A DNA stretch of 64,000 nucleotides, taken from the NCBI RefSeq assembly GCF_001679785.1, contig NZ_CP016290.1, positions 493,599 to 557,598 on the forward strand, given 5' to 3'. The translations under genes and the position numbers were made by a program. The stretch comes from Rhizobium leguminosarum (GTDB taxonomy: Bacteria; Pseudomonadota; Alphaproteobacteria; Rhizobiales; Rhizobiaceae). The notes under the pieces were generated by a model. The model worked only from the letters and a program-made list of their open reading frames with translations. It ran no database searches and was not told where the DNA came from. Shown here in pieces: positions 1 through 64,000 of this stretch (its first letter is position 1; each line of letters starts with the position of its first letter).

Positions 1-338
1 ATGTGGTCGTGGTGATATGCTGCCACCATGTTGCACGGTATGCCAGCTTCTGCGAGAGAGGCGGCGACGCCCGCCGTAAGGCCGACGCTATCGAGCGCAG
101 AATTCACATTGAGGGTGATCTGGCGCATCGCAAGTGAAGTTTCGAACCCCGCTTCGTGCGCCTCTCCTTTCTCAAGGATGACTGTCAAACCTTCTCTTTC
201 GTGAAATGTCCCAATCGGACTCAGATTGTGGACTTTGCTCCCTTCATTGGGTATCGAGCAGAACACATACTCGCCGTCTTCGACCGAGGGCGTCATGTTC
301 GACAGCATTTCGAACTTGTCTCGCGACACAATAGTCAT
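1..338 (-). CDS. ACT-domain protein (DUF2241/ACT_3-like), 3' end outside window
   Basis: The ORF reads leftward from an ATG at 338-336 and has no stop before base 1, so about 112 residues are visible. A GGAG box sits a few bases ahead of the start. The N-terminus (TIVSRDKFEMLSNMTPSVED, then GEYVFCSI) matches what I remember of the DUF2241/ACT_3 family, small alphaproteobacterial proteins with tandem ACT folds that probably bind amino acids. The later stretch with ALDSVGLTAGVAASLAEAG is a typical second ACT motif. It points the same way as the cysteine-synthase-like gene 560 bases upstream, but an operon is uncertain. Family moderately sure; ligand unknown. Confidence 0.6.
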   Translation of the reverse strand, partial: MTIVSRDKFEMLSNMTPSVEDGEYVFCSIPNEGSKVHNLSPIGTFHEREGLTVILEKGEAHEAGFETSLAMRQITLNVNSALDSVGLTAGVAASLAEAGIPCNMVAAYHHDH

Positions 339-895
339 TTTAGCGGTCTCCTTTGCCTATCATCATGATGTCTTAGGTGTTCCTTGTCTAAGACGGGGCG
401 CGAACAAATGAGATTTCCTTAACTGGCATAAGGCAGATTGACGACGTTCGAGTGTCGCGGCAACTCACAGGGTGGCTCCTGCGTCGGGGTCGGAGCAAAA
501 ATCACTCATGCGACAATGTTAGACCGTAAGCCGTCGTCAGGGCCGCAAACTATGCCGCCTAAGAGTTCAATGCAGTCGATTACCAATTCGACCGAAGCAG
601 CTGATCAACTTTCTGAGGAACACATCTGCAACGCAGGCGAGAAGGTGGGCAAGCCAGGCTTGGTCTTCGACGCCGTTTAGATTGACGATCGTCGTGGCAG
701 AGCCTGGGCGGAATGTGAGATTTGCTCGTGGGCACGATCATGAACCTTCCCTGCCCCGTTGACAGGATGCTCCAAAAAACTGCGTACCGATACAACGAGG
801 GGCGCGTTTGCCTAGGGGCCAGGGCCAACCGTTGGTTACGCAGGCTCCAATTCAACCGAAGGTCCAGCGTCACCCTGGCGATCGCTCTGCCGCTT
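339..895. other. Gap without a supported gene
   Basis: About 560 bases between the ACT-domain gene and the PLP enzyme. The short ORFs here lack family resemblance or convincing ribosome binding sites. A small inverted repeat, TCTTAG/CTAAGA, lies near 368-391 just upstream of the ACT-domain gene and could be an operator, but nothing else supports that. Confidence 0.4.
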
Positions 896-1846
896 TCAGG
901 TATCCGCAAAAAGCTTCCCGTTCATGTACTTTAGACCGGTGTCGCTCGCGACCGTGACGACCGTCCTACCCGGCCCCAACTCCTTGGCCAGACAAATCGC
1001 CGCAGTGACGTTGAGGCCCGTGGACGTACCGACCAGCAATCCTTCCTCCCGTGCCAATCGGTGACACATAGCGCGTGCTTCCTCTTCCGGAATGCTGCGC
1101 GTTTCGTCATACAGATGTTGATCGAGCAAAGGCGGAACGAAGCCTACCCCTATGCCCTCGACGTGGTGGGTTCCGGCCCAACCTTTCGATATGACGGGTG
1201 AAGAGGCCGGCTCCAGAACCACGATCCGAACCGTCGCTGAGCGCGATTTTAGAATCCTTGCCACGCCCATTGTCATTCCGGCCACACCGACCGCGCCACA
1301 GAAGGCGTCGATACCGTCTGGAAATTGTGTGACCAACTCGTGACCGATTTCTTCGTAGCCAATTAAGGCGTCACGGTTGTTAAACTGGTCCGAATAATAG
1401 CAGTCCGATCGGGCGGAGACCTCCTGGGCGTGCCGGATCATAGACGGAATCAGATCGGCCGAGATTTCGCCGGACGGGCTATGGATCAGATCAACGGTTG
1501 CGCCAAAGCTGCGCATGGTACGCAACTTCTCCATGGCAAAGGCGTTGGAAGAAGCCACAATGAAATGATAGCCTTTCACTGCGCAAACGAAGGCGAGCGA
1601 GGACCCCGTGCTTCCCCCACTCGCCTCGACTACTGTCATTCCTGGCTGCAAATCTCCGCGGCGCTCAGCCTCTTCGATGATGGATTTTGCCATGCGGTCT
1701 TTATACGAGCCTGTCGGGTTGAAATACTCGAGCTTCACATAGACTTGAGCGCTCCCGTCCGGTACGACGCGACGCAGGCGTATGACCGGTGTATTGCCAA
1801 TAGCGTTGAGCGCGGAATCGACGGGGGGCGGGGGGCTCAGTTGCAT
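896..1846 (-). CDS. Cysteine synthase-like PLP-dependent lyase
   Basis: This 316-residue protein belongs to the fold type II PLP enzymes (CysK/CysM/cystathionine beta-synthase group). The PLP lysine lies in PTGSYKDRMA near residue 49 and the phosphate/substrate loop is EASGGSTGSS near residues 94-103. Length fits O-acetylserine sulfhydrylase relatives. The usual CysK TSGNTG loop is replaced by SGGSTG, so the substrate may not be O-acetylserine; SbnA-like and other beta-replacing enzymes are alternatives. No sulfate assimilation gene is nearby. Family assignment is secure, reaction is not. Confidence 0.75.
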   Translation of the reverse strand: MQLSPPPPVDSALNAIGNTPVIRLRRVVPDGSAQVYVKLEYFNPTGSYKDRMAKSIIEEAERRGDLQPGMTVVEASGGSTGSSLAFVCAVKGYHFIVASSNAFAMEKLRTMRSFGATVDLIHSPSGEISADLIPSMIRHAQEVSARSDCYYSDQFNNRDALIGYEEIGHELVTQFPDGIDAFCGAVGVAGMTMGVARILKSRSATVRIVVLEPASSPVISKGWAGTHHVEGIGVGFVPPLLDQHLYDETRSIPEEEARAMCHRLAREEGLLVGTSTGLNVTAAICLAKELGPGRTVVTVASDTGLKYMNGKLFADT

Positions 1847-2253
1847 GTTTTATTTGTCCTTCCGGTTGATCGTCTAGCGTCTATTGGACAAGCCACCCGG
1901 GTGAACCGCGTGTTGAGTTTTCAGATGGGCGTCAAACCGATGCAAAACACCCAACAAGATCATACAGCGGATTCCCACGAAGTTTCCCAAGAGACTGCTG
2001 AACCTTGGAATCGAGCTGCACGCGATGATGCCGAATTTGCGAGCGGAAGAACTGCGCCAGCCGCCGCCATTCCCCTTGAAGAGTCAGCTGGTTGTCGAAC
2101 ATCACAGCCGAGGTTCCCTGCCCTACCCTTCAAAACTGTGCCCGAGTCGAACGGCATCCCCATTGAAGCGCGACCCGTGAGTTGCTGCACCCACCTTCCT
2201 TGAGGAGGTAGAGCCGTGGAAAAAGCTGTTCAACGATGTCTGCGCGGCACATC
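1847..2253. other. Gap without a supported gene
   Basis: About 400 bases between the PLP enzyme and the HTH gene. ORFs are open on both strands but show no recognisable family and no good ribosome binding site. I see nothing in it. Confidence 0.35.
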
Positions 2254-2472
2254 TCATATCTTTTCTAAAATCCCTAGAGCGGATGCGGTCCTTCGAATCC
2301 TCGACGCGTCGAAATCCACGTCGTTCTCCAGAGCTGTCACCTCTGCCACAGTCAGACCAGTGGTTTCTGCGACGTCGTCCAGCGAATAGCCGCGAGCCAG
2401 GCGAGCTTCTGCAAGCAGAGCACCAACGGACGGGGCAACTGGGGATTTCGCAATCTTCGAGACCATGTTCAT
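2254..2472 (-). CDS. Small helix-turn-helix protein
   Basis: I take only the last 72 codons of a longer open frame as the gene, starting at the ATG before NMVSKIAKS. The residues from about 18 to 60 (LLAEARLARGYSLDDVAETT then GLTVAEVTALE) form a Cro/C1-type (XRE) helix-turn-helix with the usual pattern of a recognition helix followed by LE. It is likely a DNA-binding regulator. The upstream extension of the same frame is proline- and arginine-rich, resembles no protein, and is probably spurious. Target genes are unknown. Confidence 0.5.
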   Translation of the reverse strand: MNMVSKIAKSPVAPSVGALLAEARLARGYSLDDVAETTGLTVAEVTALENDVDFDASRIRRTASALGILEKI

Positions 2473-2969
2473 GTCGATTAAGGCTCCTTTTGGCGGCCGG
2501 AAAACGTGCATCCGTTTTCTCGTTCCACCGCTGCCGACCGCGTCCGGCAACGGACAGTTTCTTCGAATTCCGCGGGCGCTCTTTCTATCAATTTCTGCGG
2601 CGGAGTACAGGTCTGACGCGATGAAGGGCCGACAAGCAGCTTCCGATCTGGCAGGAGCGTTCGCCCCGGTCGGGAAGCTCGTAGGGCGTGATGCACCGAT
2701 CATTCCCAAGCGGAGAACGATGGACAAACAATTCGAGAGTTGCCTCGGCGTGATAAGCTCATGGCCCGCAGATTCGGCCAGAGCCTGTGAGAACCCTGCC
2801 GGGCGCTGTTGATCGGCCGTCGTCTTGAAGAGATCGCCTGAGAACGGCGCATGGGGATCAAGCGCAGCAGCCTGAGAACTCAAGGGTCCTTCATCTTTAA
2901 GGATTTGAGGAACTTCGAGCGCCCGAAAAGAGGATACGGGCAAAGCCCGCATCCTGTGTGGCGTTCGCC
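2473..2969. other. Gap without a supported gene
   Basis: About 500 bases between the HTH gene and the binding-protein gene. The open frame through it continues the HTH reading frame but has low-complexity, non-family sequence. Nothing else is visible. Confidence 0.35.
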
Positions 2970-3899
2970 TCAGTTCTTGGTGACGAAGTCCTTGACGTTG
3001 GCAGGCGTCACGAGCTGGAAGGGAATGTAGACCTTCTTTTCGATCTTTTCGCCCTTGGCGAGCTTGAGCGCTGCATCAAGCGAGCCCTTGCCCTGGCCGG
3101 CGGCATCCTGGAACACGGTAACGTCGAGATCGCCCGCCTGCATGGCGGCAAGCGCGTCCTGCGTGGCGTCGACGCCGCCGACGACGACCTTGCTCATGTC
3201 CTTGCCGGCTGCCTTCAGCGCCTGGATGGCGCCGATCGCCATTTCGTCGTTGTTGGAGATGACGGCGTCGAACTCGATGCCGCTGGAGAGCCAGTTGGTC
3301 ATCAGGTCGGCACCCTGGGTACGATCCCAGTTGGCCGTCTGCTCTTCAACGATCTCGATGCCTTTGCACTCATCGGTCTTGATGACGTCATGGACGTCCT
3401 GGGTCCGCATGCGCGCAGCCTGGTTGGAGAGTTCGCCCATGATGACGACAGCTTTGCCCTTGCCGCCGAGAATACGGCAGATTTCCTTGGTTTCCAGCGT
3501 GCCGGATTCCAGCTCGTTGGAAGCGACGAAGGCCTGCTTGTCCGGCAGCGTGTCGACGTTGACCGGCTGACGGTTGACGTAAACCAGCGGTATGCCGGCA
3601 TCGGCTGCGAGCTTCGACATCGCCGTGGTCGCATCGGTATCGACAGGGTTGACGATGATTGCATCGACCTTGGAGGCGATGAAATTCTGGATCTGGCTCT
3701 GCTGCTTGGAAACGTCGTTCTGTGCGTCTTCGACCTGCAGCGTCACGCCGCTCAGTGTCTTTGCATAATCGGTCATGCCGTTGCGCAGAACCGTCAGGAA
3801 ATTGTCGTCGAACTTCGCCATCGAGACGCCGACCGTTTCCGCGTGAGCCGCCGTCGACATGACGAGCGCCATCGCAGTGCCCAGGATAAACTTTTTCAT
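2970..3899 (-). CDS. Sugar ABC transporter periplasmic binding protein, MocB/RbsB-like
   Basis: The 309-residue precursor starts at an ATG behind a strong GGAGG box (rightward extension of the frame is non-coding). Residues 1-22 form a signal peptide (MKKFILGTAMALVMSTAAHA). The rest is a type I periplasmic binding protein of the ribose/inositol group: NDVSKQQSQIQNFIASKVDA and VNPVDTDATTAMSKLA near the first lobe, and DAVISNNDEMAIGAIQALKA in the second. From memory it resembles the rhizopine-binding protein MocB and inositol-binding proteins more than RbsB. No permease or ATPase gene is beside it, so it is an orphan here. Ligand is inferred, not shown. Confidence 0.75.
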   Translation of the reverse strand: MKKFILGTAMALVMSTAAHAETVGVSMAKFDDNFLTVLRNGMTDYAKTLSGVTLQVEDAQNDVSKQQSQIQNFIASKVDAIIVNPVDTDATTAMSKLAADAGIPLVYVNRQPVNVDTLPDKQAFVASNELESGTLETKEICRILGGKGKAVVIMGELSNQAARMRTQDVHDVIKTDECKGIEIVEEQTANWDRTQGADLMTNWLSSGIEFDAVISNNDEMAIGAIQALKAAGKDMSKVVVGGVDATQDALAAMQAGDLDVTVFQDAAGQGKGSLDAALKLAKGEKIEKKVYIPFQLVTPANVKDFVTKN

Positions 3900-5337
3900 T
3901 TTCACTTCCTCCACAAAGCGGTGCCCGGCTGCACCCTCCTCACGCCGGGTTTCCAGCACACTGGCCGAAAACAATTACCAGGGCTGCCAGATAAGGGCCG
4001 GACATCACCATAAGATATCAAGACAATCTCGATGCTGACGACTAGCCCCTCCTTCGCCGGTACGTTGGCTCGCGCGAACCCCCAATTTTTTTGGTGCCTA
4101 ATTTGATGATTTAAGTCCGCAGTCTTCAACAGCGCCAATGCCGAGCGTCTTTCACCAAAGACACCACAATGATGCAAAGCCGACACATGCCATATTGTCC
4201 AATCTCTTCGTCAGCTTTCGCGTGATCGCGAGGCAACGTGACGCAGTTTTGGCAAGCTTCTATCTATTTCGTTTTGCGGTCCATGCATCGTTGTTTGTAA
4301 ATCCTCTCATTCTTGAAAGAATCGTCGCGGTGAATGAGAGAACCCCATCAGTCCCCGGATATTTTCAGGGATATCGAACCCGATGCAGGAGAGATTAACA
4401 AGAGCGGCGCCGCCGCAATGGACCGGGCAGTCGCTGAACTGGGCCGGTCGAGGCGGCAACTCTACACTCACCCTCGCAGACCTCCCGGCTCCGGCGCAGA
4501 CCTCTCCGGAGATGTCGTTGGCGTCGACATGTCATCTGCACTTGTCGATGCAATTTTATTTCATGACCGTGTCCAATCGCTGGCAATAGATTGTGCAAAT
4601 ACACGAGGGGTAAAAACGATCATGGCCCGAATTCTCAACCGAATGTGACGGCCGTACTCCTGCCATGGGGACCCTGTCAGCGTCAGCGTCCGACTCCTTG
4701 AATCGACGGTCGACTTCCGCGCGTTCCTCTCTGCGGCCGCGTTAAGCTCCGAGAAGAAGTGATGCATTGAGAGAGCACACTCTACAAATGCGATCGGCGA
4801 CGGTCGCGGGCGTTGGTGCACAGATCTGGAATTGAACGGATGGGGATCTTTGAAACGGCTGATCATGCCGTGGCCGCCTTGCCGGAGATGTATTTCGGGC
4901 GTGCGCAGTCAAGCATGCGGTTGAGACGGCGCAGCCGATGGCGACTTCGGTCTGCTGACCATGCCGCGACCTCCCCCGCAGACGCCGCCCGATGATGAAC
5001 TTGTGTCGCCCGATTGCCGTTTCGACCAGCGTAACCGTTAGAGCCCTGCCATTTCATCCGGGCCACCAATGCCACAAAGCGCGATTTATGTAATTATATA
5101 TACAATAATATATGATGTAACGGACTTGTTTCTCATAATATTCAATAATTGTCCGCCAAACTGAAACCGATATACTATAAAATATATCCAACTAACTGTT
5201 GCGTTGTTTGTCGTTTTCATCAACTGTCCTGTTACGAGGAGTGATGATGGTGCAACAGGAAAATTCTTACCCTATGAATGCTGAAATCTAGCCGGCGACA
5301 TCATCCTCCGGAAGGTTTGCACAAGGAGCGCGATGAC
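3900..5337. other. Long gap, mostly without supported genes
   Basis: About 1.4 kb. An open frame at 4334-4648 (104 codons) has no recognised family and no good ribosome binding site. Around 5085-5200 the sequence becomes strongly AT-rich. At 5247-5294 a 15-codon ORF (starting MMVQQENSYPMN) follows a GAGGAG box; it could be a leader peptide for the next small gene but this is speculative. Confidence 0.35.
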
Positions 5338-5586
5338 ATGGATCACCAAAAGAAATCAGACAAGCGCCTTGGCTACTCGCATCTGCGGTTGGCAACCATC
5401 GACGGCGTGTCGCTGCCTGGTCTACAATTGTCACTCGACCGGCAGGAGGGCTCCGTGTCGACGAAGAAGACCTTTTTCGAACAATGGCTCCTGGATTTTG
5501 CTTTCGGTTGCTACCTATTTTATCCGATCCAGCTGTATGAACATCCCGCAACGAGCGAGAGGACGACAAAGGCGCTAAACCGTTAA
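5338..5586 (+). CDS. Small hypothetical protein
   Basis: An 82-codon ORF beginning MDHQKKSDKRLGYSHLRLAT, with a GGAG box about nine bases upstream of the ATG. A hydrophobic/aromatic stretch (FFEQWLLDFAFGCYLFYPIQ, residues 46-65) could be a single membrane helix. I do not recognise the family. The same frame is open upstream to 5278 but that part has no ribosome binding site. Confidence 0.35.
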   Translation: MDHQKKSDKRLGYSHLRLATIDGVSLPGLQLSLDRQEGSVSTKKTFFEQWLLDFAFGCYLFYPIQLYEHPATSERTTKALNR

Positions 5587-6001
5587 GTGAAAGTTACGGT
5601 ATATAATTGGGAGAATTTGGACCGGCCGCCACGTTCCTCCTTTGAAATCCACGTCTATCGGGTTTCCATATTTCAGGATGGAAGCGCCGGCTCAGTCGCG
5701 AACGCTTGCAAATCAGGTCGGCGAGCGGATGGAGGATATCAAGGACGACATCGATGCGAGGCAAGCCAAAGGACGCCTCGGGCACACAGGCTTCAATCAG
5801 GTGTGAACCAGCACGGCAGGAACATCGAAAGATGGTAAGAAAGTCTTTGGAAACCTGACCGTTATACGGTTCACGCAAGGCGCATCTCAAATCTTGCTGC
5901 CGCTATCAAATACGCTGACAACGCGCGCTCGCCTGCCAATCAAGGAAATTTGACGCGCAGGGTTCGCCCATCAAATTTGCTGCAGAAAGGATTCGTTCTC
6001 C
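5587..6001. other. Gap without a supported gene
   Basis: About 415 bases. Overlapping short ORFs on both strands show no family resemblance. The end of this stretch carries the AAGGA ribosome binding site of the next gene. Confidence 0.35.
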
Positions 6002-6712
6002 GTGTCATTTTGTTCTTCGAAACGCATTCGCATCGCCGCACTTGCAGCGACCACCATCGTGCTGGGCACCCAGATCGCAATTGCGCAAGAACCGTCTCTA
6101 GGGTCTCAGTGGCTGAACACGCCGGCATCTCGAGTGGAAGCGCTTGCTGTCCTCCAGACCTTGAATGCCAATCTCCTGAGTAACGCCAGCGCTACGTTGA
6201 CGCTTGACCGCTGGTGCGCCGCGCACAAGCTCGCACCTGAAGGTTCCAAGATCGTAGCTCAGCGTGTGGGCGGGCAAGGCAAACCAGCCGATGAGCACAT
6301 CCGTGAACTTCTGACCGTCGGCCCCGGTGAGCTGATCGCTTATCGCCGCGTCCGCCTGGTCTGCGGCGACCGCGTCTTGTCCGAGGCCGACAACTGGTAT
6401 GTACCTGCAAAATTAACTGCAGAAATGAATCAGGCGTTGAATACCAGCGATATCGCGTTTGGCAGAGCCGTTCAGGCTCTTAATTTCACTCGCACAAACC
6501 TGTCTGCCACGTTGCTCTGGTCCCCTCTATCCGAAGGCTGGGATATGGACGGCTTAACAGCGCATGAAACAAGTTCCCTTAGCCTGCCGCCGTTCCTGCT
6601 CGAACATCGTGCCGTACTGAAACTTCGAGACGGCACGCCGTTTAGCGCCTTGGTCGAAAGCTACACGGACAAAGTATTAGACTTTCCAGTTCCGCACCTG
6701 CTTTCTCAATAG
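6002..6712 (+). CDS. Exported UbiC/chorismate-lyase-like hypothetical protein
   Basis: The 236-residue protein begins at a GTG preceded by AAGGA; no ATG is available. Residues 1-28 form a signal peptide ending AIAIAQ-like, so the product is probably periplasmic. The middle (LDRWCAAHKL, then YRRVRLVCGDRVLSEADNWY and VPAKLT, then SDIAFGRAVQALNF) follows the layout of the UbiC/UTRA fold, where the strand corresponding to the R-x-V-x-L-x-CG element is typical. Related exported proteins are common in rhizobia but uncharacterised. It is unlikely to be a real chorismate lyase because that enzyme is cytoplasmic. No operon partners. Confidence 0.55.
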   Translation: MSFCSSKRIRIAALAATTIVLGTQIAIAQEPSLGSQWLNTPASRVEALAVLQTLNANLLSNASATLTLDRWCAAHKLAPEGSKIVAQRVGGQGKPADEHIRELLTVGPGELIAYRRVRLVCGDRVLSEADNWYVPAKLTAEMNQALNTSDIAFGRAVQALNFTRTNLSATLLWSPLSEGWDMDGLTAHETSSLSLPPFLLEHRAVLKLRDGTPFSALVESYTDKVLDFPVPHLLSQ

Positions 6713-6942
6713 CGCTTCGGTATTTCGGTACACTTGCTAAACTGCTCGGAATAAAAATCGACAGCCACTGCATGCGACAAAGGCGTCTGTCTTGCGGATG
6801 CGTGTCGGTCGGGCGATTGCCCTTGTGGATTCGTTGAGCGCGGCGACCACGCACGATAGCCTAAGTGTAACCCGGATCCCAAGCCATGGCAGATTGTCGC
6901 TTGACAGTCCCCTCGGCAAGCCTCTACCCTTTTTTGCATTCA
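6713..6942. other. Intergenic region ahead of the thi operon
   Basis: No gene seen. This must contain the thiC promoter upstream of the riboswitch, but I could not identify convincing -35 and -10 boxes. Confidence 0.4.
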
Positions 6943-8956
<2,014 letters not shown>

Positions 8957-8957
8957 G

Positions 8958-9929
8958 ATGCGTGTGCTTGTCAAAGGGGCCGGCGTTGCCGGCCTGACGG
9001 TGGCGCATGAACTGCGCGCTCGAGATGCCGAGGTCACTGTGCTCGATCCATATGACGGTTTCCTGCGTGCTGCTTCGTGGCTCGCGGGCGGAATGTTGGC
9101 GCCCTGGTGCGAGCGGGAGAGTGCTGATGACGCGGTACTCATGCGGGGTCTCACCGCCGCCGACAAATGGGAGGCAATGGTGCCGGGAGAGGTGCGACGA
9201 AACGGAACGCTCGTGGTCGCCTCGGCCCGCGATCTTGGTGAACTGAGACGCTTTGCCTGCCGCACGACGGGTTATGAATGGCTGGAAGAGCCGGCGATCG
9301 CGGCGCTGGAACCCTCTCTTGCCGGGCGGTTCCGGCACGGGCTGTTCTTTCGCCGCGAAGCCCATCTCGATCCCCGGCGAGTTTTGACTCTGCTGCGCAC
9401 CAAGCTGACGGTTCAGGGGGTCACCTTCATGGGCGAGAGCCCGCGCGAGAGCTTCGACAGGGTCGTCGATTGCACGGGCGCAGCGCAGATCGGCAAGGCC
9501 GAGGAGTTACGCGGCGTCCGCGGCGAAATGCTTTACCTTAGAAGCTCCGACGTGAACCTCTCCCGGCCGGTCCGCTTGCTCCATCCGCGTATCCCGGTCT
9601 ACATCGTCCCGCGTGGAGACGGTCTGTTCATGGTCGGCGCGACAATGATCGAGACGGATTTCGACGGGCCGATAGTCGCCCGTTCACTGATGGAATTGCT
9701 CAACGCCGCATACACGCTATCTCCGGCCTTTGCCGATGCAACCATCATCGAAACGGGTGTTGGAATCCGCCCAGCCTTTCCGGACAATCTTCCGCGCGCA
9801 AGCCATCAGGGAAAGGTGATCTCGCTCAACGGCCTCCACCGCCACGGCTTTCTGCTCGCGCCAGCCATGGCGGCCGAGGCGGCTGAACTTGTCTTCAATC
9901 AACATACCACGGGAAGGAATGTCCCATGA
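8958..9929 (+). CDS. thiO: Glycine oxidase (thiamine thiazole pathway)
   Basis: ThiO is an FAD enzyme that oxidises glycine to dehydroglycine for thiazole formation. The 323-residue protein starts with a dinucleotide-binding GAGVAG motif (residues 7-12) and keeps WLAGGMLAPWCE near residue 35 and the C-terminal GVGIRPAFPDN and LNGLHRHGFLLAPAM segments typical of DAO-family oxidases. The start is one base after the thiC stop codon; the stop overlaps thiS in ATGA. The first 90 codons of the open frame upstream lie inside thiC and are not used. Confidence 0.94.
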   Translation: MRVLVKGAGVAGLTVAHELRARDAEVTVLDPYDGFLRAASWLAGGMLAPWCERESADDAVLMRGLTAADKWEAMVPGEVRRNGTLVVASARDLGELRRFACRTTGYEWLEEPAIAALEPSLAGRFRHGLFFRREAHLDPRRVLTLLRTKLTVQGVTFMGESPRESFDRVVDCTGAAQIGKAEELRGVRGEMLYLRSSDVNLSRPVRLLHPRIPVYIVPRGDGLFMVGATMIETDFDGPIVARSLMELLNAAYTLSPAFADATIIETGVGIRPAFPDNLPRASHQGKVISLNGLHRHGFLLAPAMAAEAAELVFNQHTTGRNVP

Positions 9930-10123
9930 AATTGATCGTTAATGGCGAGGAACACGATGTCGCGGCTGAGACGTTGTCAGAGCTTTTAGTCCTGATGGAA
10001 TACGAGGGTAATTGGCTGGCGACAGCCGTCAACGGTGAGCTTGTCCATCGCGAAGACCGGTTCGATCGCTCGCTCAAAGACAACGACAGCATCGAAATCC
10101 TGTCGCCGATGCAGGGAGGCTGA
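9926..10123 (+). CDS. thiS: Sulfur carrier protein ThiS
   Basis: A 65-residue ubiquitin-fold protein that carries sulfur as a C-terminal thiocarboxylate to ThiG. The sequence ends in the required Gly-Gly (PMQGG), and the beginning MKLIVNGEEHDV is typical. It overlaps thiO by four bases (ATGA) and is followed by thiG after three bases. No thiF adenylyltransferase gene is in this operon, so a chromosomal ThiF or MoeB must activate it. Confidence 0.95.
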   Translation: MKLIVNGEEHDVAAETLSELLVLMEYEGNWLATAVNGELVHREDRFDRSLKDNDSIEILSPMQGG

Positions 10124-10126
10124 CGG

Positions 10127-10900
10127 ATGCTGACGCTTTATGGGGCCGAAATAAACTCACGTCTGCTGCTCGGCACAGCGCGATACCCCTCTCCTGCCGT
10201 CCTCTCCGAGGCTGTCAGGCAATCGGCGACGGAAATCGTCACCGTCTCGCTTCGTCGTGAGATGTCTGGCGGCCGCAGTGGGGGCACCTTCTTCGAGATG
10301 ATCCGCGCGCTCGCCATCCGTATCCTACCCAACACTGCAGGTTGCCACAGCGTCGCGGAAGCGGTGCTGACCGCAAGGATGGCGCGCGAGCTGTTCGCCA
10401 CCGACTGGATCAAGCTCGAGGTCGTCGGCAACCATGATACGCTACAGCCGGATGTCTTCGGTCTCGTCGAGGCGGCTCGTATTCTCGTCAGCGAAGGTTT
10501 CGAAGTCTTCCCGTACACGACCGACGATCTGGTCGTGGCCGAACGACTGCTGGAGGCCGGCTGCAAGGTGCTGATGCCTTGGTGCGCACCGATCGGCAGT
10601 GCCGCCGGGCCGCTCAATCCGACAGCGCTCAGAGCAATGCGGGCGCATTTCCCTGACGTGTCGCTAATCGTCGATGCCGGCATCGGTCGGCCGTCCCACG
10701 CAACTGCGGTCATGGAGCTCGGTTTCGATGCGGTTCTGCTCAACACCGCCGTTGCCGGCGCCGGCGATCCCGCAGCGATGGCAGCCGCCTTTGCCGCGGC
10801 AATCGCCGCCGGCAATCAAGCCTTTAACGCCGGTCTGATGGAGCCACGCGACATGGCCGTCCCCTCCACGCCGGTGATCGGAAAGGCGGTGTTCACATGA
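10127..10900 (+). CDS. thiG: Thiazole synthase
   Basis: ThiG (257 residues, TIM barrel) joins deoxyxylulose phosphate, dehydroglycine and ThiS-borne sulfur into the thiazole ring. The Schiff-base lysine is visible in DWIKLEVVG near residue 93. The later phosphate-binding segments [10 protein letters not shown] and [11 protein letters not shown] are conserved. It starts three bases after thiS and its stop overlaps thiE in ATGA, so all five thi genes are translationally coupled. Confidence 0.96.
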
Positions 10901-11517
10901 AGATCGATCCGTTCTACCTGATCGTCGACAGCGCCGAGTGGATTGCCCGGCTGGTACCGCTTGGCGTCAAGCTGGTGCAGTTGCGCATCAAGGATCGTCC
11001 GGAGACTGAACTACGCGCCGAGATCCGTCGCGCAGTAGCAGTCTGCGCTAAACATCAATCTCAACTGATCGTTAACGACCACTGGCGGCTTGCGATCGTG
11101 GAAGGTTGCGACTGCGTCCATCTCGGCCAGGAGGACCTTGCGACAGCGGACCTCGACGCGATCCGAGCGAGTGGCCTGAAGCTTGGCGTCTCAACGCATG
11201 ACGAACGCGAGCTGGAAATCGCACTGGCAGCAAGGCCTGACTATATCGCACTCGGCCCGGTCTACACGACGATCCTCAAGCCGATGAAATGGGCGCCGCA
11301 AGGGCTGACGCGGCTGAGCGAATGGAAATCGCGCATCGGCGACCTGCCTCTGGTCGCCATCGGCGGGTTGAATGTCGAACGGATCGAAGGCGTCCTTGCT
11401 CACGGGGCGGATAGCGTCGCCGTCGTGACCGACGTGATGCGGCATGAAAATCCGGAACTGAGAACAAAGCAATGGATCATCGCCACAGCGCAGGCGCGAA
11501 CCCGCAATCTTCAGTAA
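10897..11517 (+). CDS. thiE: Thiamine phosphate synthase
   Basis: ThiE couples the pyrimidine and thiazole halves to thiamine phosphate. The 206-residue protein is a short TIM barrel with [42 protein letters not shown] and [11 protein letters not shown], which are the family substrate and Mg-pyrophosphate motifs in order. It is the last gene of the operon. No thiD kinase is present here. Confidence 0.95.
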
Positions 11518-11800
11518 GCCGTCAGGAAACCTGGGTAATGGATTGTAGAATCTACGGGTCGGTCAAGGTAGTGGCATCATCAAAAAATCGAAGTTTGAAC
11601 GCTATGGAAACCGAAAGCGTATCGGTCTTCAAAGGATCTGAACTTCTGACCCATCAATCGGTGGCAGAGCTTACACCAGCCCACTCGCGGTCGTGCCCAT
11701 GAAAACAGGGCGGCAGAGATTCAGGCAAACTGTCCTCCAAGCCTTGATCATAAGTGCACATGGATCTAATGAGGCGCGTCAGTGATCCTAGGAGTTTAGA
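11518..11800. other. Intergenic region between thiE and rpsU
   Basis: No supported gene; one 76-codon frame has no family resemblance. I could not see a clear rho-independent terminator behind thiE. Confidence 0.35.
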
Positions 11801-12040
11801 ATGCAAGTTCTGGTACGCGACAACAACGTTGAGCAAGCGCTTCGCTTTCTGAAAAAGAAGTTGCAACGCGAGGGCGTTTTTCGGGAGGCCCGACTTCGGG
11901 AGCGTTTTGAAAAGCCCTCCGAAAAACGTGCCCGTGAAAAGGCCGAGGGTATCAGGCGCGTCCGTAAACTCGCTCGCAAAAAGCTTGAACGGGAAAGCGG
12001 TATTTCCGCCCCGAAGAAGGCGAGAGCTTCTGGTCGCTAG
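11801..12040 (+). CDS. rpsU: 30S ribosomal protein S21
   Basis: The 79-residue basic protein reads [20 protein letters not shown], then [19 protein letters not shown], which is S21. S21 acts in base-pairing between mRNA and the 16S rRNA 3' end. Rhizobia often carry extra rpsU copies, some linked to cold shock; this plasmid copy is probably an accessory paralogue. The gene is complete, but its TAG stop codon spans the insertion site of the following IS630 element: T and A are host target bases and G is the first base of the element. Confidence 0.93.
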
Positions 12041-12056
12041 TACCACGCCACAGAGA

Positions 12057-13172
12057 TTATGACTCTTTGACGGGGTAAGCTTTACGGAGCTTTTTGCGGG
12101 CATTTTCGGTTGTGAACATCCATTGGATCTTTGCGCCGTGGGCGTTGCGTTGCTGCTCCCAGGCTGCGACTTCGGCGATTATGGTGTCTTTGTTGTCGAT
12201 ACGACGGTCGAGGCATTGGCTACGCAGGACACCGATCTCGATCTCGACCATGTTGAGCCAACTGGCGTGCTTGGGCGTGTGGTGGAACTCCAGTCGCTTC
12301 AGCACCCTTCGAGCTTGCGGGGCGGGAAATGCGTCGTAAAGCGCCCCGGCGGAATGAGTGGAGAGGTTGTCCATCACCACGCGGATGATCGGCGCGTCGG
12401 GATAATCGACGTCGACCAGTTCGCGCATGCACTCGGCGAAGTCTTGGTTGGTTCGCCGATCGGTGACCTTCACCCTGCGCCAGGGCCGGTGGGCGTCCAT
12501 GAAGACAAACAGATTGACCGTGCCGTTTCGGCGATACTCGCAATCGTAGCGTTCAAGCTGGCCAGGCTTGGCCGCAATGGGCTCGCGCACTTCGCCGATG
12601 AGTTGGGTCGGGCTCTCGTCGAAGCAGACCACGGGCCTTTGTGGATCAGGCGTTTCTGCGTAGAGGTCGAGAACATCCTCCATGCGCGCGACGTATTCCC
12701 CATCGATCTTTGGGATGCACCACATGTCTTTGCGCCAAGGCTTGAGATGGTTCTCAGCCAGCCGGCGACGCACGGTCTCCGAGGACAACTGGTCATGATC
12801 GGTGAGCCGGACCATCTCATCTGCCAGAAGCTCCAGGGTCCAGCGGGCTCGCCCGGGCGGCGGCTTTGAGCAGGCGGTCGCTACCAACAGCGCCTCCTCC
12901 TTGCTCGATAGCTTGCGCTCAACACCCGGGCGCGGTTCTTCGCTGAGCGCCCCTTCCAGATTGGCTTCCACAAACCGGCGTTTGGTCCGGTAAATCGTCG
13001 ATCCGCTGACGTTCAAGGTTGCCGCGATCACCTCGTCGCTGAAGCCTTCGTTCGCTGCGACCAGGATCTGGGCGCGCTTGATCTTGCGCGACCTGTGGCA
13101 CCCCCCGCTCAACAAAGCGGCCAGTTGGTCACGTTCCGATTGGCTAAGCTCTATGTGAAACTTTATATTCAT
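12057..13172 (-). CDS. IS630-family transposase
   Basis: A 371-residue transposase starting at the ATG before NIKFHIELSQSERDQLAALL, with a strong AAGGAGGTG box. The N-terminal half has a helix-turn-helix (DEVIAATLNVSGSTIYRTKR). The DDE catalytic core is visible: VVCFDESP, RVVMDNLSTHSA and SWLNMVEIEIG supply D, D and E in the IS630 spacing. It ends just inside the left inverted repeat. It seems intact and could be active. Confidence 0.93.
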   Translation of the reverse strand: MNIKFHIELSQSERDQLAALLSGGCHRSRKIKRAQILVAANEGFSDEVIAATLNVSGSTIYRTKRRFVEANLEGALSEEPRPGVERKLSSKEEALLVATACSKPPPGRARWTLELLADEMVRLTDHDQLSSETVRRRLAENHLKPWRKDMWCIPKIDGEYVARMEDVLDLYAETPDPQRPVVCFDESPTQLIGEVREPIAAKPGQLERYDCEYRRNGTVNLFVFMDAHRPWRRVKVTDRRTNQDFAECMRELVDVDYPDAPIIRVVMDNLSTHSAGALYDAFPAPQARRVLKRLEFHHTPKHASWLNMVEIEIGVLRSQCLDRRIDNKDTIIAEVAAWEQQRNAHGAKIQWMFTTENARKKLRKAYPVKES

Positions 13173-13200
13173 CGACACCTCCTTCAGCGTGGAGACGCAG

Positions 13201-13485
13201 ATGAATCCCAAAATGAGTCCCTCACTTGACCCGCAAGCCGCAACGGCAAGACGGGGCCTTACGCAGATCCAAGGCCAGTACCTGGCCTTCATCTACGCCT
13301 ACAGCCGCATCTTCAAACAGCCTCCGGCCGAAGCCGACATGCGTCGCCACTTCGGCGTTACGGCTCCGTCTGTTCACCAGATGGTGCTGACCCTCGAGAA
13401 GGCGGGTTTTATATCTCGCGTGCCAGGCGCCGCACGCAGCATCCAACTTCTCATCCCACCAGAAGCCCTGCCAATTCTACGATAA
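13201..13485 (+). CDS. LexA-like winged-helix passenger of the IS630 element
   Basis: A 94-residue protein, MNPKMSPSLDPQ onward, with GGAGACGCAG before its ATG. It has a winged-helix of the LexA DNA-binding/MarR-like type (FIYAYSRIFKQPPAEADMRR, then VHQMVLTLEKAGFISRVPG). It has no protease or dimerisation domain. It is divergent from the transposase and both lie within the inverted repeats, so it is probably carried by the element and may repress transposition. Function inferred from position. Confidence 0.7.
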   Translation: MNPKMSPSLDPQAATARRGLTQIQGQYLAFIYAYSRIFKQPPAEADMRRHFGVTAPSVHQMVLTLEKAGFISRVPGAARSIQLLIPPEALPILR

Positions 13486-13740
13486 GACAAACCGTCATAA
13501 TCTCTGTGGCGTGGTACTAGTCGGGATCGAGTGACGGATGTTTCGTCTGTCGAGGGTATCACATTGTCGTGCCCTTCCCTCAGGAGCACAGTGTCCAATG
13601 GGAAGTGCTTACGGCGCCTTGATAAAGGTGCAAGGGGCGTCGATGCCTTCGATTAGCGTGAGCTCTCCTTTTAAGGCCGGAAAGATTTCTATTTATCAAG
13701 TGGAATCCTCGCGACCCGACAATACTAGCCCCTCCTGGTT

Positions 13741-14370
13741 GCTTCCTCGGACGGAGTTCGTGACCTAGACATCGCGCCTATTTTTTGGCCCTACCTCGAC
13801 GAAGCGATCGCGCGCTTCTCCTATCTTCATCCCAGGGTGGCAGTCGCCGCTACCGGCGGAAGCGTGGCGCTCGACAGTTTCGATCCAGCCGTGGAATTCC
13901 GGCATACGCTCTACCGTCAGAAGATCCATGGGAGGCGGATGAGCTTCGTCGGGCAATGATCGAAAGACTGCTGCGGCGCCGCCGCAGGCTTCTTTCGTTC
14001 GGACGAGTCGTTCCTCGAACGCTATCTCCGCGACAATCTCACGGCGGCCGATCAAGCCTTCCTCAGGACGAATGGTCACGCATTCGAAAGGCAGGGCGAC
14101 CTCGCCTATAACGCGTTCGGCTATCGATGGGTAAAGCGGTTTGATGCTCCGTCGGATCTCAACTATGTCGTCCTCGTCGACGCTGCGTTGCGATATTTCC
14201 TGTACTGTCAGGTCAGCCGAGTCAGCGAAGATGCGCGCGCGGACACGACCGGGACGCAACAACGCTGCTGGCCGTCGTCCGCTGGCTCGACGGCCTGCCG
14301 ACAAAGACATCAAGATTGAACTCCAGGGCGGCGAGCCTCTTCTCCGTTTGGATGTGTTGACGGAAATCTG
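13741..14370 (+). pseudogene. Decayed protein-coding gene of unknown family
   Basis: Several plus-strand pieces look protein-like but lie in different frames. One runs DIAPIFWPYLDEAIARFSYL then HPRVAVAATGG near 13770-13950 and ends at a TGA; another runs SDESFLERYLRDNL then GDLAYNAFGYRWVKRF and NYVVLVDAALRYFLY near 14000-14230. I read them as one gene broken by at least two frameshifts. The family is not recognised. The long minus-strand frame over the same bases is a shadow. Confidence 0.4.
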
Positions 14371-14450
14371 AGGTTTCGCCCGGGGCAGGTTCGACAACGG
14401 AGTTCGTGGTCTGCACCAAACTCCAGGAGGTCTCAAAGATTGATATTGGG

Positions 14451-14485
14451 GGCATAGCGCGACCAAGTCGACGGAGCTAAGTATA
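14451..14485 (-). repeat. Single iteron-like copy downstream of repA
   Basis: Just past the repA stop codon, read on the minus strand, the sequence TTAGCTCCGTCGACTTGGTC matches the iteron flank and core found at 16820-17006 (CCGCAGACTTGGTCGC). Only one copy remains here, after which the two regions diverge. This suggests that repA has lost its original iteron array. Confidence 0.6.
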
Positions 14486-14493
14486 CGTGCCGC

Positions 14494-15561
14494 CTACACT
14501 TTTTTGAGCGATTTGCGCATCAGAGGAAGTCTCAGCGCCCCAAGGTCGGCCGGCTGCAAAATGATGCCGCTTTCAGTGAGCTTAAACGGGGCCTCCGGCA
14601 ACAGTTCCTTGATGTGTGTAGTCTCTTCGATGAACTTGGCCTTGAAATCGCGCTGACGGCTGAACCCCGATCCAAACTGCTCCGTGAGCGGACCCCAACT
14701 AATTGTAAGTGGGGCGCTGATGTTGTACATTCGCCAGCCAAGCCAGAAGTATATATCCAGTTTGCGCGCGCTGCCTTGTAAGGCACTCGCAACGTGCAGG
14801 TTGACCGGCAGAGCATGGACCTTCAGGTTCTCGAACATCACGCTGCTAAACGTGACTGTAGACCGCCAGCGGGATTCCGGGTGGCTATCTGTCGATAGCC
14901 ACATATCGATGTCCTCGATCAGGAAAAACTGATTGGCCTTCATCTTGTTGGGCTCGGTTGAGCTGATGCGTATGGAGCAATGGGCCAGGGCATTCAGCTG
15001 CTCCTTGCACGCAGTCAACGGCCCTTTTTTTCCCCCACTGTCGGAGAGGCCCATTTCGCGTACGAAGGCCGTGAAAGTGTCGGCGATTTCGACCGTCGGC
15101 GATTTCTGGCGGATGGCTTCGGAGCATAGGTGGATCAGGATCAATCGGGCCTTGGGGCCGAATGGCAGGGTATGCTCAAGCCATGCCCCATCAGGACCCA
15201 GGCTAGTCCCCGCCTGCACCATGATCCCCATGTTGCCCTGCTTGCGCCTAAAGTCGCGCAGGTCGATCGGTGGGCGCTTATAAGGCAAGCCACAGATCGC
15301 AAGCACGCTATGAAGGTGGCGAATATCCGCAGGTCGCGGATGTTCTTGTAGAAAATGGTCATGGGTCAGGGCACGGCGCCGTTTCTCGCGCGGCATGGCG
15401 CTCAGTTCGACCTCGCGCGCTGTACTTTCCGCGTTGCGGGCCACCTGCTCGGCGATGATCTGGCGGACTTCGACTTCGCGAACAGCAGGGAGCTTGAAAC
15501 GGCTTGCGTCGCGAAGCCGTTTTCTAAGATCGGCGTCCTTGACGATCGATGTATCAGGCAT
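14494..15561 (-). CDS. Plasmid replication initiator, RepA_C family
   Basis: A 355-residue protein of the plasmid-encoded RepA family (PF04796-like), distinct from the ParA-type RepA of repABC plasmids. Typical stretches are [38 protein letters not shown] and [18 protein letters not shown]. Such proteins bind iterons next to the gene to start replication. I start at the ATG before [17 protein letters not shown]; the frame upstream belongs to overlapping idi DNA. The ATG overlaps the idi fragment's 3' end by eight bases, so the native repA promoter may be missing. The gene is otherwise intact. Confidence 0.8.
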
Positions 15562-16012
15562 GGGATTGCAGACATGTCGAGGGCAACAAGCGCGCCTGAC
15601 GCAACGCCGCCAGATCAGCCGAGCCGGTGCAGAAGCAGGCGACCGCCAACTGGCGGATGACGATCTGGAAATGCCCAACAACCGCCTCGGTGGACACCGT
15701 TGCCGCGCCCAGCACGCCGGCCGCCTGCCCGGCGATGTCCGCGCCCAGACGGATGGCCCTGGCCACGTCCACGCCATCGCGGATCCCGCCCGACGCGATC
15801 AGCTCCACCGTTGGCAGCACCCGACGTACCGCCTGCACGCTGGCCGGGGTCGGGATCCCCCAGTCGGCGAACGCCATCGCCACTGCACGGTCGGCGTCAT
15901 CGCGGGCGCGCTCGCCCTCCACCGCGGCCCAACTGGTGCCGCCGGCACCGGCCACATCGATCACCGCCACGCCCGCCTCGATGAGCGCACAGGCCACCGA
16001 GGCGGATAGGAG
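15554..16012 (-). pseudogene. idi2 (fragment): 3' fragment of type 2 isopentenyl diphosphate isomerase
   Basis: The frame reads [68 protein letters not shown] and [14 protein letters not shown], the C-terminal half of the FMN-dependent IDI-2 (Fni) TIM barrel including its GG phosphate motifs. The N-terminal half is missing; homology stops near 16010, next to an inverted repeat. In rhizobial gibberellin operons an idi gene often closes the operon. This fragment lies on the same strand as CYP112 at 29.8-31.0 kb, so it may be the other end of one disrupted operon. Confidence 0.8.
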
Positions 16013-16091
16013 CGTCATATAATGTAACATAGAAGACCTCGTGACAGTTTTTCTGAAGCGTGACGTGTTTATGCCGTCTACATACATTTCC

Positions 16092-16158
16092 TGTGCCAGT
16101 CAACGGTCAACAAGCACTTTGCCACGCCAGCAAACTTACGGGCTCCATCGGAGCAGGC
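16092..16158 (+). repeat. Inverted repeat copy A (about 67 bp)
   Basis: Starting TGTGCCAGTCAAC, this stretch is repeated as its reverse complement at 17354-17420 with only scattered mismatches, and more loosely in direct orientation at 31381-31430. Copies A and B enclose the IS110 fragment, the repA relic and the iteron origin. Confidence 0.75.
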
Positions 16159-16278
16159 ATTTCGTCAGCTTTTGGAACAATGGCCCTCAATAACGTCTGC
16201 CCTACTCGCTTGAGATTCCATCAAGGGTGGGTAGCGACCTGCACAAGCACAGACGGCGTGCGACAGTGATCGAGGCGG

Positions 16279-16651
16279 CTAGACGCGCCCGTGCTTGAGC
16301 ATGAAGGCCCAGACCGTCGTGCGCTCGCCGGCCCTCAATAGCCGGGCGCGCGCAAGCAAGTCTCGACGGTTCGTCCTGACGCGGTCGCCAGGCTTTCTCG
16401 GGATCAGCGACGGAGCGACAACCAGGCAGTCATGGCCCAGCGACTTGATGAGCTGGTGGAGGCCGTAACCCGTGGGGCCGGCCTCGTAGCAGAAATGCAC
16501 GTGATCAAACTTTGCGGCTATACGCTGGATAATGCGGCGCATACTGGCATCCGATGCCTCAACCTCTCTCTCCGTTCCGGCCAGATTCAGCAATCGCATT
16601 CTTCAGCTTGGCAACATCGATTCCGACAAAAGCGTTTCTATAATCTGCCAC
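16279..16651 (-). pseudogene. IS110-family transposase fragment
   Basis: Starting at a GTG behind a GGAGG box, the frame reads VADYRNAFVGIDVAKLKNAI, the DEDD-type N-terminus of IS110 transposases with its first catalytic Asp. A frameshift near 16580 leads into ASDASMRRIIQRIAAKFDHV and CYEAGPTGYGLHQLIKSLGH, which is also typical. Homology stops near 16290, so the C-terminal half is gone. Confidence 0.8.
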
Positions 16652-16688
16652 GGCTCGTCCTCCTGTCGTGAAGATCGGCCCGGAGAGT

Positions 16689-16804
16689 ACACACATCAAG
16701 GAAGTGTTGCTGAATACCCCGCTTAGGCTCACTGAAAGCGGCTTCATTTTGCAGCCGGCCGACCCTGACGTGCTGGAAACCGCATCTCGCTGAAAAAAGT
16801 GTAG
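16689..16804 (+). pseudogene. 3' relic of a second repA (RepA_C family)
   Basis: The plus strand reads THIKEVLLNTPLRLTESGFI then LQPAD, matching [20 protein letters not shown] then LQPAD at the end of the intact RepA at 14494-15561. After a one-base shift the ending ISLKKV plus TAG corresponds to KSLKKV plus TAG. The DNA match continues beyond the stop into the first iteron. This is therefore the end of a diverged second repA copy in opposite orientation, still attached to its origin. Confidence 0.8.
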
Positions 16805-16822
16805 GCGGTGCGCCTACTTAGC

Positions 16823-17110
16823 TCCGCAGACTTGTTCGCGCTTTGCCCCTATATGAATCCTTTAGATTCAATAGGTTGCACCGGGCGCTCCGCAGACTTG
16901 GTCGCGCCCCTCCGCAGACTTGGTCGCGCTTTGCCTTGATCTCCGCAGACTTGGTCGCACTTTACCGCAGACTTGGTCGCACTTTGCCGCAGACTTGGTC
17001 GCACCTATTTATAGAAACAGAACACCACAAAACATTTCAGAACACTTTTCAAAACATATTTCTAAAATTTCAAAACAGGGATTTTCAAATTTTTGAGAAG
17101 ATTTTTGACA
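16823..17110 (+). other. Iteron-type plasmid replication origin (oriV)
   Basis: Six direct copies of a unit around CCGCAGACTTGGTCGC begin near 16823, 16889, 16911, 16942, 16964 and 16986. The last five are spaced 22, 31, 22 and 22 bases, that is two helical turns. An A/T-rich stretch with repeated TTTCAGAAC/TTTCAAAAC-like units follows from 17020 to 17110. Iterons followed by an AT-rich region directly behind a repA 3' end is the classic layout for a RepA-bound origin. I could not find a DnaA box. Confidence 0.8.
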
Positions 17111-17353
17111 GGCTCAGAGCCTCCAGGAGAGCGTTTCGAGGAGCTGACGAGGCATTGGCACGAGCTATCAAAAACGCTCCTGAGGGCCTTGGGGCCGGGC
17201 CGGGGCAATGCCAGCCGCCAATCCTTCGGTCATCAGTTCCTCAGCCTGTATCGTGGCAGTGAGTGAATCACGCTATCAAGGCCGTGGCTGCGGCTTCCCG
17301 GGTGGTTCCTCCCGTGTGGCCCGCAGGATCTCGACCACCCCCGCCGTCGAAGG

Positions 17354-17420
17354 GCCTGCTCCGGTGGAGCCCGTAAGTTTGTTGGGGCGGCAAAGTGCTT
17401 GTTGACTGTTGACTGGCACA
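17354..17420 (-). repeat. Inverted repeat copy B (about 67 bp)
   Basis: Reverse complement of copy A at 16092-16158, with roughly 90 percent identity by eye. It lies about 120 bases before the broken ParA-like gene. Confidence 0.75.
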
Positions 17421-17478
17421 GCAAATTGATTTAATCCCCGACGGGATAGATACGTCACACACTAGGAAATCCGTTACG

Positions 17479-17963
17479 ATGCTATTTATGCCGCATTATA
17501 AGAATAAACGCTCTCCAACGGATACGTCGGAGTGCATCCAGCGCCATGGCAAAAAAATCTCGGATCGCCTAAGCGCGCGGGGCGCAGCTCCCAAATTTTC
17601 ATTTCCAGACGACATGACCTTGCGCTCGTACTCCTTGGGCGAGGTCGCCGAGATTCTCGGCGTGGTCGGGCAGTTATCTGCGGCTGTTGTCAAACGATGG
17701 GCCGGGGCCAACACCGGAGCGAGGGACCGCAGCAAGACGCTCCTATACGCTTCGACAGATCAACGAACTCCGTCCTTATCACGCTTCGGCCCGTCCGAAA
17801 GAGGCTCTGAAGTTTTGCCCGCGCAGGCGCGAGGGTGAGAAACTACAGATCATTCTCAGTAGCTGCCTGCCCGCAAGAACCACTACATCGCTCTATCTGA
17901 CTCAGGGCCTTGCACTTCAAGGATTCCGCGTTCCTGGCGCACGAACACTGTGGAGAACAAGAC
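17479..17963 (+). pseudogene. Broken ParA-type RepA (repABC-like) 5' portion
   Basis: The N-terminal frame has the RepA helix-turn-helix region (LRSYSLGEVAEILGV). A frameshift near 17665 moves to SNDGPGPTPERGTAARRSYT, LRQINELRP, KEALKFCPRRREGEKLQII and LYLTQGLALQGFRV. Each piece matches the complete homologue at 34811-36076. Homology ends near 17935, right before the TlpA-like gene. The Walker A equivalent (PARTTTSLY) also lacks the lysines. Clearly a pseudogene. Confidence 0.85.
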
Positions 17964-18926
17964 ATGGCCTCTGGCTTAAATAGCGGCTCTCCGGCCCCGT
18001 CGATCAAAGTGCAGCGCTGGCTGCGCGGCGATCCGCTTTCCAACTTCCAGCTCGGGAAGATATACATCCTCGATTTCTTTTCGACTACCTGCGAAGGTTG
18101 CGGGCCGGCGCTGGCCCGCCTGGCCCAGCTGCAGGAGAATTACAGCGACATCGGAGTTGATGTCATCGGAGTTGCAGCAGATGAAAAAGCTGCAACGGCT
18201 GACAAGGCTAGAGCTCGGGTGCGCCATTGGGTAACCAAATGGCTCCCGCATTCGAACATTCGGATCGCGTTCGACTACTCAGGCGAAATGGATAAGCATT
18301 GGATGGATGCCAGTCTGTCTTTCCGATATCCACGGGCGTTTATTGTCGACCGAGACGGCAGCATCGCCTTTATCGGCCACCCGTTTCGTGATCGAATTCG
18401 GGCGGCTGCAGAGATTGAGGATTGGGAGACGGCGCTCTCGGCCAGTGAAGAGGGCACCAACCTGATCCCGGACAGCCTCTCCTTGCGCAAATGGCATGTC
18501 GGGACATCGATCGGAGGAATGCGCGACATGGATGCGGGCTGGATGGCGTTAGCCCAATTTGCTCGCGATGCAATTGAACGAAACGCTGAAGATTGGCTTC
18601 TCGCGGCGATGCAAGAACTCTTCGGTCCCTATGATTACTCGGGCGTTCCACCTGCGGAACGCTTTTCGATGGGCAAGGAGATCTCCGAACGAATCCTGAG
18701 ACTGTATCCGCAGCAGGATGCTCTCTCACGCGCTGAGTCTTACGAGACGATTGCCCCTTACTACTATGAGAGCGGCGACAACGATCGGGCTGTGGATTTG
18801 GTCGAGCAGGCTTTGAATTTCGTAGAGGGAGAGCCTCTCCCGCACGAGGTCAAGCGGAAAGAGCTGGAGCGCTTGCTGCTGATCCTGGCGGAATACAAGG
18901 GCGTGGCTCCGTGGAAGCGGTTTTGA
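17964..18926 (+). CDS. TlpA/AhpC-type thioredoxin-like protein
   Basis: A 320-residue protein starting MASGLNSGSPAPSIKVQRWL. Residues 20-150 form a peroxiredoxin/TlpA-like thioredoxin fold with the redox motif CEGCG in FFSTTCEGCGPALARLAQLQ, and FIVDRDGSIAFIGHP as the conserved cis-Pro region equivalent. Residues 150-320 are helical and TPR-like (YETIAPYYYESGDNDRAVDL). No signal peptide is visible, so it is probably cytoplasmic. A fragment of a paralogue lies at 37133-37255, also near a ParA-like repA. The role is unknown; thiol reductase or reporter of redox state are possible. Confidence 0.75.
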   Translation: MASGLNSGSPAPSIKVQRWLRGDPLSNFQLGKIYILDFFSTTCEGCGPALARLAQLQENYSDIGVDVIGVAADEKAATADKARARVRHWVTKWLPHSNIRIAFDYSGEMDKHWMDASLSFRYPRAFIVDRDGSIAFIGHPFRDRIRAAAEIEDWETALSASEEGTNLIPDSLSLRKWHVGTSIGGMRDMDAGWMALAQFARDAIERNAEDWLLAAMQELFGPYDYSGVPPAERFSMGKEISERILRLYPQQDALSRAESYETIAPYYYESGDNDRAVDLVEQALNFVEGEPLPHEVKRKELERLLLILAEYKGVAPWKRF

Positions 18927-19056
18927 AAAAAAGAACCTGTTGGCGCTCCTCAGGCAGCGTCGACAGGAATTCTGACGAACCTGTCAGGCGAAATGAGAAA
19001 CTGACCCCCTAACGAAATGAAGAACTGCCCCCTCGTTTCACAACGAGGAGAGATGG

Positions 19057-20342
19057 ATGACGAGCTTGATTTCAGCGCATCCTGCTTTGTCGCGAACGAT
19101 GCAGGGCGAAGATATGCTTCAGGCAGATGAGGTGGTGGCAATGTTGCGGCTGCACGAGCTTGGCTGGGGTGCCAAGCGTTTATCGAAAGAGTTTGGCTGC
19201 GCTCGCAACACTGTCCGCCGATATCTGCGGGAGGGCGGAGCAGCGCCATTCAAAAAGCCGGTTCGCCGCAGTGCTTTCGATGGCTTGGATGATTGGCTCC
19301 GCGAACGCTTCTTCCGGCATGACGGCAATGCCGATGTGATCCGGCAGGAGTTGGCCAGCGAGCATGGAATTACCATCGGTTTGCGCTCGGTAGAGCTTCG
19401 GGTCCGGGAATGGCGGCGCGAACTCAAAGCGCAGAAGCGGGCAACAGTCCGGTTCGAGACACCGCCAGGCCGTCAATTACAGATCGACTTTGGGCAGACG
19501 CGTGTCTGGATTGGCGACGAACGAATCCGGGTAAACGTCTTTGTCGCCACGCTGAGCTATTCCCGACGCATCCATATACGTGCCTCACTGCGAGAGGGAC
19601 AGACCGACTGGTTCGAGGGCATGGAAGGCGCGTTTCTTCGGTTCGGCGGCGTTCCCAGTGAGGTTCTACTGGATAATGCGAAGGCGCTTGTCGAGCATCA
19701 CGACGCGGTTAGTCGGGAGGTTCGCTTCAATGCACGGCTATGGGCATTCGCGCGTTACTGGGGCTTCGTGCCACGCGCTTGCGCTCCATACCGGGCCCGG
19801 ACAAAGGGAAAGGACGAGCGCGGGGTCGGCTACGTCAAGAAGAACGCCATCGCAGGTCGCCGGTTTGAGAGCTGGGCCTCGTTCGAGGCACATTTGGATC
19901 GTTGGATACGTGAGGTCGCCGATCAGCGCGACCACGGCACGACTGGTGAACCTCCAATTGAGCGCTTCGCTGGCGAGGCCGATGCCCTTCGCCGCTGTCA
20001 GGCCGTGCACCGTTTGGACAGCTGCGCGATCTCGTGCGCAAGGTGCAGGCGGACTGCGCCATCGATCTCGACACGAACAGTTATTCCGTACCCTGGCGTC
20101 TCATCGGCGAAAGCGTCCAGGTCGTTGTGCTGGCGGGTCGTGTCATCGTCCGCCACGCCGGCCATGTCGTAGCTGATCATGCTCTCTGCCAGGGACGGCG
20201 ACAACGGATCGTGGACCGGGCCCACTTTGTCGGCGTTGCGGGTATCGAAGGGTTGGTTCGTTCCGCTCCAGTCGAGACGACGCCAGCAGCCCTGCTGCGA
20301 CCGCTTGCGGAATACGAGGCTGTGGTTGGAGGTGGCTGGTGA
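19057..20342 (+). pseudogene. istA: IS21 transposase IstA, frameshifted
   Basis: The first part (EVVAMLRLHELGWGAKRLSK, then RQLQIDFGQTRVWIGDERIR, then EVLLDNAKALVEHHD and KGKDERGVGYVKKNAI) gives a helix-turn-helix and the DDE core of IstA. Near 20005 the frame is lost; the remaining C-terminus (VQADCAIDLDTNSYSVPWRL) continues in another frame to a TGA at 20342. A start downstream at 19114 is also possible. Confidence 0.9.
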
Positions 20343-21130
20343 TGACAACCGTGGATAATGATTTACTCATCGCGACGCTCGATCGCCTGAAGCTGACGGC
20401 AATCCGCGATCAACTCGACAGCCTGCTGGATGAGGCCGCCCGCTCGAAGATGACTCTGCGCGAGGCACTGGCGTTCTTGGTGTCGCGCGAGATTGCCCGG
20501 CGCGACGAGCGGCGTATCTCCATGTCGAGCAAACTGGCGCAGTTCCCCTTCGTACGTGAACTCGACGGCTTTGACTTCGAGGCACAGCCATCGGTGGATC
20601 GAGGACAGATCAGAGAGTTGGCGACCTGCCGCTGGATCGCTCACGGCGATACCGTCCTATTCCTGGGGCCACCCGGAACAGGGAAAACTCATCTTGCCGT
20701 CAGTCTCGGCCGCGAGGCGATCCGCCAAAATTACAATGTCCAGTTCGTGACGGCAGCCACGCTTGTCGCCATGTTGGCCAAGGCTCACAACGACGGAACC
20801 CTAGACAAGCAGTTGACGACCCTGTCACGGCCGAAACTGCTCATCATCGACGAACTCGGATATCTGCCCTTCGAAGCGAACGCGGCTCACCTTGTTCTTC
20901 CAAACTGGTCTCTCGCCGCTACGAGAAGGGATCGATCCTGATTACCTCAAATCGATCGGTCGAAGAGTGGGGGGAGCGTCTTCGGAGACCCTGTCGTCGC
21001 CACCGCGATATTGGACCGCCTGCTGCACCATTCGACAGTGATCACCATCCGAGGTGATAGCTACAGGCTTCGCGAAAAGCGCCGTTCCGGCGCTCGAGAC
21101 AAACGAAACAGCAAATCAATGAAGGGGGTC
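20342..21130 (+). pseudogene. istB: IS21 helper ATPase IstB, frameshifted
   Basis: IstB is the AAA+ ATPase that helps IstA choose targets. Walker A (LFLGPPGTGKTHLAVSLG) and Walker B (KLLIIDELGYLPFEANAAHL) are intact. A frameshift near 20890 breaks the frame, and the rest (SRRYEKGSILITSNRSVEEW, then VVATAILDRLLHHSTVITI) follows in other frames. It starts in the ATGA-type overlap with istA. Confidence 0.9.
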
Positions 21131-21189
21131 AGTTCTTCCTTTCGCCTACGGGGTCAAATCTTCACTTCGCTTGACAGAGCCATTGGAGC

Positions 21190-21500
21190 AAGAACGTATG
21201 GTTGATCCGACCGGATTGTCTTCAACACGTCGAGCAACCGTTGATGAACCGGCCGCAGATGCATCTTCGAAGCTCTTTGCCGACGAGACGACAGCGCCGG
21301 TGCTCGATCCGGGGCGCGGTAAGACCAAGACGAGGCAGCTTTGGGGCTTATGCCCGCGATGACAGACCATGGCTGGCAACCGATCCACCCGGTGTCGTCT
21401 ATGTCTATGCACCGGACCGCAAAGCCGAGCGCCTGATGACTCATCTCGACGGCTTCGTCGGCATTCTCCAGGTCGACGTGTGTGGACGCCCCGGTAAATG
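21190..21500 (+). pseudogene. IS66 TnpC transposase fragment
   Basis: ADETTAPVLDPGRGKTKTRQ followed, after a frameshift, by AYARDDRPW and GVVYVYAPDRKAERLMTHLD then GFVGILQVDVCG matches the central IS66 transposase. Both ends are missing. Confidence 0.82.
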
Positions 21501-21761
21501 CAAGCAAAATCTTACTTCCGTACGGGCATGTGGTCGGATTCTGACGTGTGTCCGGCCTCAAAAAGCGACTTCAACACGTCGCGGGCCCTTACGGAATACG
21601 TGGATCAGATCGAACTCGGCTAGGCGTGCTCTGGGCACTCAAACCTAATGATTCTTCTGATCCCGTTTCTGACCGATTGCGCATAATCCTCTGTTAGACC
21701 TCACCACACGGCACTGTAAACTTAACGCTGCGCAGGCAAGATCTGGGAATGAGTCTTTGGT

Positions 21762-22492
21762 TCATTCGGCGTGAAGGCGCGCGATTAGGCGCCATGCTTG
21801 CATGGCCGTTGCTCGCAGTTCTCGATGGTGGGTGAATGGAATATCGTGGCGGGGAACGTTAAAGAGGTTGACGATCGGGTCGTGGATGGAAGCGAAACGC
21901 TGAAGCTGTCGCGCTGACTTGAAGCGCTTCATGATCCTCTCCCGTCGTCGGACGGGTTTATGAGAGTTCTCCGCCCGATTGTTCGGGCCCTTGTGCGAGC
22001 GATGCTCGACGCCCGGCATGATCTCCCGCTTCGCCGCACCGTAGGATCGAAGCTTGTCGGTGATCATCACACGCGGCGAACGGCGTTGCCCTTTCAGAAG
22101 CTTTCGCATCAAGCGCTTTGCCGCCTTGGCATGCGGCGGCTTTGCACCAACACGTCGAGAACAAAGCCGTCCTGATCAACGGCGCGCAAAAGCCAGTGTT
22201 TCTTTCCACCGATGGTGATGACAACCTCATCGAGGTGCCATTTGTCGCCGAGCCTGCCGGCTGATCGCTTCCGAATGGCGTTGGCAAAGTGTCTGCCGAA
22301 CTTCTCAGCCCAGAGTCGCACGGTCTGGTGGGAGACGATGACGCCACGCGCTGCCAGCATGTCCTCGACCATCCGCAGGCTGAGCGGAAACCGGAAATAG
22401 AGCCAAACGGCATGGGCAATCACCTCCGTTGGAAATCGGTGGCGACGATAAAGAGGATCACGGGAAAATCTGGCCATGCCGCCAGATCCCAC
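21762..22492 (-). pseudogene. IS6-family transposase, frameshifted
   Basis: The N-terminal piece has YRRHRFPTEVIAHAVWLYFR, SLRMVEDMLAARGVIVSHQT and DKWHLDEVVITIGGKKHWLL with the first catalytic Asp. A frameshift near 22110 leads to MRKLLKGQRRSPRVMITDKL, VEHRSHKGPNNRAENSHKPV and the C-terminus. Together they are a nearly full IS6-type transposase with one frameshift. Confidence 0.88.
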
Positions 22493-22541
22493 ATCTTGAT
22501 CGATGCCAGGTTAACGTTACGCTGCCGCAGCCGCTTCTCGA

Positions 22542-22832
22542 TCATCGGAGCATACGGTTAATCGTGCTGTGGTCCACTTCGAAGCCGCGCTCTTGGAACA
22601 TCTCCTCAAGGTCTCGGTAGCTGAGCGGATACCGCAGATACCAGGCCACCGCCTGTACGATGAGCCATGCCTCGAAATGCCGCCCTTTGAAATCATCTTT
22701 CGACCGGCGCTTCAGCTTCTCGGCAATGGTATTCAGAATCACAGGCTCGCTCCACAAATTCGAAGCGAGAATTTCTCCGGCGAGCGTCAACAGACGGTTA
22801 ACTAAGAAAATTTGCGACAGGCCCGGTAGCAT
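22542..22832 (-). pseudogene. N-terminal fragment of another IS6-family transposase
   Basis: GRHFEAWLIVQAVAWYLRYP then LSYRDLEEMFQERGFEVDHS and TINRML is the IS6 N-terminal region of a different subgroup from the neighbour at 21762-22492. The catalytic domain is missing. Confidence 0.75.
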
Positions 22833-23876
22833 TCTTTTTCACCTATTCCAGCAGGGTGACGTCTTTCCCCAGATCGCCAACAGAATCTCCAGATCGCCTC
22901 GAGCTCAGAAAGCCTTGGCCGTGTGTGAAGCATGACACGTCTTCGGCGCCGCTTCGACATCGACATCCTCGTCGCGGACGCCGGCGAGCACGTCCACTCC
23001 CTTTTGGAACTTGCCTACATTCTGGGCGATTTGCCAGTTCCGCACTTTCCCGTCATAGTTAGTGTTCCTTCATGTGTTCGAAGCAATGCGGTTATCCCGC
23101 AACGCGGATGCGGCGGCTGTTCCGCTGGCTCGCAATAGCTCTCAAGATTCGCGCCAGGAAGGCCGATTGAGCTGACCAACAATTAATTGCTGCTATTTCA
23201 GCTATGTGGGCGGAAAATAGGGGATTGGGCGAAGACGAATGCATGTCGCGAAGCCGCCAAAAGTGACGACGATGTCATAAGTTGGATGTCGAGAATTTCG
23301 GTTAATCGGGCCATCTGGAACTGCGACTTACGACCCGTGCAGGAAGAAATTAAGTGGAGATCGCATTGTCCTCAATTTTGGTAGAGGGGGAGTCCGATCG
23401 CCGATGTCTGTCGCAAAGCAGAAGCTTCTAAACGCGACCTTCTAAATTAGCGCAAAATATACCGGTCTGATGCCCTCGCAAGTGAAGCGTCTACGCTATT
23501 TTGGAAGGGTGAAGGTCAAGCTGAAGCGGACTGTCGCCGAGCTATCGCTGAACAAGACCGTGCTGCGGGGGGTCTCCTTCGTTCGTGCAAGGGTCATCAC
23601 TATCCAGGTCGCGCATGGCGAGAGCCTCGCCGAGGTCACCACCACCAACGGGATCGTCCGCCTCCCCCGCGCAAGCCCTCGGCATCATCAAGCAGGGAAT
23701 CGCTAAGTTCGGACTTTTCATGCATGACGCACAATCGTCCTTCGGAGATCCTGCTTTCGCCTGACGCTCTTCAACAACGCGCCGGCATAATGATGGACGA
23801 AACAGTCGATCAACATGCCGTAAGGGGCGTTGTCACGTTGTTTGAATGTGGCCACGTGAGGCCGACCCTGCGCTTT
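22833..23876. other. IS debris, no intact gene
   Basis: About 1 kb between IS6 remnants. At 23470-23620 a plus-strand frame contains VKLKRTVAELSLNKTVLRGV, which resembles the leucine-zipper region of IS3-family OrfA, then RVITIQVAHGESLAEVTTTN, which could be IS66 OrfA. Both are short fragments. I see nothing else that I can name. Confidence 0.4.
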
Positions 23877-24340
23877 TCAGGCAGGCCGTGCACTCACGGC
23901 TTCCCACGCGGCCATTGCCTGGCGTCGATGGGTTCGAATTTGTGCTGCGGTGCGGTTGGTCTGGGATGGGACGAAGAGGTTTCGCACGGCGGAGAAGATC
24001 GACACGAAATGTTGCAATGAGCCAACCGACCGGAAACCCTGTCGCGTTCGCTCCCGTTTTCTCAACGGCAGGTGAGAATTCTCGCCCGGTTGTTCAAGCC
24101 TTTATGCGAGCGGTGTTCCACGTTCGGCATGACCTGGCGTTTGGCCGCCCCGTAGGAGCGCAATTTGTCGGTGATCATACGCTTTGGCGGCATGCCCTGC
24201 TTCTTCAGAAGTCGCGTCAGCAGGCGCTTGGCCGCCTTAGTGTTACGCCGCGTCTGGACGATCTCGTCGAGCGGTAGCGTCGCCTTAACATTTGCGGCGG
24301 TATTTACCGGCATGAGCCCGAACCCGTCGACCGATGTCAC
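23877..24340 (-). pseudogene. C-terminal part of an IS6-family transposase, frameshifted
   Basis: KATLPLDEIVQTRRNTKAAK, RMITDKLRSYGAAKRQVMPN and VEHRSHKGLNNRA, then after a frameshift LRKRERTRQGFRSVGSLQHF, give the catalytic and C-terminal IS6 regions. The N-terminal third is missing. Confidence 0.82.
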
Positions 24341-24344
24341 GCCG

Positions 24345-25042
24345 CCGCGATATAAGCGTCATCGTTTTCCCGCCGAGATCATAGCGCATGCGGTGTGGCT
24401 CTATTTCCGCTTTCCGCTGAGCCTGCGTCATATAGAAGATCTGCTGGCAGAGCGCGGCATAGAAGTCTCGTTCCAGACTGCAGCGGGATGAGCTGCCAAG
24501 TTCGGCCGAGAATATGCCCGTTCCATCCGACATCGATCCAGAGGACGTTTTGCCGACAAGTGGCATCTCTCGACAAAATGGTCGTTGCTATCAAAGGCAG
24601 AAAATACTGGTTGTGGCGGGCCGTCGATGCTGATGGTTATGTTCTCTTTGCATTGCTCCAGAGCCGCCGGGACAAGACGGCGGCCCTTCGACTGATGCGA
24701 AAGCTACTGAAGGGCCAGTGCGTCGCGCCACGTGTCATAATCACCGACAAGCTCAGATCCTACAATGCAGCCAGAAGAGAAATCATGCCCAGTGTCGAGC
24801 ATCGCTCGCATAAGGGCCTGAATAACCGGGTGGAGAATTCGCATCTGGCTGTTCGACGACGCGAACGAGGCATGATCCGGTTCAAGTCGGCAGAGCAATG
24901 CCAGCGCTTCCTCTCCATCCATGGCCCGATCGCAAACCTGTTCCATCTTCAACGCAAAAAGACGACCACTGCCGAATATCGAAAACTGCAAAACGCCGCC
25001 ATGAGCACGTGGCGGGAAATCACCCTTTCGACTGTGGCATAA
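24345..25042 (+). pseudogene. IS6-family transposase with internal stop and frameshift
   Basis: The frame begins YKRHRFPAEIIAHAVWLYFR and runs to a TGA in the middle of the helix-turn-helix region (FQTAAG then stop then AAKFGREYARSIRHR). A frameshift near 24570 restores MVVAIKGRKYWLWRAVDADG, VIITDKLRSYNAARREIMPS and VEHRSHKGLNNRVENSHLAV. It faces the previous IS6 fragment back to back and is dead. Confidence 0.85.
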
Positions 25043-25091
25043 CCCAGCCCCATTGTGGCCAATCCTGTGCCCGACGCAAGTTAAGGCGACG

Positions 25092-26138
25092 CTACCGACT
25101 GAGGGACTTATTGACTGCTGGAATGATCTTATCTCCCCAGAGCTCTATCTGACGCAGCATCGTAGTCTGATCGAGGTCTCCCAGTTGGGTCTGAATCGCA
25201 ATCTGGTCCGGCTTCAGAATTTCGATTTCTTGCAGGAGGCGGTCAATGACTTGATTTATGCTACCGATCGGCAGGTTCTCCCGCATAGTCTCGAGAGACA
25301 TATCCTGCTGCGTCGGCGTTGCCTGCAGCATATAGCCATCGTGGCTCTGCTGACGACGCTGATGAAGCGCTTCGGATAGCTGGCGCTGGAAACGTGCGTT
25401 GTCGAGATAGCGGTTGATCTCCGCTCCGTCAGCGCTCGCGTAACAGCAGCGCAGCAATGATATCTTCGCGTCGCCAGGGCTCTTGAACTCGGCAGCTGCT
25501 GCCTCCTGGATCATTCCTCGCAAAGCACCCAAAGTCTCCAATCCGTTGTGTAGCGCGGTTACGAGGAGATTATGTCTCTCACGATAAGCCCGCCGCATAC
25601 TGCTCGGAGACCCGGTTGCGATCCAGATCGGCGGCGAGGGCTTTTGAATAGTTCGGACCGAGATCGCAGTCGGAGGGATCTGCATAAAGTGGCCGCTGTG
25701 CGAGAAGATTTTCCGACTGAGACCTTTGAGCACAATATCAAGATATTCCGAAAACACGGCTGGCGCGTTATCAATGTTGACGCCGAAGCGCTCGAATTCG
25801 AACTGCTGATACCCTGAGCCAACACCGAGCTCGAGGCGGCCGTTCGAAACGACATCGGCAAAACCGATTTCGGCGAGCAAGCGCTGCGGCTGATAAAGCG
25901 GCAGGACGCAGACAGCAGTTCCAAGACGAATTCTTTTTGTCACGCCGGCGCAATGAGCGACCATCATCAGCGGCGACGGGACCAGGCTGTAGTTGTTAAA
26001 GTGATGTTCGGCGAACCAAGCGGTATCGAAGCCTGCCTGCTCAGAAAGGACGGCTTGTTCAATGGCGTCGTGGATGACGCTGTCCGACGTTTGGTGATAG
26101 CCGCGCTGGGTGGCCAGAATGAATGTCGCGAACTCCAT
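25092..26138 (-). CDS. LLM-class flavin-dependent oxidoreductase
   Basis: A 348-residue bacterial luciferase-like monooxygenase that would use reduced flavin (FMNH2 or F420). EFATFILATQRGYHQ at the start, FDTAWFAEHHFNNYSLVPSP, RIRLGTAVCVLPLYQPQRLL and GRLELGVGSGYQQFEFERFG are family hallmarks. A GGAGAC box precedes the ATG. It lies last in a minus-strand set (P450, SnoaL-like, tandem SDR, this gene), with 210 bases to the SDR gene. The set looks like part of an oxidative pathway for a hydrophobic substrate, perhaps a terpenoid, but the substrate is not deducible. Confidence 0.85.
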   Translation of the reverse strand: MEFATFILATQRGYHQTSDSVIHDAIEQAVLSEQAGFDTAWFAEHHFNNYSLVPSPLMMVAHCAGVTKRIRLGTAVCVLPLYQPQRLLAEIGFADVVSNGRLELGVGSGYQQFEFERFGVNIDNAPAVFSEYLDIVLKGLSRKIFSHSGHFMQIPPTAISVRTIQKPSPPIWIATGSPSSMRRAYRERHNLLVTALHNGLETLGALRGMIQEAAAAEFKSPGDAKISLLRCCYASADGAEINRYLDNARFQRQLSEALHQRRQQSHDGYMLQATPTQQDMSLETMRENLPIGSINQVIDRLLQEIEILKPDQIAIQTQLGDLDQTTMLRQIELWGDKIIPAVNKSLSR

Positions 26139-26349
26139 ACAGTCTCCTTGTTCGCTATCGGGAAGACCCGATGTAGGATGCAGGTCGTAAAGCCTTAGCC
26201 AATCCAGCTTTCGACGATCGAGTAAGCGGCCATCTCGCGAGAAGCTGCCTCTGCCATTCGCCTTGAACCGCAGAGCGTGTCTGCGGATTCAAGGAAACGT
26301 TCCATCGAAAAATGCCGCAGCATGCACTTTGCGCCCGAGTGTGCTGGAC

Positions 26350-27975
26350 TTAAGTCCCTGGAATCCTCAGCTTCGTGCGATCGTCATCACATAGGCGATT
26401 GCCAGTTAGATCAGATTTGCTGACGCAACTCGGCCCGAAGTTTGAAGTCAACCCGCCATCCACATTGAGGATCGATCCGGTGATGTAGGAAGCGTCAGCC
26501 GAAGCCAGGAAGCAGGCAGCGTCGGCCACTTCTTCCGGTTCTCCAAGCCTGCCCATCGGGATCTGCCGCGCGACCCACCTCGACATGAATTTCGACCAGT
26601 GGGTGACGCCAAGCGTGCGGATATGGCCTGGAACGATTGTGGCTGTCCTTACGCCAAATGGTCCTAGTTCTGCCGCCATGCACCTCGTGAGCATTTCTAT
26701 TGCCGCGTTGTATGCATCGGCGGTATGGCGAGAAGCGGGGCGCAGAAAATCCGCGCAGGCTCCGAGGTTGAGGATCACGCTACCAGGTCGCATCACCTTG
26801 ATGGCCTCGCGAGCACAGGTGAAGGCGCCGGTGAGATTGACACCCAGCCCCTGTTCAAAAACTTGCGAAACGTCTTCTATGGACAGGACAAACGCGCCCT
26901 TTGGTGCAGCGCAGGTGACGAGAATGTCAATATGGCCGTAGCGCTGCCGCAGTTCGTCAAACAGTGCGACGACCTCGCTCTCTCGGGTGACGTCTGCCGA
27001 TATTGCCAGATGCTTGTCACCAAGCGAACTCGCCAAATCTGCCGCTGCCTCGCCGTTTTTGTCGGCGATCACGACAGTGTCGCCTCGTTCGGCAAACCGG
27101 CCAACGACAGCAGCGCCTATCCCTTTCGCACCACCCACGACGACCGCAATTCGCGCATGGGTGCCTTCAACGCGTCTTCGGGGCTCTGCATCGCGTGAGT
27201 TGTCCACTGTTGGATGCGCTTCGCCGGGCTGGTTGAATGACATCAAACCACCATCCACGACCAGCGTTGATCCGGTGATGTACGCTGCCTGCGCACTGAC
27301 CATAAAACGAACTGCCCGAGCGACCTCGTCAGGCCGAGCCATGCGCCCCATTGGTATGCGGCTCCTGACTTGAGCAGAACGGATTTTGCCCGCGCGTTCT
27401 AACTCCGCAATCATCGGCGTGCGCACGTAACCGGGCGCTACGGCGCACACGCGGATGCCGCGTGGAGCCCATTCGCATGCCAACACTTTTGTGGTCGCGA
27501 TCAAGCCCGCTTTTGATGCGGCATATGCGTTGCGGTGAGGGTTGGCTAGTAATCCCGCGACCGAGGCGACGTTTGCGACCACGCCGCCAGGCTTCATTCG
27601 TCGCGCTGTCTCGCGCGCCATGATATTAGGTCCAACGAGGTTTACCCGAAGGGCGAGTTGAAAATCTTCGACAAGGGTGTTCGATGTCGCCACCAGGTCA
27701 GGCCCCACCGCCGCATTGTTGACAAGCACATCAATATGCAAAAACCGTTCTTCGATACGACTGTATAGCGACAGGATGTCTTCCTGGCGCGAGACGTCGC
27801 ACTCGAGACAGAGATGCGGATACCCGAGATGGCGAGCCATCTCGAGCACGCCACTGTCAGGAAGATCTACGGCGACGACAGTGTCCCCGCCTGTAGCAAA
27901 AAGATCGACCAACGCGCGGCCAATCCCGCCTGCAGCACCCGTGATCACGACGACGCGCCCTAGCTGCTGTTTCAT
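26350..27975 (-). CDS. Tandem short-chain dehydrogenase/reductase protein
   Basis: A 541-residue fusion of two SDR domains. I start at the ATG before KQQLGRVVVITGAAGGIGRA, preceded by GAGGAG. Domain 1 (residues 1-255) has the NAD(P) loop GAAGGIG, NNAAVG, the Ser in ASVAG and the catalytic YAASK. Domain 2 (about 290-525) has GGAKGIG and keeps Tyr in AYNAAIEM, but the partner Lys is Ile and NNAG is TCAAP, so it is probably not a working dehydrogenase. Both domains end in a DGG motif (VDGGL). Substrate unknown; it belongs with the P450/SnoaL/LLM set. Confidence 0.88.
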   Translation of the reverse strand: MKQQLGRVVVITGAAGGIGRALVDLFATGGDTVVAVDLPDSGVLEMARHLGYPHLCLECDVSRQEDILSLYSRIEERFLHIDVLVNNAAVGPDLVATSNTLVEDFQLALRVNLVGPNIMARETARRMKPGGVVANVASVAGLLANPHRNAYAASKAGLIATTKVLACEWAPRGIRVCAVAPGYVRTPMIAELERAGKIRSAQVRSRIPMGRMARPDEVARAVRFMVSAQAAYITGSTLVVDGGLMSFNQPGEAHPTVDNSRDAEPRRRVEGTHARIAVVVGGAKGIGAAVVGRFAERGDTVVIADKNGEAAADLASSLGDKHLAISADVTRESEVVALFDELRQRYGHIDILVTCAAPKGAFVLSIEDVSQVFEQGLGVNLTGAFTCAREAIKVMRPGSVILNLGACADFLRPASRHTADAYNAAIEMLTRCMAAELGPFGVRTATIVPGHIRTLGVTHWSKFMSRWVARQIPMGRLGEPEEVADAACFLASADASYITGSILNVDGGLTSNFGPSCVSKSDLTGNRLCDDDRTKLRIPGT

Positions 27976-28290
27976 GAGAACTCCTCTGCACGCTGAGTGT
28001 CGGGCCTCGCTGCAGGAGCCCGGGAATGCAACGTCGGCTTTTTCTCGAGGCAGAGCCGCATTCCGCCCCTTTCTTTGGGAACACGTCCGCACAAGTGAAG
28101 CAACGCTGGGGCCGTTCTCTCAGGAAAACGTTGAGAAGAGATCTCTTTGTACTCTCGTAATTGCTCGGCCAACACCTGGCCCTTGCTGGATGAGCACGTC
28201 GGCGGCGCAGATATGAAGATCAAAAGACAACCAGTTATGCGCATCGTCACTAAGCAGACTCCATGGGTAGGAAATGGTGGATGTTGCAGA
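27976..28290. other. Gap without a supported gene
   Basis: About 315 bases between the SDR and SnoaL-like genes. A minus-strand frame is open but looks non-coding. The SDR ribosome binding site lies at its lower edge. Confidence 0.35.
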
Positions 28291-28857
28291 TCAATCATGG
28301 TCGTTCGCCTCCGATGTTGGTCCACATCTCGGGCTGGTGCCTTCGAGAAGCGCATAAATCGGATCATTCGGATACGGCGCTCCAATTGGCCGCCGTGATG
28401 CGAACCTTTCGCTTTCAGGCAGTCCGGGTGGGGTCTGCTGCTCAATCCAATCGTAAATCACTGTTCGGGCTATGATGCGCCACTCCCCTTCCCGCTTGTG
28501 GAACAGATCGCCGTAGCGGCCGCACAGGAGCACCTGCCGTATCTCACCGCCTGCGTCCGGCCCACGTTGAAGCGCCGTGAAATAGCTCTCGACCGTGGCC
28601 TCTGAGGGGCTGGAGAATTCAATCAGTACATTCGCTATCTGATGAACATTGCGCGGCTCGGTCTCGAAGATGCCAAGCGCAAGTCGGATAAAGCCCTCGG
28701 ATGGTCCAGAATAGCCCCCATGGTTGTCATGCGCATCCGGCCAGTACGCGCTGCGCAGCGCCGCCTCATCCTCCCGGTCAATCCCGCGGCAATACCGGTA
28801 GAGGCAGTCTCTGATGGCCTCGCGGTCGAGTAGCTCACTGATATTGGCTTCGTCCAT
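28291..28857 (-). CDS. SnoaL/NTF2-like protein
   Basis: A 188-residue protein of the SnoaL_4 group (NTF2 cone fold). [20 protein letters not shown] then [15 protein letters not shown] is the typical N-terminal helix and turn with the conserved Asp of this group, followed by [11 protein letters not shown] and [20 protein letters not shown]. Members act as cyclases, isomerases, dehydratases or small subunits of ring-hydroxylating enzymes. The ATG at 28857 has the better ribosome binding site; 28872 is an alternative. It sits 79 bases downstream of the P450 gene and probably shares its pathway. Confidence 0.75.
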
Positions 28858-28935
28858 TGTTTTTCCCACCATCGCTGAGTTTGTTAGGACCAGTCAAAAT
28901 TAAATTTTTGAGCCCGAGTACATGACCCCCATGGG

Positions 28936-29712
28936 TCATCGGCGCCATACCTCTTTGATTCGAAAGGTGGGGATCCGAGTCAGCCATTCGTTGATGCCTA
29001 CGGCAATCTCAAGCCGGGCAAGATTTGCCCCGAGGCAAAGATGAGGACCATAGCCAAACGCTATGTAGCGGTGGTCCTGTCGCGCCAAGTCGATTGTGTC
29101 CGGGCACATGAATTCTGCGGGGTCGCGGTTAGCAATCATCGTTGCGCAGGAAACGAAGTCTCCCTTACGCATGGACACTCCTTCAAAGTCCACGTCTTTC
29201 GTAGCCACGCGGATAATCTGAACGGTTGAATAGGCGCGCAACAATTCTTCAACTGCGGTTGCGATCCGGGTCGGCTCTCTCCGCAGCGATTCCTGATCCT
29301 CCGGATTGCGTGCGAGATAGGCCAGGTCAAAGCCTAACGCGGCAGCGACCGTGTCGAGTCCGGCAATCAAGAAGAGTACGCCGATGCCCCGGACTTCCTC
29401 ATCTGTCAGGGAACGACCCTGGACCTGCGCCTGCACGATGTATGTCGTGAAATCGGCAGCCGATTGCTTCCGACGGCTCGCTGCAAGTTCGTCGATGAAA
29501 CTTACGATTGATTGGGCCGCTTCGGTACGTTTAACATCATTGCCGTGGAGCAAGTCGCTCACCCTACCAATGAGCTCGTCAGATCCGCTGTTTGAGAGCC
29601 CCATAGAGCCCAGGTAGACTTTGACTGTGAATGGAAGGGCGAAATCTTTCATGACGTCACATCTGGTGCTCCGAGCGATCAGATCGCTTGCCGTGGTTTC
29701 TTGCACATCCAT
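28936..29712 (-). CDS. Chimeric, N-terminally truncated cytochrome P450
   Basis: Only 258 residues against about 400 for the family. The I-helix (LIAGLDTVAAAL), the ExxR motif (EELLR) and the haem-Cys loop (FGYGPHLCLGANLARLE) are all present, but the first 150 or so residues, including the substrate-recognition B-C region, are missing. The first eight residues, MDVQETTA, are identical, as I recall, to the start of another P450 of the rhizobial gibberellin operon; from residue 9 the sequence is an unrelated bacterial P450. This looks like a recombination joint. GAGGTAACCCAG precedes the ATG. Unlikely to be a functional P450. Confidence 0.8.
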   Translation of the reverse strand: MDVQETTASDLIARSTRCDVMKDFALPFTVKVYLGSMGLSNSGSDELIGRVSDLLHGNDVKRTEAAQSIVSFIDELAASRRKQSAADFTTYIVQAQVQGRSLTDEEVRGIGVLFLIAGLDTVAAALGFDLAYLARNPEDQESLRREPTRIATAVEELLRAYSTVQIIRVATKDVDFEGVSMRKGDFVSCATMIANRDPAEFMCPDTIDLARQDHRYIAFGYGPHLCLGANLARLEIAVGINEWLTRIPTFRIKEVWRR

Positions 29713-29805
29713 CTGGGTTACCTCTTGGCTGGCTGATCTGACTGGCGCGCGCCGGGTGCGCCGGCAAATTGCGGAAAGATCGCGATTCCCGGTGGTGTCC
29801 GCGCA

Positions 29806-31008
29806 TCACCAGAGCACCGGCAACTCCTCAAACCCGCCAGTGATGATCTCCTTGCGCAACTTCAGTTCTTCGGGCGCCACGGCCAGGCGTAGCGCGGGAA
29901 AGCGCTGAAAGATCGAACCGAACACCACCTTGAGTTCCAGCCTGGCAAGCGCCTCGCCAATGCAGTAGTGCGGCCCGTAGGAGAACGCCAGGTGCGGCTT
30001 TTCGGCGCGTCCGATGTCGAAGATTTCCGGGTCGTCGAAATGGCGTGGATCGAACGACGTCGCCGGCAGGCCGACCAGCACCTTGCTCTCCGCGGGAATA
30101 TGCACGCCCGCGATGGTCACGTCGGTCCTCGGATAGCGCATGATGCCGTCCCAGCCCGCGCCCGGCGGGTACATGCGCAGGATTTCCTCTACCGCCTTGT
30201 CCACGAGGGATGGATCGCCGACCAGGCGTTCGCGCTGTTGCGGATGGCGGAACATGGCCAGCAGGCCGAATTCAATCTGTGCGACGGTGCTCTCGTGCCC
30301 CGCCACCAGCATGCCCGCTGCCAGGCCGATCGCCTCTTCCTCGGTCGCCTTGCCCTGGTCGACCGCCGCGAGCAGATCCGTCAGCAGGTTGTCGCCCGGA
30401 TCCTGGCGCTTTTCCCGCATCTTGCCGCGAATGTAGGCGCGCAATTCTTCCCAGGCCAGACGCGACGCGCTACGCGGGCCGCTTTCATGCTGGTGCGTCA
30501 TAACCTCGTCGGACAGCTCGGCGAAAAAGGCGTGATCCTCGTAGGGCACGCCCATCAGCGCGCTGATGACCTTGGCCGGAAGCGGAAAGGAGAGGTGGTG
30601 TCGCAGGTCGGCGGGCTGGGGCTGGGCCGCCAGCGTCTCGAACAACTGCGCGGCGATCGCCTCGATCTGCTGCGCGAGCAGCTTCACCCTGCGGTTGCTG
30701 AAGGCCGGCGCCACGATCGTGCGTAACCGGGCATGCTCGCTGCCCTCGTGCGAGCCCAGCCACCCCGGCGAACCGAGAATCACCGTAGCCGGGGTGAATG
30801 CCGCCGGCGGCATTCCCGAGGGCCGGAACGCCGCGTCGGACAGTACCGCCTTAGCTTCCTCGTAGCCTGTCACCCACCAGCCTTCGTGCCCGGACGGGAA
30901 GCGCACGCGGTGGATCGGACCGTTGGCGCGTAACGCCAACATCTCGGGCGAGGGCTCGATGTGATTGACGCGCCACATCGGCAGCGTCGGCAAGGATTGT
31001 CCGGACAT
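29806..31008 (-). CDS. cyp112: Cytochrome P450 CYP112 (BJ-1 type), gibberellin operon
   Basis: A complete 400-residue P450. The start LPTLPMWRVNHIEPSPEML, then RANGPIHRVRFPSGHEGWWV, matches my memory of Bradyrhizobium CYP112 (BJ-1) almost residue for residue. I-helix AGHESTVAQ, ExxR in EEILRMYP and the haem loop FSYGPHYCIGEALARLE are intact. In rhizobia CYP112 is the first P450 of the operon for gibberellin GA9 synthesis, where it oxidises an ent-kaurene-derived intermediate. Here the rest of the operon is gone apart from remnants, so it is probably an orphan. GC content is high, as in that operon. Confidence 0.92.
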   Translation of the reverse strand: MSGQSLPTLPMWRVNHIEPSPEMLALRANGPIHRVRFPSGHEGWWVTGYEEAKAVLSDAAFRPSGMPPAAFTPATVILGSPGWLGSHEGSEHARLRTIVAPAFSNRRVKLLAQQIEAIAAQLFETLAAQPQPADLRHHLSFPLPAKVISALMGVPYEDHAFFAELSDEVMTHQHESGPRSASRLAWEELRAYIRGKMREKRQDPGDNLLTDLLAAVDQGKATEEEAIGLAAGMLVAGHESTVAQIEFGLLAMFRHPQQRERLVGDPSLVDKAVEEILRMYPPGAGWDGIMRYPRTDVTIAGVHIPAESKVLVGLPATSFDPRHFDDPEIFDIGRAEKPHLAFSYGPHYCIGEALARLELKVVFGSIFQRFPALRLAVAPEELKLRKEIITGGFEELPVLW

Positions 31009-31380
31009 GATGGCACTTCACTCTCTATGCGATGAAAGGGCGGAAGGTAACCGGCAAGCGCTGCCGGCAGCCAATGACTTAAGGCGGCATGTAGAAGACG
31101 TCCTACGCGGCGATTGTCGGCGCCAGATGCTCCACCGATGTCCCCGTCGTGACAGGAAGACGCCGTCTTGATGCAGATGGAGCAGGAGCGACGACGTCGA
31201 GGGTTTTCCTCGCCGGAGACGCCGATGTACTCGACCCCTCGTTCTCAATCGCCGAGACAAGGAGGTCGGACCCTTGACCATGCGTAGATTCACAAAATGC
31301 GCCACAATTGCTTCCTGACGGTGTTGTAGTTCAATGGCTTTCTTATTCCGTCATTACGATATCGAATCGTTACATAGGCC

Positions 31381-31430
31381 GTCAACCGTCAATAAGCTGC
31401 CGCGCCAACAAACTTACCGCTCCGTCGGAA
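31381..31430 (+). repeat. Repeat copy C, related to copies A and B
   Basis: GTCAACCGTCAATAAGC and the following CCAACAAACTTACCGCTCCG match copy A in the same orientation with more mismatches. It lies just upstream of CYP112, whereas copy A lies just upstream of the idi fragment, so the repeat borders both remnants of the presumed gibberellin operon. Confidence 0.55.
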
Positions 31431-32013
31431 GGCCGTGCCTCATTGAATTTTCTCTTAGTGAAGGCGCAACGAGACAATTTCCTCAGCGATCCGCTCCGCG
31501 GTCTGGCGTGGGCTCGTCTTCGGCCGGGAGGAACGATCCCCATGATCGTGTGTCGGTTGCGGAGATCCGCCGCAAAGCGGGGATCAGCCATCCTGCTGAA
31601 CATCTGCAATACACTTCCCTTTGTCACGGTCGACGACACAGGTGCCCGTCATGCCAATCGCAATTTCCATACTACACAGATCGGCGGCGAACATTTCACC
31701 GCCTTTCGCGCTACGCCGTCGAAGTCGCGCCTGCCGGCGACATTGGCGCGAGCACCGGCCTATCGTAAGAGCGGCATGTTACGATGAGATGCGCATACGC
31801 CTTCTGCGGATGCTCCTTGCAGATGTGAGCGCGGCATCGCGCTCTCAATATCTCGTCTGTCGAGACTTGGACCGGGCAGGAACGAACCGTTACCCGAATG
31901 GGCCAATACCCGTTGGCGGGTGGACCAGCACACGATTCGGCACGAGCGAGCTCAACCTGTTTGCGAGATGCGCCCCGTCGCCCCAAGCGCTAAAACATTT
32001 ACGTACACACTGA

Positions 32014-32051
32014 GGATGTACAATTTGGAAAGCCTAGGATATAGTACATCC
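32014..32051. promoter_or_regulatory. Candidate VapBC operator
   Basis: Inverted arms GGATGTAC (32014-32021) and GTACATCC (32044-32051) flank 22 bases, 22 bases before the vapB ATG. Toxin-antitoxin operons of this class are usually repressed by the VapBC complex at such palindromes. No experiment supports this copy. Confidence 0.5.
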
Positions 32052-32073
32052 ACGTACGCACAAGGTTGATGAC

Positions 32074-32310
32074 ATGCACACCACTAAAGCTTTCAGGAAT
32101 GGAAATTCCCAGGCGGTTCGCATACCGGCGGAACTGGCGTTTGAGCGAACCGATGTTGAGTTGGAGATCGAGCGCATCGGCGACGAGCTTCGCATCCGTC
32201 CTGTGCATCGCTCCCTGGCCGGCGTTCTGGACGTATTCGCCCGTTTCTCTCCGGATTTCATGCGTGACGGAAGAGAGTCCCATGAGCAAGACGAGCGGGA
32301 TAAGATCTGA
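32074..32310 (+). CDS. vapB: VapB antitoxin (SpoVT/AbrB-type)
   Basis: A 78-residue protein. MHTTKAFRNGNSQAVRIPAE and the following LAFERTDVELEIERIGDELR form the swapped-hairpin AbrB fold of VapB antitoxins. The C-terminal tail (FARFSPDFMRDGRESHEQDE) is the likely toxin-binding peptide. The stop codon overlaps the toxin start by one base (TGATG), so the pair is co-translated. Confidence 0.9.
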   Translation: MHTTKAFRNGNSQAVRIPAELAFERTDVELEIERIGDELRIRPVHRSLAGVLDVFARFSPDFMRDGRESHEQDERDKI

Positions 32311-32729
32311 TGGCGCGCTACATGCTCGATACGAACATGTGTATCTACCTGATGAAAAACCAGCCGGAGCAGGTCGCTCGCCGCTTTGCCAGTTGCTACG
32401 TGGGGGACGTGGTGATGTCCGCCATCACCTTCGCGGAACTCGAGTATGGTGTTTCCGCATCCGATGATCCGGCACGAGAACTTGATAATCTCACCGCCCT
32501 GGCCGAACTGATCACGGTAGAGCCGTTTGGGATCGCAGCAGCGTGTGCCTACGGTCCGGTTCGAATGGCGACGAGAGACCGGAAGAAAGATCATCTCGAC
32601 AAACTGATCGCATCGCATGCGATCGCTCTGGACACGGTATTGGTGACCAACAACACGCGGGACTTCCTGGCGTATCCCGGACTGAAGCTCGAAAACTGGC
32701 TGGACGCGGAACGCAGAGAAACCAATTAA
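32310..32729 (+). CDS. vapC: VapC toxin, PIN-domain ribonuclease
   Basis: A 139-residue PIN-domain RNase. Acidic active-site residues are in YMLDTNMCIYLMKN (Asp), ITFAELEYGV (Glu) and DHLDKLIASHAIAL then VLVTNNTRDF (Asp residues). Free VapC cuts tRNA or rRNA and stops growth; VapB neutralises it. The pair may help maintain this plasmid. All catalytic residues are present, so it is probably active. Confidence 0.92.
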   Translation: MARYMLDTNMCIYLMKNQPEQVARRFASCYVGDVVMSAITFAELEYGVSASDDPARELDNLTALAELITVEPFGIAAACAYGPVRMATRDRKKDHLDKLIASHAIALDTVLVTNNTRDFLAYPGLKLENWLDAERRETN

Positions 32730-32851
32730 CCCGTCCCAGTGGCTATGCCGTGAGGAGCGGGCAGGGAGGGGACCTTGCCGGCGGTCGTGCCAGTAAGAGT
32801 GCCAACGACCAAGGCACGATCAGCGAAAAGGGCGATGTCAGGTTAACTTCT

Positions 32852-33193
32852 CTACCAGGCTGTTGAAGAAGTCTCCCGTTTGGCCTTTAGGATGTCCTCG
32901 TCGCCATTGTGATAAGCGAAAGTGATCTCGATCGAGCCGCTGTCGAGCAATTCGGCATGACCGTCACCTGAGACTTCGTCCATTTCGTCGCATCCGGCCC
33001 ATGTGAAGGAGACCATGGACGTGCTGTAGGCGAGATCGAGGCCCGCTTGCATCGCACCGAAGGCGATCTCGCCATGACCGGCCCTGATGGTGATTGTGGC
33101 GGGCTCGACCAGGTTGAGATAATCCCGATCCCACAGATCGGCCTCGACGATCCACCAGCGGCCAATCAGGCGGCAATTCGACGCCGCGCTCAT
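32852..33193 (-). CDS. Uncharacterised IS-associated protein
   Basis: A 113-residue protein, MSAASNCRLIGRWWIVEADL then WDRDYLNLVEPATITI and FTWAGCDEMDEVSGDGHAEL. From memory, very similar proteins occur widely in bacteria, often beside IS5-type transposases, without a known function. It overlaps the end of the transposase by four bases. Its TAG stop codon lies in the CTA target duplication, so the element borrows the stop from the host DNA. Confidence 0.7.
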   Translation of the reverse strand: MSAASNCRLIGRWWIVEADLWDRDYLNLVEPATITIRAGHGEIAFGAMQAGLDLAYSTSMVSFTWAGCDEMDEVSGDGHAELLDSGSIEITFAYHNGDEDILKAKRETSSTAW

Positions 33194-34369
33194 GACAGCA
33201 CTGCTATCAGTTTCGGTAACCGCACCAGATCATAGGCGGCGACCGCGAAGGTGAAGGCCCATACGACGCGGTCGCGGCCACGGAACTTCGTCTTATTCTG
33301 CCCGGCGACGGTTTTGATCCAGCCGAACGCCTCCTCGATGCGCTTGCGGATGCCCAAGCTGACCCGATAGCCGGAATGGCGCGTCGTGCGTCCATCAATG
33401 GCCGAGCGGCGACCATTGATGTTCTGCGCCACATGGGGCGTGACCTTCATCGACCGCAAATCTTTGACGAAGTCCTTTGTGTCATAGGCCTTGTCGGCAC
33501 CCAGCGTGATCGCTTGTGTCCGCTCAGTGAAGGGCCCGATCATGTGCAACGCCGCTACCCGTTCAGCATATCCGCTGGACTCTGTCAGATAGGCATCGAC
33601 CAGCAAGCCATGGCGATTTTCCATCAGCCCATGCCCCATGAAGCACAGCTTAGCCTCCTTGCCTTTTCCCTTCCTATAAAGCTTCGCATCCGGATCGGTC
33701 GTTGAAACATGCGTCTCGTTGGAGCGTCTCTCGCCATGGAAGTCTGCTTCCTTATTCCGGCCGCCCGCATCCAACGGTGGTTCGCCATGATCACCCCTTT
33801 GGGCCGTCCTTCGGCTTGAAGCTCTTGATCGACGCCCAAGCTTCGATCAGCGTGCCATCGACAGAGAAGTGGTCCGTTGACAGCAACCGCTTTACTTTGG
33901 GCTGCGAAAGGATCGCACCGAGGAACTTCGCGGCGATGTCGCCTTCCAGCAACCGGTCGCGGTTCTTCGAAAACACCGAATGGTCCCAAGCTGGATCGTC
34001 AATGCCAATGCCAACGAACCAGCGGAACAGAAGGTCGTATTCCAGCCGCTCCATCAAAAGCCGCTCAGAGCGGATCGAATAGAAGGCTTGCAAAAGCATG
34101 GCGCGGAGAAGCTTCTCAGGCGCGATCGATGGCCGCCCAATTGGCGAATAAAGCGCAGCGAACTCCCCTTCCAGTGAAACGAGCGCATCGTTCACGATCT
34201 GCCGAATTGCCCGTAGCGGATGATCTTTACGAACGCGATCCTCCAGATCGACATAGCTGAAGAGTTCGCCCGTCCTCACATCGCCGCCGCGCATGCATCA
34301 CTCCAAAAATCGACGAAGCGAGTGAATCACGGCGAAAGCCTCCAGACCAGCTTATTTTTCAATAGCCTG
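32855..34369. mobile_element. IS5-family insertion sequence with passenger gene
   Basis: About 1515 bp. Ends carry imperfect inverted repeats (left CAGGCTGTTGAAGAA, right TTTTTCAATAGCCTG), flanked by direct CTA at 32852-32854 and 34370-34372. It contains a frameshifted transposase and a small passenger gene, both on the minus strand. The exact terminal base on the left is uncertain by one position. Confidence 0.8.
33190..34294 (-). pseudogene. IS5-family transposase, one frameshift
   Basis: The upstream half (VRTGELFSYVDLEDRVRKDH, GRPSIAPEKLLRAMLLQAFY, LFRWFVGIGIDDPAWDHSVF, DHFSVDGTLIEAWASIKSF) has the first Asp; the downstream half (ITLGADKAYDTKDFVKDLRS, RKRIEEAFGWIKTVAGQNKT) has the second Asp and the Glu. 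A frameshift in a G/C run near 33780 separates them. A single slip could restore it, so programmed frameshifting or a sequencing error cannot be excluded. Confidence 0.88.
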
Positions 34370-34372
34370 CTA

Positions 34373-34810
34373 GACCTTGACGGCGGCCATCAGCTCCTCA
34401 ATGACAAAGGCCCTCGCCACATATTCCGGTCGCTTAGTGTCAATTGCCCCGACAGTTGTCGTTTTGGTCAAAGCGACCATGGCAGACGTTTACGGCCGTT
34501 GTGCCAAGGCCCAGGCTTCGCGGACATACATGGTATCGGCGAAGGTCATGGCGCGCTGGATCGATTGCTTCACCTGCGAAGGCCCGCCGCGATAGAGGAA
34601 CATTCGTCCGGTCGAAGACTGACCCACGCCCGAGCCCGGAGCGAGTCGCTGAGGAAATGCTTCGCTACGCTCTCACGAAGAGGAGCAATACAAATACATC
34701 AGATGAGGCTGCCGCTTCGATAGAGCAATGAGGCGAAGTATATTGACTGCTGTCTACCCCAGGCCGTAATAGAACCGTCATTCATTACAAAACCCGTCAC
34801 GAGGCTATTT
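34373..34810. other. Gap without a supported gene
   Basis: About 440 bases. Overlapping short frames show only weak, unconvincing resemblance to known proteins. The last 60 bases share sequence with the DNA before the broken repA at 17479, including GCTATTTATGCC, so this is the leader of the ParA-like gene. Confidence 0.4.
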
Positions 34811-36076
34811 ATGCCAAATTCTGAGAAACAGGACGATCAAGAGCGTATAATGGAGCGCGTTCAGCGCCATGGCGATAGTATCTGGGCTCGCATAAAGGCG
34901 CAGGGCGTGGCTACCAGAGCACCATTTCCAGACCCCAGGTCCTTGCGCTCGTTCTCGTTGGGCGAGGTCGCTGAGATTCTCGGTGTGTCGGGCAGCTATC
35001 TGCGCCAGTTGTCAATTGATGGGCTGGGGCCAACACCGGAGTTAGGGACCGCAGGACGGCGCTCCTATACGCTTCGACAGATCAATGAACTCCGTGCCTA
35101 TCTCGCTTCGTCCCGTCCGAAAGAGGCTTTGAAGTTTTGCCCGCGGCGGCGCGAGGGTGATAAGCTGCAGATCATCTCGGTAGTCGCCGGCCCCGCAAGC
35201 ACCACCACATCGTTTTATCTGGCGCAGGGCCTTGCACTTCAAGGTTTCCGCGTTCTCGCTATAGATCTCGATTCGCACGGCTCGTTGTCTGGGATGTTCG
35301 GTTATTACTCCTTTGGTTATCCAGTCCACAATGCGAGCATCTATGCGGCGATACGCTTTGATGACGATCAGGATAGTATCCGGTCCGTAATCCAACCCAC
35401 CCCTTTTGATGGTCTTGATCTCGTTCCGGGTTCTGCCGAGCTCTCTTTTTTTGAAGAGGACTGTGGCCGACGCTTCCGTAGCGAGAACTTCAGGTACCCG
35501 GACGCTAGCATCAGGATGGTGTCTGCGCTTCAGGAAGTCGACGCGGATTATGACGTGGTCGTTCTATCCTGCGGAGATGGAGGCTTTCTGACCACGGGTG
35601 CATATGAAGCAGCAACCGGCGTTCTGGTGACGGTCCGCCCTGAGATGCCTGACATAGTGTCAATGACCTCGTCCCTCTACTCTTTCACGCATTTCGTCGC
35701 ACTGATCGAAAGGGCTGGGAGGACCGTAAATCATGATTTCTTCAAATATCTGGTGACAAGGCACGATCCGCGTGATGTCTCACAGCAGAAGTCAATCGCA
35801 ATGTTGCGGGAATCCCTGGGGGATGATCTGTTGACAGCAACCGTCTGGGAGTCGGACGCGATCCGGCAAGCGTGGAACAAAGGCCGATCATTGTATGAGC
35901 TCTCAAGCGGAGCGGTAGGCCGATCGTCGTACGAGCAAGCGATGAAATCGCTGAATTCCGCCAATGCAGAGATAATGGACATCATGTCCGAGGTTTGGGG
36001 CCGCGCCCCGTTCTATGTCTCGCAGGCTTCGCGCGCGACGACTGCAGGTAAGGCGAGTTCCGAATCCAGGGGCTAA
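34811..36076 (+). CDS. ParA-type RepA homologue with degenerate Walker A, without repB or repC
   Basis: A 421-residue relative of RepA of repABC plasmids, which normally segregates the plasmid and represses the operon. Order: N-terminal helix-turn-helix (FSLGEVAEILGVSGSYLRQL), the RRSYTLRQINELRAYL region and the ATPase domain. Usual RepA has a KGGxGKTTT Walker A loop; here it is VVAGPASTTTSFYLAQ, without either lysine. The later GFRVLAIDLDSHGSLSGMFG keeps an Asp but not DPQ. ATP hydrolysis is therefore unlikely. No repB, repC or parS follows. It could be a DNA-binding repressor or a decaying orphan. Confidence 0.8.
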   Translation: MPNSEKQDDQERIMERVQRHGDSIWARIKAQGVATRAPFPDPRSLRSFSLGEVAEILGVSGSYLRQLSIDGLGPTPELGTAGRRSYTLRQINELRAYLASSRPKEALKFCPRRREGDKLQIISVVAGPASTTTSFYLAQGLALQGFRVLAIDLDSHGSLSGMFGYYSFGYPVHNASIYAAIRFDDDQDSIRSVIQPTPFDGLDLVPGSAELSFFEEDCGRRFRSENFRYPDASIRMVSALQEVDADYDVVVLSCGDGGFLTTGAYEAATGVLVTVRPEMPDIVSMTSSLYSFTHFVALIERAGRTVNHDFFKYLVTRHDPRDVSQQKSIAMLRESLGDDLLTATVWESDAIRQAWNKGRSLYELSSGAVGRSSYEQAMKSLNSANAEIMDIMSEVWGRAPFYVSQASRATTAGKASSESRG

Positions 36077-36297
36077 GCAAGTGAGCTCACGTATTTAGCG
36101 CAGACGCGTGCGCTCGACGGATAAGGACCTCAGCGAGAAGATCACATCGGCAGAGGAAAACTAGGATGTGTTTCGGCGTGCAAAAATTGGATGCCGATAA
36201 GGGGTGAATTTTGAATTTTGGATGCTGACTGACACACTTACTTCCTCATGCGCGCGCGCCGAGGTGGCCGACTTCTGCGCCGCCGCGTGGCCGGTTT

Positions 36298-37005
36298 TTA
36301 CTCCGCCATTGACAACAATGTCTGCGACCAGCTCTCTTTCTTATTCCGGGCACGAAGATTACCCTCCAGCACAAGATCAGGAACGCAGTAAATTATCGCT
36401 CTCAATTGCCGATCAACATTTGCGATCGCCCCATTCTTGTTTCGCTTATCAATAAGCTCCAAAAGCTCGTTCATTTCATCTCTGATATACGATAGACGCT
36501 CCGGCCGTTGCAAGTCCAAAAAGCGAATGTATCTCGTCCGAATGTTGAACTCATGAACGAGGTCAAGCATTCTTCCGTTGTTCCCAGCCTCTGCGACCCC
36601 TTCATAAAATACCTCGAGGAACTGCCCGAACAAGTCATAGTCGTCAGACCTGGGGATCGTTGGAAGCACCGGCCACGTCCTAGAATGCTCATCTAGGTTT
36701 TCTCTAATAACATGCTGGAGGATTGTGTTGGCAACACCATATTCATCCGAGATTTTCTTTGTATCGAGTTTCTTGGTGTAGTAGCCATTGCGCGGAGAGC
36801 CCACGATGTAATTTTCGGTTTCGAGCTGAATCAATGCCTCGCGCACCGGGGTAACGCTGGTTTCAAGGAGATCGCTGATTGCACTCGGATCGAGTCGCGT
36901 ATCAGGGGGCACCTGAAAATCGACAACAAGCTTCTTCAATCCTTTATAGGCTTTATTGGCCTTGGACCGGGCCCATCCTGGTTTATCTTCGTGCTGCTTA
37001 TACAT
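36298..37005 (-). CDS. GntR-family regulator (FCD subgroup)
   Basis: A 235-residue regulator starting at the ATG behind GAGGAG (MYKQHEDKPGWARSKANKAY). The winged helix is DPSAISDLLETSVTPVREAL then IQLETENYIVGSPRNGYY. The C-terminal helical domain (YDLFGQFLEVFYEGVAEAGN, IRTRYIRFLDLQR) is FCD-like, though shorter and with less clear metal-binding His residues. It probably responds to an organic acid. No catabolic genes are adjacent, so the target is unknown. Confidence 0.75.
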   Translation of the reverse strand: MYKQHEDKPGWARSKANKAYKGLKKLVVDFQVPPDTRLDPSAISDLLETSVTPVREALIQLETENYIVGSPRNGYYTKKLDTKKISDEYGVANTILQHVIRENLDEHSRTWPVLPTIPRSDDYDLFGQFLEVFYEGVAEAGNNGRMLDLVHEFNIRTRYIRFLDLQRPERLSYIRDEMNELLELIDKRNKNGAIANVDRQLRAIIYCVPDLVLEGNLRARNKKESWSQTLLSMAE

Positions 37006-37132
37006 GCGTTCTCCTCGGAGCATGGGTTCTGTTATTCAAAGAAGATTGAGCTGCAGCTCCACTCCTGGCGTTGGCATGTAAATTCTCCTCCATAGCGTAC
37101 CGCGGCATACATGCTCGCATTGTGGACGGGAA

Positions 37133-37255
37133 TCATACTCGAGAAATAACCGAACTTTCCGACAATGAGCCGGACTGGAAGTGCGTGAGCGGCTCGCCAA
37201 GCACCCCGTACGGCACTTTAAGCGAAGGAGCCGGGGACCCTAGACGCAACGCCAT
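37133..37255 (-). pseudogene. N-terminal fragment of a TlpA-like protein
   Basis: ATGGCG, preceded by GGAG, opens MALRLGSPAPSLKVPYGVLG then EPLTHFQSG, which parallels MASGLNSGSPAPSIKVQRWL then RGDPLSNFQLG at 17964. The match ends there and the frame stops after about 40 codons. It is divergent from the LacI gene, with the two palindromic operators in between, so it was probably the regulated gene before truncation. Confidence 0.6.
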
Positions 37256-37318
37256 GTTTATCTCCATAGTCAGTAGTTCGCGTGATTCAATGCACATAAT
37301 ATTCTCTCGCTCCTGACG

Positions 37319-37332
37319 TGGAAGCGCTTCCA
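37319..37332. promoter_or_regulatory. LacI-family operator 1
   Basis: Perfect 14-base palindrome TGGAAGCGCTTCCA with the central CG typical of LacI/GalR operators. It lies 128 bases before the LacI start codon in the divergent intergenic region. Confidence 0.85.
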
Positions 37333-37373
37333 TGATACATATTTCGACTTTCGCTTCCTCGTCAAGAAAATGT

Positions 37374-37387
37374 TGGAAGCGCTTCCA
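37374..37387. promoter_or_regulatory. LacI-family operator 2
   Basis: A second identical TGGAAGCGCTTCCA, 55 bases from the first (centre to centre). Two identical sites suggest looping or side-by-side repression, and autoregulation of the adjacent lacI-type gene. Confidence 0.85.
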
Positions 37388-37459
37388 CGGATTCGCTATT
37401 GGTAGTTTGGGGGATTGATTTATCGATTCCATCACGCTCGGTATTAGGAGGAAGTCTAG

Positions 37460-38464
37460 TTGGACAGCACGGTTCGGTTGTCAGACGTCGCTAAACGGGC
37501 GGAGGTCGGCGTTGGCACGGTTTCGCGAGTTTTGAATGGTTCGGCTAAGGTTTCGGCCGCAACGCGACAAAAGGTCCGGGCCATTATTGATGAACTCGGC
37601 TACGTTCCCAACGAGGTAGCTCGGAGTTTGGCAGCTAATCGAACGCGTTTGGTCGCCGCAATAATCCCGGTGATTGGTTACACGCAGCATGCTGAAATAT
37701 TACAGGGCATGGCCGATGTCCTGCATAAGCACGACATGATGTTGATGATAGGGGCATCGGGGTATTCGGACCAAGTCGAACTGCAGGCCGTCAAAGCCTT
37801 TCTGGCTCGGAGGCCCGATGCCATCTATATCACAGGGGTCCGTCATACGGAGGCCGTACGCACTATTTTGCAGCAATCGGGAATCCCCGTTGTAGAAGGG
37901 AGCAACTTGACCGATTCTCCTATCGACGCTGTCGTTGGATACTCCAATTTCGATGCCAGCGTCGATCTGACAAGACTGCTCATTGCTCGTGGTTATCGCC
38001 GCGTCTGGCACGTGACTGTCACCAAAGACTTCAACGACCGTATCGATGACCGCTTGGCGGGTTTCCGTTGGGTGACCTCTACGGGGACTGAAGTCGAAGC
38101 GGACGTCATCCGCTGTGAAAATAGTTTCGATGGCGGAGCGGAGGCCGTCCGGCTGGCGCTGGCGTCCAACATCAATGTGGAAGCCCTGACGTTCGCTACT
38201 GATGTCATGGCCGTCGGAGGCTTATTGGAGTGCCAACGGCGAGGGATCAATGTTCCCGAGCAGCTTGCTATTGCGGGTTTTGACGACCTCCCCATAGCAG
38301 CGTCGACAAATCCTTCCCTGACAACCGTGAAAGTCGACCGGGTGGGCCTTGGTCGAAGAGCTGCAGAAATTATCGTCAACCGGCTTCAAGGCAACCACAC
38401 CTACTCCCAGATAGTCGACGTCGGATTCCAAGTGGTGGAACGAGATAGTACACGGCGCCCGTGA
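37460..38464 (+). CDS. LacI-family transcriptional regulator
   Basis: A 334-residue repressor starting at TTG, chosen because GGAGG lies ten bases upstream and VRLSDVAKRAEVGVGTVSRV then LNGSAKVS is the canonical LacI headpiece with recognition helix and hinge (VPNEVARSLAANRTR). The rest is a type I periplasmic-binding-protein fold with the usual ending GFDDLPIAASTNPSLTTVKV. GntR/gluconate repressor-like members are close. Effector probably a sugar or sugar acid. It most likely binds the two palindromes upstream. Its former target seems truncated. Confidence 0.9.
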   Translation: MDSTVRLSDVAKRAEVGVGTVSRVLNGSAKVSAATRQKVRAIIDELGYVPNEVARSLAANRTRLVAAIIPVIGYTQHAEILQGMADVLHKHDMMLMIGASGYSDQVELQAVKAFLARRPDAIYITGVRHTEAVRTILQQSGIPVVEGSNLTDSPIDAVVGYSNFDASVDLTRLLIARGYRRVWHVTVTKDFNDRIDDRLAGFRWVTSTGTEVEADVIRCENSFDGGAEAVRLALASNINVEALTFATDVMAVGGLLECQRRGINVPEQLAIAGFDDLPIAASTNPSLTTVKVDRVGLGRRAAEIIVNRLQGNHTYSQIVDVGFQVVERDSTRRP

Positions 38465-38544
38465 TCGAGTCGCTGCAGTGAAGCTCGACGGGCTTGTCGC
38501 AAAGATTTTCGCCCGCTGCGATTGTCCCCTACAAGGTGCGGATT

Positions 38545-39085
38545 TCAGACTTTGTTAACCTTTTGAAGTCCGAAGAGGCGCGCAAGCAGATCGTTCTGGT
38601 CGTTGGCAGTCCAATCACCTGAAAAGCCAAAGCCTTTCCTCAGCCATAGCATCGCCTCGAAACCCGCGATCGTTCGCCGCGCGGTTTTGAAAGATTGAAA
38701 GCCACCGATTTGGGGCATGTTCTTTTTCACCCGGAAATGGTCGCTCTCGATGCCCTGCTGAAGATGCTTGGTGACATAATGCACCGGGTCCGGATGGAGA
38801 AGCCCATCGTCAACCGACGTTTTGATCGTCGATGGGAACGTATTGGCACCGTCAGTGCCGATCTTTGTCGGTGCCAGCAGGGCTCGTCTTTCAGCATCTT
38901 GCGGAAGAACCGCTTGGCGGCATCGAGATCCCGCTTGGCTGTCAACAGGAAATCCACCGGATTTCCGTGTTTGTCGATGGCCCGATACAAATATCCTACT
39001 TGCCGATAATCGAAAAGCGGCTTCGCCTGTTTCGCCGGCCACATTGCGGCTCTGTTCGCGTCGATGAGACCTACGTCAAGATCCG
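38545..39085 (-). pseudogene. IS6-family transposase, frameshifted and rearranged by inversion
   Basis: On the minus strand: YLYRAIDKHGNPVDFLLTAK and RDLDAAKRFFRKMLK, then after a frameshift TKIGTDGANTFPS, VKKNMPQIGGFQSFKTARRT and IAGFEAMLWLRKGFGF, the C-terminal two thirds of an IS6 transposase. The immediately preceding part, RVDETYVKIRGNW, occurs at 39056-39095 on the plus strand, so a small inversion separates the halves. Not functional. Confidence 0.8.
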
Positions 39086-39099
39086 CGGCAACTGGCGTG

Positions 39100-39375
39100 C
39101 CCGATGGCATCACATCTGTTCTGTGCGCGACAACCCCACATTCTGCTCAACCTCCCGCTCGGAAGCCCGAGACTTTAACATTTGCCGGCGGTGGCAGCCC
39201 TGGCGATCGAGATGCAAATATATTCGGATATAAATTCAAATATAGCTCCCTCATAAGTGGTTGATTTAGCGGTTAATTTCACGGAATCACGCCAACTATA
39301 CCGAAATATATCACAGTATATTCTGGTATATCCGAAAATATACTTGCGTCGACCGCGATTTTTCATCAAACCTGA
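39100..39375. other. AT-rich stretch with inverted repeats upstream of the IS5-type element
   Basis: No gene. The DNA is much richer in A and T than its surroundings. ATATATTCGGATATA near 39218-39232 and TATATCCGAAAATATA near 39326-39341 form inverted arms about 95 bases apart, with a related ATACCGAAATATAT near 39299-39312. This may be a former promoter or operator region for the pepM operon, now separated from it by the IS insertion. Confidence 0.45.
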
Positions 39376-40307
39376 GAGCCTGACCGAAAAAGAGTTGAGT
39401 GAAATCAGCCAGTTGTGATTCTGTTTGTTTGCTTAGGACGAACGGAGACCACAATGGGCTGGACAGATTTCACCCGTCGGCAATATGCCCGACGCACAGT
39501 GCGGTATGCAAGCGATCTGACGGACCGGGAGTGGGGATTGATCTCGTCTTGCCTGCCTGGACCGAGGCGGTTGGGCAGGCCGCGCAGTACCGATCTTCGC
39601 GAGGTCGTGAATGCGTTGCTTTACATCGCCACGACGGGGTGCCAGTGGCGGATGATGCCCAGAGATTTTCCACCTTTTACAACTGTGCAGTCCTATTTCT
39701 ATGAATGGCGAGCGACAGGGTTATGGGGTCGGATCAACCATCATCTTGTGATGGAGGCGCGTGACTTGGAAGGTCGGGAAGCCTCGCCGTCTGCGGGCGT
39801 GATCGACAGTCAAAGCGTGAAAACCACGGAAAGCGGCGGAATTTCGGGCTATGACGCGGGCAAGAAGATAAAGGGACGCAAGCGTCATATCGTCGTCGAC
39901 ACGCTCGGACTGATGGTCGGCCTCATGGTTCACAGCGCCGATATTCAGGATCGCGATGGTGCATCTGCCGTTCTCAAAACCATTCTCAAGCGCTGGCCGT
40001 GGCTGAGACATATCTTCGCCGATGGTGGTTATGCCGGACCGAAGCTGAAGGGCGCACTGCAAAAGATCGCTGCGTTCACTCTCCAGATCGTCAAGCGGAC
40101 CGACAAGGCCAAGGGCTTCGAGGTTCTGCCGCGTCGCTGGGTAGTGGAGCGCACCTTCGCATGGCTTGGCAGATGCCGACGATTGGCGAAGGATTGGGAA
40201 AAGTCCGTCGCCTCAGCCGAGGCCTGGATCACTATCGCCCACATCCGGGTCCTGACACGACGCTTGGCAAGGTACGGATATCGTTGAAACCTTTTCGAGT
40301 CAGACTC
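39376..40307. mobile_element. IS5-family (IS1031-like) insertion sequence, complete
   Basis: About 932 bp. Inverted ends GAGCCTGACCGAAAAAG and (reverse) GAGTCTGACTCGAAAAG are flanked by a TGA duplication (39373-39375 and 40308-40310), as expected for a TNA target. It carries one intact transposase. It ends 25 bases before the pepM start codon. Confidence 0.9.
39454..40287 (+). CDS. IS5-family transposase, intact
   Basis: A 277-residue transposase, start MGWTDFTRRQYARRTVRYAS after a GGAG box. DDE residues: SAGVIDSQSVKTTESGG (Asp), RHIFADGGYAGPKLKGALQK (Asp) and WVVERTFAWLGRCRRLAKDW (Glu in the Y/W-R-K/E-type motif). All are in place and no frameshift is seen, so the element may be mobile. Confidence 0.93.
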   Translation: MGWTDFTRRQYARRTVRYASDLTDREWGLISSCLPGPRRLGRPRSTDLREVVNALLYIATTGCQWRMMPRDFPPFTTVQSYFYEWRATGLWGRINHHLVMEARDLEGREASPSAGVIDSQSVKTTESGGISGYDAGKKIKGRKRHIVVDTLGLMVGLMVHSADIQDRDGASAVLKTILKRWPWLRHIFADGGYAGPKLKGALQKIAAFTLQIVKRTDKAKGFEVLPRRWVVERTFAWLGRCRRLAKDWEKSVASAEAWITIAHIRVLTRRLARYGYR

Positions 40308-40332
40308 TGAGTTTTATGAAGGAGCTATGACA

Positions 40333-41256
40333 ATGAACAAAACAATTTCATTTCCGATGAATGCAGAAGTCTTACCGATGAGCACATCGTCGACATCCCT
40401 TCGCGAACTTATTCTCTCCAACGACCTGGCTTTCCTGATGGAAGCCCATGACGGCCTCTCGGCCGCGGTCGCAGAACGGGCAGGCTTCCGCGGGCTTTGG
40501 GCCTCCGGTCTCTCCATCTCTTCGGCGCTCGGCTATCGCGACGCCAATGAGGCAAGCTGGACGCAGGTCGTCGATGTCGTCGAACGCATGGTCGATGCCA
40601 CCAATATTCCGGTCCTCGTCGACGGCGATAGCGGTTTCGGCAACTTCAACAATGCCAGGTTGCTCGCCAAAAAGCTCGAACAACGGGGCGCTTCGGGCGT
40701 CGCGATCGAGGATAAAGACTTCCCGAAGATGAACTCCTTCGTCGGCGACCGGCATCCGCTGGCCGAGATTGACGAATTCTGTGGCCGTCTGAAAGCCGTG
40801 AAGGATACGACCGGCCCCGACTTTGTCCTTGTGGCCCGTATCGAGGCGCTCATCGCCGGCCATGGCCTGGACGAAGCCCTGACACGGGCTCACGCCTATG
40901 CAAAGGCCGGCGCGGACGCCATTCTCATTCATTCCCGCAAGGCTGTTGCCGACGAGATCCTGGCTTTTGCAAAGGAATGGAACAACAAGCTGCCGGTCGT
41001 GATCGTGCCGACGAAATATTACAGAACGCCGGTTGATGCCTACCGCAAGGCCGGAATCTCAACGGTCATCTGGGCCAATCACACAATGCGGGCAGCCATT
41101 GCCGGCATGCGCGACATCTGCGGTCGCATCCAATCGGAAGAGAGCATTGCCGGGATAGAAGACCAGGTGGCCGGCCTCGACGAGCTCTTCAGCCTGGTCG
41201 GATATGACGAACTGGCCCAGGCCGAAGAGCTCTATCTTCCCAAGCAGAAGCCGTAA
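40333..41256 (+). CDS. pepM: Phosphoenolpyruvate phosphomutase
   Basis: PepM makes the C-P bond by isomerising PEP to phosphonopyruvate, the entry to nearly all natural phosphonates. The 307-residue protein belongs to the isocitrate lyase superfamily and carries the diagnostic EDKX5NS motif as EDKDFPKMNS near residue 126, with GLWASGLSISSALGYRDANE, DGDSGFGN, VARIEALIAGHG and VPTKYYRTPVDAY. The ATG at 40333 lies eight bases after GGAG; one at 40327 is too close. It heads a seven-gene operon. An IS5-type element ends 25 bases upstream, so its native promoter is displaced. Confidence 0.95.
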   Translation: MNKTISFPMNAEVLPMSTSSTSLRELILSNDLAFLMEAHDGLSAAVAERAGFRGLWASGLSISSALGYRDANEASWTQVVDVVERMVDATNIPVLVDGDSGFGNFNNARLLAKKLEQRGASGVAIEDKDFPKMNSFVGDRHPLAEIDEFCGRLKAVKDTTGPDFVLVARIEALIAGHGLDEALTRAHAYAKAGADAILIHSRKAVADEILAFAKEWNNKLPVVIVPTKYYRTPVDAYRKAGISTVIWANHTMRAAIAGMRDICGRIQSEESIAGIEDQVAGLDELFSLVGYDELAQAEELYLPKQKP

Positions 41257-41314
41257 CGGTCGCCGGACGGCGTCGTCACTATTCCAACAAACAATCGTCG
41301 TGGAGGGCGCGCAC

Positions 41315-42499
41315 ATGCTTGCGCAACGGACAAACCTGTTCGGTTCATCGGGAACGGCTGCCGCACGCGCAGCCGCAAAGGCGGCGGCCGACGCCGGCAA
41401 GGAGATCATCGATCTGACCGCCGGCGAGATCTGGAGCGATCTCGCTCCGACCATTCGTGAGGGTGCGATCGAGGCGATCAATCGGGGCGTCAACCGCTAC
41501 ACGGATACCGTCGGAATGATGGAGCTGCGCGAGGCGCTCGCCAGAAAAGTATCCCTCGATACCGGCCAGATCTGGAAGGCCGAGGAGATCGCCGTCACCT
41601 CCGGCGCGAAGCAGGCGCTCTTCAATGCGGCCATGGTTCTGCTCAACCCCGGCGACGAGGTCATCATCCCGGCACCCTACTGGACGACCTTCCCCGCCCA
41701 GGTCCTGATTGCCGGCGGCACGCCGGTCTTCGTCGACACCCGTTCCAACGGTTACGTGCCGCGGTTCGAGGACATCAAGGCAGCCGTGACCGACCGGACG
41801 CGGGCGATCGTCATCAACACGCCGAATAATCCGACAGGCGCCGTCTATGACGTCCAGACGCTGATCGGCATTGCCGAACTCGCAATCAACCGCAATTTCT
41901 GGATCGTCTTCGATGAGTGCTACGGCGATTTCGTGCATGGGGATCACAGGCATCACCTGATCGTGTCGGTGGTGCCGGAGGTGCGGGCGCGCACGCTGAT
42001 CGTCAATGCTTTCAGCAAATCCCTGGCGCTAACCGGCTGGCGGATCGGCTATCTCGCCGGCCCAAAGGAGGTGATCAATGCCGTCAAGGCCCTGCAGTCG
42101 CACACGACGTCCAATCCCAATGTGATTGCCCAGCACGCCGTGTTGGCCCATCTGCAGGGGGGAGACGGTACCTACGAGAGCAAGTTGCGCTCGCAGCTTG
42201 CGAGCGCCCGCCAGGTAGGGCTCAATGCGCTTTCGTCGCTGACGCGGGTTCCCGTTCCGAAGGCGCAGGGCGGCTTCTACTTCTATCTCGACCTTTCGGA
42301 TCTGTTGAAACCGGCGTCGATGAACGGGGCCGCCGTAACCGCCGACGAAGTCGTCAATTCGCTTCTCTCCGAAGCCGGCGTTGCGGCGGTGTCCGGCACC
42401 GTATTCGGTGATCCCGCTGGCCTTCGGCTCTCCTATGGCATCCCGCCCGAAAAACTCGAGGCCGGCCTCTCTCGGCTCGTCGATGTCCTCAACGCCTGA
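41315..42499 (+). CDS. Class I/II aminotransferase
   Basis: A 394-residue PLP enzyme of the aspartate aminotransferase group (fold type I). The PLP lysine is in NAFSKSLALTGWRIGYLAGP; NTPNNPTGAVYD and FDECYGDF are also typical. The start is fixed by GGAGG eight bases before the ATG; the frame upstream overlaps pepM. As no phosphonopyruvate decarboxylase lies in the operon, I infer that it transaminates phosphonopyruvate to phosphonoalanine, which would pull the unfavourable PepM reaction forward. Acting on phosphonoacetaldehyde (to aminoethylphosphonate) is the alternative if a decarboxylase lies elsewhere. Confidence 0.85.
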   Translation: MLAQRTNLFGSSGTAAARAAAKAAADAGKEIIDLTAGEIWSDLAPTIREGAIEAINRGVNRYTDTVGMMELREALARKVSLDTGQIWKAEEIAVTSGAKQALFNAAMVLLNPGDEVIIPAPYWTTFPAQVLIAGGTPVFVDTRSNGYVPRFEDIKAAVTDRTRAIVINTPNNPTGAVYDVQTLIGIAELAINRNFWIVFDECYGDFVHGDHRHHLIVSVVPEVRARTLIVNAFSKSLALTGWRIGYLAGPKEVINAVKALQSHTTSNPNVIAQHAVLAHLQGGDGTYESKLRSQLASARQVGLNALSSLTRVPVPKAQGGFYFYLDLSDLLKPASMNGAAVTADEVVNSLLSEAGVAAVSGTVFGDPAGLRLSYGIPPEKLEAGLSRLVDVLNA

Positions 42500-42542
42500 G
42501 AATGACGCCGTCGTCCCACACTATTCAAAAAAGGGGAAGGAA

Positions 42543-43343
42543 ATGAACAACTACCGTCCGAGGAAAGCCGTTATTCTTGCCGCCGGCTTCGGGTCCCGCC
42601 TGCGGCCCTTGACCGATCTGCGCCCCAAGCCGCTGGTCGAGGTCAATGGAACGCCGATCCTCCACAACGCGCTGCGTAACCTGGAGGAAGTCGGCGTCGA
42701 AGAGGTCACGATCGTCGTCGGCTATCGCAAGGATGCGATCCAGTATGCATGCGGCAAACGCTTCGGCCAGTTGGAAATCAACTACATGGAGTCGAGCGTC
42801 TTCGACAAGACCGGCAGCGCTTATTCGCTCTGGCTGGCGCGCGAAACCCTGCTTCAGGGGGACTGCTATCTGGTAGAGGGTGACGTCTTCTTCGAAGTCG
42901 ATGCACTGCGCGCGCTGCTGATGGGCGACGCGGCAAACACATCAGCAGTGGCACCTTTCGACGCCTCTATGGAGGGCTCCGCCGTCACTCTCTCCGACGA
43001 CGGCTACATCGCGGAAGTGCGCATGAAGCAGACGGCCGCAAACCTGATCGACGGGGCGCCACGGCTCTTCAAGACGATGAACCTGATCCGTCTGTGCTCC
43101 GCGGATCTTCGCGCCAAGATCGTGCCCTTCCTCGACGAATTGATCGGGACCGGAGCCGTCAAGGCCTACACGGAGGAACTCTTCGCCAATCTCATCGAAC
43201 GGCGTGGGCTGCGTATGGCGGCTGCGCGTTGCGATGATCTCAGATGGTATGAAATCGATAGCGCTGAGGACCTCCGCATCGCAGAGTCAATTTTCTCGCG
43301 CCCCGCCGCTTCGGATGGCCTTGCCGTCGTGGCGGCAGAATAA
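42543..43343 (+). CDS. Nucleotidyltransferase, LicC/PntC-like
   Basis: A 266-residue NTP transferase. The signature AVILAAGFGSRLRPLTDLRP then KPLVEVNGTPILHNALRNLE starts at residue 9; YLVEGDVFFEVDALRALL holds the metal-binding Asp and WYEIDSAEDLRIAE the second one. The closest types I recall are phosphocholine or 2-aminoethylphosphonate cytidylyltransferases. In this operon it probably activates a phosphonate as a CMP ester, the substrate for the phosphatidyltransferase next door. GGGGAAGGAA precedes the ATG. 12 bases separate it from the next gene. Confidence 0.85.
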   Translation: MNNYRPRKAVILAAGFGSRLRPLTDLRPKPLVEVNGTPILHNALRNLEEVGVEEVTIVVGYRKDAIQYACGKRFGQLEINYMESSVFDKTGSAYSLWLARETLLQGDCYLVEGDVFFEVDALRALLMGDAANTSAVAPFDASMEGSAVTLSDDGYIAEVRMKQTAANLIDGAPRLFKTMNLIRLCSADLRAKIVPFLDELIGTGAVKAYTEELFANLIERRGLRMAAARCDDLRWYEIDSAEDLRIAESIFSRPAASDGLAVVAAE

Positions 43344-43355
43344 GGAGGCTGATCA

Positions 43356-43967
43356 ATGCTGCGCTACCTCATTGATCCCGCCAACGCCATCACAACGAGC
43401 GGACTGTTGTTTTCGGCGATCAGCCTTTTCATGGCTGTGTCGGACCGTCTCGAAATTGCCATGGCGGCTGCCCTTTGGGCGGTCCTCGCCGACCATCTGG
43501 ACGGCATTGTCGCAAGCCGCACAAGAAACCGCCGTCCAGACTTTGCTAAAATCGGCAAGAGCCTTGATGGCTTCGGCGATATCATCTACGGCGCGGTGCT
43601 CCCCGCAGTCGTCATCATCCAACTCAGTGACAAATCTGTTCTTTCGTTCAGCACCGCCACTGCCCTGCTATTGGCCGGCGCAATCCGGCTAAGCTATTTT
43701 GCAAATTTCGGGCGATCCGAGGACGGCCGGTTCCTCGGCGTGCCTCTGTCATACGACGTCCCGCTTTTGGCACTTGTATTCCTGGTGAAACCGCTTCTGC
43801 CTCCGGAGCTGTTTCAAACAATGACAAACATTGGGTTTCTGTTGTTAGCGGGTGCGCACGTTGCGTCTATCCGCGTGCCGCCGCCAAACGGCGCGATGTA
43901 CGCCGCAATTTCCATTTTTGCGATTTCCGCCTCGAGCTTCCTGCTCATGCGGGGACTGTCGGCATGA
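43356..43967 (+). CDS. CDP-alcohol phosphatidyltransferase family protein
   Basis: A 203-residue membrane protein with about five or six hydrophobic helices. The family motif DGxxARx8GxxxDxxxD is present with one change: DGIVASR, then GKSLDGFGD; the Arg after Ala is shifted by one. The four metal-binding Asp residues are kept. These enzymes move a phospho-alcohol from a CDP ester to a second alcohol. Behind a cytidylyltransferase it could attach the phosphonate to a lipid or another alcohol at the membrane. Start has GGAGG nearby and follows the previous stop by 12 bases. Confidence 0.82.
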   Translation: MLRYLIDPANAITTSGLLFSAISLFMAVSDRLEIAMAAALWAVLADHLDGIVASRTRNRRPDFAKIGKSLDGFGDIIYGAVLPAVVIIQLSDKSVLSFSTATALLLAGAIRLSYFANFGRSEDGRFLGVPLSYDVPLLALVFLVKPLLPPELFQTMTNIGFLLLAGAHVASIRVPPPNGAMYAAISIFAISASSFLLMRGLSA

Positions 43968-44116
43968 CCGTGTGCGGCTGATCGGGCGGTGACTGAACAG
44001 CACGTCAGTGTCTTAAGGGATGTGGCTCTTCCTCAGATCTTTGCCCAGGAAGTCCGAACCAAATCCGCAACTAGGCCTCGGCTTTGCGAGGCGAAGATAA
44101 CGAACGAGAGTCTAAG
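43968..44116. other. Intergenic leader before the first asparagine-synthetase-like gene
   Basis: 150 bases, the longest gap inside the operon. No hairpin terminator is visible. The ribosome binding site for the next gene is weak (GAGAG). Confidence 0.4.
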
Positions 44117-45901
44117 ATGGCTGCAATTTACGGTCTCTTCGGTGTTAAGCGCGAAGCGGTCCTACTTAAGATGGAACGGCTTCTCGATCACCACGGCAGG
44201 GAGAAGGCCCGCGAGATCTTGGCAAGTGGAGGGCTCGGGTCCGTGGGGCAAGACCCGGGCGGTTGCGGCCGCCACGGACAGGTGGTCGCGGCCATCGCCG
44301 GCATGCCCTTCCGGCTCACTCGCGGCGGCACTATTGCCGCTGTCGGCGCCGGTGAGCTGGCCAGAGCGTTCAGCGATCTTGGTTTCGAGGCGCTCGCAGA
44401 TTTGGACGGTCAGTTTGCTGTCGCCATATGGGATGGCATGAGCGAGCGGCTTTATCTCGCTCGCGACGCGTTTGGAACGATCCCGCTTTATTTCTCCTGT
44501 GGGGCAGAATTTTCGATCTTCGCGTCAGAGTATAAAGCCCTCTTGGCATACGAAGCCGTTCCCGCTCAACCCGACAGGGTCTCAATCAGCTCATTCTGCT
44601 CGCGCGGATGGGTACCGGCAGGAAGAACCTTCTTCGGTGGAATCAAACCGGTGCTCCCCGGAACCTGCATGGTATTGAAGGGCGGAACGCTCGAAGCGCA
44701 CAGGTTCTATCCGCAAGCTGCAATCGACAATCCTCCGATCGTTCCGGTATCGCCTGGTGCTCTCGTGTCTGAGATCGAGACCGGAGTCGAGAGGATCATT
44801 GCTCTTGCCGGAGACCGGCGTGTGGGGATGTCCTTGAGCGGCGGGATTGATTCTGCGTTCATGGCCACCCTTGTGAGCCGTCATTTGGGCCATCGAAAAT
44901 TGCACTCCTTTACCGTCGGTTTCGGAAAAGGAGATCCGGAAATGGAAGGAGCCCGTGAGACCGCCGAGTTTCTGAACAGCGCTCACCATGAACTGGTGAT
45001 CGAACCCGCTGATCTGCCGGCGCTCCTGGACACGACCGTGGATGCGATGGAAGACCCAGGGGGGTATGATCAGAGTTGCAGCTTATTTTCTCTGTGGAAA
45101 GAGGCTCGCAATCACGTCGATGTACTGGTCTCTGGTAATATTAGCGATTCATTATTCGCTGGTATGGCTTCGCACCGGCGCATATGGCGCGCCAACGCAT
45201 TTCCAACGCTCTGGCCCTGGCTTCGCGAAGTAGAACGCGCCGAGGCCGAAGGAGGGACGCCTCGCGGCTTCTGGCGCCTTGTCTGGCAGTTTTTGGGAAA
45301 GAGAAGCGAACCATTCCCATGCGGCGCCGAAATAGACCTGTCATCGCTTCCGCCTGATCTATGGCGGACGTCTTCCCGCCGACAGACGCTGTACGAACAT
45401 CTTGATCTGACGCTGCAGCATTGGGACGGGCGGATGGGATCTCAAGTCTTGATCGCTGCCCATTCCGGCATCCTCCTCGCCATGCCTTTCAGCCACCGGG
45501 GAATCGTCGAATTTGCATTGAGAGTTCCCGACTCGCAGAAGGTATCAAGAAAGCGCGACAAGATAATCCTAAGAGAGGCGGCCAATCAGGTCCTGCCCAC
45601 GGCCGTCGCGAGCCGGCAGAAACGTGTCCAACAGCTTCGCTATGATGAGACGTTTGCCGACACACTGAACTTTCTCGTCGATCGATATCTTCATCCCAAA
45701 GACGTTGCAGCCCGTGGACTGCTCGACCCAGCGAAGATCACGGACATTCACCAAGGAGGGAAGTCTGTTTACTCCAAGCTCGAGGTCCAGAAGCTTTGGA
45801 ATGCCATCTGCACCGAGGTCTGGGCGCGAAACTTTCTTGACCGGCGTTCCGACTATCTCTCCACCGATCCCAACGTCCTAGAACGAGGTGTCGTGTCGTG
45901 A
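44117..45901 (+). CDS. Asparagine synthetase-like ATP-dependent amide ligase, glutaminase-dead
   Basis: A 594-residue AsnB-family protein. The N-terminal glutaminase-type domain (residues 1-190) begins MAAIYGLFGV, where true AsnB has MCGI; the catalytic Cys2 is missing, so it cannot use glutamine. The C-terminal synthetase domain keeps the ATP pyrophosphatase loop SLSGGIDSAFMATLVSRH (near residue 238), so it can probably adenylate a carboxylate. This pattern is known from beta-lactam synthetases and similar amide-forming enzymes in natural product pathways. Stop codon overlaps the next gene in GTGA. It may form an amide on phosphonoalanine or a derivative. Confidence 0.85.
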   Translation: MAAIYGLFGVKREAVLLKMERLLDHHGREKAREILASGGLGSVGQDPGGCGRHGQVVAAIAGMPFRLTRGGTIAAVGAGELARAFSDLGFEALADLDGQFAVAIWDGMSERLYLARDAFGTIPLYFSCGAEFSIFASEYKALLAYEAVPAQPDRVSISSFCSRGWVPAGRTFFGGIKPVLPGTCMVLKGGTLEAHRFYPQAAIDNPPIVPVSPGALVSEIETGVERIIALAGDRRVGMSLSGGIDSAFMATLVSRHLGHRKLHSFTVGFGKGDPEMEGARETAEFLNSAHHELVIEPADLPALLDTTVDAMEDPGGYDQSCSLFSLWKEARNHVDVLVSGNISDSLFAGMASHRRIWRANAFPTLWPWLREVERAEAEGGTPRGFWRLVWQFLGKRSEPFPCGAEIDLSSLPPDLWRTSSRRQTLYEHLDLTLQHWDGRMGSQVLIAAHSGILLAMPFSHRGIVEFALRVPDSQKVSRKRDKIILREAANQVLPTAVASRQKRVQQLRYDETFADTLNFLVDRYLHPKDVAARGLLDPAKITDIHQGGKSVYSKLEVQKLWNAICTEVWARNFLDRRSDYLSTDPNVLERGVVS

Positions 45902-46785
45902 TCGGGTTCATCGGACTTGGTGAGGTGGTTCGCGCCATGGCAGCCGGAATCCGAGAGAAAACCGGAGAGAATGTCGTGGCTCTTTACAGGCCCACGATTT
46001 CGCAACGCAATTTCGAAGACGCCCGCGAGGCGGGTATCGATGTCGTTACGACTGCAGAGGAGCTCGCTGCGCGGGCTTCGGTCATATTCAGCGCTGTCAC
46101 ACCGATGACGGCGGGTGAGGTTTGCCGAAATGTCGCCCCTCACCTCACCTCAGAGCATCTATATGTAGACTGCAATTCCGTGACGATGCAGCAGAAAATA
46201 GAAAACGCTCGTTTCGCGGAAGCGTCCGAAGCCGATTTTGTCGACGCTGCCCTGTTCGGCGTCGTCGCCGAACTACGCCAGGCTACGCCAATTATCGCCA
46301 GCGGACGCCACGCAGCGCGCCTCATGCCGATCAGCAAGCACTACGGAATGAACGTGCGGATAGCCGGTCCCGAAGTCGGCCAAGCGAGCGCGATCAAGAT
46401 GTTACGGAGCGTCATATTCAAGGGGATGGCAGCCCTTTTCATCGAGTCCCTCACTGTCTCGCAAAAAATCGGGGTCAGCAACCAGGTCATCGATACGATC
46501 CAAGAAACCTACCCGGATCTTCAATGGAAAGAATTCATCCAGATCTTCATCTCGCGGACGATACTGCATGCGGGCCGCAGAGCTGAAGAGCTTGGCAACT
46601 GCGCACAAACTCTGCAAGAGGTCGGGGGATATGCGGACATGTCACTTGCTGGCGTGACGGCGCTGCAGCGCCTCGCCGGGTACAACCTCGAAACCGCGAT
46701 AGGCGTTCGGGATCAAGATCTTGATAGCATTCTATCTATATTAAGTGACGCGTATTTTCAAAAGCCGATCAACAGGACCGGCTGA
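45898..46785 (+). CDS. 6-phosphogluconate-dehydrogenase-like oxidoreductase (DUF1932-type C-terminus)
   Basis: A 295-residue protein of the beta-hydroxyacid dehydrogenase superfamily. The Rossmann loop GFIGLGEVVRAMAAG opens the protein; VFSAVTPMTAGEVCRNVAPH is the next conserved block. The usual GGxxGA segment is DAALFGVV and the Lys is in ASAIKMLRSVIFKGM. The C-terminal domain (WKEFIQIFISRTILHAGRRA) is of the DUF1932 kind. Starting GTG overlaps the previous stop, so it is tightly coupled to the amide ligase. It likely oxidises or reduces an intermediate of the phosphonate. Confidence 0.82.
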   Translation: MIGFIGLGEVVRAMAAGIREKTGENVVALYRPTISQRNFEDAREAGIDVVTTAEELAARASVIFSAVTPMTAGEVCRNVAPHLTSEHLYVDCNSVTMQQKIENARFAEASEADFVDAALFGVVAELRQATPIIASGRHAARLMPISKHYGMNVRIAGPEVGQASAIKMLRSVIFKGMAALFIESLTVSQKIGVSNQVIDTIQETYPDLQWKEFIQIFISRTILHAGRRAEELGNCAQTLQEVGGYADMSLAGVTALQRLAGYNLETAIGVRDQDLDSILSILSDAYFQKPINRTG

Positions 46786-46859
46786 CCTGCACTCGTGTTC
46801 AAGACCAATCGAGCAATCGATTGTAGACACTGGACGTGCTGCGAACATGGAGAAGCCCA

Positions 46860-48221
46860 ATGACAGCCTTCAGGGGAATTTTGGGGAGCAACGTCACCGA
46901 CGATGCGTTGTGTTTGTTCGATGGCGGAGCGGCTCCCGAAGCCTTTTCCATTTGCGGTAGCGTGTTTGGCCTCGGCACGGCGGAAAAGGCAACGCTCATT
47001 ACACGCCACGATTATATTATCGCGATCTGCGGCTGCCCCTCGTTCGACGTTGAAGGACTCGCTCAGCCGCTGAGCGCCGATCAAGTCGCACCCTCCATCC
47101 TTCGGGGCGGCGCAGACTTAGTGTCGAGGCTTTCTGGCTGTTTTTCCTTGGCACACTGGAGCATGAGAGATGCATGCCTGACCCTTTATCGGGACCCCTC
47201 CGGGACATATCCCTTGTCCTACCAGCAACGCGACGGAAGACTGATCTTTGCCAGTGACAACGGGGGAGCGGCCGCCGATTGGTTGCCGGTGCCGCCGGGA
47301 GAAGTCCTCGTATTCGATAAGTGCGCTGCCCTGTTGTCTCGGGAGCAAACCGATAAATGCAAGCCGACCAACATTTCAGTGGTCGGCGGCAGAACCGCAC
47401 AGCTTATCCAAAGCATGCGCCTAGGGGAGTGGTCCGCCGTGGTTTTAGACGACCGCAAACTGTCAAAGGACTTGGCGTTCAGGTTGCGCTGCTTTGCTGC
47501 CGACGTCCCCCTCCATTCATTTTCGGCTGGACTTGGAAGGGACGATCCAAGCGTCCTTGTTGCCCGCGACGCGGCATCCCGTGTGGGAACGGTTCATCAC
47601 GAAATCATCGTCCACCCCAGCGCCCTTAAGGAATTGCTGCCTGCCGTGGTCAAAATCCTTGGTAAGCCTGGCGGAAACATTCGTACCTGCTTGCATTATG
47701 CGCTTTGGCGTGAAGCGGCCGAGTACGTGCAGAAGTTGTTCGTCGCCCACACAGCACGAACCCTTTGCAATGGCGCAGTCGTCGCAAGCGGGGATCAAAC
47801 TGATGAGCCGACCACCCAAAAGATGCTCGCGAAAACACTTGGACTCGAGCTTCATTTTCTTTCGATCGGCCGAGAAATGCTGCCGCCGACGATCGGCGGC
47901 CCGAACTCGCCGCAGGTTGGTGATCGGAACATCTCCGCCCGCAGTGTGGTTGAGACAAGCACGGGAAAGAACGGCTTGGGGCAGTATCGTAAGACCTTGG
48001 CCGATGCCTTAAGCGAGCTTGCTGATACCTATCTGGCGGGACCCACACTTCTCCGGACCGCAATCGATAAACACGTTATCGACGATCTTAAAAGGTCCGA
48101 TTGCGAGCCATATGACGAAAAGAGATTCCGCAATCTGTGGGAGGCGGTCACGGCTGAAGTCTGGGCAAGGCAATGCGCCGCGGTACGGTCTCGGGGGCGT
48201 CCGGCCGGTACGTTGCAATAG
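46860..48221 (+). CDS. Degenerate asparagine synthetase-like protein (pseudoenzyme)
   Basis: A 453-residue paralogue of the gene at 44117. It starts MTAFRGILGS, again without Cys2. The glutaminase-type fold remains (DLVSRLSGCFSLAHWSMRDA, LYRDPSGTYPLSY). Where the synthetase loop SGGxDS should be, it has WSAVVLDDRKLSKDLAFRLR, so ATP binding is lost. The alignment then resumes (FSAGLGRDDPSVLVARDAAS beside FTVGFGKGDPEMEGARETAE) and ends in the shared AEVWAR motif. I infer a structural or regulatory partner of the active paralogue. GGAGAAG precedes the ATG. It is intact, not frameshifted. Confidence 0.8.
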   Translation: MTAFRGILGSNVTDDALCLFDGGAAPEAFSICGSVFGLGTAEKATLITRHDYIIAICGCPSFDVEGLAQPLSADQVAPSILRGGADLVSRLSGCFSLAHWSMRDACLTLYRDPSGTYPLSYQQRDGRLIFASDNGGAAADWLPVPPGEVLVFDKCAALLSREQTDKCKPTNISVVGGRTAQLIQSMRLGEWSAVVLDDRKLSKDLAFRLRCFAADVPLHSFSAGLGRDDPSVLVARDAASRVGTVHHEIIVHPSALKELLPAVVKILGKPGGNIRTCLHYALWREAAEYVQKLFVAHTARTLCNGAVVASGDQTDEPTTQKMLAKTLGLELHFLSIGREMLPPTIGGPNSPQVGDRNISARSVVETSTGKNGLGQYRKTLADALSELADTYLAGPTLLRTAIDKHVIDDLKRSDCEPYDEKRFRNLWEAVTAEVWARQCAAVRSRGRPAGTLQ

Positions 48222-48301
48222 TGGACTTTTGGCGAGTGTGGCAGCTCTCTTGATCGCCTGTTCAATGCGAATTTATTTGAGGAAACCAGGTAAAAACGAC
48301 G

Positions 48302-49219
48302 TCAGGTCTCCAGGCTTACGGTATCCATCCAGATCGGATTCGACCAGGCCTTGCGGCCATACCGATCGGTAATCGTTATACGCAGGCGCGGAACTTCACT
48401 CACGGGCTTCCGCTCCAGAATCGTAAGGGTCTGATCGGCCGAGACACTGCAGACCGACTTGTTCCCGTGCCAGCCCGCGCTAACGCGTTGTATCGGCGAA
48501 CTTCTGATGATGATCTGATCGGCGGTTATTTCGATCGAATGGATTTCGGGTCCCTGGCTGGAATAATAATGTCCCTGCTTTAAACTGGAAAGGATGGATG
48601 CGGGATCGTTGGACTTGGCCCTGACCTGGATCCACCCGCCGAAGGCATCAGGGAATTTGAAGTGAGCATCATCCGACGCGAAGCCTGTCAGTCGGCGGCC
48701 TTGCAGAAGTAGATTGTCCAGCAAGCCCCAGCCATCACCCTTGTCGAAGCCAAGCTCACAGTTGTTGTTGTAAATCTCGACGGCATGCGCGGCGGTAATC
48801 GTATTAGCGTCCTCCTCGGTCAGGCCGTACCACGCGGGATGCGCAATGCCGACGAACGCTCCAGCCGCCGCCGCCCGCGCCGCGATTTCAGGTCCGTTTT
48901 CGTTCGCAGAAGGGCGAGCGAAGTCCAATGGAAGGCCAACCGCCAGGAGATGCCAAATCTCCCATTTCGACGTCCGCGGAACGTGCAGTTCTGCGCCGAT
49001 GAGCGTCGAAAATGTATCGGTTTGAAATGGTCTGCTGTCGGTTATGCTCCAACCAAATCGATCCATGAAGTGGTCACTGATTGTCAGAAAATCATATCCG
49101 CGCAGGCGATAAGCCTCCGTCAAGTCCGCGGGCGACAGCATGCCATCGGACTCTGTCGAATGGGTATGAAGATTACCCTTGTAGAACCTGCCAGGTAGAT
49201 CGAAAGGTGAGATTATCAT
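48302..49219 (-). CDS. PHP-domain metal-dependent phosphoesterase
   Basis: A 305-residue PHP protein. Metal-binding motifs appear in order: NLHTHSTESDG, TISDHF, GAELH, IAHPAWYG and FASDDAHF. The C-terminal part is beta-rich. I start at the ATG before IISPFDLPGRFYKGNLHTHS, the family start; a GTG at 49258 is possible. Last gene of the transporter operon and convergent with the pepM operon. PHP enzymes hydrolyse phosphomonoesters or diesters, so it may remove a nucleotide or phosphate from an imported phosphonate. This is inference. Confidence 0.85.
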   Translation of the reverse strand: MIISPFDLPGRFYKGNLHTHSTESDGMLSPADLTEAYRLRGYDFLTISDHFMDRFGWSITDSRPFQTDTFSTLIGAELHVPRTSKWEIWHLLAVGLPLDFARPSANENGPEIAARAAAAGAFVGIAHPAWYGLTEEDANTITAAHAVEIYNNNCELGFDKGDGWGLLDNLLLQGRRLTGFASDDAHFKFPDAFGGWIQVRAKSNDPASILSSLKQGHYYSSQGPEIHSIEITADQIIIRSSPIQRVSAGWHGNKSVCSVSADQTLTILERKPVSEVPRLRITITDRYGRKAWSNPIWMDTVSLET

Positions 49220-49229
49220 CACGAGAATT

Positions 49230-50084
49230 CTAGTGTTTTGCGATACTGAATTTGTCACCGAGCCGGTCGCCGATCTGCGCGATGAGGAGGCACAGAAGAC
49301 AGATCAGCAGACCTGGCGCCAAACAGAGCCATGGTTGCGTCATGATTGCCGCCCGCCCTTCACTCACCATGAGGCCCAGACTGGCTCCTGGAGGTTGGAC
49401 ACCCATTCCAAGAAAGCTCAGACCGCTTTCGAGCAGAACCACCCCAGGGAATGTCAATGTCATCTGAGCAATGATGATGCCAATGATGGACGGAAGAAGG
49501 TGTCGCACATAGATGCGGGTTGCACCGGCACCGGTGATCCGCAGCGCGACGACGAAGTCCATATTGAGCGCGCTTTTCACTGCGCCTCTCACCAGTCTGG
49601 CGTATGTCTCCCACCCGTGCAGGCCTATGATAACAATGAAGGTCGCTATGCCCCCTCCAAAGATCGCCAAGGCTGTCAGCGCGATGATCAGGAAAGGAAT
49701 CGAGGACTGAACATCAATCAAGCCCAGCACGATTTCCTCGACAATGCCGCCAAAATGCGCCGCAAAAAGGCCGACGGCCGACCCGACCATGGCTCCAAGA
49801 AACGTGCCGATGATGCCTATCAACAGGCTTGTTTGCATGGAATACAACATACGCGAGAAAATGCCGCGCCCCAGGGTGTCCGTCCCTAACAGGAACGTGG
49901 CTCCCCCGCTCTGCGACATCGGCGGGAGCAAACGCCGCAAGAGATCCTGGTCGTTGATTCCCGACGGTGCAATGTAGCTGGCTCCGGCGGAAAGCACCGC
50001 CAAAGCAGCCAGGATGGCCAGGCTTGCGGCAAACGTAGCGTCGGACGCTGGTATAGTGCGGATAGAAGAGAGCAGCCGGGACAC
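49230..50084 (-). CDS. ABC transporter permease, DppC/OppC type
   Basis: A 284-residue inner membrane protein with about six helices. HFLLGTDTLGRGIFSRMLYS-type sequence (here ATFLLGTDTLGRGIFSRMLY) and the EAA loop (ALRITGAGATRIYVRHLLPS) are DppC signatures; LESGLSFLGMGVQPPGASLG is the other hallmark. The GTG at 50084 with an AGGTAGG box just behind the upstream stop is the likely start. It pairs with the DppB-type permease to form the channel of an oligopeptide/nickel-type importer. Confidence 0.9.
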   Translation of the reverse strand: MSRLLSSIRTIPASDATFAASLAILAALAVLSAGASYIAPSGINDQDLLRRLLPPMSQSGGATFLLGTDTLGRGIFSRMLYSMQTSLLIGIIGTFLGAMVGSAVGLFAAHFGGIVEEIVLGLIDVQSSIPFLIIALTALAIFGGGIATFIVIIGLHGWETYARLVRGAVKSALNMDFVVALRITGAGATRIYVRHLLPSIIGIIIAQMTLTFPGVVLLESGLSFLGMGVQPPGASLGLMVSEGRAAIMTQPWLCLAPGLLICLLCLLIAQIGDRLGDKFSIAKH

Positions 50085-50091
50085 GAGCGAC

Positions 50092-51009
50092 CTACCTTTT
50101 CCGGAGCGCCGGATTGACGATGACGCACAAGACGTCGGCGATAAGATTGATGGAGACGATGATCGCCGACACGACAATCAGAATAACCTGGACGATTGCC
50201 ACTTCGCGCGACGCTGCCGCAGTGACGAGCAGTCGCCCAATGCCTGGCCATGCGAAAATCGTTTCGGTGATCACGGCGCCCGCAAAAAGCTGACCGGCAT
50301 TCAGGCCCAAAATCGTGATGATAGGAACAGCGGCATTCGGCAACGCTTCTCGGACAACTCGATGGAACAGGGTGAAGCCCCGCGCGCGCGCGGCATCTAT
50401 ATAGGGTTCCTTTAAAACCTCGATCATTGCGGCTCGCGTCACCCGAGCGATCGTCGCGCCTCCCCATAATCCCAGCGTCATCGTCGGCAAGAGCAAGTGC
50501 CAATGGGTCCCATAACCCGAGCTTGGCAGCCAGCGAAGCGCGACAGAGAAGAGAAGCATCAGAAGCAGTCCGACCAGAAAGTTCGGCATTGCATGGACGA
50601 CTGCAAGCAGTGCTGAAATCAAGCGATCAACGACTTTTCTATGATAAACAGCGGCAATCACTCCGATCGACACGCCGAAGACAATGGCCGTCAGGAAGGA
50701 GGTTGCGCCCAATAGCAGTGTGCTGGGTAAACGCTCGAAAACAACTTTGATTGCGCTGCGTCCGTCCACGTAGGAGACCCCCAGATGGCCACGCAACACA
50801 TCACCGAGAAAAGTGAAATACTGAACGGGTATGGGCTGATCGAAACCCCATTTTTGGCGGTACATCTCAACGATGTCAGTCGGCGTATCATCCGGCAGCA
50901 GCATCGTTGTCGGGTCGCCTGTGGCTCGCAACGCGAAGAAAACGGCGCTGACGACAATCCAAAGCGTGATCAATCCTCGGAGGGATTTGACAAGGAGAGT
51001 GGTCGCCAC
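50092..51009 (-). CDS. ABC transporter permease, DppB/OppB type
   Basis: A 305-residue membrane protein. It starts with the family N-terminal helix (LLVKSLRGLITLWIVVSAVF) and the periplasmic segment with GFDQPIPVQYFTFLGDVLRG then HLGVSYVDGRS. The EAA loop is AARARGFTLFHRVVREALPN. Three bases separate it from the upstream ATPase stop. It works with the DppC-type permease. Confidence 0.9.
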   Translation of the reverse strand: MATTLLVKSLRGLITLWIVVSAVFFALRATGDPTTMLLPDDTPTDIVEMYRQKWGFDQPIPVQYFTFLGDVLRGHLGVSYVDGRSAIKVVFERLPSTLLLGATSFLTAIVFGVSIGVIAAVYHRKVVDRLISALLAVVHAMPNFLVGLLLMLLFSVALRWLPSSGYGTHWHLLLPTMTLGLWGGATIARVTRAAMIEVLKEPYIDAARARGFTLFHRVVREALPNAAVPIITILGLNAGQLFAGAVITETIFAWPGIGRLLVTAAASREVAIVQVILIVVSAIIVSINLIADVLCVIVNPALRKR

Positions 51010-51012
51010 GGG

Positions 51013-51921
51013 TCACGCCCCCTTCAAGGCCAGCTCAACCGCATTGAAAGACGGCCGGATCACATTCTGCCGATCAAGGCTGGTTTCCCGCTCGGACGGA
51101 TTGGGCAGTGCGTCGTCCATGACGACGCGCTGACGGTTATTCAGCGTAGCGGCAACGAGACTTGCGGTGGTAGGATGAGACGGCGCTGCGAAAACCGCGC
51201 GCGTTTTTCCTTCCTCGACGAGTTTGCCTTCGGAGATCACGGCTACCCGGTCGCAAAGATGCTCCACGATCGCAATATCATGAGAGATGAACAAGCAGGC
51301 GATGTTGAGATTGCGTTGCATACGTCGGATGAGATTTATGATCCCGGCCTTAACGGAGACGTCGAGCGACGCTGTTGCTTCATCGAGGATCAGAAAACTT
51401 GGTCGTAAAACCAGGCAGCGCGCCAGGGCTACACGCTGAGCCTGCCCTCCGCTGAGCTGCCTCGGTCGACGGTCAAACAGGCTTTCGGAAAGTCCAACTT
51501 CAAGTAGAGCTTCGCGTGCGCGCTGTCTGCGTTCGCTCGCTGCTCCCAACCTATGTATATGTAAGCCTTCGGCGACCTGAGATAAGATGTCCATTTTAGG
51601 GCTCAAGGAACCGAAAGGATTTTGGAAGACCATTCCAATCTCCCTGCGCGATCTCCTGCGGTCCACTCCATGGAGGTCCGAGATGTCGGTTGACCGAAAT
51701 CGGATGTTACCGGCATCACACGGGACCGCGCCTGCGATGATCGACGCCAAAGTCGATTTGCCGGAACCCGATGGCCCTACGATGCCGAGGACTTCGCCTC
51801 TGGATACCGAAAACGACACGTCCTGGAGGACCTGCAGCGATCTGGACTTAGCGAACAGGTTCTCCTTGGGGAGCTTGTGGCGCTTGCTGATGCCAACGAC
51901 GCTCAATATGGGTTCGGCCAT
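51013..51921 (-). CDS. ABC transporter ATPase, DppF/OppF type
   Basis: A 302-residue ATPase. Walker A is GPSGSGKST in VLGIVGPSGSGKSTLASIIA, the signature is RQLSGGQAQRVALARCLVLR and Walker B is FLILDEATASLDV. The start at 51921 has GGAG seven bases ahead; upstream in-frame sequence overlaps the other ATPase gene. The usual C-terminal oligopeptide-ATPase extension is short. Confidence 0.9.
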   Translation of the reverse strand: MAEPILSVVGISKRHKLPKENLFAKSRSLQVLQDVSFSVSRGEVLGIVGPSGSGKSTLASIIAGAVPCDAGNIRFRSTDISDLHGVDRRRSRREIGMVFQNPFGSLSPKMDILSQVAEGLHIHRLGAASERRQRAREALLEVGLSESLFDRRPRQLSGGQAQRVALARCLVLRPSFLILDEATASLDVSVKAGIINLIRRMQRNLNIACLFISHDIAIVEHLCDRVAVISEGKLVEEGKTRAVFAAPSHPTTASLVAATLNNRQRVVMDDALPNPSERETSLDRQNVIRPSFNAVELALKGA

Positions 51922-51923
51922 CG

Positions 51924-52946
51924 TCATTCTCCATTTGGTCGGTGGCAAGCAAACATCCGTTCGTCTTCGCCCCACCGAAGCGCCGGGCGGACGTTGCGGC
52001 AAATCCGATCCTGAACGGCGCACCGATCCGCAAAGGCGCAACCGACGACATCATTCTCGATATCGGGGACTATTCCATCGAGAGCAGGAAGCCAGTCTGT
52101 TTGAACGCCTCGATCGGGGGCGGAGTTAAGCAGTGCTTGGGTATAAGGATGTCGAGGGTCGGTCAGGACGCGGTCGGCTGCCCCTGTTTCCACCGTCCTA
52201 CCGGCATACATTACCGCGACCGTGTGCGCGACTTCTCGCACGACGGCAAGATCATGTGATATCAACAGAATGGCCATTCGTGTCTCTGCTTGTAGATCGC
52301 GAAGTAGCGTCAGTATTTCGAGCTGGACGTGCGGATCCAGCGCGGTCGTGGGCTCGTCCGCGATGAGAAGCGATGGCTTCGTCGCAATTGCAAGACCAAT
52401 CATGATCCGCTGTTTCATCCCTCCAGACAGCTCATGCGGATACGAGAGGAGCCTGTCGCCGCTCCGCGCAATCTGGACCTGGTCCAAAAGACGCTTCCCT
52501 TCCAGTCGTGCTGCGGCATCACTCATTCCCGCCCGACCACGCAAGAGATGGACGAAATGGGTTTGAACGGTCATCGTTGGATTAAGCGAACGATGGGGGT
52601 CCTGAAAGACCATCCCGATCTTTCGACCTCGTACATCATCCATCAGCCGGTTCGACAGTTTGAGGAGGTCAAGACCTTGGAATTTTATCGAGCCTTTGAC
52701 CATGATCGGCGGCGCGTCCAGGCGCAAAATCGCCCGCGACATGAGTGTCTTCCCGCTTCCAGATTCCCCAACGAGCGCAGTCGTCCGACCTATCTCCACA
52801 TCCAGATTGACTTCCTTCACGGCAAAGGCTTGCCCCCGTCGAACGGGGACAAGAACTGCGAGGTTCTGCACTTGAAGCAACGGCGAGGAGCCGAAGGCTG
52901 CGTTCGCGTCGAACTCGCTCAAAGGTTTCACTACTGCAAGGCTCAT
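51924..52946 (-). CDS. ABC transporter ATPase, DppD/OppD type
   Basis: A 340-residue ATPase. Walker A is GESGSGKT in TALVGESGSGKTLMSRAILR; the signature is ELSGGMKQRIMIGLA and Walker B SLLIADEPTTALD. The C-terminal region has the cysteine cluster of this family (CAFADRCAVQDRICRNVRP), which in relatives binds an iron-sulfur cluster. It overlaps the binding-protein gene in ATGA and the next ATPase gene by a few bases. Confidence 0.92.
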   Translation of the reverse strand: MSLAVVKPLSEFDANAAFGSSPLLQVQNLAVLVPVRRGQAFAVKEVNLDVEIGRTTALVGESGSGKTLMSRAILRLDAPPIMVKGSIKFQGLDLLKLSNRLMDDVRGRKIGMVFQDPHRSLNPTMTVQTHFVHLLRGRAGMSDAAARLEGKRLLDQVQIARSGDRLLSYPHELSGGMKQRIMIGLAIATKPSLLIADEPTTALDPHVQLEILTLLRDLQAETRMAILLISHDLAVVREVAHTVAVMYAGRTVETGAADRVLTDPRHPYTQALLNSAPDRGVQTDWLPALDGIVPDIENDVVGCAFADRCAVQDRICRNVRPALRWGEDERMFACHRPNGE

Positions 52947-54496
52947 TCGCCAACCTTGAAAGCGAAGCTATCGGGTCGGAAATCCAGCGGGTAATTGGGG
53001 ATCGGATGCCAGTTGATCTTGGTGGAAACACCATAGAACTGAGGCATCATATAGACTGCTGTCGCCGGCATCTCATCCGCGAGATAGTCGAGGATTTGTT
53101 TGTAGGTCGTCTTTCGAACCGCGCCGTCGGCGGTTGAATAGAAAGTCCCGACCAGTTTCTTGAACTCCGTGGAGGGCTGGAAACCGTGTCTTGTTTCCGC
53201 AAGCCCTCCCTTTTCGAAAAGAGCGTATCCTAGGCCCTCAGGCGCCGGCATCAAGAAGCTAACGGAGCCGGTACCGATCGATCGCCCCGGTTGGTAGGAC
53301 TGCGCCACATTCTCGACCATCTGCAGTTTGACGTTCAAACCGACATTCTGCCACATTTTCTGAACGGCCTGGATCATCTGATCGCCGAAGGGGTAGTATC
53401 CAGAGACGTTGCGGATCAGGATTTCACCGCCATCGTAACCAGCCTCCGCAAGAAGGCGTTTTGCTTTCTGCGGATCAAAGACGAAATCCTGACGCTGCGG
53501 ATCGAACAGGTCTCCGAAGGCAGAGATCTGCCAACTGGTGGGAACGGTCGTCTTGCCCGACCACAGCGCTTGAACGAGAAGGTTTCTGTCGATCGACAGG
53601 CTGAGGGCCTGCCTGATCCGCTTGTCCTTCACATAGGGCTCGGTGCCAACAAACCAAATGACCTGAAGGTTCTCGATGACACTTTCTTCGGTCTTCAGAT
53701 ACTCGTACGAAGAGATCGTGCTCAACTGATCGGGATCGACCTGAACGATTAAATCGCACTCGTGATTGATGAGGCATGCCAGGCGGGCCTGCGAGTCTGG
53801 AATGACGCGGAAGACTAGACGGCCAAAGGCCGGCTTGCCGCCCCAGTAGTTATCGAAAGGCTCGAAGGTAAGCTTGTCACCATCATCCCACTGAACAAAT
53901 TTCGCCGGCCCAGTTCCGACCGGATGCCGCTTGAAGCCGTTGACGCCCATCTCCCTATAGGCTCGCTCATTGACGACCGCTGCGGTCGTGTCCGCCAAAC
54001 GAAGCTCGAGAACGGGATTGGGCCGTGCAGCTCTGATCCGTATTGTTTCGGGATCGATGATCTCGACCGCCTCAATGTCGCCCAGATATCTCTTCGCGGT
54101 CGGAACAAGCGCCTTGTCGCCGAAGATACGTTCCTTCGAGAACGTGAAAGCAACGTCCTGCGCCGTTAGCGTATCACCGTTGTGGAATTTGACATTCTGC
54201 CGCAACTTGAGTTCGATCGTTCGATCGTCGATCCTTTTCCATGCGGTTGCAAGAGAAGGAATCAGGACAGCGTGGCCAGCGGTCTGTTCTGATGCATAGT
54301 CCCGTCGAATAAGTGTATCAAACACTGAGTATGTTACGCGCATGTCCACAGACAAGGGGGCGTCTGCCGGTTCAAGCTTGGCGGGTTGATCATTGAGACC
54401 AATCACCAGCTGAGGGCGGTCGCCAGCCCGCGCATAGGTCGTAGCCGCCGCGGTGGATGCAATCACAACAAAAGTAGTCAAAAGAATATTCTTCAT
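52943..54496 (-). CDS. ABC transporter periplasmic binding protein, DppA/OppA type
   Basis: A 517-residue SBP_bac_5 (cluster C) protein. MKNILLTTFVVIASTAAATT then YARA is the signal peptide. LKLRQNVKFHNGDTLTAQDV then AFTF and VKDKRIRQALSLSIDRNLLV are the family signatures. The start has AAGGTGG in front. As first gene of the operon, it sits behind the candidate PhnF operator. Ligand unknown: peptides, or by context a phosphonate-containing peptide or related compound. Confidence 0.92.
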   Translation of the reverse strand: MKNILLTTFVVIASTAAATTYARAGDRPQLVIGLNDQPAKLEPADAPLSVDMRVTYSVFDTLIRRDYASEQTAGHAVLIPSLATAWKRIDDRTIELKLRQNVKFHNGDTLTAQDVAFTFSKERIFGDKALVPTAKRYLGDIEAVEIIDPETIRIRAARPNPVLELRLADTTAAVVNERAYREMGVNGFKRHPVGTGPAKFVQWDDGDKLTFEPFDNYWGGKPAFGRLVFRVIPDSQARLACLINHECDLIVQVDPDQLSTISSYEYLKTEESVIENLQVIWFVGTEPYVKDKRIRQALSLSIDRNLLVQALWSGKTTVPTSWQISAFGDLFDPQRQDFVFDPQKAKRLLAEAGYDGGEILIRNVSGYYPFGDQMIQAVQKMWQNVGLNVKLQMVENVAQSYQPGRSIGTGSVSFLMPAPEGLGYALFEKGGLAETRHGFQPSTEFKKLVGTFYSTADGAVRKTTYKQILDYLADEMPATAVYMMPQFYGVSTKINWHPIPNYPLDFRPDSFAFKVGE

Positions 54497-54543
54497 GATC
54501 GGCCACCTTGGTTCATCGTTCAGACGTTCCATCTATGGAATGA

Positions 54544-54558
54544 ATCTAACAGTTAGAT
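54544..54558. promoter_or_regulatory. Candidate operator for the PhnF-like regulator
   Basis: Perfect palindrome ATCTAACAGTTAGAT (seven-base arms, one central base), 48 bases before the binding-protein start and about 200 bases before the regulator start, in the divergent region. GntR/UTRA regulators bind palindromes of this kind. Confidence 0.65.
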
Positions 54559-54755
54559 GACGTTTTCAAATTTTTCTTCTCGAAGAAGACTCATTGGACG
54601 AAGGCCGAGGTCAATCGTTTCATCCTATTGATTTACTGTTATCTTCCACATACAGTGAGTCCAACCAACGGTATCCCAGGTTGATTAATTTCAGGAACGA
54701 CCGCCTAACGCGCGAATTATTCATTGGTACGTTCCAGCTTTTGAAAGGAATAACC

Positions 54756-55511
54756 GTGTCGAGAACCGGTACAACTCTTTGGCATCAAGTCGGTGAAGCT
54801 TTGGAAGCAGAGATCGAGACTGGCATGTATCCGGGCGGGTCGAGACTACCGACCGAACCGGACCTAGCGAAAAGATTCAACGTTAGTCGCAATACGGTGC
54901 GTCGTGCCATGGCGACGCTTGAGGAAAAAGGGCTGGTCCGGATCGAGCAAGGTCGCGGCACTTTCGTTCACGAGCGATTCTTAAGCTTCAAAATCTCCAA
55001 ACGGACGCGATTTTCGCAGAACCTTCGATCACAGGGCCTTGAACCCGGACATGAACTCCTGGGCTCGGACATCGTCCCGGCCACGGAGGAGATTGCAGCT
55101 ATCCTGCATCTGCGGTCGAATGACGCCGTTATCTTCATGCGAAGCCGTATGCTCGCAGAAGGCGTAGTGGTGTCTCTGAACGAGGTTTATTACCCTTTTC
55201 GACGCTTTCCCTTGCTCGCGGAGAAACGAGCTCAACTGCACACGATGACCGAAGTTCTCGCCGAATATGGCGTTTCGGACTACACGCGCCTTTCTACGGC
55301 CATCACCGCTCGACCGCCTACTGACGACGAAGCTCGCCTTCTTCGGCAACCGAGATCGCGTTGGGTTATCTGCACGCAAAAAATCGATGTCGATCAGGAG
55401 GGTGCCCCGATCTGTTGCTCAAACGGGGTGTGGGCGGCGGATCTGGTAAAGTTCCTTGTCGACGAAACAGATTTTGCACCAGCGTACGCGTCCGGAAACA
55501 ACGAATCTTGA
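54756..55511 (+). CDS. GntR-family regulator with UTRA domain, PhnF-like
   Basis: A 251-residue regulator. The winged helix is TLWHQVGEALEAEIETGMYP, LPTEPDLAKRFNVSRNTVRR then AMATLEEKGLVRIEQGRGTF. The linker KRTRFSQNLRSQGLEPGHEL is the hallmark I remember for PhnF, regulator of phosphonate genes, and the rest is a UTRA (UbiC-fold) effector domain. I chose the GTG at 54756 because AAGGA is close and residues before it are not conserved. It is divergent from the transporter operon and probably controls it. Confidence 0.85.
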   Translation: MSRTGTTLWHQVGEALEAEIETGMYPGGSRLPTEPDLAKRFNVSRNTVRRAMATLEEKGLVRIEQGRGTFVHERFLSFKISKRTRFSQNLRSQGLEPGHELLGSDIVPATEEIAAILHLRSNDAVIFMRSRMLAEGVVVSLNEVYYPFRRFPLLAEKRAQLHTMTEVLAEYGVSDYTRLSTAITARPPTDDEARLLRQPRSRWVICTQKIDVDQEGAPICCSNGVWAADLVKFLVDETDFAPAYASGNNES

Positions 55512-55659
55512 AGATGACCAAGTTAGATAATGTCGGTCTCGTCACGCCTGATGCCATAGGCCGCGGCGCTGTCTCATTTGATGAGGCGGCTATTCAATCG
55601 GTGGGCCACCGGCCAGGGTGAAACGCAAGCACCGCCAGACGCGGGAAAGGACACGAGCT

Positions 55660-55853
55660 ATGCTGGACACTGCTGCGGCTCACAGGTGCTCGGCGCCGGC
55701 AACGTCGGGCGACTTCCCTGCACCCGACCCAGGCCGATGCCATCGCATCGGCGCCGGACATCGCCATCAACCAGCATAGCGAGGTGGCGATCCATCGGCC
55801 CAACGGGCGGCTCCAACTTGTACGGCAACGACCCCTACCCATCCAAGGGCTAA
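55660..55853 (+). pseudogene. DUF2188-like small protein gene, broken
   Basis: Pieces in successive frames match DUF2188 in order: VLGAGNV, then RATSLHPTQADAIASAPDIA, INQHSEVAIHRPNGRL, then YGNDPYPSKG. At least two frameshifts are needed to join them. It lies 16 bases before the Ubl gene. DUF2188 proteins are small and of unknown function. Confidence 0.65.
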
Positions 55854-55869
55854 CAGAAGGAAACATAGA

Positions 55870-56142
55870 ATGACTGACAATGATGACAAGAAGGGTGGTC
55901 ACGACAAGACCATCACCATCGTGGTGAACGGCACCCCGCATCAGGTGCCAAAAAAGGACGAGCTGACCTATGCCGAGGTGGTGACCTATTTCGACCCGAC
56001 CTATCCGCAGCATCCGCAGACGGTCTACTCCGTCACCTACACCCGCGGTGACAAGCCCAAGGAGGGCACCTTAGCCCCCGCCGGCTCGGTCAAAGCCAAG
56101 GACGGGATGGACTTCCATGTTATTCCAACTAGCGAATCATAA
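55870..56142 (+). CDS. Ubiquitin-like protein (multiubiquitin-type Ubl)
   Basis: A 90-residue single Ubl domain. KTITIVVNGTPHQVPKKDEL is the first beta-hairpin; TYAEVVTYF is the helix. The middle (QHPQTVYSVTYTRGDKPKEG) and FHVIP complete the beta-grasp pattern of the multiubiquitin family. It ends FHVIPTSES without a terminal Gly-Gly. Its 3' end overlaps the E1 gene by 26 bases. With the E1-like and DUF6527 genes it forms a compact bacterial Ubl operon. Relatives of such operons occur in defence islands, but the role here is unknown. Confidence 0.75.
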   Translation: MTDNDDKKGGHDKTITIVVNGTPHQVPKKDELTYAEVVTYFDPTYPQHPQTVYSVTYTRGDKPKEGTLAPAGSVKAKDGMDFHVIPTSES

Positions 56143-57292
56143 TCCCGACATCCAAAAGCTGATCGACCGGGGCTTCGCGCTTCGGTTCGACAGCAATTTC
56201 CTTGTCGTCATGGACATCCCGTACCTCAACGCCGAGGGGAACCTGTGCTGGGGCGCGATTGTGACCGTGCTCAAGGATATTGACGGCTCGCGGGTCGAGC
56301 CTGTCGACCATCAGATCTTCTTCGCCGGTGGCGTGCCTCATGGCCTCGATGGCAACCCGATCCCGTCGCTCGGCGGCGGAGCTGCCGAAGTAACGCTGGC
56401 CAAGAGCGACGTCGTCGTGCAGCGGTCGTTTTCCAACAAGCCGCCGGGGGGGCTCCCGGACTTCTACACCAAGATCGAGCACTACCTGTCGATCGTCTCT
56501 GGACCCGCGCGCCACCGCTATCCGGAGGCCGACCCTTTCACCTTCAACGTTGATGACGACGCCGGGCTCGAAAGCGTCTTCCATTTCCGCGACACGCTGA
56601 CAAGCCGGGCCCTGATCGGCGACCTCGCTGCCAAGTTCGCCAGCGAAATCGTCGCGGTTATCGGGCTGGGCGGCACCGGCGCCTATGTTCTGGATTATCT
56701 CACGAAGACCAATGTCGTCGAGATCAGAGGCTATGACCCCAAGCCTTTCCATGTTCACAACGCCTTCCGCTCGCCTGGGCAGCTGTCGGCAGACGAACTC
56801 GGCAAGCCTAAGCCTGAAGTGTATCAGAACCGGTACCAGACCTTCCGCAAGGGTCTGCATCTGGAAGCCAAGGCTATAGAGAGCAATTGCGAAGCTGATT
56901 TCGCCGGCGTGACCTTCGCCTTCGTCTGTGTTGACAGCGGCACGGCTCGTGCGGAAATCTTCGACCTCCTGATTCGCCTGGGAATTCCATTCATCGATGT
57001 CGGGATGGGCCTCGTGCGCCAGAACGGCGCGCTCGCCGGCATGATCCGTACGACGGTCTTGAAACCCGAGAATGCCGAAGAGGTCCGGGCCAAGCAATTG
57101 GTGCCGCTGAGCGATCCGCCCGGCCACGAGTACCGAGCCAACATCCAGATCGCTGAACTCAACGCCATGAACGCCAGCATCGCCGTGCTCGCCTACAAGC
57201 AGCATTGCGGATTTTACGCCCAGGGGCTGCCCGCGTACAATCTTCTGATGAACACCACCCTGCCCCACTTGTTTGTGGAGCCTAATGCGTGA
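56117..57292 (+). CDS. E1-like adenylyltransferase (DUF6791-ThiF)
   Basis: A 391-residue protein. Residues 1-170 are a DUF6791-like domain; 170-391 are a ThiF/E1 fold. The nucleotide loop is IAVIGLGGTGAYVLDYL-like (here VAVIGLGGTGAYVLDYLTKT). Acidic and Arg residues follow in GYDPKPFHVHNAFRSPG, and FVCVDSGTARAEIF with GIPFIDVGMGL is also conserved. It has no CxxC zinc pairs as in ThiF/MoeB, and the transfer Cys is not obvious. It would adenylate the neighbouring Ubl. The stop overlaps DUF6527 in GTGA. No E2 or JAB gene follows. Confidence 0.85.
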   Translation: MLFQLANHNPDIQKLIDRGFALRFDSNFLVVMDIPYLNAEGNLCWGAIVTVLKDIDGSRVEPVDHQIFFAGGVPHGLDGNPIPSLGGGAAEVTLAKSDVVVQRSFSNKPPGGLPDFYTKIEHYLSIVSGPARHRYPEADPFTFNVDDDAGLESVFHFRDTLTSRALIGDLAAKFASEIVAVIGLGGTGAYVLDYLTKTNVVEIRGYDPKPFHVHNAFRSPGQLSADELGKPKPEVYQNRYQTFRKGLHLEAKAIESNCEADFAGVTFAFVCVDSGTARAEIFDLLIRLGIPFIDVGMGLVRQNGALAGMIRTTVLKPENAEEVRAKQLVPLSDPPGHEYRANIQIAELNAMNASIAVLAYKQHCGFYAQGLPAYNLLMNTTLPHLFVEPNA

Positions 57293-57693
57293 GTGACTTC
57301 CGGTTGGCCAGGGTCCATTATGTGCCAGCGGCGCTGGAGTCCGGCGTGCTGTATGTCTCCGACGAGTACAAGATCGCGATGCACCTTTGCGCATGCGGCT
57401 GCGGCAGCAAGGTGCCTGTCTCGCTTGGTCCGGCTGGCTGGAAGGTCACAGAACGCAATGGCAAGCCGACGGTTCGACCTTCGATCGGCAGCGGGCAGCT
57501 GCCTTGCAACTCGCACTATTTCATTACCGACGGGCGGGTCGACTGGTTGCGGTCCATGAGTGCTGCCCAGACCGTGGTAGCGCTTAAGTCCGACCATCGC
57601 CGGCGCGAGGCCTACTACCGCGATATGAACCGCAAATCCCGCTGGTGGAATCGGGCTTGGCTGCACCTCCTTAGCTTGTTCGGCCGCGGCTGA
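57289..57693 (+). CDS. DUF6527-like protein with CxCGC cluster
   Basis: A 134-residue protein beginning at GTG, overlapping the E1 stop. LHYVPxxLExGVLYVSxEY-type opening (here VHYVPAALESGVLYVSDEYK) and the cysteine cluster CACGCGSKVPVSL near residue 40, then PCNSHYFITDGRVDWL, fit DUF6527, a family that I recall beside bacterial E1/Ubl genes. The Cys residues and the CNSHY His/Cys could bind zinc. Role may be in handling the Ubl (for example as a protease or ligase), but this is not established from the sequence. Confidence 0.75.
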   Translation: MSDFRLARVHYVPAALESGVLYVSDEYKIAMHLCACGCGSKVPVSLGPAGWKVTERNGKPTVRPSIGSGQLPCNSHYFITDGRVDWLRSMSAAQTVVALKSDHRRREAYYRDMNRKSRWWNRAWLHLLSLFGRG

Positions 57694-57859
57694 GCCATGT
57701 GCATGGGAACGGGTCGTGGCCGTGAAATCGACCGTCCCTTGGCCTTCAGCGCGCCTATGCAAATAAAATATTGGGAAGGACCTTTACTTTAGCGCTTGCT
57801 TCTGAGGTATAGTATGAAGCTAGAAACTACGCGTCTTTGCTCAACAGAGCGGCTGTGTA
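57694..57859. other. Short intergenic region behind the Ubl operon
   Basis: No gene. The first 60 bases after the DUF6527 stop are followed by an AT-richer stretch that may hold a promoter. No clear terminator hairpin. Confidence 0.35.
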
Positions 57860-59733
57860 AAACATTCTGTCCCGCATTTTAGGCGAACGAGGTCGACATC
57901 GGCCTAGGTTTTATGGTGTCGAAGAGCGGCCTCTTGCCGCATACGTTCCCTTCGACGGCCAATCCAATCCCGACTGGCAGGCGCAGAATACCACTATCTG
58001 GCCGGTGCAGAAATTCAACTGGCGCGATCTCACGTTGCGGCGCCGCCGTGACCAGGCAGGGCTGCGACAGGAAAATGAGCGGCTGCGCTACAGTATTCGC
58101 CCAGTGGGGCGCTTTCGGTCAGGACTGGACGAAGTCGTACCGGTGCCTAGCAGCCACAAGGACGCCAAGACCGGGCAGATCGTCGAGCATCACTACGAAG
58201 GCAAGCCCGTCCGGCTGGGCTATCTAGGGCCGGCAGCGCTCACCAACATTGTAGTGGCGACGCGCCGCCTCGGTCCCTTCATCTCGACGTTCACCAACGG
58301 CATCTTGTCAACGCAATTCCTGATTCGGGTCCTTGAGGAGGATGACGGCAAAATAGGCCGGCGAGCTGGAAGTCCGCCTCCGTGACCCCGGCGATAAGCT
58401 ACGACGCTACCTCGCAGGCGACGTGCCGACGACGATGACCGAGTTCCTGAGCCGGCCCGGCGGGCACTTCCATGCAGCTCTGTACGAACTCGAGGACCGG
58501 CAACTTGTCGCTTTGCTGGAGGCCGCGGCGCCGCGGATGCAGCTGATCCTTTCCGATGCCGGCAAGCGAGACGGCAAGGATAAACCCACCGGCAAACCGA
58601 CCCACACATACGACACCCGAAACGCCGATGCCCGTGCGGCCCTGCGTAGCGTTGCCAGCAAGCCAAACGCCAAGTTCATCATGCAGGACCGGCTGTTTAA
58701 CGGCACCAGTCATATCGGCCACAACAAGTTCGTCGTCTGGTCCGATGACCAGGGGCCGAAGGCGGTGCTCACGGGATCGACGAACTGGACCTGGAGCGGC
58801 ATCTGCGGCCAGAGCAACAACTGCATCGTCATCGCGGATGCCGGTGTGGCCGACGCCTACCTGAAGTACTGGCAGCGTCTCTTCGACAATCCTTTGCACC
58901 AGCCAGCCAAGACCTCCGACCCGAACCCCGGTGCCGACCAGGGCGACACGCTCAAGGAAAGCAATCTCAGCCCTGTCACGGGCAATCTGATTAACGGCGC
59001 AAGCTTCGAATGCTGGTATTCGCCCGATGTGCCAAAGAAGCAGCAACCCCCTCGGCGAAGGCCAAGATCCAGCCCCCGCCCCCGCCGGATCTGAGCCGGT
59101 TGTTTTCCCTAATGCGCAAGGCCCACAAGATCATCCTGTTCGCCGTGTTTCTTCCCTCGAAGGCCGGCGTACATTCGATCATCTCGCAAGCCATCGACCT
59201 GGGTCTTGCCGACGCCAAGCTGGAGGTCGTTGGCGCGGTGTCCGATCCGCTGGCCTGGGGCTACCAGCCGTCCGGCAAAGACGCAAACGGCAACGCTCTG
59301 GTGCCGGCCTCTCCCTACATCATCCAGCAGGGTGGCGTGAACGTGGTCCGCGCGACAGCGCTGACCGACAAGGACATCGGCCGTCAGCTCGGTAACTTCG
59401 TGAACGATGAGATCCTGAGTGCCGGCAAAGGCGATCATCCACGACAAGATCCTGGTGATCGACCCCCTCGATCCGGAGAACTGCCTTGTCGCGTTCGGCA
59501 GCCACAACCTGGGTTACAAGGCTTCGTATTCGAACGACAAGAACCTGACCATCATTCAGCGCGACCCAGCGCTCGCCAAGGCTTATGCAACGCATGTGCT
59601 CGATGTGTTCGACCATTATCGCTTCCGGGCAGCCGAAGCCGAGGAGTCGGCCGCCCTCAAGCGGAAAGGCGTTTTCCGCGTCGGCGGACCCGACAGAGGG
59701 GTTTCTGAAGACGAATGCAAGCTGGCAGGATAA
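57860..59733 (+). pseudogene. Phospholipase D-like gene with at least three frameshifts
   Basis: Frame 1 (to 58385) has AAYVPFDGQSNPDWQ then VQKFNWRDLTLRRRRDQAGL. After a shift near 58370, frame 2 continues LRDPGDKLRRYLAGDVP and holds the first HKD motif (HNKFVVW and GSTNWTW). Near 59040 it shifts again (SRLFSLMRKAHKIILFAVFL), and near 59420 once more into IHDKILVIDP and FGSHNLGYKASYSNDKN, the second HKD motif. Both catalytic motifs survive, so decay is recent or these are sequence errors. No clear start codon is visible. PLD-like nucleases or lipases also occur as defence effectors. Confidence 0.8.
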
Positions 59734-59843
59734 GGCCGACAGGCGAATATCGGCGTATTTCGCGGGATAGATTTTCGCGGCGATCCAAACGTCCGCGAAG
59801 GCCAGCAGGATCATTCAAGCAAGGTTTACCAAGGTTTGCCACC

Positions 59844-60392
59844 ATGGCCGACAGGCTGGTTATGATTATCCGACATGCCGAAAAACCGGTTCCGGAACAG
59901 CCGGAGCGCGATGTCGATGAACTTGGCCAGGCCGACGAAAAGTCGTTGACCGTGCGCGGCTGGCAACGTGCCGGCGCTCTTGCCCACCTTTTCGTCGATC
60001 CTCCGCCCCCGCTACAGGTGCCGGTCGCCATCGTTGCCTCGGCGCCGATCAAGAAAGATGGCAGCGGCACGCGAAGCCTGCGGCCAACACAAACCGTCGC
60101 GCCTCTCGCGCGCCGCCTGCAATTCGTCCCTGACACCACCTTTTCCAAGGGGCAAGAGGAACAGGCGGGACGCGCGATTATCCTGCAGAACCTTTCCCCG
60201 GTCCTCGTGTGCTGGCAACATGAGGCGATTCCCCGCCTATCAGCTGCAGTCGTCGCATCAGCCGCGATCGCCCCTACTGTCTGGGACGACGCGGACTACG
60301 ACAGTATCTGGCTGCTGACTTTTTCCGAAGCCGACCTGCGCTGGGCTTTCCAGAGCGAAAACCAGCACCTCTTAGCAGGAGGTAGGCCATGA
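59844..60392 (+). CDS. Histidine phosphatase superfamily protein
   Basis: A 182-residue protein. The catalytic RHAEKP motif is in LVMIIRHAEKPVPEQ near residue 9. RSLRPTQTVAPLARRLQ holds the second conserved Arg region, and VLVCWQHEAIPRLS the second His. I start at the ATG before ADRLVMIIRH; upstream in-frame sequence is unlike a protein. The stop overlaps the next, broken gene in ATGA. Members are phosphatases of many substrates; it probably belonged to one operon with the PLD gene. Confidence 0.8.
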   Translation: MADRLVMIIRHAEKPVPEQPERDVDELGQADEKSLTVRGWQRAGALAHLFVDPPPPLQVPVAIVASAPIKKDGSGTRSLRPTQTVAPLARRLQFVPDTTFSKGQEEQAGRAIILQNLSPVLVCWQHEAIPRLSAAVVASAAIAPTVWDDADYDSIWLLTFSEADLRWAFQSENQHLLAGGRP

Positions 60393-60787
60393 CATCGGAT
60401 TCCGGCAGAAGCCAAACCCGAGACCAAAACCTTTGGCGATTATGCGAGGTTCGTCCGCGACTGGATCGGGTTCCCCGCCGCGGTGATCACGGCAATCACC
60501 GCGCTGTTCGTGCCGGCTAAAAACAACGCCCTCGCCCTCCTGGGCCGGGACGAGCCAACACTGTCCTCGTACTATCTGTACGTCGATAGCCTCAACCTTG
60601 GCCTGGACGACCCGCCATTGCGCAACAAGCCAACGAGGTCTTCGTCGCCGTGCCGGTGTACAACTACACCCTGACGAACGCAGGACCGACAGTGGCGACC
60701 GTCAGGCCGCAGCTGACGTGTTCAACGGATAAGCCGACTGGCCATTCGTCTGATCGATATGACAACGACCAAGCGGTAGTTAAGTGA
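60389..60787 (+). pseudogene. Broken gene for a small membrane-type protein
   Basis: The ATG overlaps the preceding stop. A frameshift near 60405 leads to KTFGDYARFVRDWIGFPAAV then ITAITALFVPAKNNA, with a likely membrane helix; another near 60635 leads to NEVFVAVPVYNYTLTNAGPT and on to a TGA at 60785. I do not recognise the family. Confidence 0.5.
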
Positions 60788-60995
60788 ATTTCAATTTGTT
60801 AGCCGCTGAGTCGGTTTTCGAACATCGTGTTGGCGGAATCCAGAACTGCCAAAGATGGGTACCAACCCACCGGGAAAGAATGTCTGCCTTCGGGCGGTGG
60901 AAGGCCCGATCTCAATGACCGGCCCGAAGGCGCGAAGCCGCCGTTCCGCATTAACCGCAGTTTGGCATTGGCACTATGCCGGACGAGCTTCTTAG

Positions 60996-61454
60996 CGCAA
61001 GCTCAGTTTTCCCCACTGGAAGCGATGGTTCGGCGTCGAAAACAGATGTCTCGTCCCGGTCACCAGTTTCGCCGAGCCGGATCCGGCCAGCCAGGAGCAA
61101 GGCGGCAACGTGCCAAACGCCTGGTTCGCCCGTGACGCAGCCAAACCGCTGATGTTCTTTGCCGGCATCCATGTGCCGCAGTGGCAGAGTGCCCGAAAGG
61201 TCAGGGACGGGCTGACGACCGACGATCCCTACGGTTTTTTGACCACGGACCCCAACGACCTGGTGAAGCCAATCCATGGAAAGGCGATGCCGGTCCTGTT
61301 GCTGACGAAGGAAGAGACGGACACCTGGATGCGGGCGCCATGGGAAGAGGCAAAGGAACTGGCCCGCCCATTACCGAATGACGCGCTGATCATCTCCTCC
61401 CGCGAACCGTACGGATCCACGATCGTTTCGAAATCCGGAGAGCTGGTGGAATAG
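60996..61454 (+). pseudogene. SRAP (YedK/HMCES-like) gene, 5' end lost
   Basis: The frame behind a TAG at 60993 contains [60 protein letters not shown] and [14 protein letters not shown], the C-terminal two thirds of an SRAP peptidase-like protein, which shields abasic sites in single-stranded DNA. The N-terminal part with the catalytic Cys2 is missing or out of frame, so the gene is dead. Confidence 0.8.
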
Positions 61455-61494
61455 GGCAGTCTGCTTTGACTGCCTGAATTCCTGGCTTGTATCG

Positions 61495-61660
61495 AAACGA
61501 AAAAGCCTGCCGCGGGAGGAGGTGCGGCAGGCTTTTTCAAAGAATTGAACAACGGCTGGGAGGAGGAGTGCCGCTGTTCCGTCAGGCGCCCTCTGGGAGG
61601 AGGAATAGGTCGCCTGAAACACGAAGCTTTGCGGGAGGAGGTGCATTGCTTCATTGACCT
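61495..61660 (-). ncRNA. Cuckoo-like small RNA(s) with four anti-Shine-Dalgarno hairpins
   Basis: On the minus strand CCTCCTCCC occurs four times (61633-61641, 61595-61603, 61558-61566, 61514-61522), each in the loop of a possible hairpin. Stems are, in transcript order: a weak AAGC/GCTT, TCAGGCG/CGCCTGA, GAACAGCGGC/GCCGTTGTTC and AAGCCTGCCGC/GCGGCAGGCTT with a T-run behind. Cuckoo RNAs of alphaproteobacteria display this motif in two hairpins and often come in tandem, so this may be two adjacent sRNAs. The exposed loop would pair with ribosome binding sites of mRNAs. Confidence 0.75.
61501..61536 (-). terminator. Rho-independent terminator of the cuckoo-like RNA
   Basis: Arms AAAAGCCTGCCGC (61501-61513) and GCGGCAGGCTTTT (61524-61536) pair perfectly. 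Read on the minus strand the stem is followed by TTTTTCGTTT. Read on the plus strand a T-run follows too, so it can also stop transcription from the SRAP side. Confidence 0.85.
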
Positions 61661-62224
61661 GAAGATATCAGAGGCTGCCCCCACCGCCAGCGCTCAGATC
61701 GCAGTGCAGCCATGCATTTGCTGCAACGCAATATAATTCCTGTGCTTATTGTTCGGCCATTATGGTCGAGGTGCCGCCTTCTCTATGCTGGGCTCGAAAC
61801 CGAGAACGAATTCGATCACCGTGGCGGAGGACATTTCGCACGGCTTCAGTATCGACCCGAGGCCCAGCCAGTCGATAGAGGTTGAAGCTGACGATATCGG
61901 TTCCGCTAAGCTCCTCGCCATAGAGCCAGGTTCGTTTGCCATCCTACGAGCGCTTGATGGTCACGCCCCATGATCGATTAACCAAAATGTCCCTCGACAT
62001 AGCCTTCCGGCAATTTCGAGCGCGTCTTCGAATGTGGCCGCGCTTCGATCCATGGCGACGCTCCGGTTTTACCAGAGATAGTACGTCTCGAAGACTGCAC
62101 AAGCCGAGATCGCTGTCGGACGATCCGATTCGAATACGGAGCCACAATCAAGCGGCCTTCTTGACGATCTTCCCCCAACCTTGTTCATTCGTCCAATGTT
62201 CAAAGCCGCAAACGCCGTGTAGAT
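61661..62224. other. Gap without a supported gene
   Basis: About 560 bases. A 62-codon frame starting MLGSKPRTNSITVAEDISHG (61785-61973) has no recognised family. The sRNA promoter should lie near its left edge. No other structure is seen. Confidence 0.35.
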
Positions 62225-62815
62225 CAGAGTTTCCATCGACGAAATCCAGCGACGTCTGGCGCCGTCTGGTCCTGCCAGTCAACTGGAACCTGGAGCACCT
62301 GCATCTCGGAATACAGGCCGCATTCAACTGGTGGAACTATCATCTATATGAATTCCGTATCGGTGGTCTGCGGTATGGCGACGTCGAAATCCTAAGGGAG
62401 GATGCGAGCGATGACGATCCTCGAGTCTTCGATCACAGAGAGGTTCGCTTGTTGGACTTCGAGCAAGGTGCCGTCTTCAGCTACCACTATGATTTCGGGG
62501 ATGGCTGGCGGCACCGTTACGGTCGAGGAATTCTTGTCGCTCGCTACTACGCCCAAACACGGGAGCTGCATCGGCGGCGAACGTGCGCGACCGCCGGAAG
62601 ATGTTGGCGGCGTTTCGGGATATGAGCAATTCCTGGAGATCATCGCCGACCGAGAAGATCCAGAATATGCTGAAACCATTCGTTGGTGCGGTGGATACTT
62701 TGATCCGGAATGGTTCGACCTTTCGACCGCGGACAAAGATCTCCGCAATGCCCTACGCCCGAACGTCAAACGGCGTATGTATCAACCGAAGCCGAAAGCT
62801 GGCTCGAAGAAATGA
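62225..62815 (+). pseudogene. PRiA4_ORF3-like plasmid protein gene, two frameshifts
   Basis: Three successive frames give RVSIDEIQ, then DVWRRLVLPVNWNLEHLHLG, WWNYHLYEFRIGGLRYGDVE and FSYHYDFGDGWRH, then TVTVEEFLSLATTPKHGSCI, GERARPPEDVGGVSGYEQFL and GYFDPEWFDL. That is the whole plasmid pRiA4b Orf-3 family (PF07929-like) in order. Shifts lie near 62262 and 62510. The family is common on rhizobial plasmids and IS-rich regions; function unknown. Confidence 0.8.
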
Positions 62816-63044
62816 GTTGGGCGAGTGTTGCAGGTGGACGCCTTAAAGGGATCAGAACCAACGACCTGTTGTTACAGGTTTCATCTGTATCAGATTCTCT
62901 AGCCCAGACATGAACTTGGCCTGGCTGGAATGACTGATTGGGGGGCCGAAAGGAGACGGACCGTTCGGGGGCGAAGATAGACAAATCAAGCCAGCTTACA
63001 AAATGAAAATACAACTGATAGTAATGCTTTGTGGGGGGCAGAGC
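62816..63044. other. Intergenic region before the last ORF
   Basis: No gene. A G-rich ribosome binding site (GGGGGG at 63032-63037) ends it. Confidence 0.4.
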
Positions 63045-64000
63045 ATGAGTATCGAATATCTTCAAACGTACCTTGTTTATCCGAATAAGGGCGTGGCCGA
63101 GCCACGGTTGATCAGCGGCACGGACGTGCCTCTGGAGGGAGAGGTCTTCACGCTTCTCAACGACGTTTATCTAAAATCGGAGCGCGAATGCTCGATTGAC
63201 ATCGCCTTCAACCAGCCGGCGGACGGTGTAGTCTCGAACCCTTGCCGGGCTCTTTTTGCTCGATTACGCGCGGGCGCCTTCCGTCGCCACTGGGCTTCCT
63301 CTAGCCACCCGCCTTGCGGCTCATTCTACGCGGCGGTCGGGGCTTGGTCTTCTCTTCTCGCCACAGGCATGGTGGGAGCGCAGCGCAAGATCGTGATCGC
63401 CCGCTTCGCGGCGAACAGCGGCATTTTAGCGGATGAGAATCGAGAAGCTCTAAGTGTTCAGTTCGTCGAACGTGTCTTCCTAAAGAGCGTTGGATCCTAC
63501 AAGGCTGTGCTCTATCAAGATTTAGTCACGGAACACGGTTTCTGGATAGCTAAGGCTGTGGATCGGCAGATAAACAGCAGCGAGACGGAGGTCTCGCGGT
63601 ACTGGATTACAGACTTCTTAGACTCTGATTTCAAGACCACATCAGCGACCGGCACCCGGGTCTTGGCGGTTGCCATGCGTAACGCAGCGAAAGCGACCGA
63701 GAATCTCGACATCAAGAAAGAGATTACTGCTGCAGCGACGCTTGGCGCCGGCCTCAATAATCAGGTGATGACTGCGAACGATTTTATCGCCCGCCTCGGG
63801 CTTTCCCACCGTTCACGGGAGGCTATCACTGGGCAAATGCGGCATCAGGGACTTTTGAACGAGCAGTTCCGGTTCAGCGCCGAAGAGTTTAATCGTCAGC
63901 TTCCCTACAAGTCCGTTGAGCTTCACAACGGCGCGATCCTGACCGCCGCCGCCACCGAGTTCGATCAGGTGTTTGCTCGTAGTGAACCGACCGCCGAGGG
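63045..64000 (+). CDS. Unrecognised protein, 3' end outside window
   Basis: An open frame of at least 318 codons without a stop, starting MSIEYLQTYLVYPNKGVAEP at an ATG seven bases behind GGGGGG. I do not recognise it. It has a mixed, soluble composition with no signal peptide or membrane helix. VLAVAMRNAAKATENLDIKK and GLSHRSREAITGQMRHQGLL in the second half look helical, the latter perhaps a nucleic-acid-binding helix-turn-helix. The frame is free of stops in a region where neighbours are broken, so it is probably a living gene. Confidence 0.6.
   Translation, partial: MSIEYLQTYLVYPNKGVAEPRLISGTDVPLEGEVFTLLNDVYLKSERECSIDIAFNQPADGVVSNPCRALFARLRAGAFRRHWASSSHPPCGSFYAAVGAWSSLLATGMVGAQRKIVIARFAANSGILADENREALSVQFVERVFLKSVGSYKAVLYQDLVTEHGFWIAKAVDRQINSSETEVSRYWITDFLDSDFKTTSATGTRVLAVAMRNAAKATENLDIKKEITAAATLGAGLNNQVMTANDFIARLGLSHRSREAITGQMRHQGLLNEQFRFSAEEFNRQLPYKSVELHNGAILTAAATEFDQVFARSEPTAE

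Follow-up and report, generated by a model that had tools for sequence, protein, structure and literature searches.

What does a seven-gene operon headed by a phosphoenolpyruvate (PEP) mutase make on the symbiosis replicon of Rhizobium leguminosarum, and which organisms would profit from the product? The operon lies in a stretch of 64,000 nucleotides (the window; NZ_CP016290.1, positions 493,599 to 557,598), and on this contig (C5 in our numbering) a distance of 67.7 kb separates its pepM gene from nifH. Plant-associated bacteria use opines to feed their kin; rhizopines (mos/moc) are made in nodules, with genes for uptake and use in the same bacteria. Judging from sequence comparison, we give slightly less than even credence to the answer that its product is a soluble phosphonate ester, an opine- or rhizopine-like nodule compound, and that a linked importer module takes up and opens this ester or a close relative of it.

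Gene content of the operon

All seven ORFs between 40327 and 48221 are present, open and collinear, with family matches as the initial annotation had described (Table 1). The intergenic gaps, in gene order, are 58, 43, 12, 149, −4 and 50 bases, which confirms the close spacing. Third-position G+C is coding-like in all seven, and the operon also occurs, at 99.9% identity, in NZ_CP018229.1 (R. leguminosarum ex Vavilovia formosa).

Table 1. Features of the operon and its surroundings (positions in the window)
Feature	Position	Strand	Evidence
GntR/FCD regulator	36298..37023	−	family match; 39% to the copy at locus L004
Transposase (DDE_Tnp_1, IS4/5-family DUF4096), directly upstream of pepM	39415..40287	+	ORF and family match
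PepM, phosphoenolpyruvate mutase	40327..41256 (start 40327 or 40333)	+	TIGR02320, EDKDFPKMNS, 1m1b
Class I/II aminotransferase, aspartate-aminotransferase type; proposed phosphonopyruvate transaminase	41315..42499	+	PF00155, 6f77
LicC/PntC-like nucleotidyltransferase; proposed CTP:phosphonate cytidylyltransferase	42543..43343	+	1jyk, 6pd1
CDP-alcohol phosphatidyltransferase family, PssA/archaetidylserine-synthase-like; proposed phosphonyl transfer to alcohol	43356..43967	+	PF01066
AsnB1, AsnB-like ATP-dependent ligase	44117..45901	+	PF00733, motifs, 7ylz
NAD_binding_2 + DUF1932 dehydrogenase	45898..46785	+	family matches
AsnB2, degenerate AsnB paralogue	46836..48221	+	family match, motif loss, similarity to AsnB1
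PHP-type metallohydrolase (CehA/McbA family); proposed esterase of uptake module	48302..49258	−	NF038032 81.8 bits (cut-off 80)
ABC importer permeases and ATPases (OppC-, OppB-, OppF-, OppD-like)	49230..52946	−	ORFs and family scan; OppD-like ORF 51924-52946 by similarity
Solute-binding protein, AccA (agrocinopine receptor) clade	52943..54532	−	PF00496 247 bits; 4ra1
PhnF-like GntR/UTRA regulator	54594..55511	+	TIGR02325 213.6 bits (cut-off 156.8); PF07702

The identification of the first gene as a PEP mutase is supported by motif and family score. Its EDKDFPKMNS is the full EDKX5NS motif claimed earlier (EDKxxxxxNS type), it scored 355.4 bits against TIGR02320 (cut-off 319.55), and residues 21-306 of 309 aligned with the solved PEP mutase 1m1b at 359 bits, compared with 206.7 bits for phosphonopyruvate hydrolase 2dua. 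Motif and scores rule out a methylisocitrate lyase or a phosphonopyruvate hydrolase. The AAGGAG sequence is better spaced for a start at 40333, chosen in the initial annotation, than for the ATG at 40327.

The second protein matched PF00155, and its nearest solved relatives are aspartate aminotransferases (6f77, 257 bits). Family scans found no decarboxylase among the seven operon proteins, in agreement with phosphonoalanine as the proposed intermediate, and the published PnaA route to this compound uses an enzyme of the same aspartate-aminotransferase type (PMC11867202). The phosphonoalamide pathway of Streptomyces (PnaD/PnaA) resembles the operon in coupling a PEP mutase to such an aminotransferase, which there yields phosphonoalanine (PMC11867202), the likeness to PnaA being one of description. 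Unlike that pathway, the operon has a cytidylyltransferase, a CDP-alcohol transferase and an AsnB-like ligase, and its seven proteins gave no ATP-grasp ligase match in the family scan.

The third enzyme appears to be of the cytidylyltransferase type, related to LicC and PntC, in agreement with the nucleotide activation step proposed before. Its nearest solved relative, with 69 bits, is 1jyk, a CTP:phosphocholine cytidylyltransferase; 6pd1, which is presumably PntC and is named nucleotidyl transferase/aminotransferase, came tenth in the list with 35 bits. The protein is therefore closer to LicC (phosphocholine) than to the single PntC-type structure matched, an observation that we count against a phosphonate ester. 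Pnt/PntC phosphonyl tailoring likewise places a LicC-like cytidylyltransferase beside pepM (PMC6697681), although that route activates 2-aminoethylphosphonate, whereas the operon is devoid of a decarboxylase. The fourth gene was rightly named a CDP-alcohol phosphatidyltransferase, exceeding the PF01066 cut-off of 22 with 24.4 bits; matches to NF038087 (52 bits) and TIGR00473 (49 bits) both lie under their cut-offs, and no solved relative was found at E 0.1.

AsnB1 (PF00733, 178 bits, scanned from 44084) keeps SGGIDS and starts with MAAIYG, without the N-terminal catalytic Cys of glutamine amidotransferases. Because Cys2 is missing, glutamine is an unlikely source for the amide formation suggested earlier. 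Its nearest solved relative is the hydroxyamidotransferase 7ylz (106 bits), and a large protein search returned nothing nearer than 36% among 8000 candidates scored. AsnB2 is indeed degenerate, having neither SGGxDS nor the N-terminal Cys, and stands at 26% to AsnB1 over 299 positions.

Taken in gene order, PepM would convert PEP to phosphonopyruvate, which the aminotransferase would pull towards phosphonoalanine; the cytidylyltransferase may then form CMP-phosphonoalanine, from which the CDP-alcohol transferase may transfer the phosphonyl group onto an alcohol such as a polyol. Decoration of the ester, which would differ by lineage, would fall to the tail enzymes, in the window AsnB1 and the dehydrogenase and perhaps also AsnB2.

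A converging importer module

The importer genes adjoin the operon and are convergent with it. The binding protein scored 307 bits against AccA (4ra1) and 113 bits against the next family; because AccA is its nearest relative, we set aside an ordinary peptide importer as the reading of these Opp genes. Nearest to AccA is also the binding protein of a related locus, L092. Of the AccA phosphate contacts, Y375, Y376 and S419 are kept in the window protein and N54 is replaced by Ser, while the pyranose-O1 anchors N54, N284, S419 and E510 read S, N, S and Y, so that the full set is not kept. Tyr145, kept in the pairwise but not in the multiple alignment, was not used as evidence. Of 17 linked family-5 binding proteins, most of them chosen by similarity to the window protein, 15 have the triad [Y/W]-Y-S where AccA has residues 375, 376 and 419, versus 1 of 30 others of this genome; the linked binding proteins of two loci (L081 and L102) are not AccA-like. 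The importer could also serve some other substrate, which would speak against an opine. The PHP-type hydrolase had no Pfam match, and the GntR/FCD gene on the far side of the operon is related to a GntR gene that, at related loci, lies next to pepM in divergent orientation.

Agrocinopine is a phosphodiester opine. Its catabolic system on pTiC58 (acc) combines, like the window, an AccA-type binding protein, an ABC importer, an ester-cleaving enzyme and a regulator (PMC4526662). Here, in contrast, the esterase is PHP-type, the regulator is PhnF-like, the ligand pocket is partly conserved, and the proposed synthesis genes are bacterial. With rhizopines the window shares what seems to be a linkage of synthesis and use genes on a symbiosis replicon; a rhizopine, however, is an inositol derivative, whereas a phosphonate is proposed here, with production and use deduced from gene linkage. 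The importer, the PHP hydrolase and the PhnF-like regulator would provide for uptake and opening of the operon's ester or of a closely related one. Some relatives might then use the released phosphonate via phosphonopyruvate hydrolase; a PEP mutase search of this genome revealed no such hydrolase, but a C-P lyase is present on the chromosome and could do so.

Distribution of the core and its link to nitrogen fixation

The gene combination had seemed unfamiliar. It is real as listed, but it is not isolated: a search of pepM neighbourhoods found the first four genes as a core in 45 deduplicated loci, common to many rhizobia and some Ti plasmids, whereas the remaining three form a rare tail, and namesakes from Mesorhizobium loti R7A have been published. 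Importers accompany 23 of the 45 core loci, 6 of 12 loci with pepM and the nucleotidyltransferase, and 1 of 27 other pepM loci; at the other 22 core loci, none was found in the flank covered (often only 9 kb a side). In the same three groups, a PF01663 phosphodiesterase occurs at 11, 8 and 0 loci. The phosphonopyruvate hydrolase motif EDKxFPKVTS was found near pepM at three loci (L083, L092 and L093) and on the same contig at L098; at L092 and L093, the importer has beside it both the hydrolase and an additional aminotransferase. In genome G147, contig C33 carries the hydrolase, with nifH about 9 kb away. A second PepM-like match of G147 (contig C26) was rejected as a hydrolase, reading EDKxxxxxNS, as was the candidate of G390, which reads EDKQHPKRNS and was left out of the hydrolase count; the candidates in G004, G055, G070 and G205 are unconfirmed. 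The tail genes scanned encode aminotransferases, methyltransferases, AsnB-like, DgaE-like, SDR and amidase proteins and similar, and some tails also include exporter-type genes (EamA or MFS).

nifH occurs in 5 of 9 core genomes versus 18 of 385 others; one genome (G257), with a truncated PepM (190 bits) and a partial nifH on the same contig, is outside the core count, its nifH being among the 23. NifA/sigma54-type paired sites occur at 8 of the 45 core loci and are missing at 37, the window included; at one of the 8 (L095), the core stands behind a copied nifH promoter. Some core loci, on pTi plasmids and in Methylosinus and Steroidobacter, come from bacteria that are not known to nodulate, which counts, like the 37 loci devoid of the sites, against a nodule compound.

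For M. loti R7A, PMC3538637 reports fusions of pepM, aatA and asnB that are nodule-specific, nifA2-dependent and dispensable for fixation. Its authors judge direct NifA control highly unlikely; rhizopine is named within that paper, and the stem "phosphon" is absent from its main text. These genes (msi327-msi323, on ICEMlSymR7A) resemble the operon in the functions of the first two and in having asnB close by (PMC3538637), their identity with the core being one of names and numbering. Two Mesorhizobium loci in our set (L084 and L091) combine pepM, aminotransferase, nucleotidyltransferase and CDP-alcohol genes with an AsnB; the tail of L084 differs from that of the window in having a methyltransferase and another AsnB type.

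Alternative explanations

In this strain, the operon might be a silent remnant of a mobile-element insertion, with no present function. The transposase gene stops at 40287, leaving 39 bases to the ATG at 40327, which makes expression of the operon here doubtful, and the insertion probably separates it from its original promoter. No sigma-70-like promoter was matched in 40100-48500, and a search of the window copy for a NifA/sigma54 site pair or promoter found none. Seven open, coding-like frames and the nearly identical second record speak against decay, and we consider a remnant rather doubtful.

A cell-surface role would follow Pnt logic, CMP-phosphonoalanine being transferred to diacylglycerol or a glycan to give a phosphonolipid or phosphonoglycan. 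The LicC/PntC-like enzyme next to a PssA-like transferase would suit it, and most bacterial phosphonate capacity is described as serving cell surfaces (PMC6697681). The scanned tail genes, however, are not lipid or glycan genes. Of the lipid or alcohol attachment envisaged initially, we favour a soluble ester of an alcohol and consider a lipid less likely because the linked genes include importers, esterases, exporters and phosphonopyruvate hydrolase; owing to these tails and uptake genes, lipid attachment was moved from first choice to second. Overall, a surface phosphonate seems unlikely to us.

To the same low degree, we can imagine an antibiotic or phytotoxin directed at competitors or the host, with hydrolases for self-protection and the importer for recapture. 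Phosphonoalanine peptides are antibacterial (PMC11867202), agrocin 84 enters cells via AccA (PMC4526662), and some tails hold exporter-type genes; a complete importer with its regulator, however, exceeds the needs of self-protection, and the M. loti pepM, aatA and asnB mutants are reported as fully effective (PMC3538637). Finally, a catabolic operon run in reverse, in which imported phosphonoalanine is transaminated to phosphonopyruvate and turned by PepM into PEP, would agree with the adjacent importer and with an equilibrium favouring PEP more than 500-fold (PMC12871164), but it is very improbable, as it leaves the cytidylyl- and CDP-alcohol transferases without a role, and L092 and L093 have an aminotransferase and a hydrolase of their own beside the importer.

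A proposed family of carbon-phosphorus opines

Overall, the mutase, aminotransferase, cytidylyltransferase and CDP-alcohol transferase of the initial annotation stand, whereas the operon is not isolated, an amide from glutamine is unlikely, and a soluble ester is favoured over a lipid. Returning to the soluble ester, it is tempting to suppose, though with somewhat less confidence than for the ester itself, that a whole family of carbon-phosphorus opines exists: lineage-specific phosphonoalanine esters of nodule (perhaps gall) bacteria, built by one four-gene core with exchangeable tails that several lineages would activate together with nitrogen fixation. Recovery would proceed via AccA-type importers, exchangeable esterases and either phosphonopyruvate hydrolase or C-P lyase, keeping phosphorus, carbon and nitrogen for kin. 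If true, this would assign a function to a pepM operon common to many rhizobia and explain why the M. loti pepM, aatA and asnB genes are strongly expressed in nodules yet dispensable for fixation. It would also add a new chemical class to the opines and rhizopines, favouring kin in plant–microbe systems.

The Operon and Its Enzymes

The operon consists of seven closely arranged open reading frames (see the table). Its first gene had been read as a PEP mutase gene with the full motif, and this assignment holds: the protein carries EDKDFPKMNS, scores 355.4 bits against TIGR02320 (cut-off 319.55) and finds its best solved match in the PEP mutase 1m1b (359 bits, versus 206.7 for phosphonopyruvate hydrolase). 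The nearest solved relative of the nucleotidyltransferase (NTP) is LicC (69 bits), while 6pd1, which we take to be the PntC structure, gives 35 bits. The aminotransferase is nearest to solved aspartate aminotransferases, whose superfamily also includes the phosphonopyruvate transaminase PnaA (PMC11867202). The CDP-alcohol transferase matches PF01066 and is PssA-like by scores under the cut-offs. AsnB1 keeps SGGIDS, has no N-terminal Cys and is nearest to a hydroxyamidotransferase among solved proteins; such a combination makes it likely to be an ATP-dependent ligase without glutaminase. A DUF1932 dehydrogenase follows, and then AsnB2, which is 26% identical to AsnB1 and has lost the active motifs. 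The closest AsnB1 relative in a large protein set reached 36% (8000 candidates scored), and AsnB2 had one near-identical record in a plasmid collection, the next of similar coverage being 24% over 88%; with relatives this distant, the last operon genes form a rare tail. Overall, the predicted route most likely leads to CMP-activated phosphonoalanine and then to its ester with an alcohol.

Table. Coordinates of the operon and surrounding features (window positions, or contigs C5 and C8 of the same genome)
Feature	Position	Strand	Remark
Window	C5:493599-557598		runs to the end of C5 at 557,598
P450 genes (one aligned with just the C-terminal part of the profile), SnoaL-like, SDR, luciferase-like	window 25092-31008	-	
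LacI-type regulator	window 37460-38464	+	upstream of operon
Seven-gene operon	window 40327-48221	+	
ThiF/DUF6791, DUF6527, PLD-type genes	window 56117-60392	+	past the PhnF-like gene; possibly a defence-type set
nifH	C5:465424-466248		
PepM match	C5:533997		
nifH start copy L086	C5:444643-444723		first 31 codons
nifH start copy L087	C5:433091-433171		first 31 codons
Second AccA-type importer operon (L142)	C8:160500-180400		
AccA-type binding protein in L142	C8:169631-170737		

Distribution of the Core

A non-exhaustive search of genome contigs with PepM-derived patterns yielded 77 loci, to which annotated-plasmid and genome stretches were added, and six duplicates were taken out. PepM, aminotransferase and NTP, which we count as the core, occurred together in 45 loci (the window counted), PepM and NTP in 12, and PepM without either in 27. 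The initial annotation treated the seven-gene combination as undescribed. In the searched pepM neighbourhoods its first four genes recur widely, a CDP-alcohol transferase match lying within 42 of the 45 core loci, while the AsnB1–dehydrogenase–AsnB2 end is rare. Most hosts belong to Rhizobium, Sinorhizobium, Mesorhizobium, Agrobacterium and Bradyrhizobium, and the tails vary, including aminotransferases, methyltransferases, DgaE-like PLP enzymes, AsnB-like enzymes and EamA or MFS exporter-type genes. On pTi_CFBP1905 (L081), the core is followed by genes annotated as ParB N-terminal, ornithine cyclodeaminase, alanine racemase and cysteine synthase family, a set reminiscent of diaminopropionate synthesis.

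Linked Uptake and Breakdown Genes

In the window, a PHP-type hydrolase gene and an Opp-class importer are convergent with the operon, and a PhnF-like regulator gene stands at the far end of the module. Counting genes within 16.5 kb of pepM or in the stretch examined, we found an importer at 23/45 core loci (14 Opp-type, 9 sugar-type), 6/12 PepM+NTP loci and 1/27 other pepM loci; the corresponding figures were 11/45, 8/12 and 0/27 for a PF01663 phosphodiesterase, 4/45, 6/12 and 0/27 for a PhnF-like gene, and 3/45, 0/12 and 0/27 for a phosphonopyruvate hydrolase. With core and PepM+NTP loci pooled against the other 27, Opp importers (20/57 vs 0, p 1.1e-4), phosphodiesterases (19/57 vs 0, p 1.9e-4) and PhnF-like genes (10/57 vs 0, p 0.016) were all enriched, the p values being indicative only because the loci are related and their flanks unequal. 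At L049, L092 and L093, a PF00149 phosphoesterase relative stands beside the importer instead (the family was scanned in L024, a duplicate of L092), so that the linked esterase is drawn from three families: PF01663, PHP and PF00149. Six Bradyrhizobium loci (L050, L052, L054, L059, L060, L069) have pepM and NTP with no core-type aminotransferase nearby, and there a PhnF-like gene, a phosphodiesterase and an AccA-type importer adjoin pepM.

The window binding protein is nearest to AccA, the agrocinopine/agrocin 84 receptor (at 307 bits, where the next family reaches 113), as is that of L092 (274 vs 102). PMC4526662 lists Asn54, Ser419, Tyr375 and Tyr376 as the phosphate contacts of AccA, and Asn54, Asn284, Ser419 and Glu510 as anchors of the pyranose O1. 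The window protein keeps Tyr375, Tyr376, Ser419 and Asn284, and in it Asn54 is replaced by Ser and Glu510 by Tyr. The triad [Y/W]-Y-S at 375, 376 and 419 is present in 15 of 17 linked binding proteins (exceptions L081 and L102), 12 of the 17 being the window's own or chosen by similarity to it; some Opp loci stop short of their binding-protein gene. On our reading, the ligand of the importer would be a phospho- or phosphono-ester with a varying alcohol part. Among the 30 other SBP_bac_5 proteins over the cut-off in the same genome, 29 lack the triad (6-116 bits to AccA); the sole bearer, on C8 (273 bits), adjoins one of the genome's two over-cut-off PF01663 genes, and thus this type of binding protein is accompanied by a phosphodiesterase outside pepM loci as well. 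The surrounding stretch, L142, has no pepM match and is possibly a consumer-only module.

Proteins of the phosphonopyruvate hydrolase type with EDKxFPKVTS also occur around pepM. On a nifHDK-bearing R. gallicum plasmid (L083), such a protein (EDKTFPKVTS; 362.1 bits to the hydrolase model, just under its cut-off of 374.4, and 272 to PEP mutase) adjoins an aminotransferase 8.5 kb from pepM. In L092 and L093 the distance is about 15 kb, and the importer and a further aminotransferase lie in between; on the L098 contig it is 24 kb. In L092 and L099, a LysR-type regulator gene precedes the hydrolase/aminotransferase pair. Across 394 family genomes, verified hydrolases were found in 5/9 core genomes vs 4/385 others (p 2e-7), or 5/9 vs 8/385 with four more unverified candidates (p 2e-6); in two of these five, G009 and G147, hydrolase and pepM lie on different contigs. 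The window's genome gave no phosphonopyruvate hydrolase match in the PEP mutase search, and it carries the C-P lyase gene phnJ on its largest contig.

Connection with Nitrogen Fixation

Of those 394 genomes, 12 have a PepM over the cut-off, nine with the core and three without (G008, G150, G204), and NifH is found at E 1e-100 in 23, of which 22 exceed the cut-off. NifH occurs in 5/9 core genomes vs 18/385 others (p 4.7e-5), or in 4/8 core genomes with the window's genome left out (p 4.5e-4). On shared contigs, nifH and pepM are 24, 32 and 42 kb apart in G064, G341 and G373; nifH is about 10 kb off in L083, and nif genes are nearby in L084. In the window's genome, nifH lies 67.7 kb before the PepM match, which makes C5 the nif-carrying replicon. 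Two further copies of the nifH start, identical to the full gene, are perhaps duplicated together with their promoters. The operon also occurs at 99.9% identity on NZ_CP018229.1 (R. leguminosarum from Vavilovia formosa), and a P450/SnoaL-like/SDR/luciferase-like set comparable to that of the window lies directly upstream of pepM in L083 and L084.

Five related Mesorhizobium loci (L005, L006, L008, L009, L010) combine two adjacent TGT-N10-ACA boxes with a -24/-12 site scoring 15.3-19.6 bits, and L084 and L091 have one box and an 11.6-bit site, where training sites score 17.1-23.9 bits and background of at least 11 bits occurs 0.095 times per kb and strand. L007 has a 19.6-bit site and no box. 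At L095, a box accompanies a 21.0-bit site, and a 233-base stretch that starts ahead of pepM and reaches into it shows 83% identity to the nifH upstream region of the same genome. The match takes in the -24/-12 site as well as the opening codons (ATG TCA GGT CTG CGT), so that pepM there begins MSGLR and has a captured nifH promoter. The pair of box and site is absent from the other 37 of 45 core loci, the window among them. In the window a transposase gene occupies the expected promoter position, so its copy of the operon may not be expressed, or its transcription may start in the element.

Going by gene names, numbering and the relatives L084 and L091, msi327-msi323 of M. loti R7A would represent the same core. 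PMC3538637 reports nodule lacZ units for pepM, aatA and asnB of 827, 2456 and 862 in the wild type, 625, 2290 and 809 in a nifA1 mutant, and 7.7, 16.2 and 22.0 in a nifA2 mutant, with broth values below 20; insertion mutants in the three genes were fully effective, and its authors judged direct NifA control highly unlikely. FixV of M. loti, in the same paper, is also of the LacI/GalR type, like the regulator upstream of our operon.

A Possible Role of the Product

Among the open-licence papers listed, the subscription literature being mostly beyond reach, none proposed that a rhizopine or opine could be a phosphonate, and none gave a product for the core; passages of PMC6421345, PMC8125078, PMC3732241, PMC3973600, PMC11511026 and PMC9973854 either describe genes for phosphonate transport or catabolism or have no bearing on the subject, and the operon does not appear in them. 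The product may be a surface lipid or an antibiotic. We favour the reading that it would be a soluble, recoverable, opine-like compound, which best accounts together for the AccA-type importer, the exchangeable esterases, the phosphonopyruvate hydrolase and the control in nodules.
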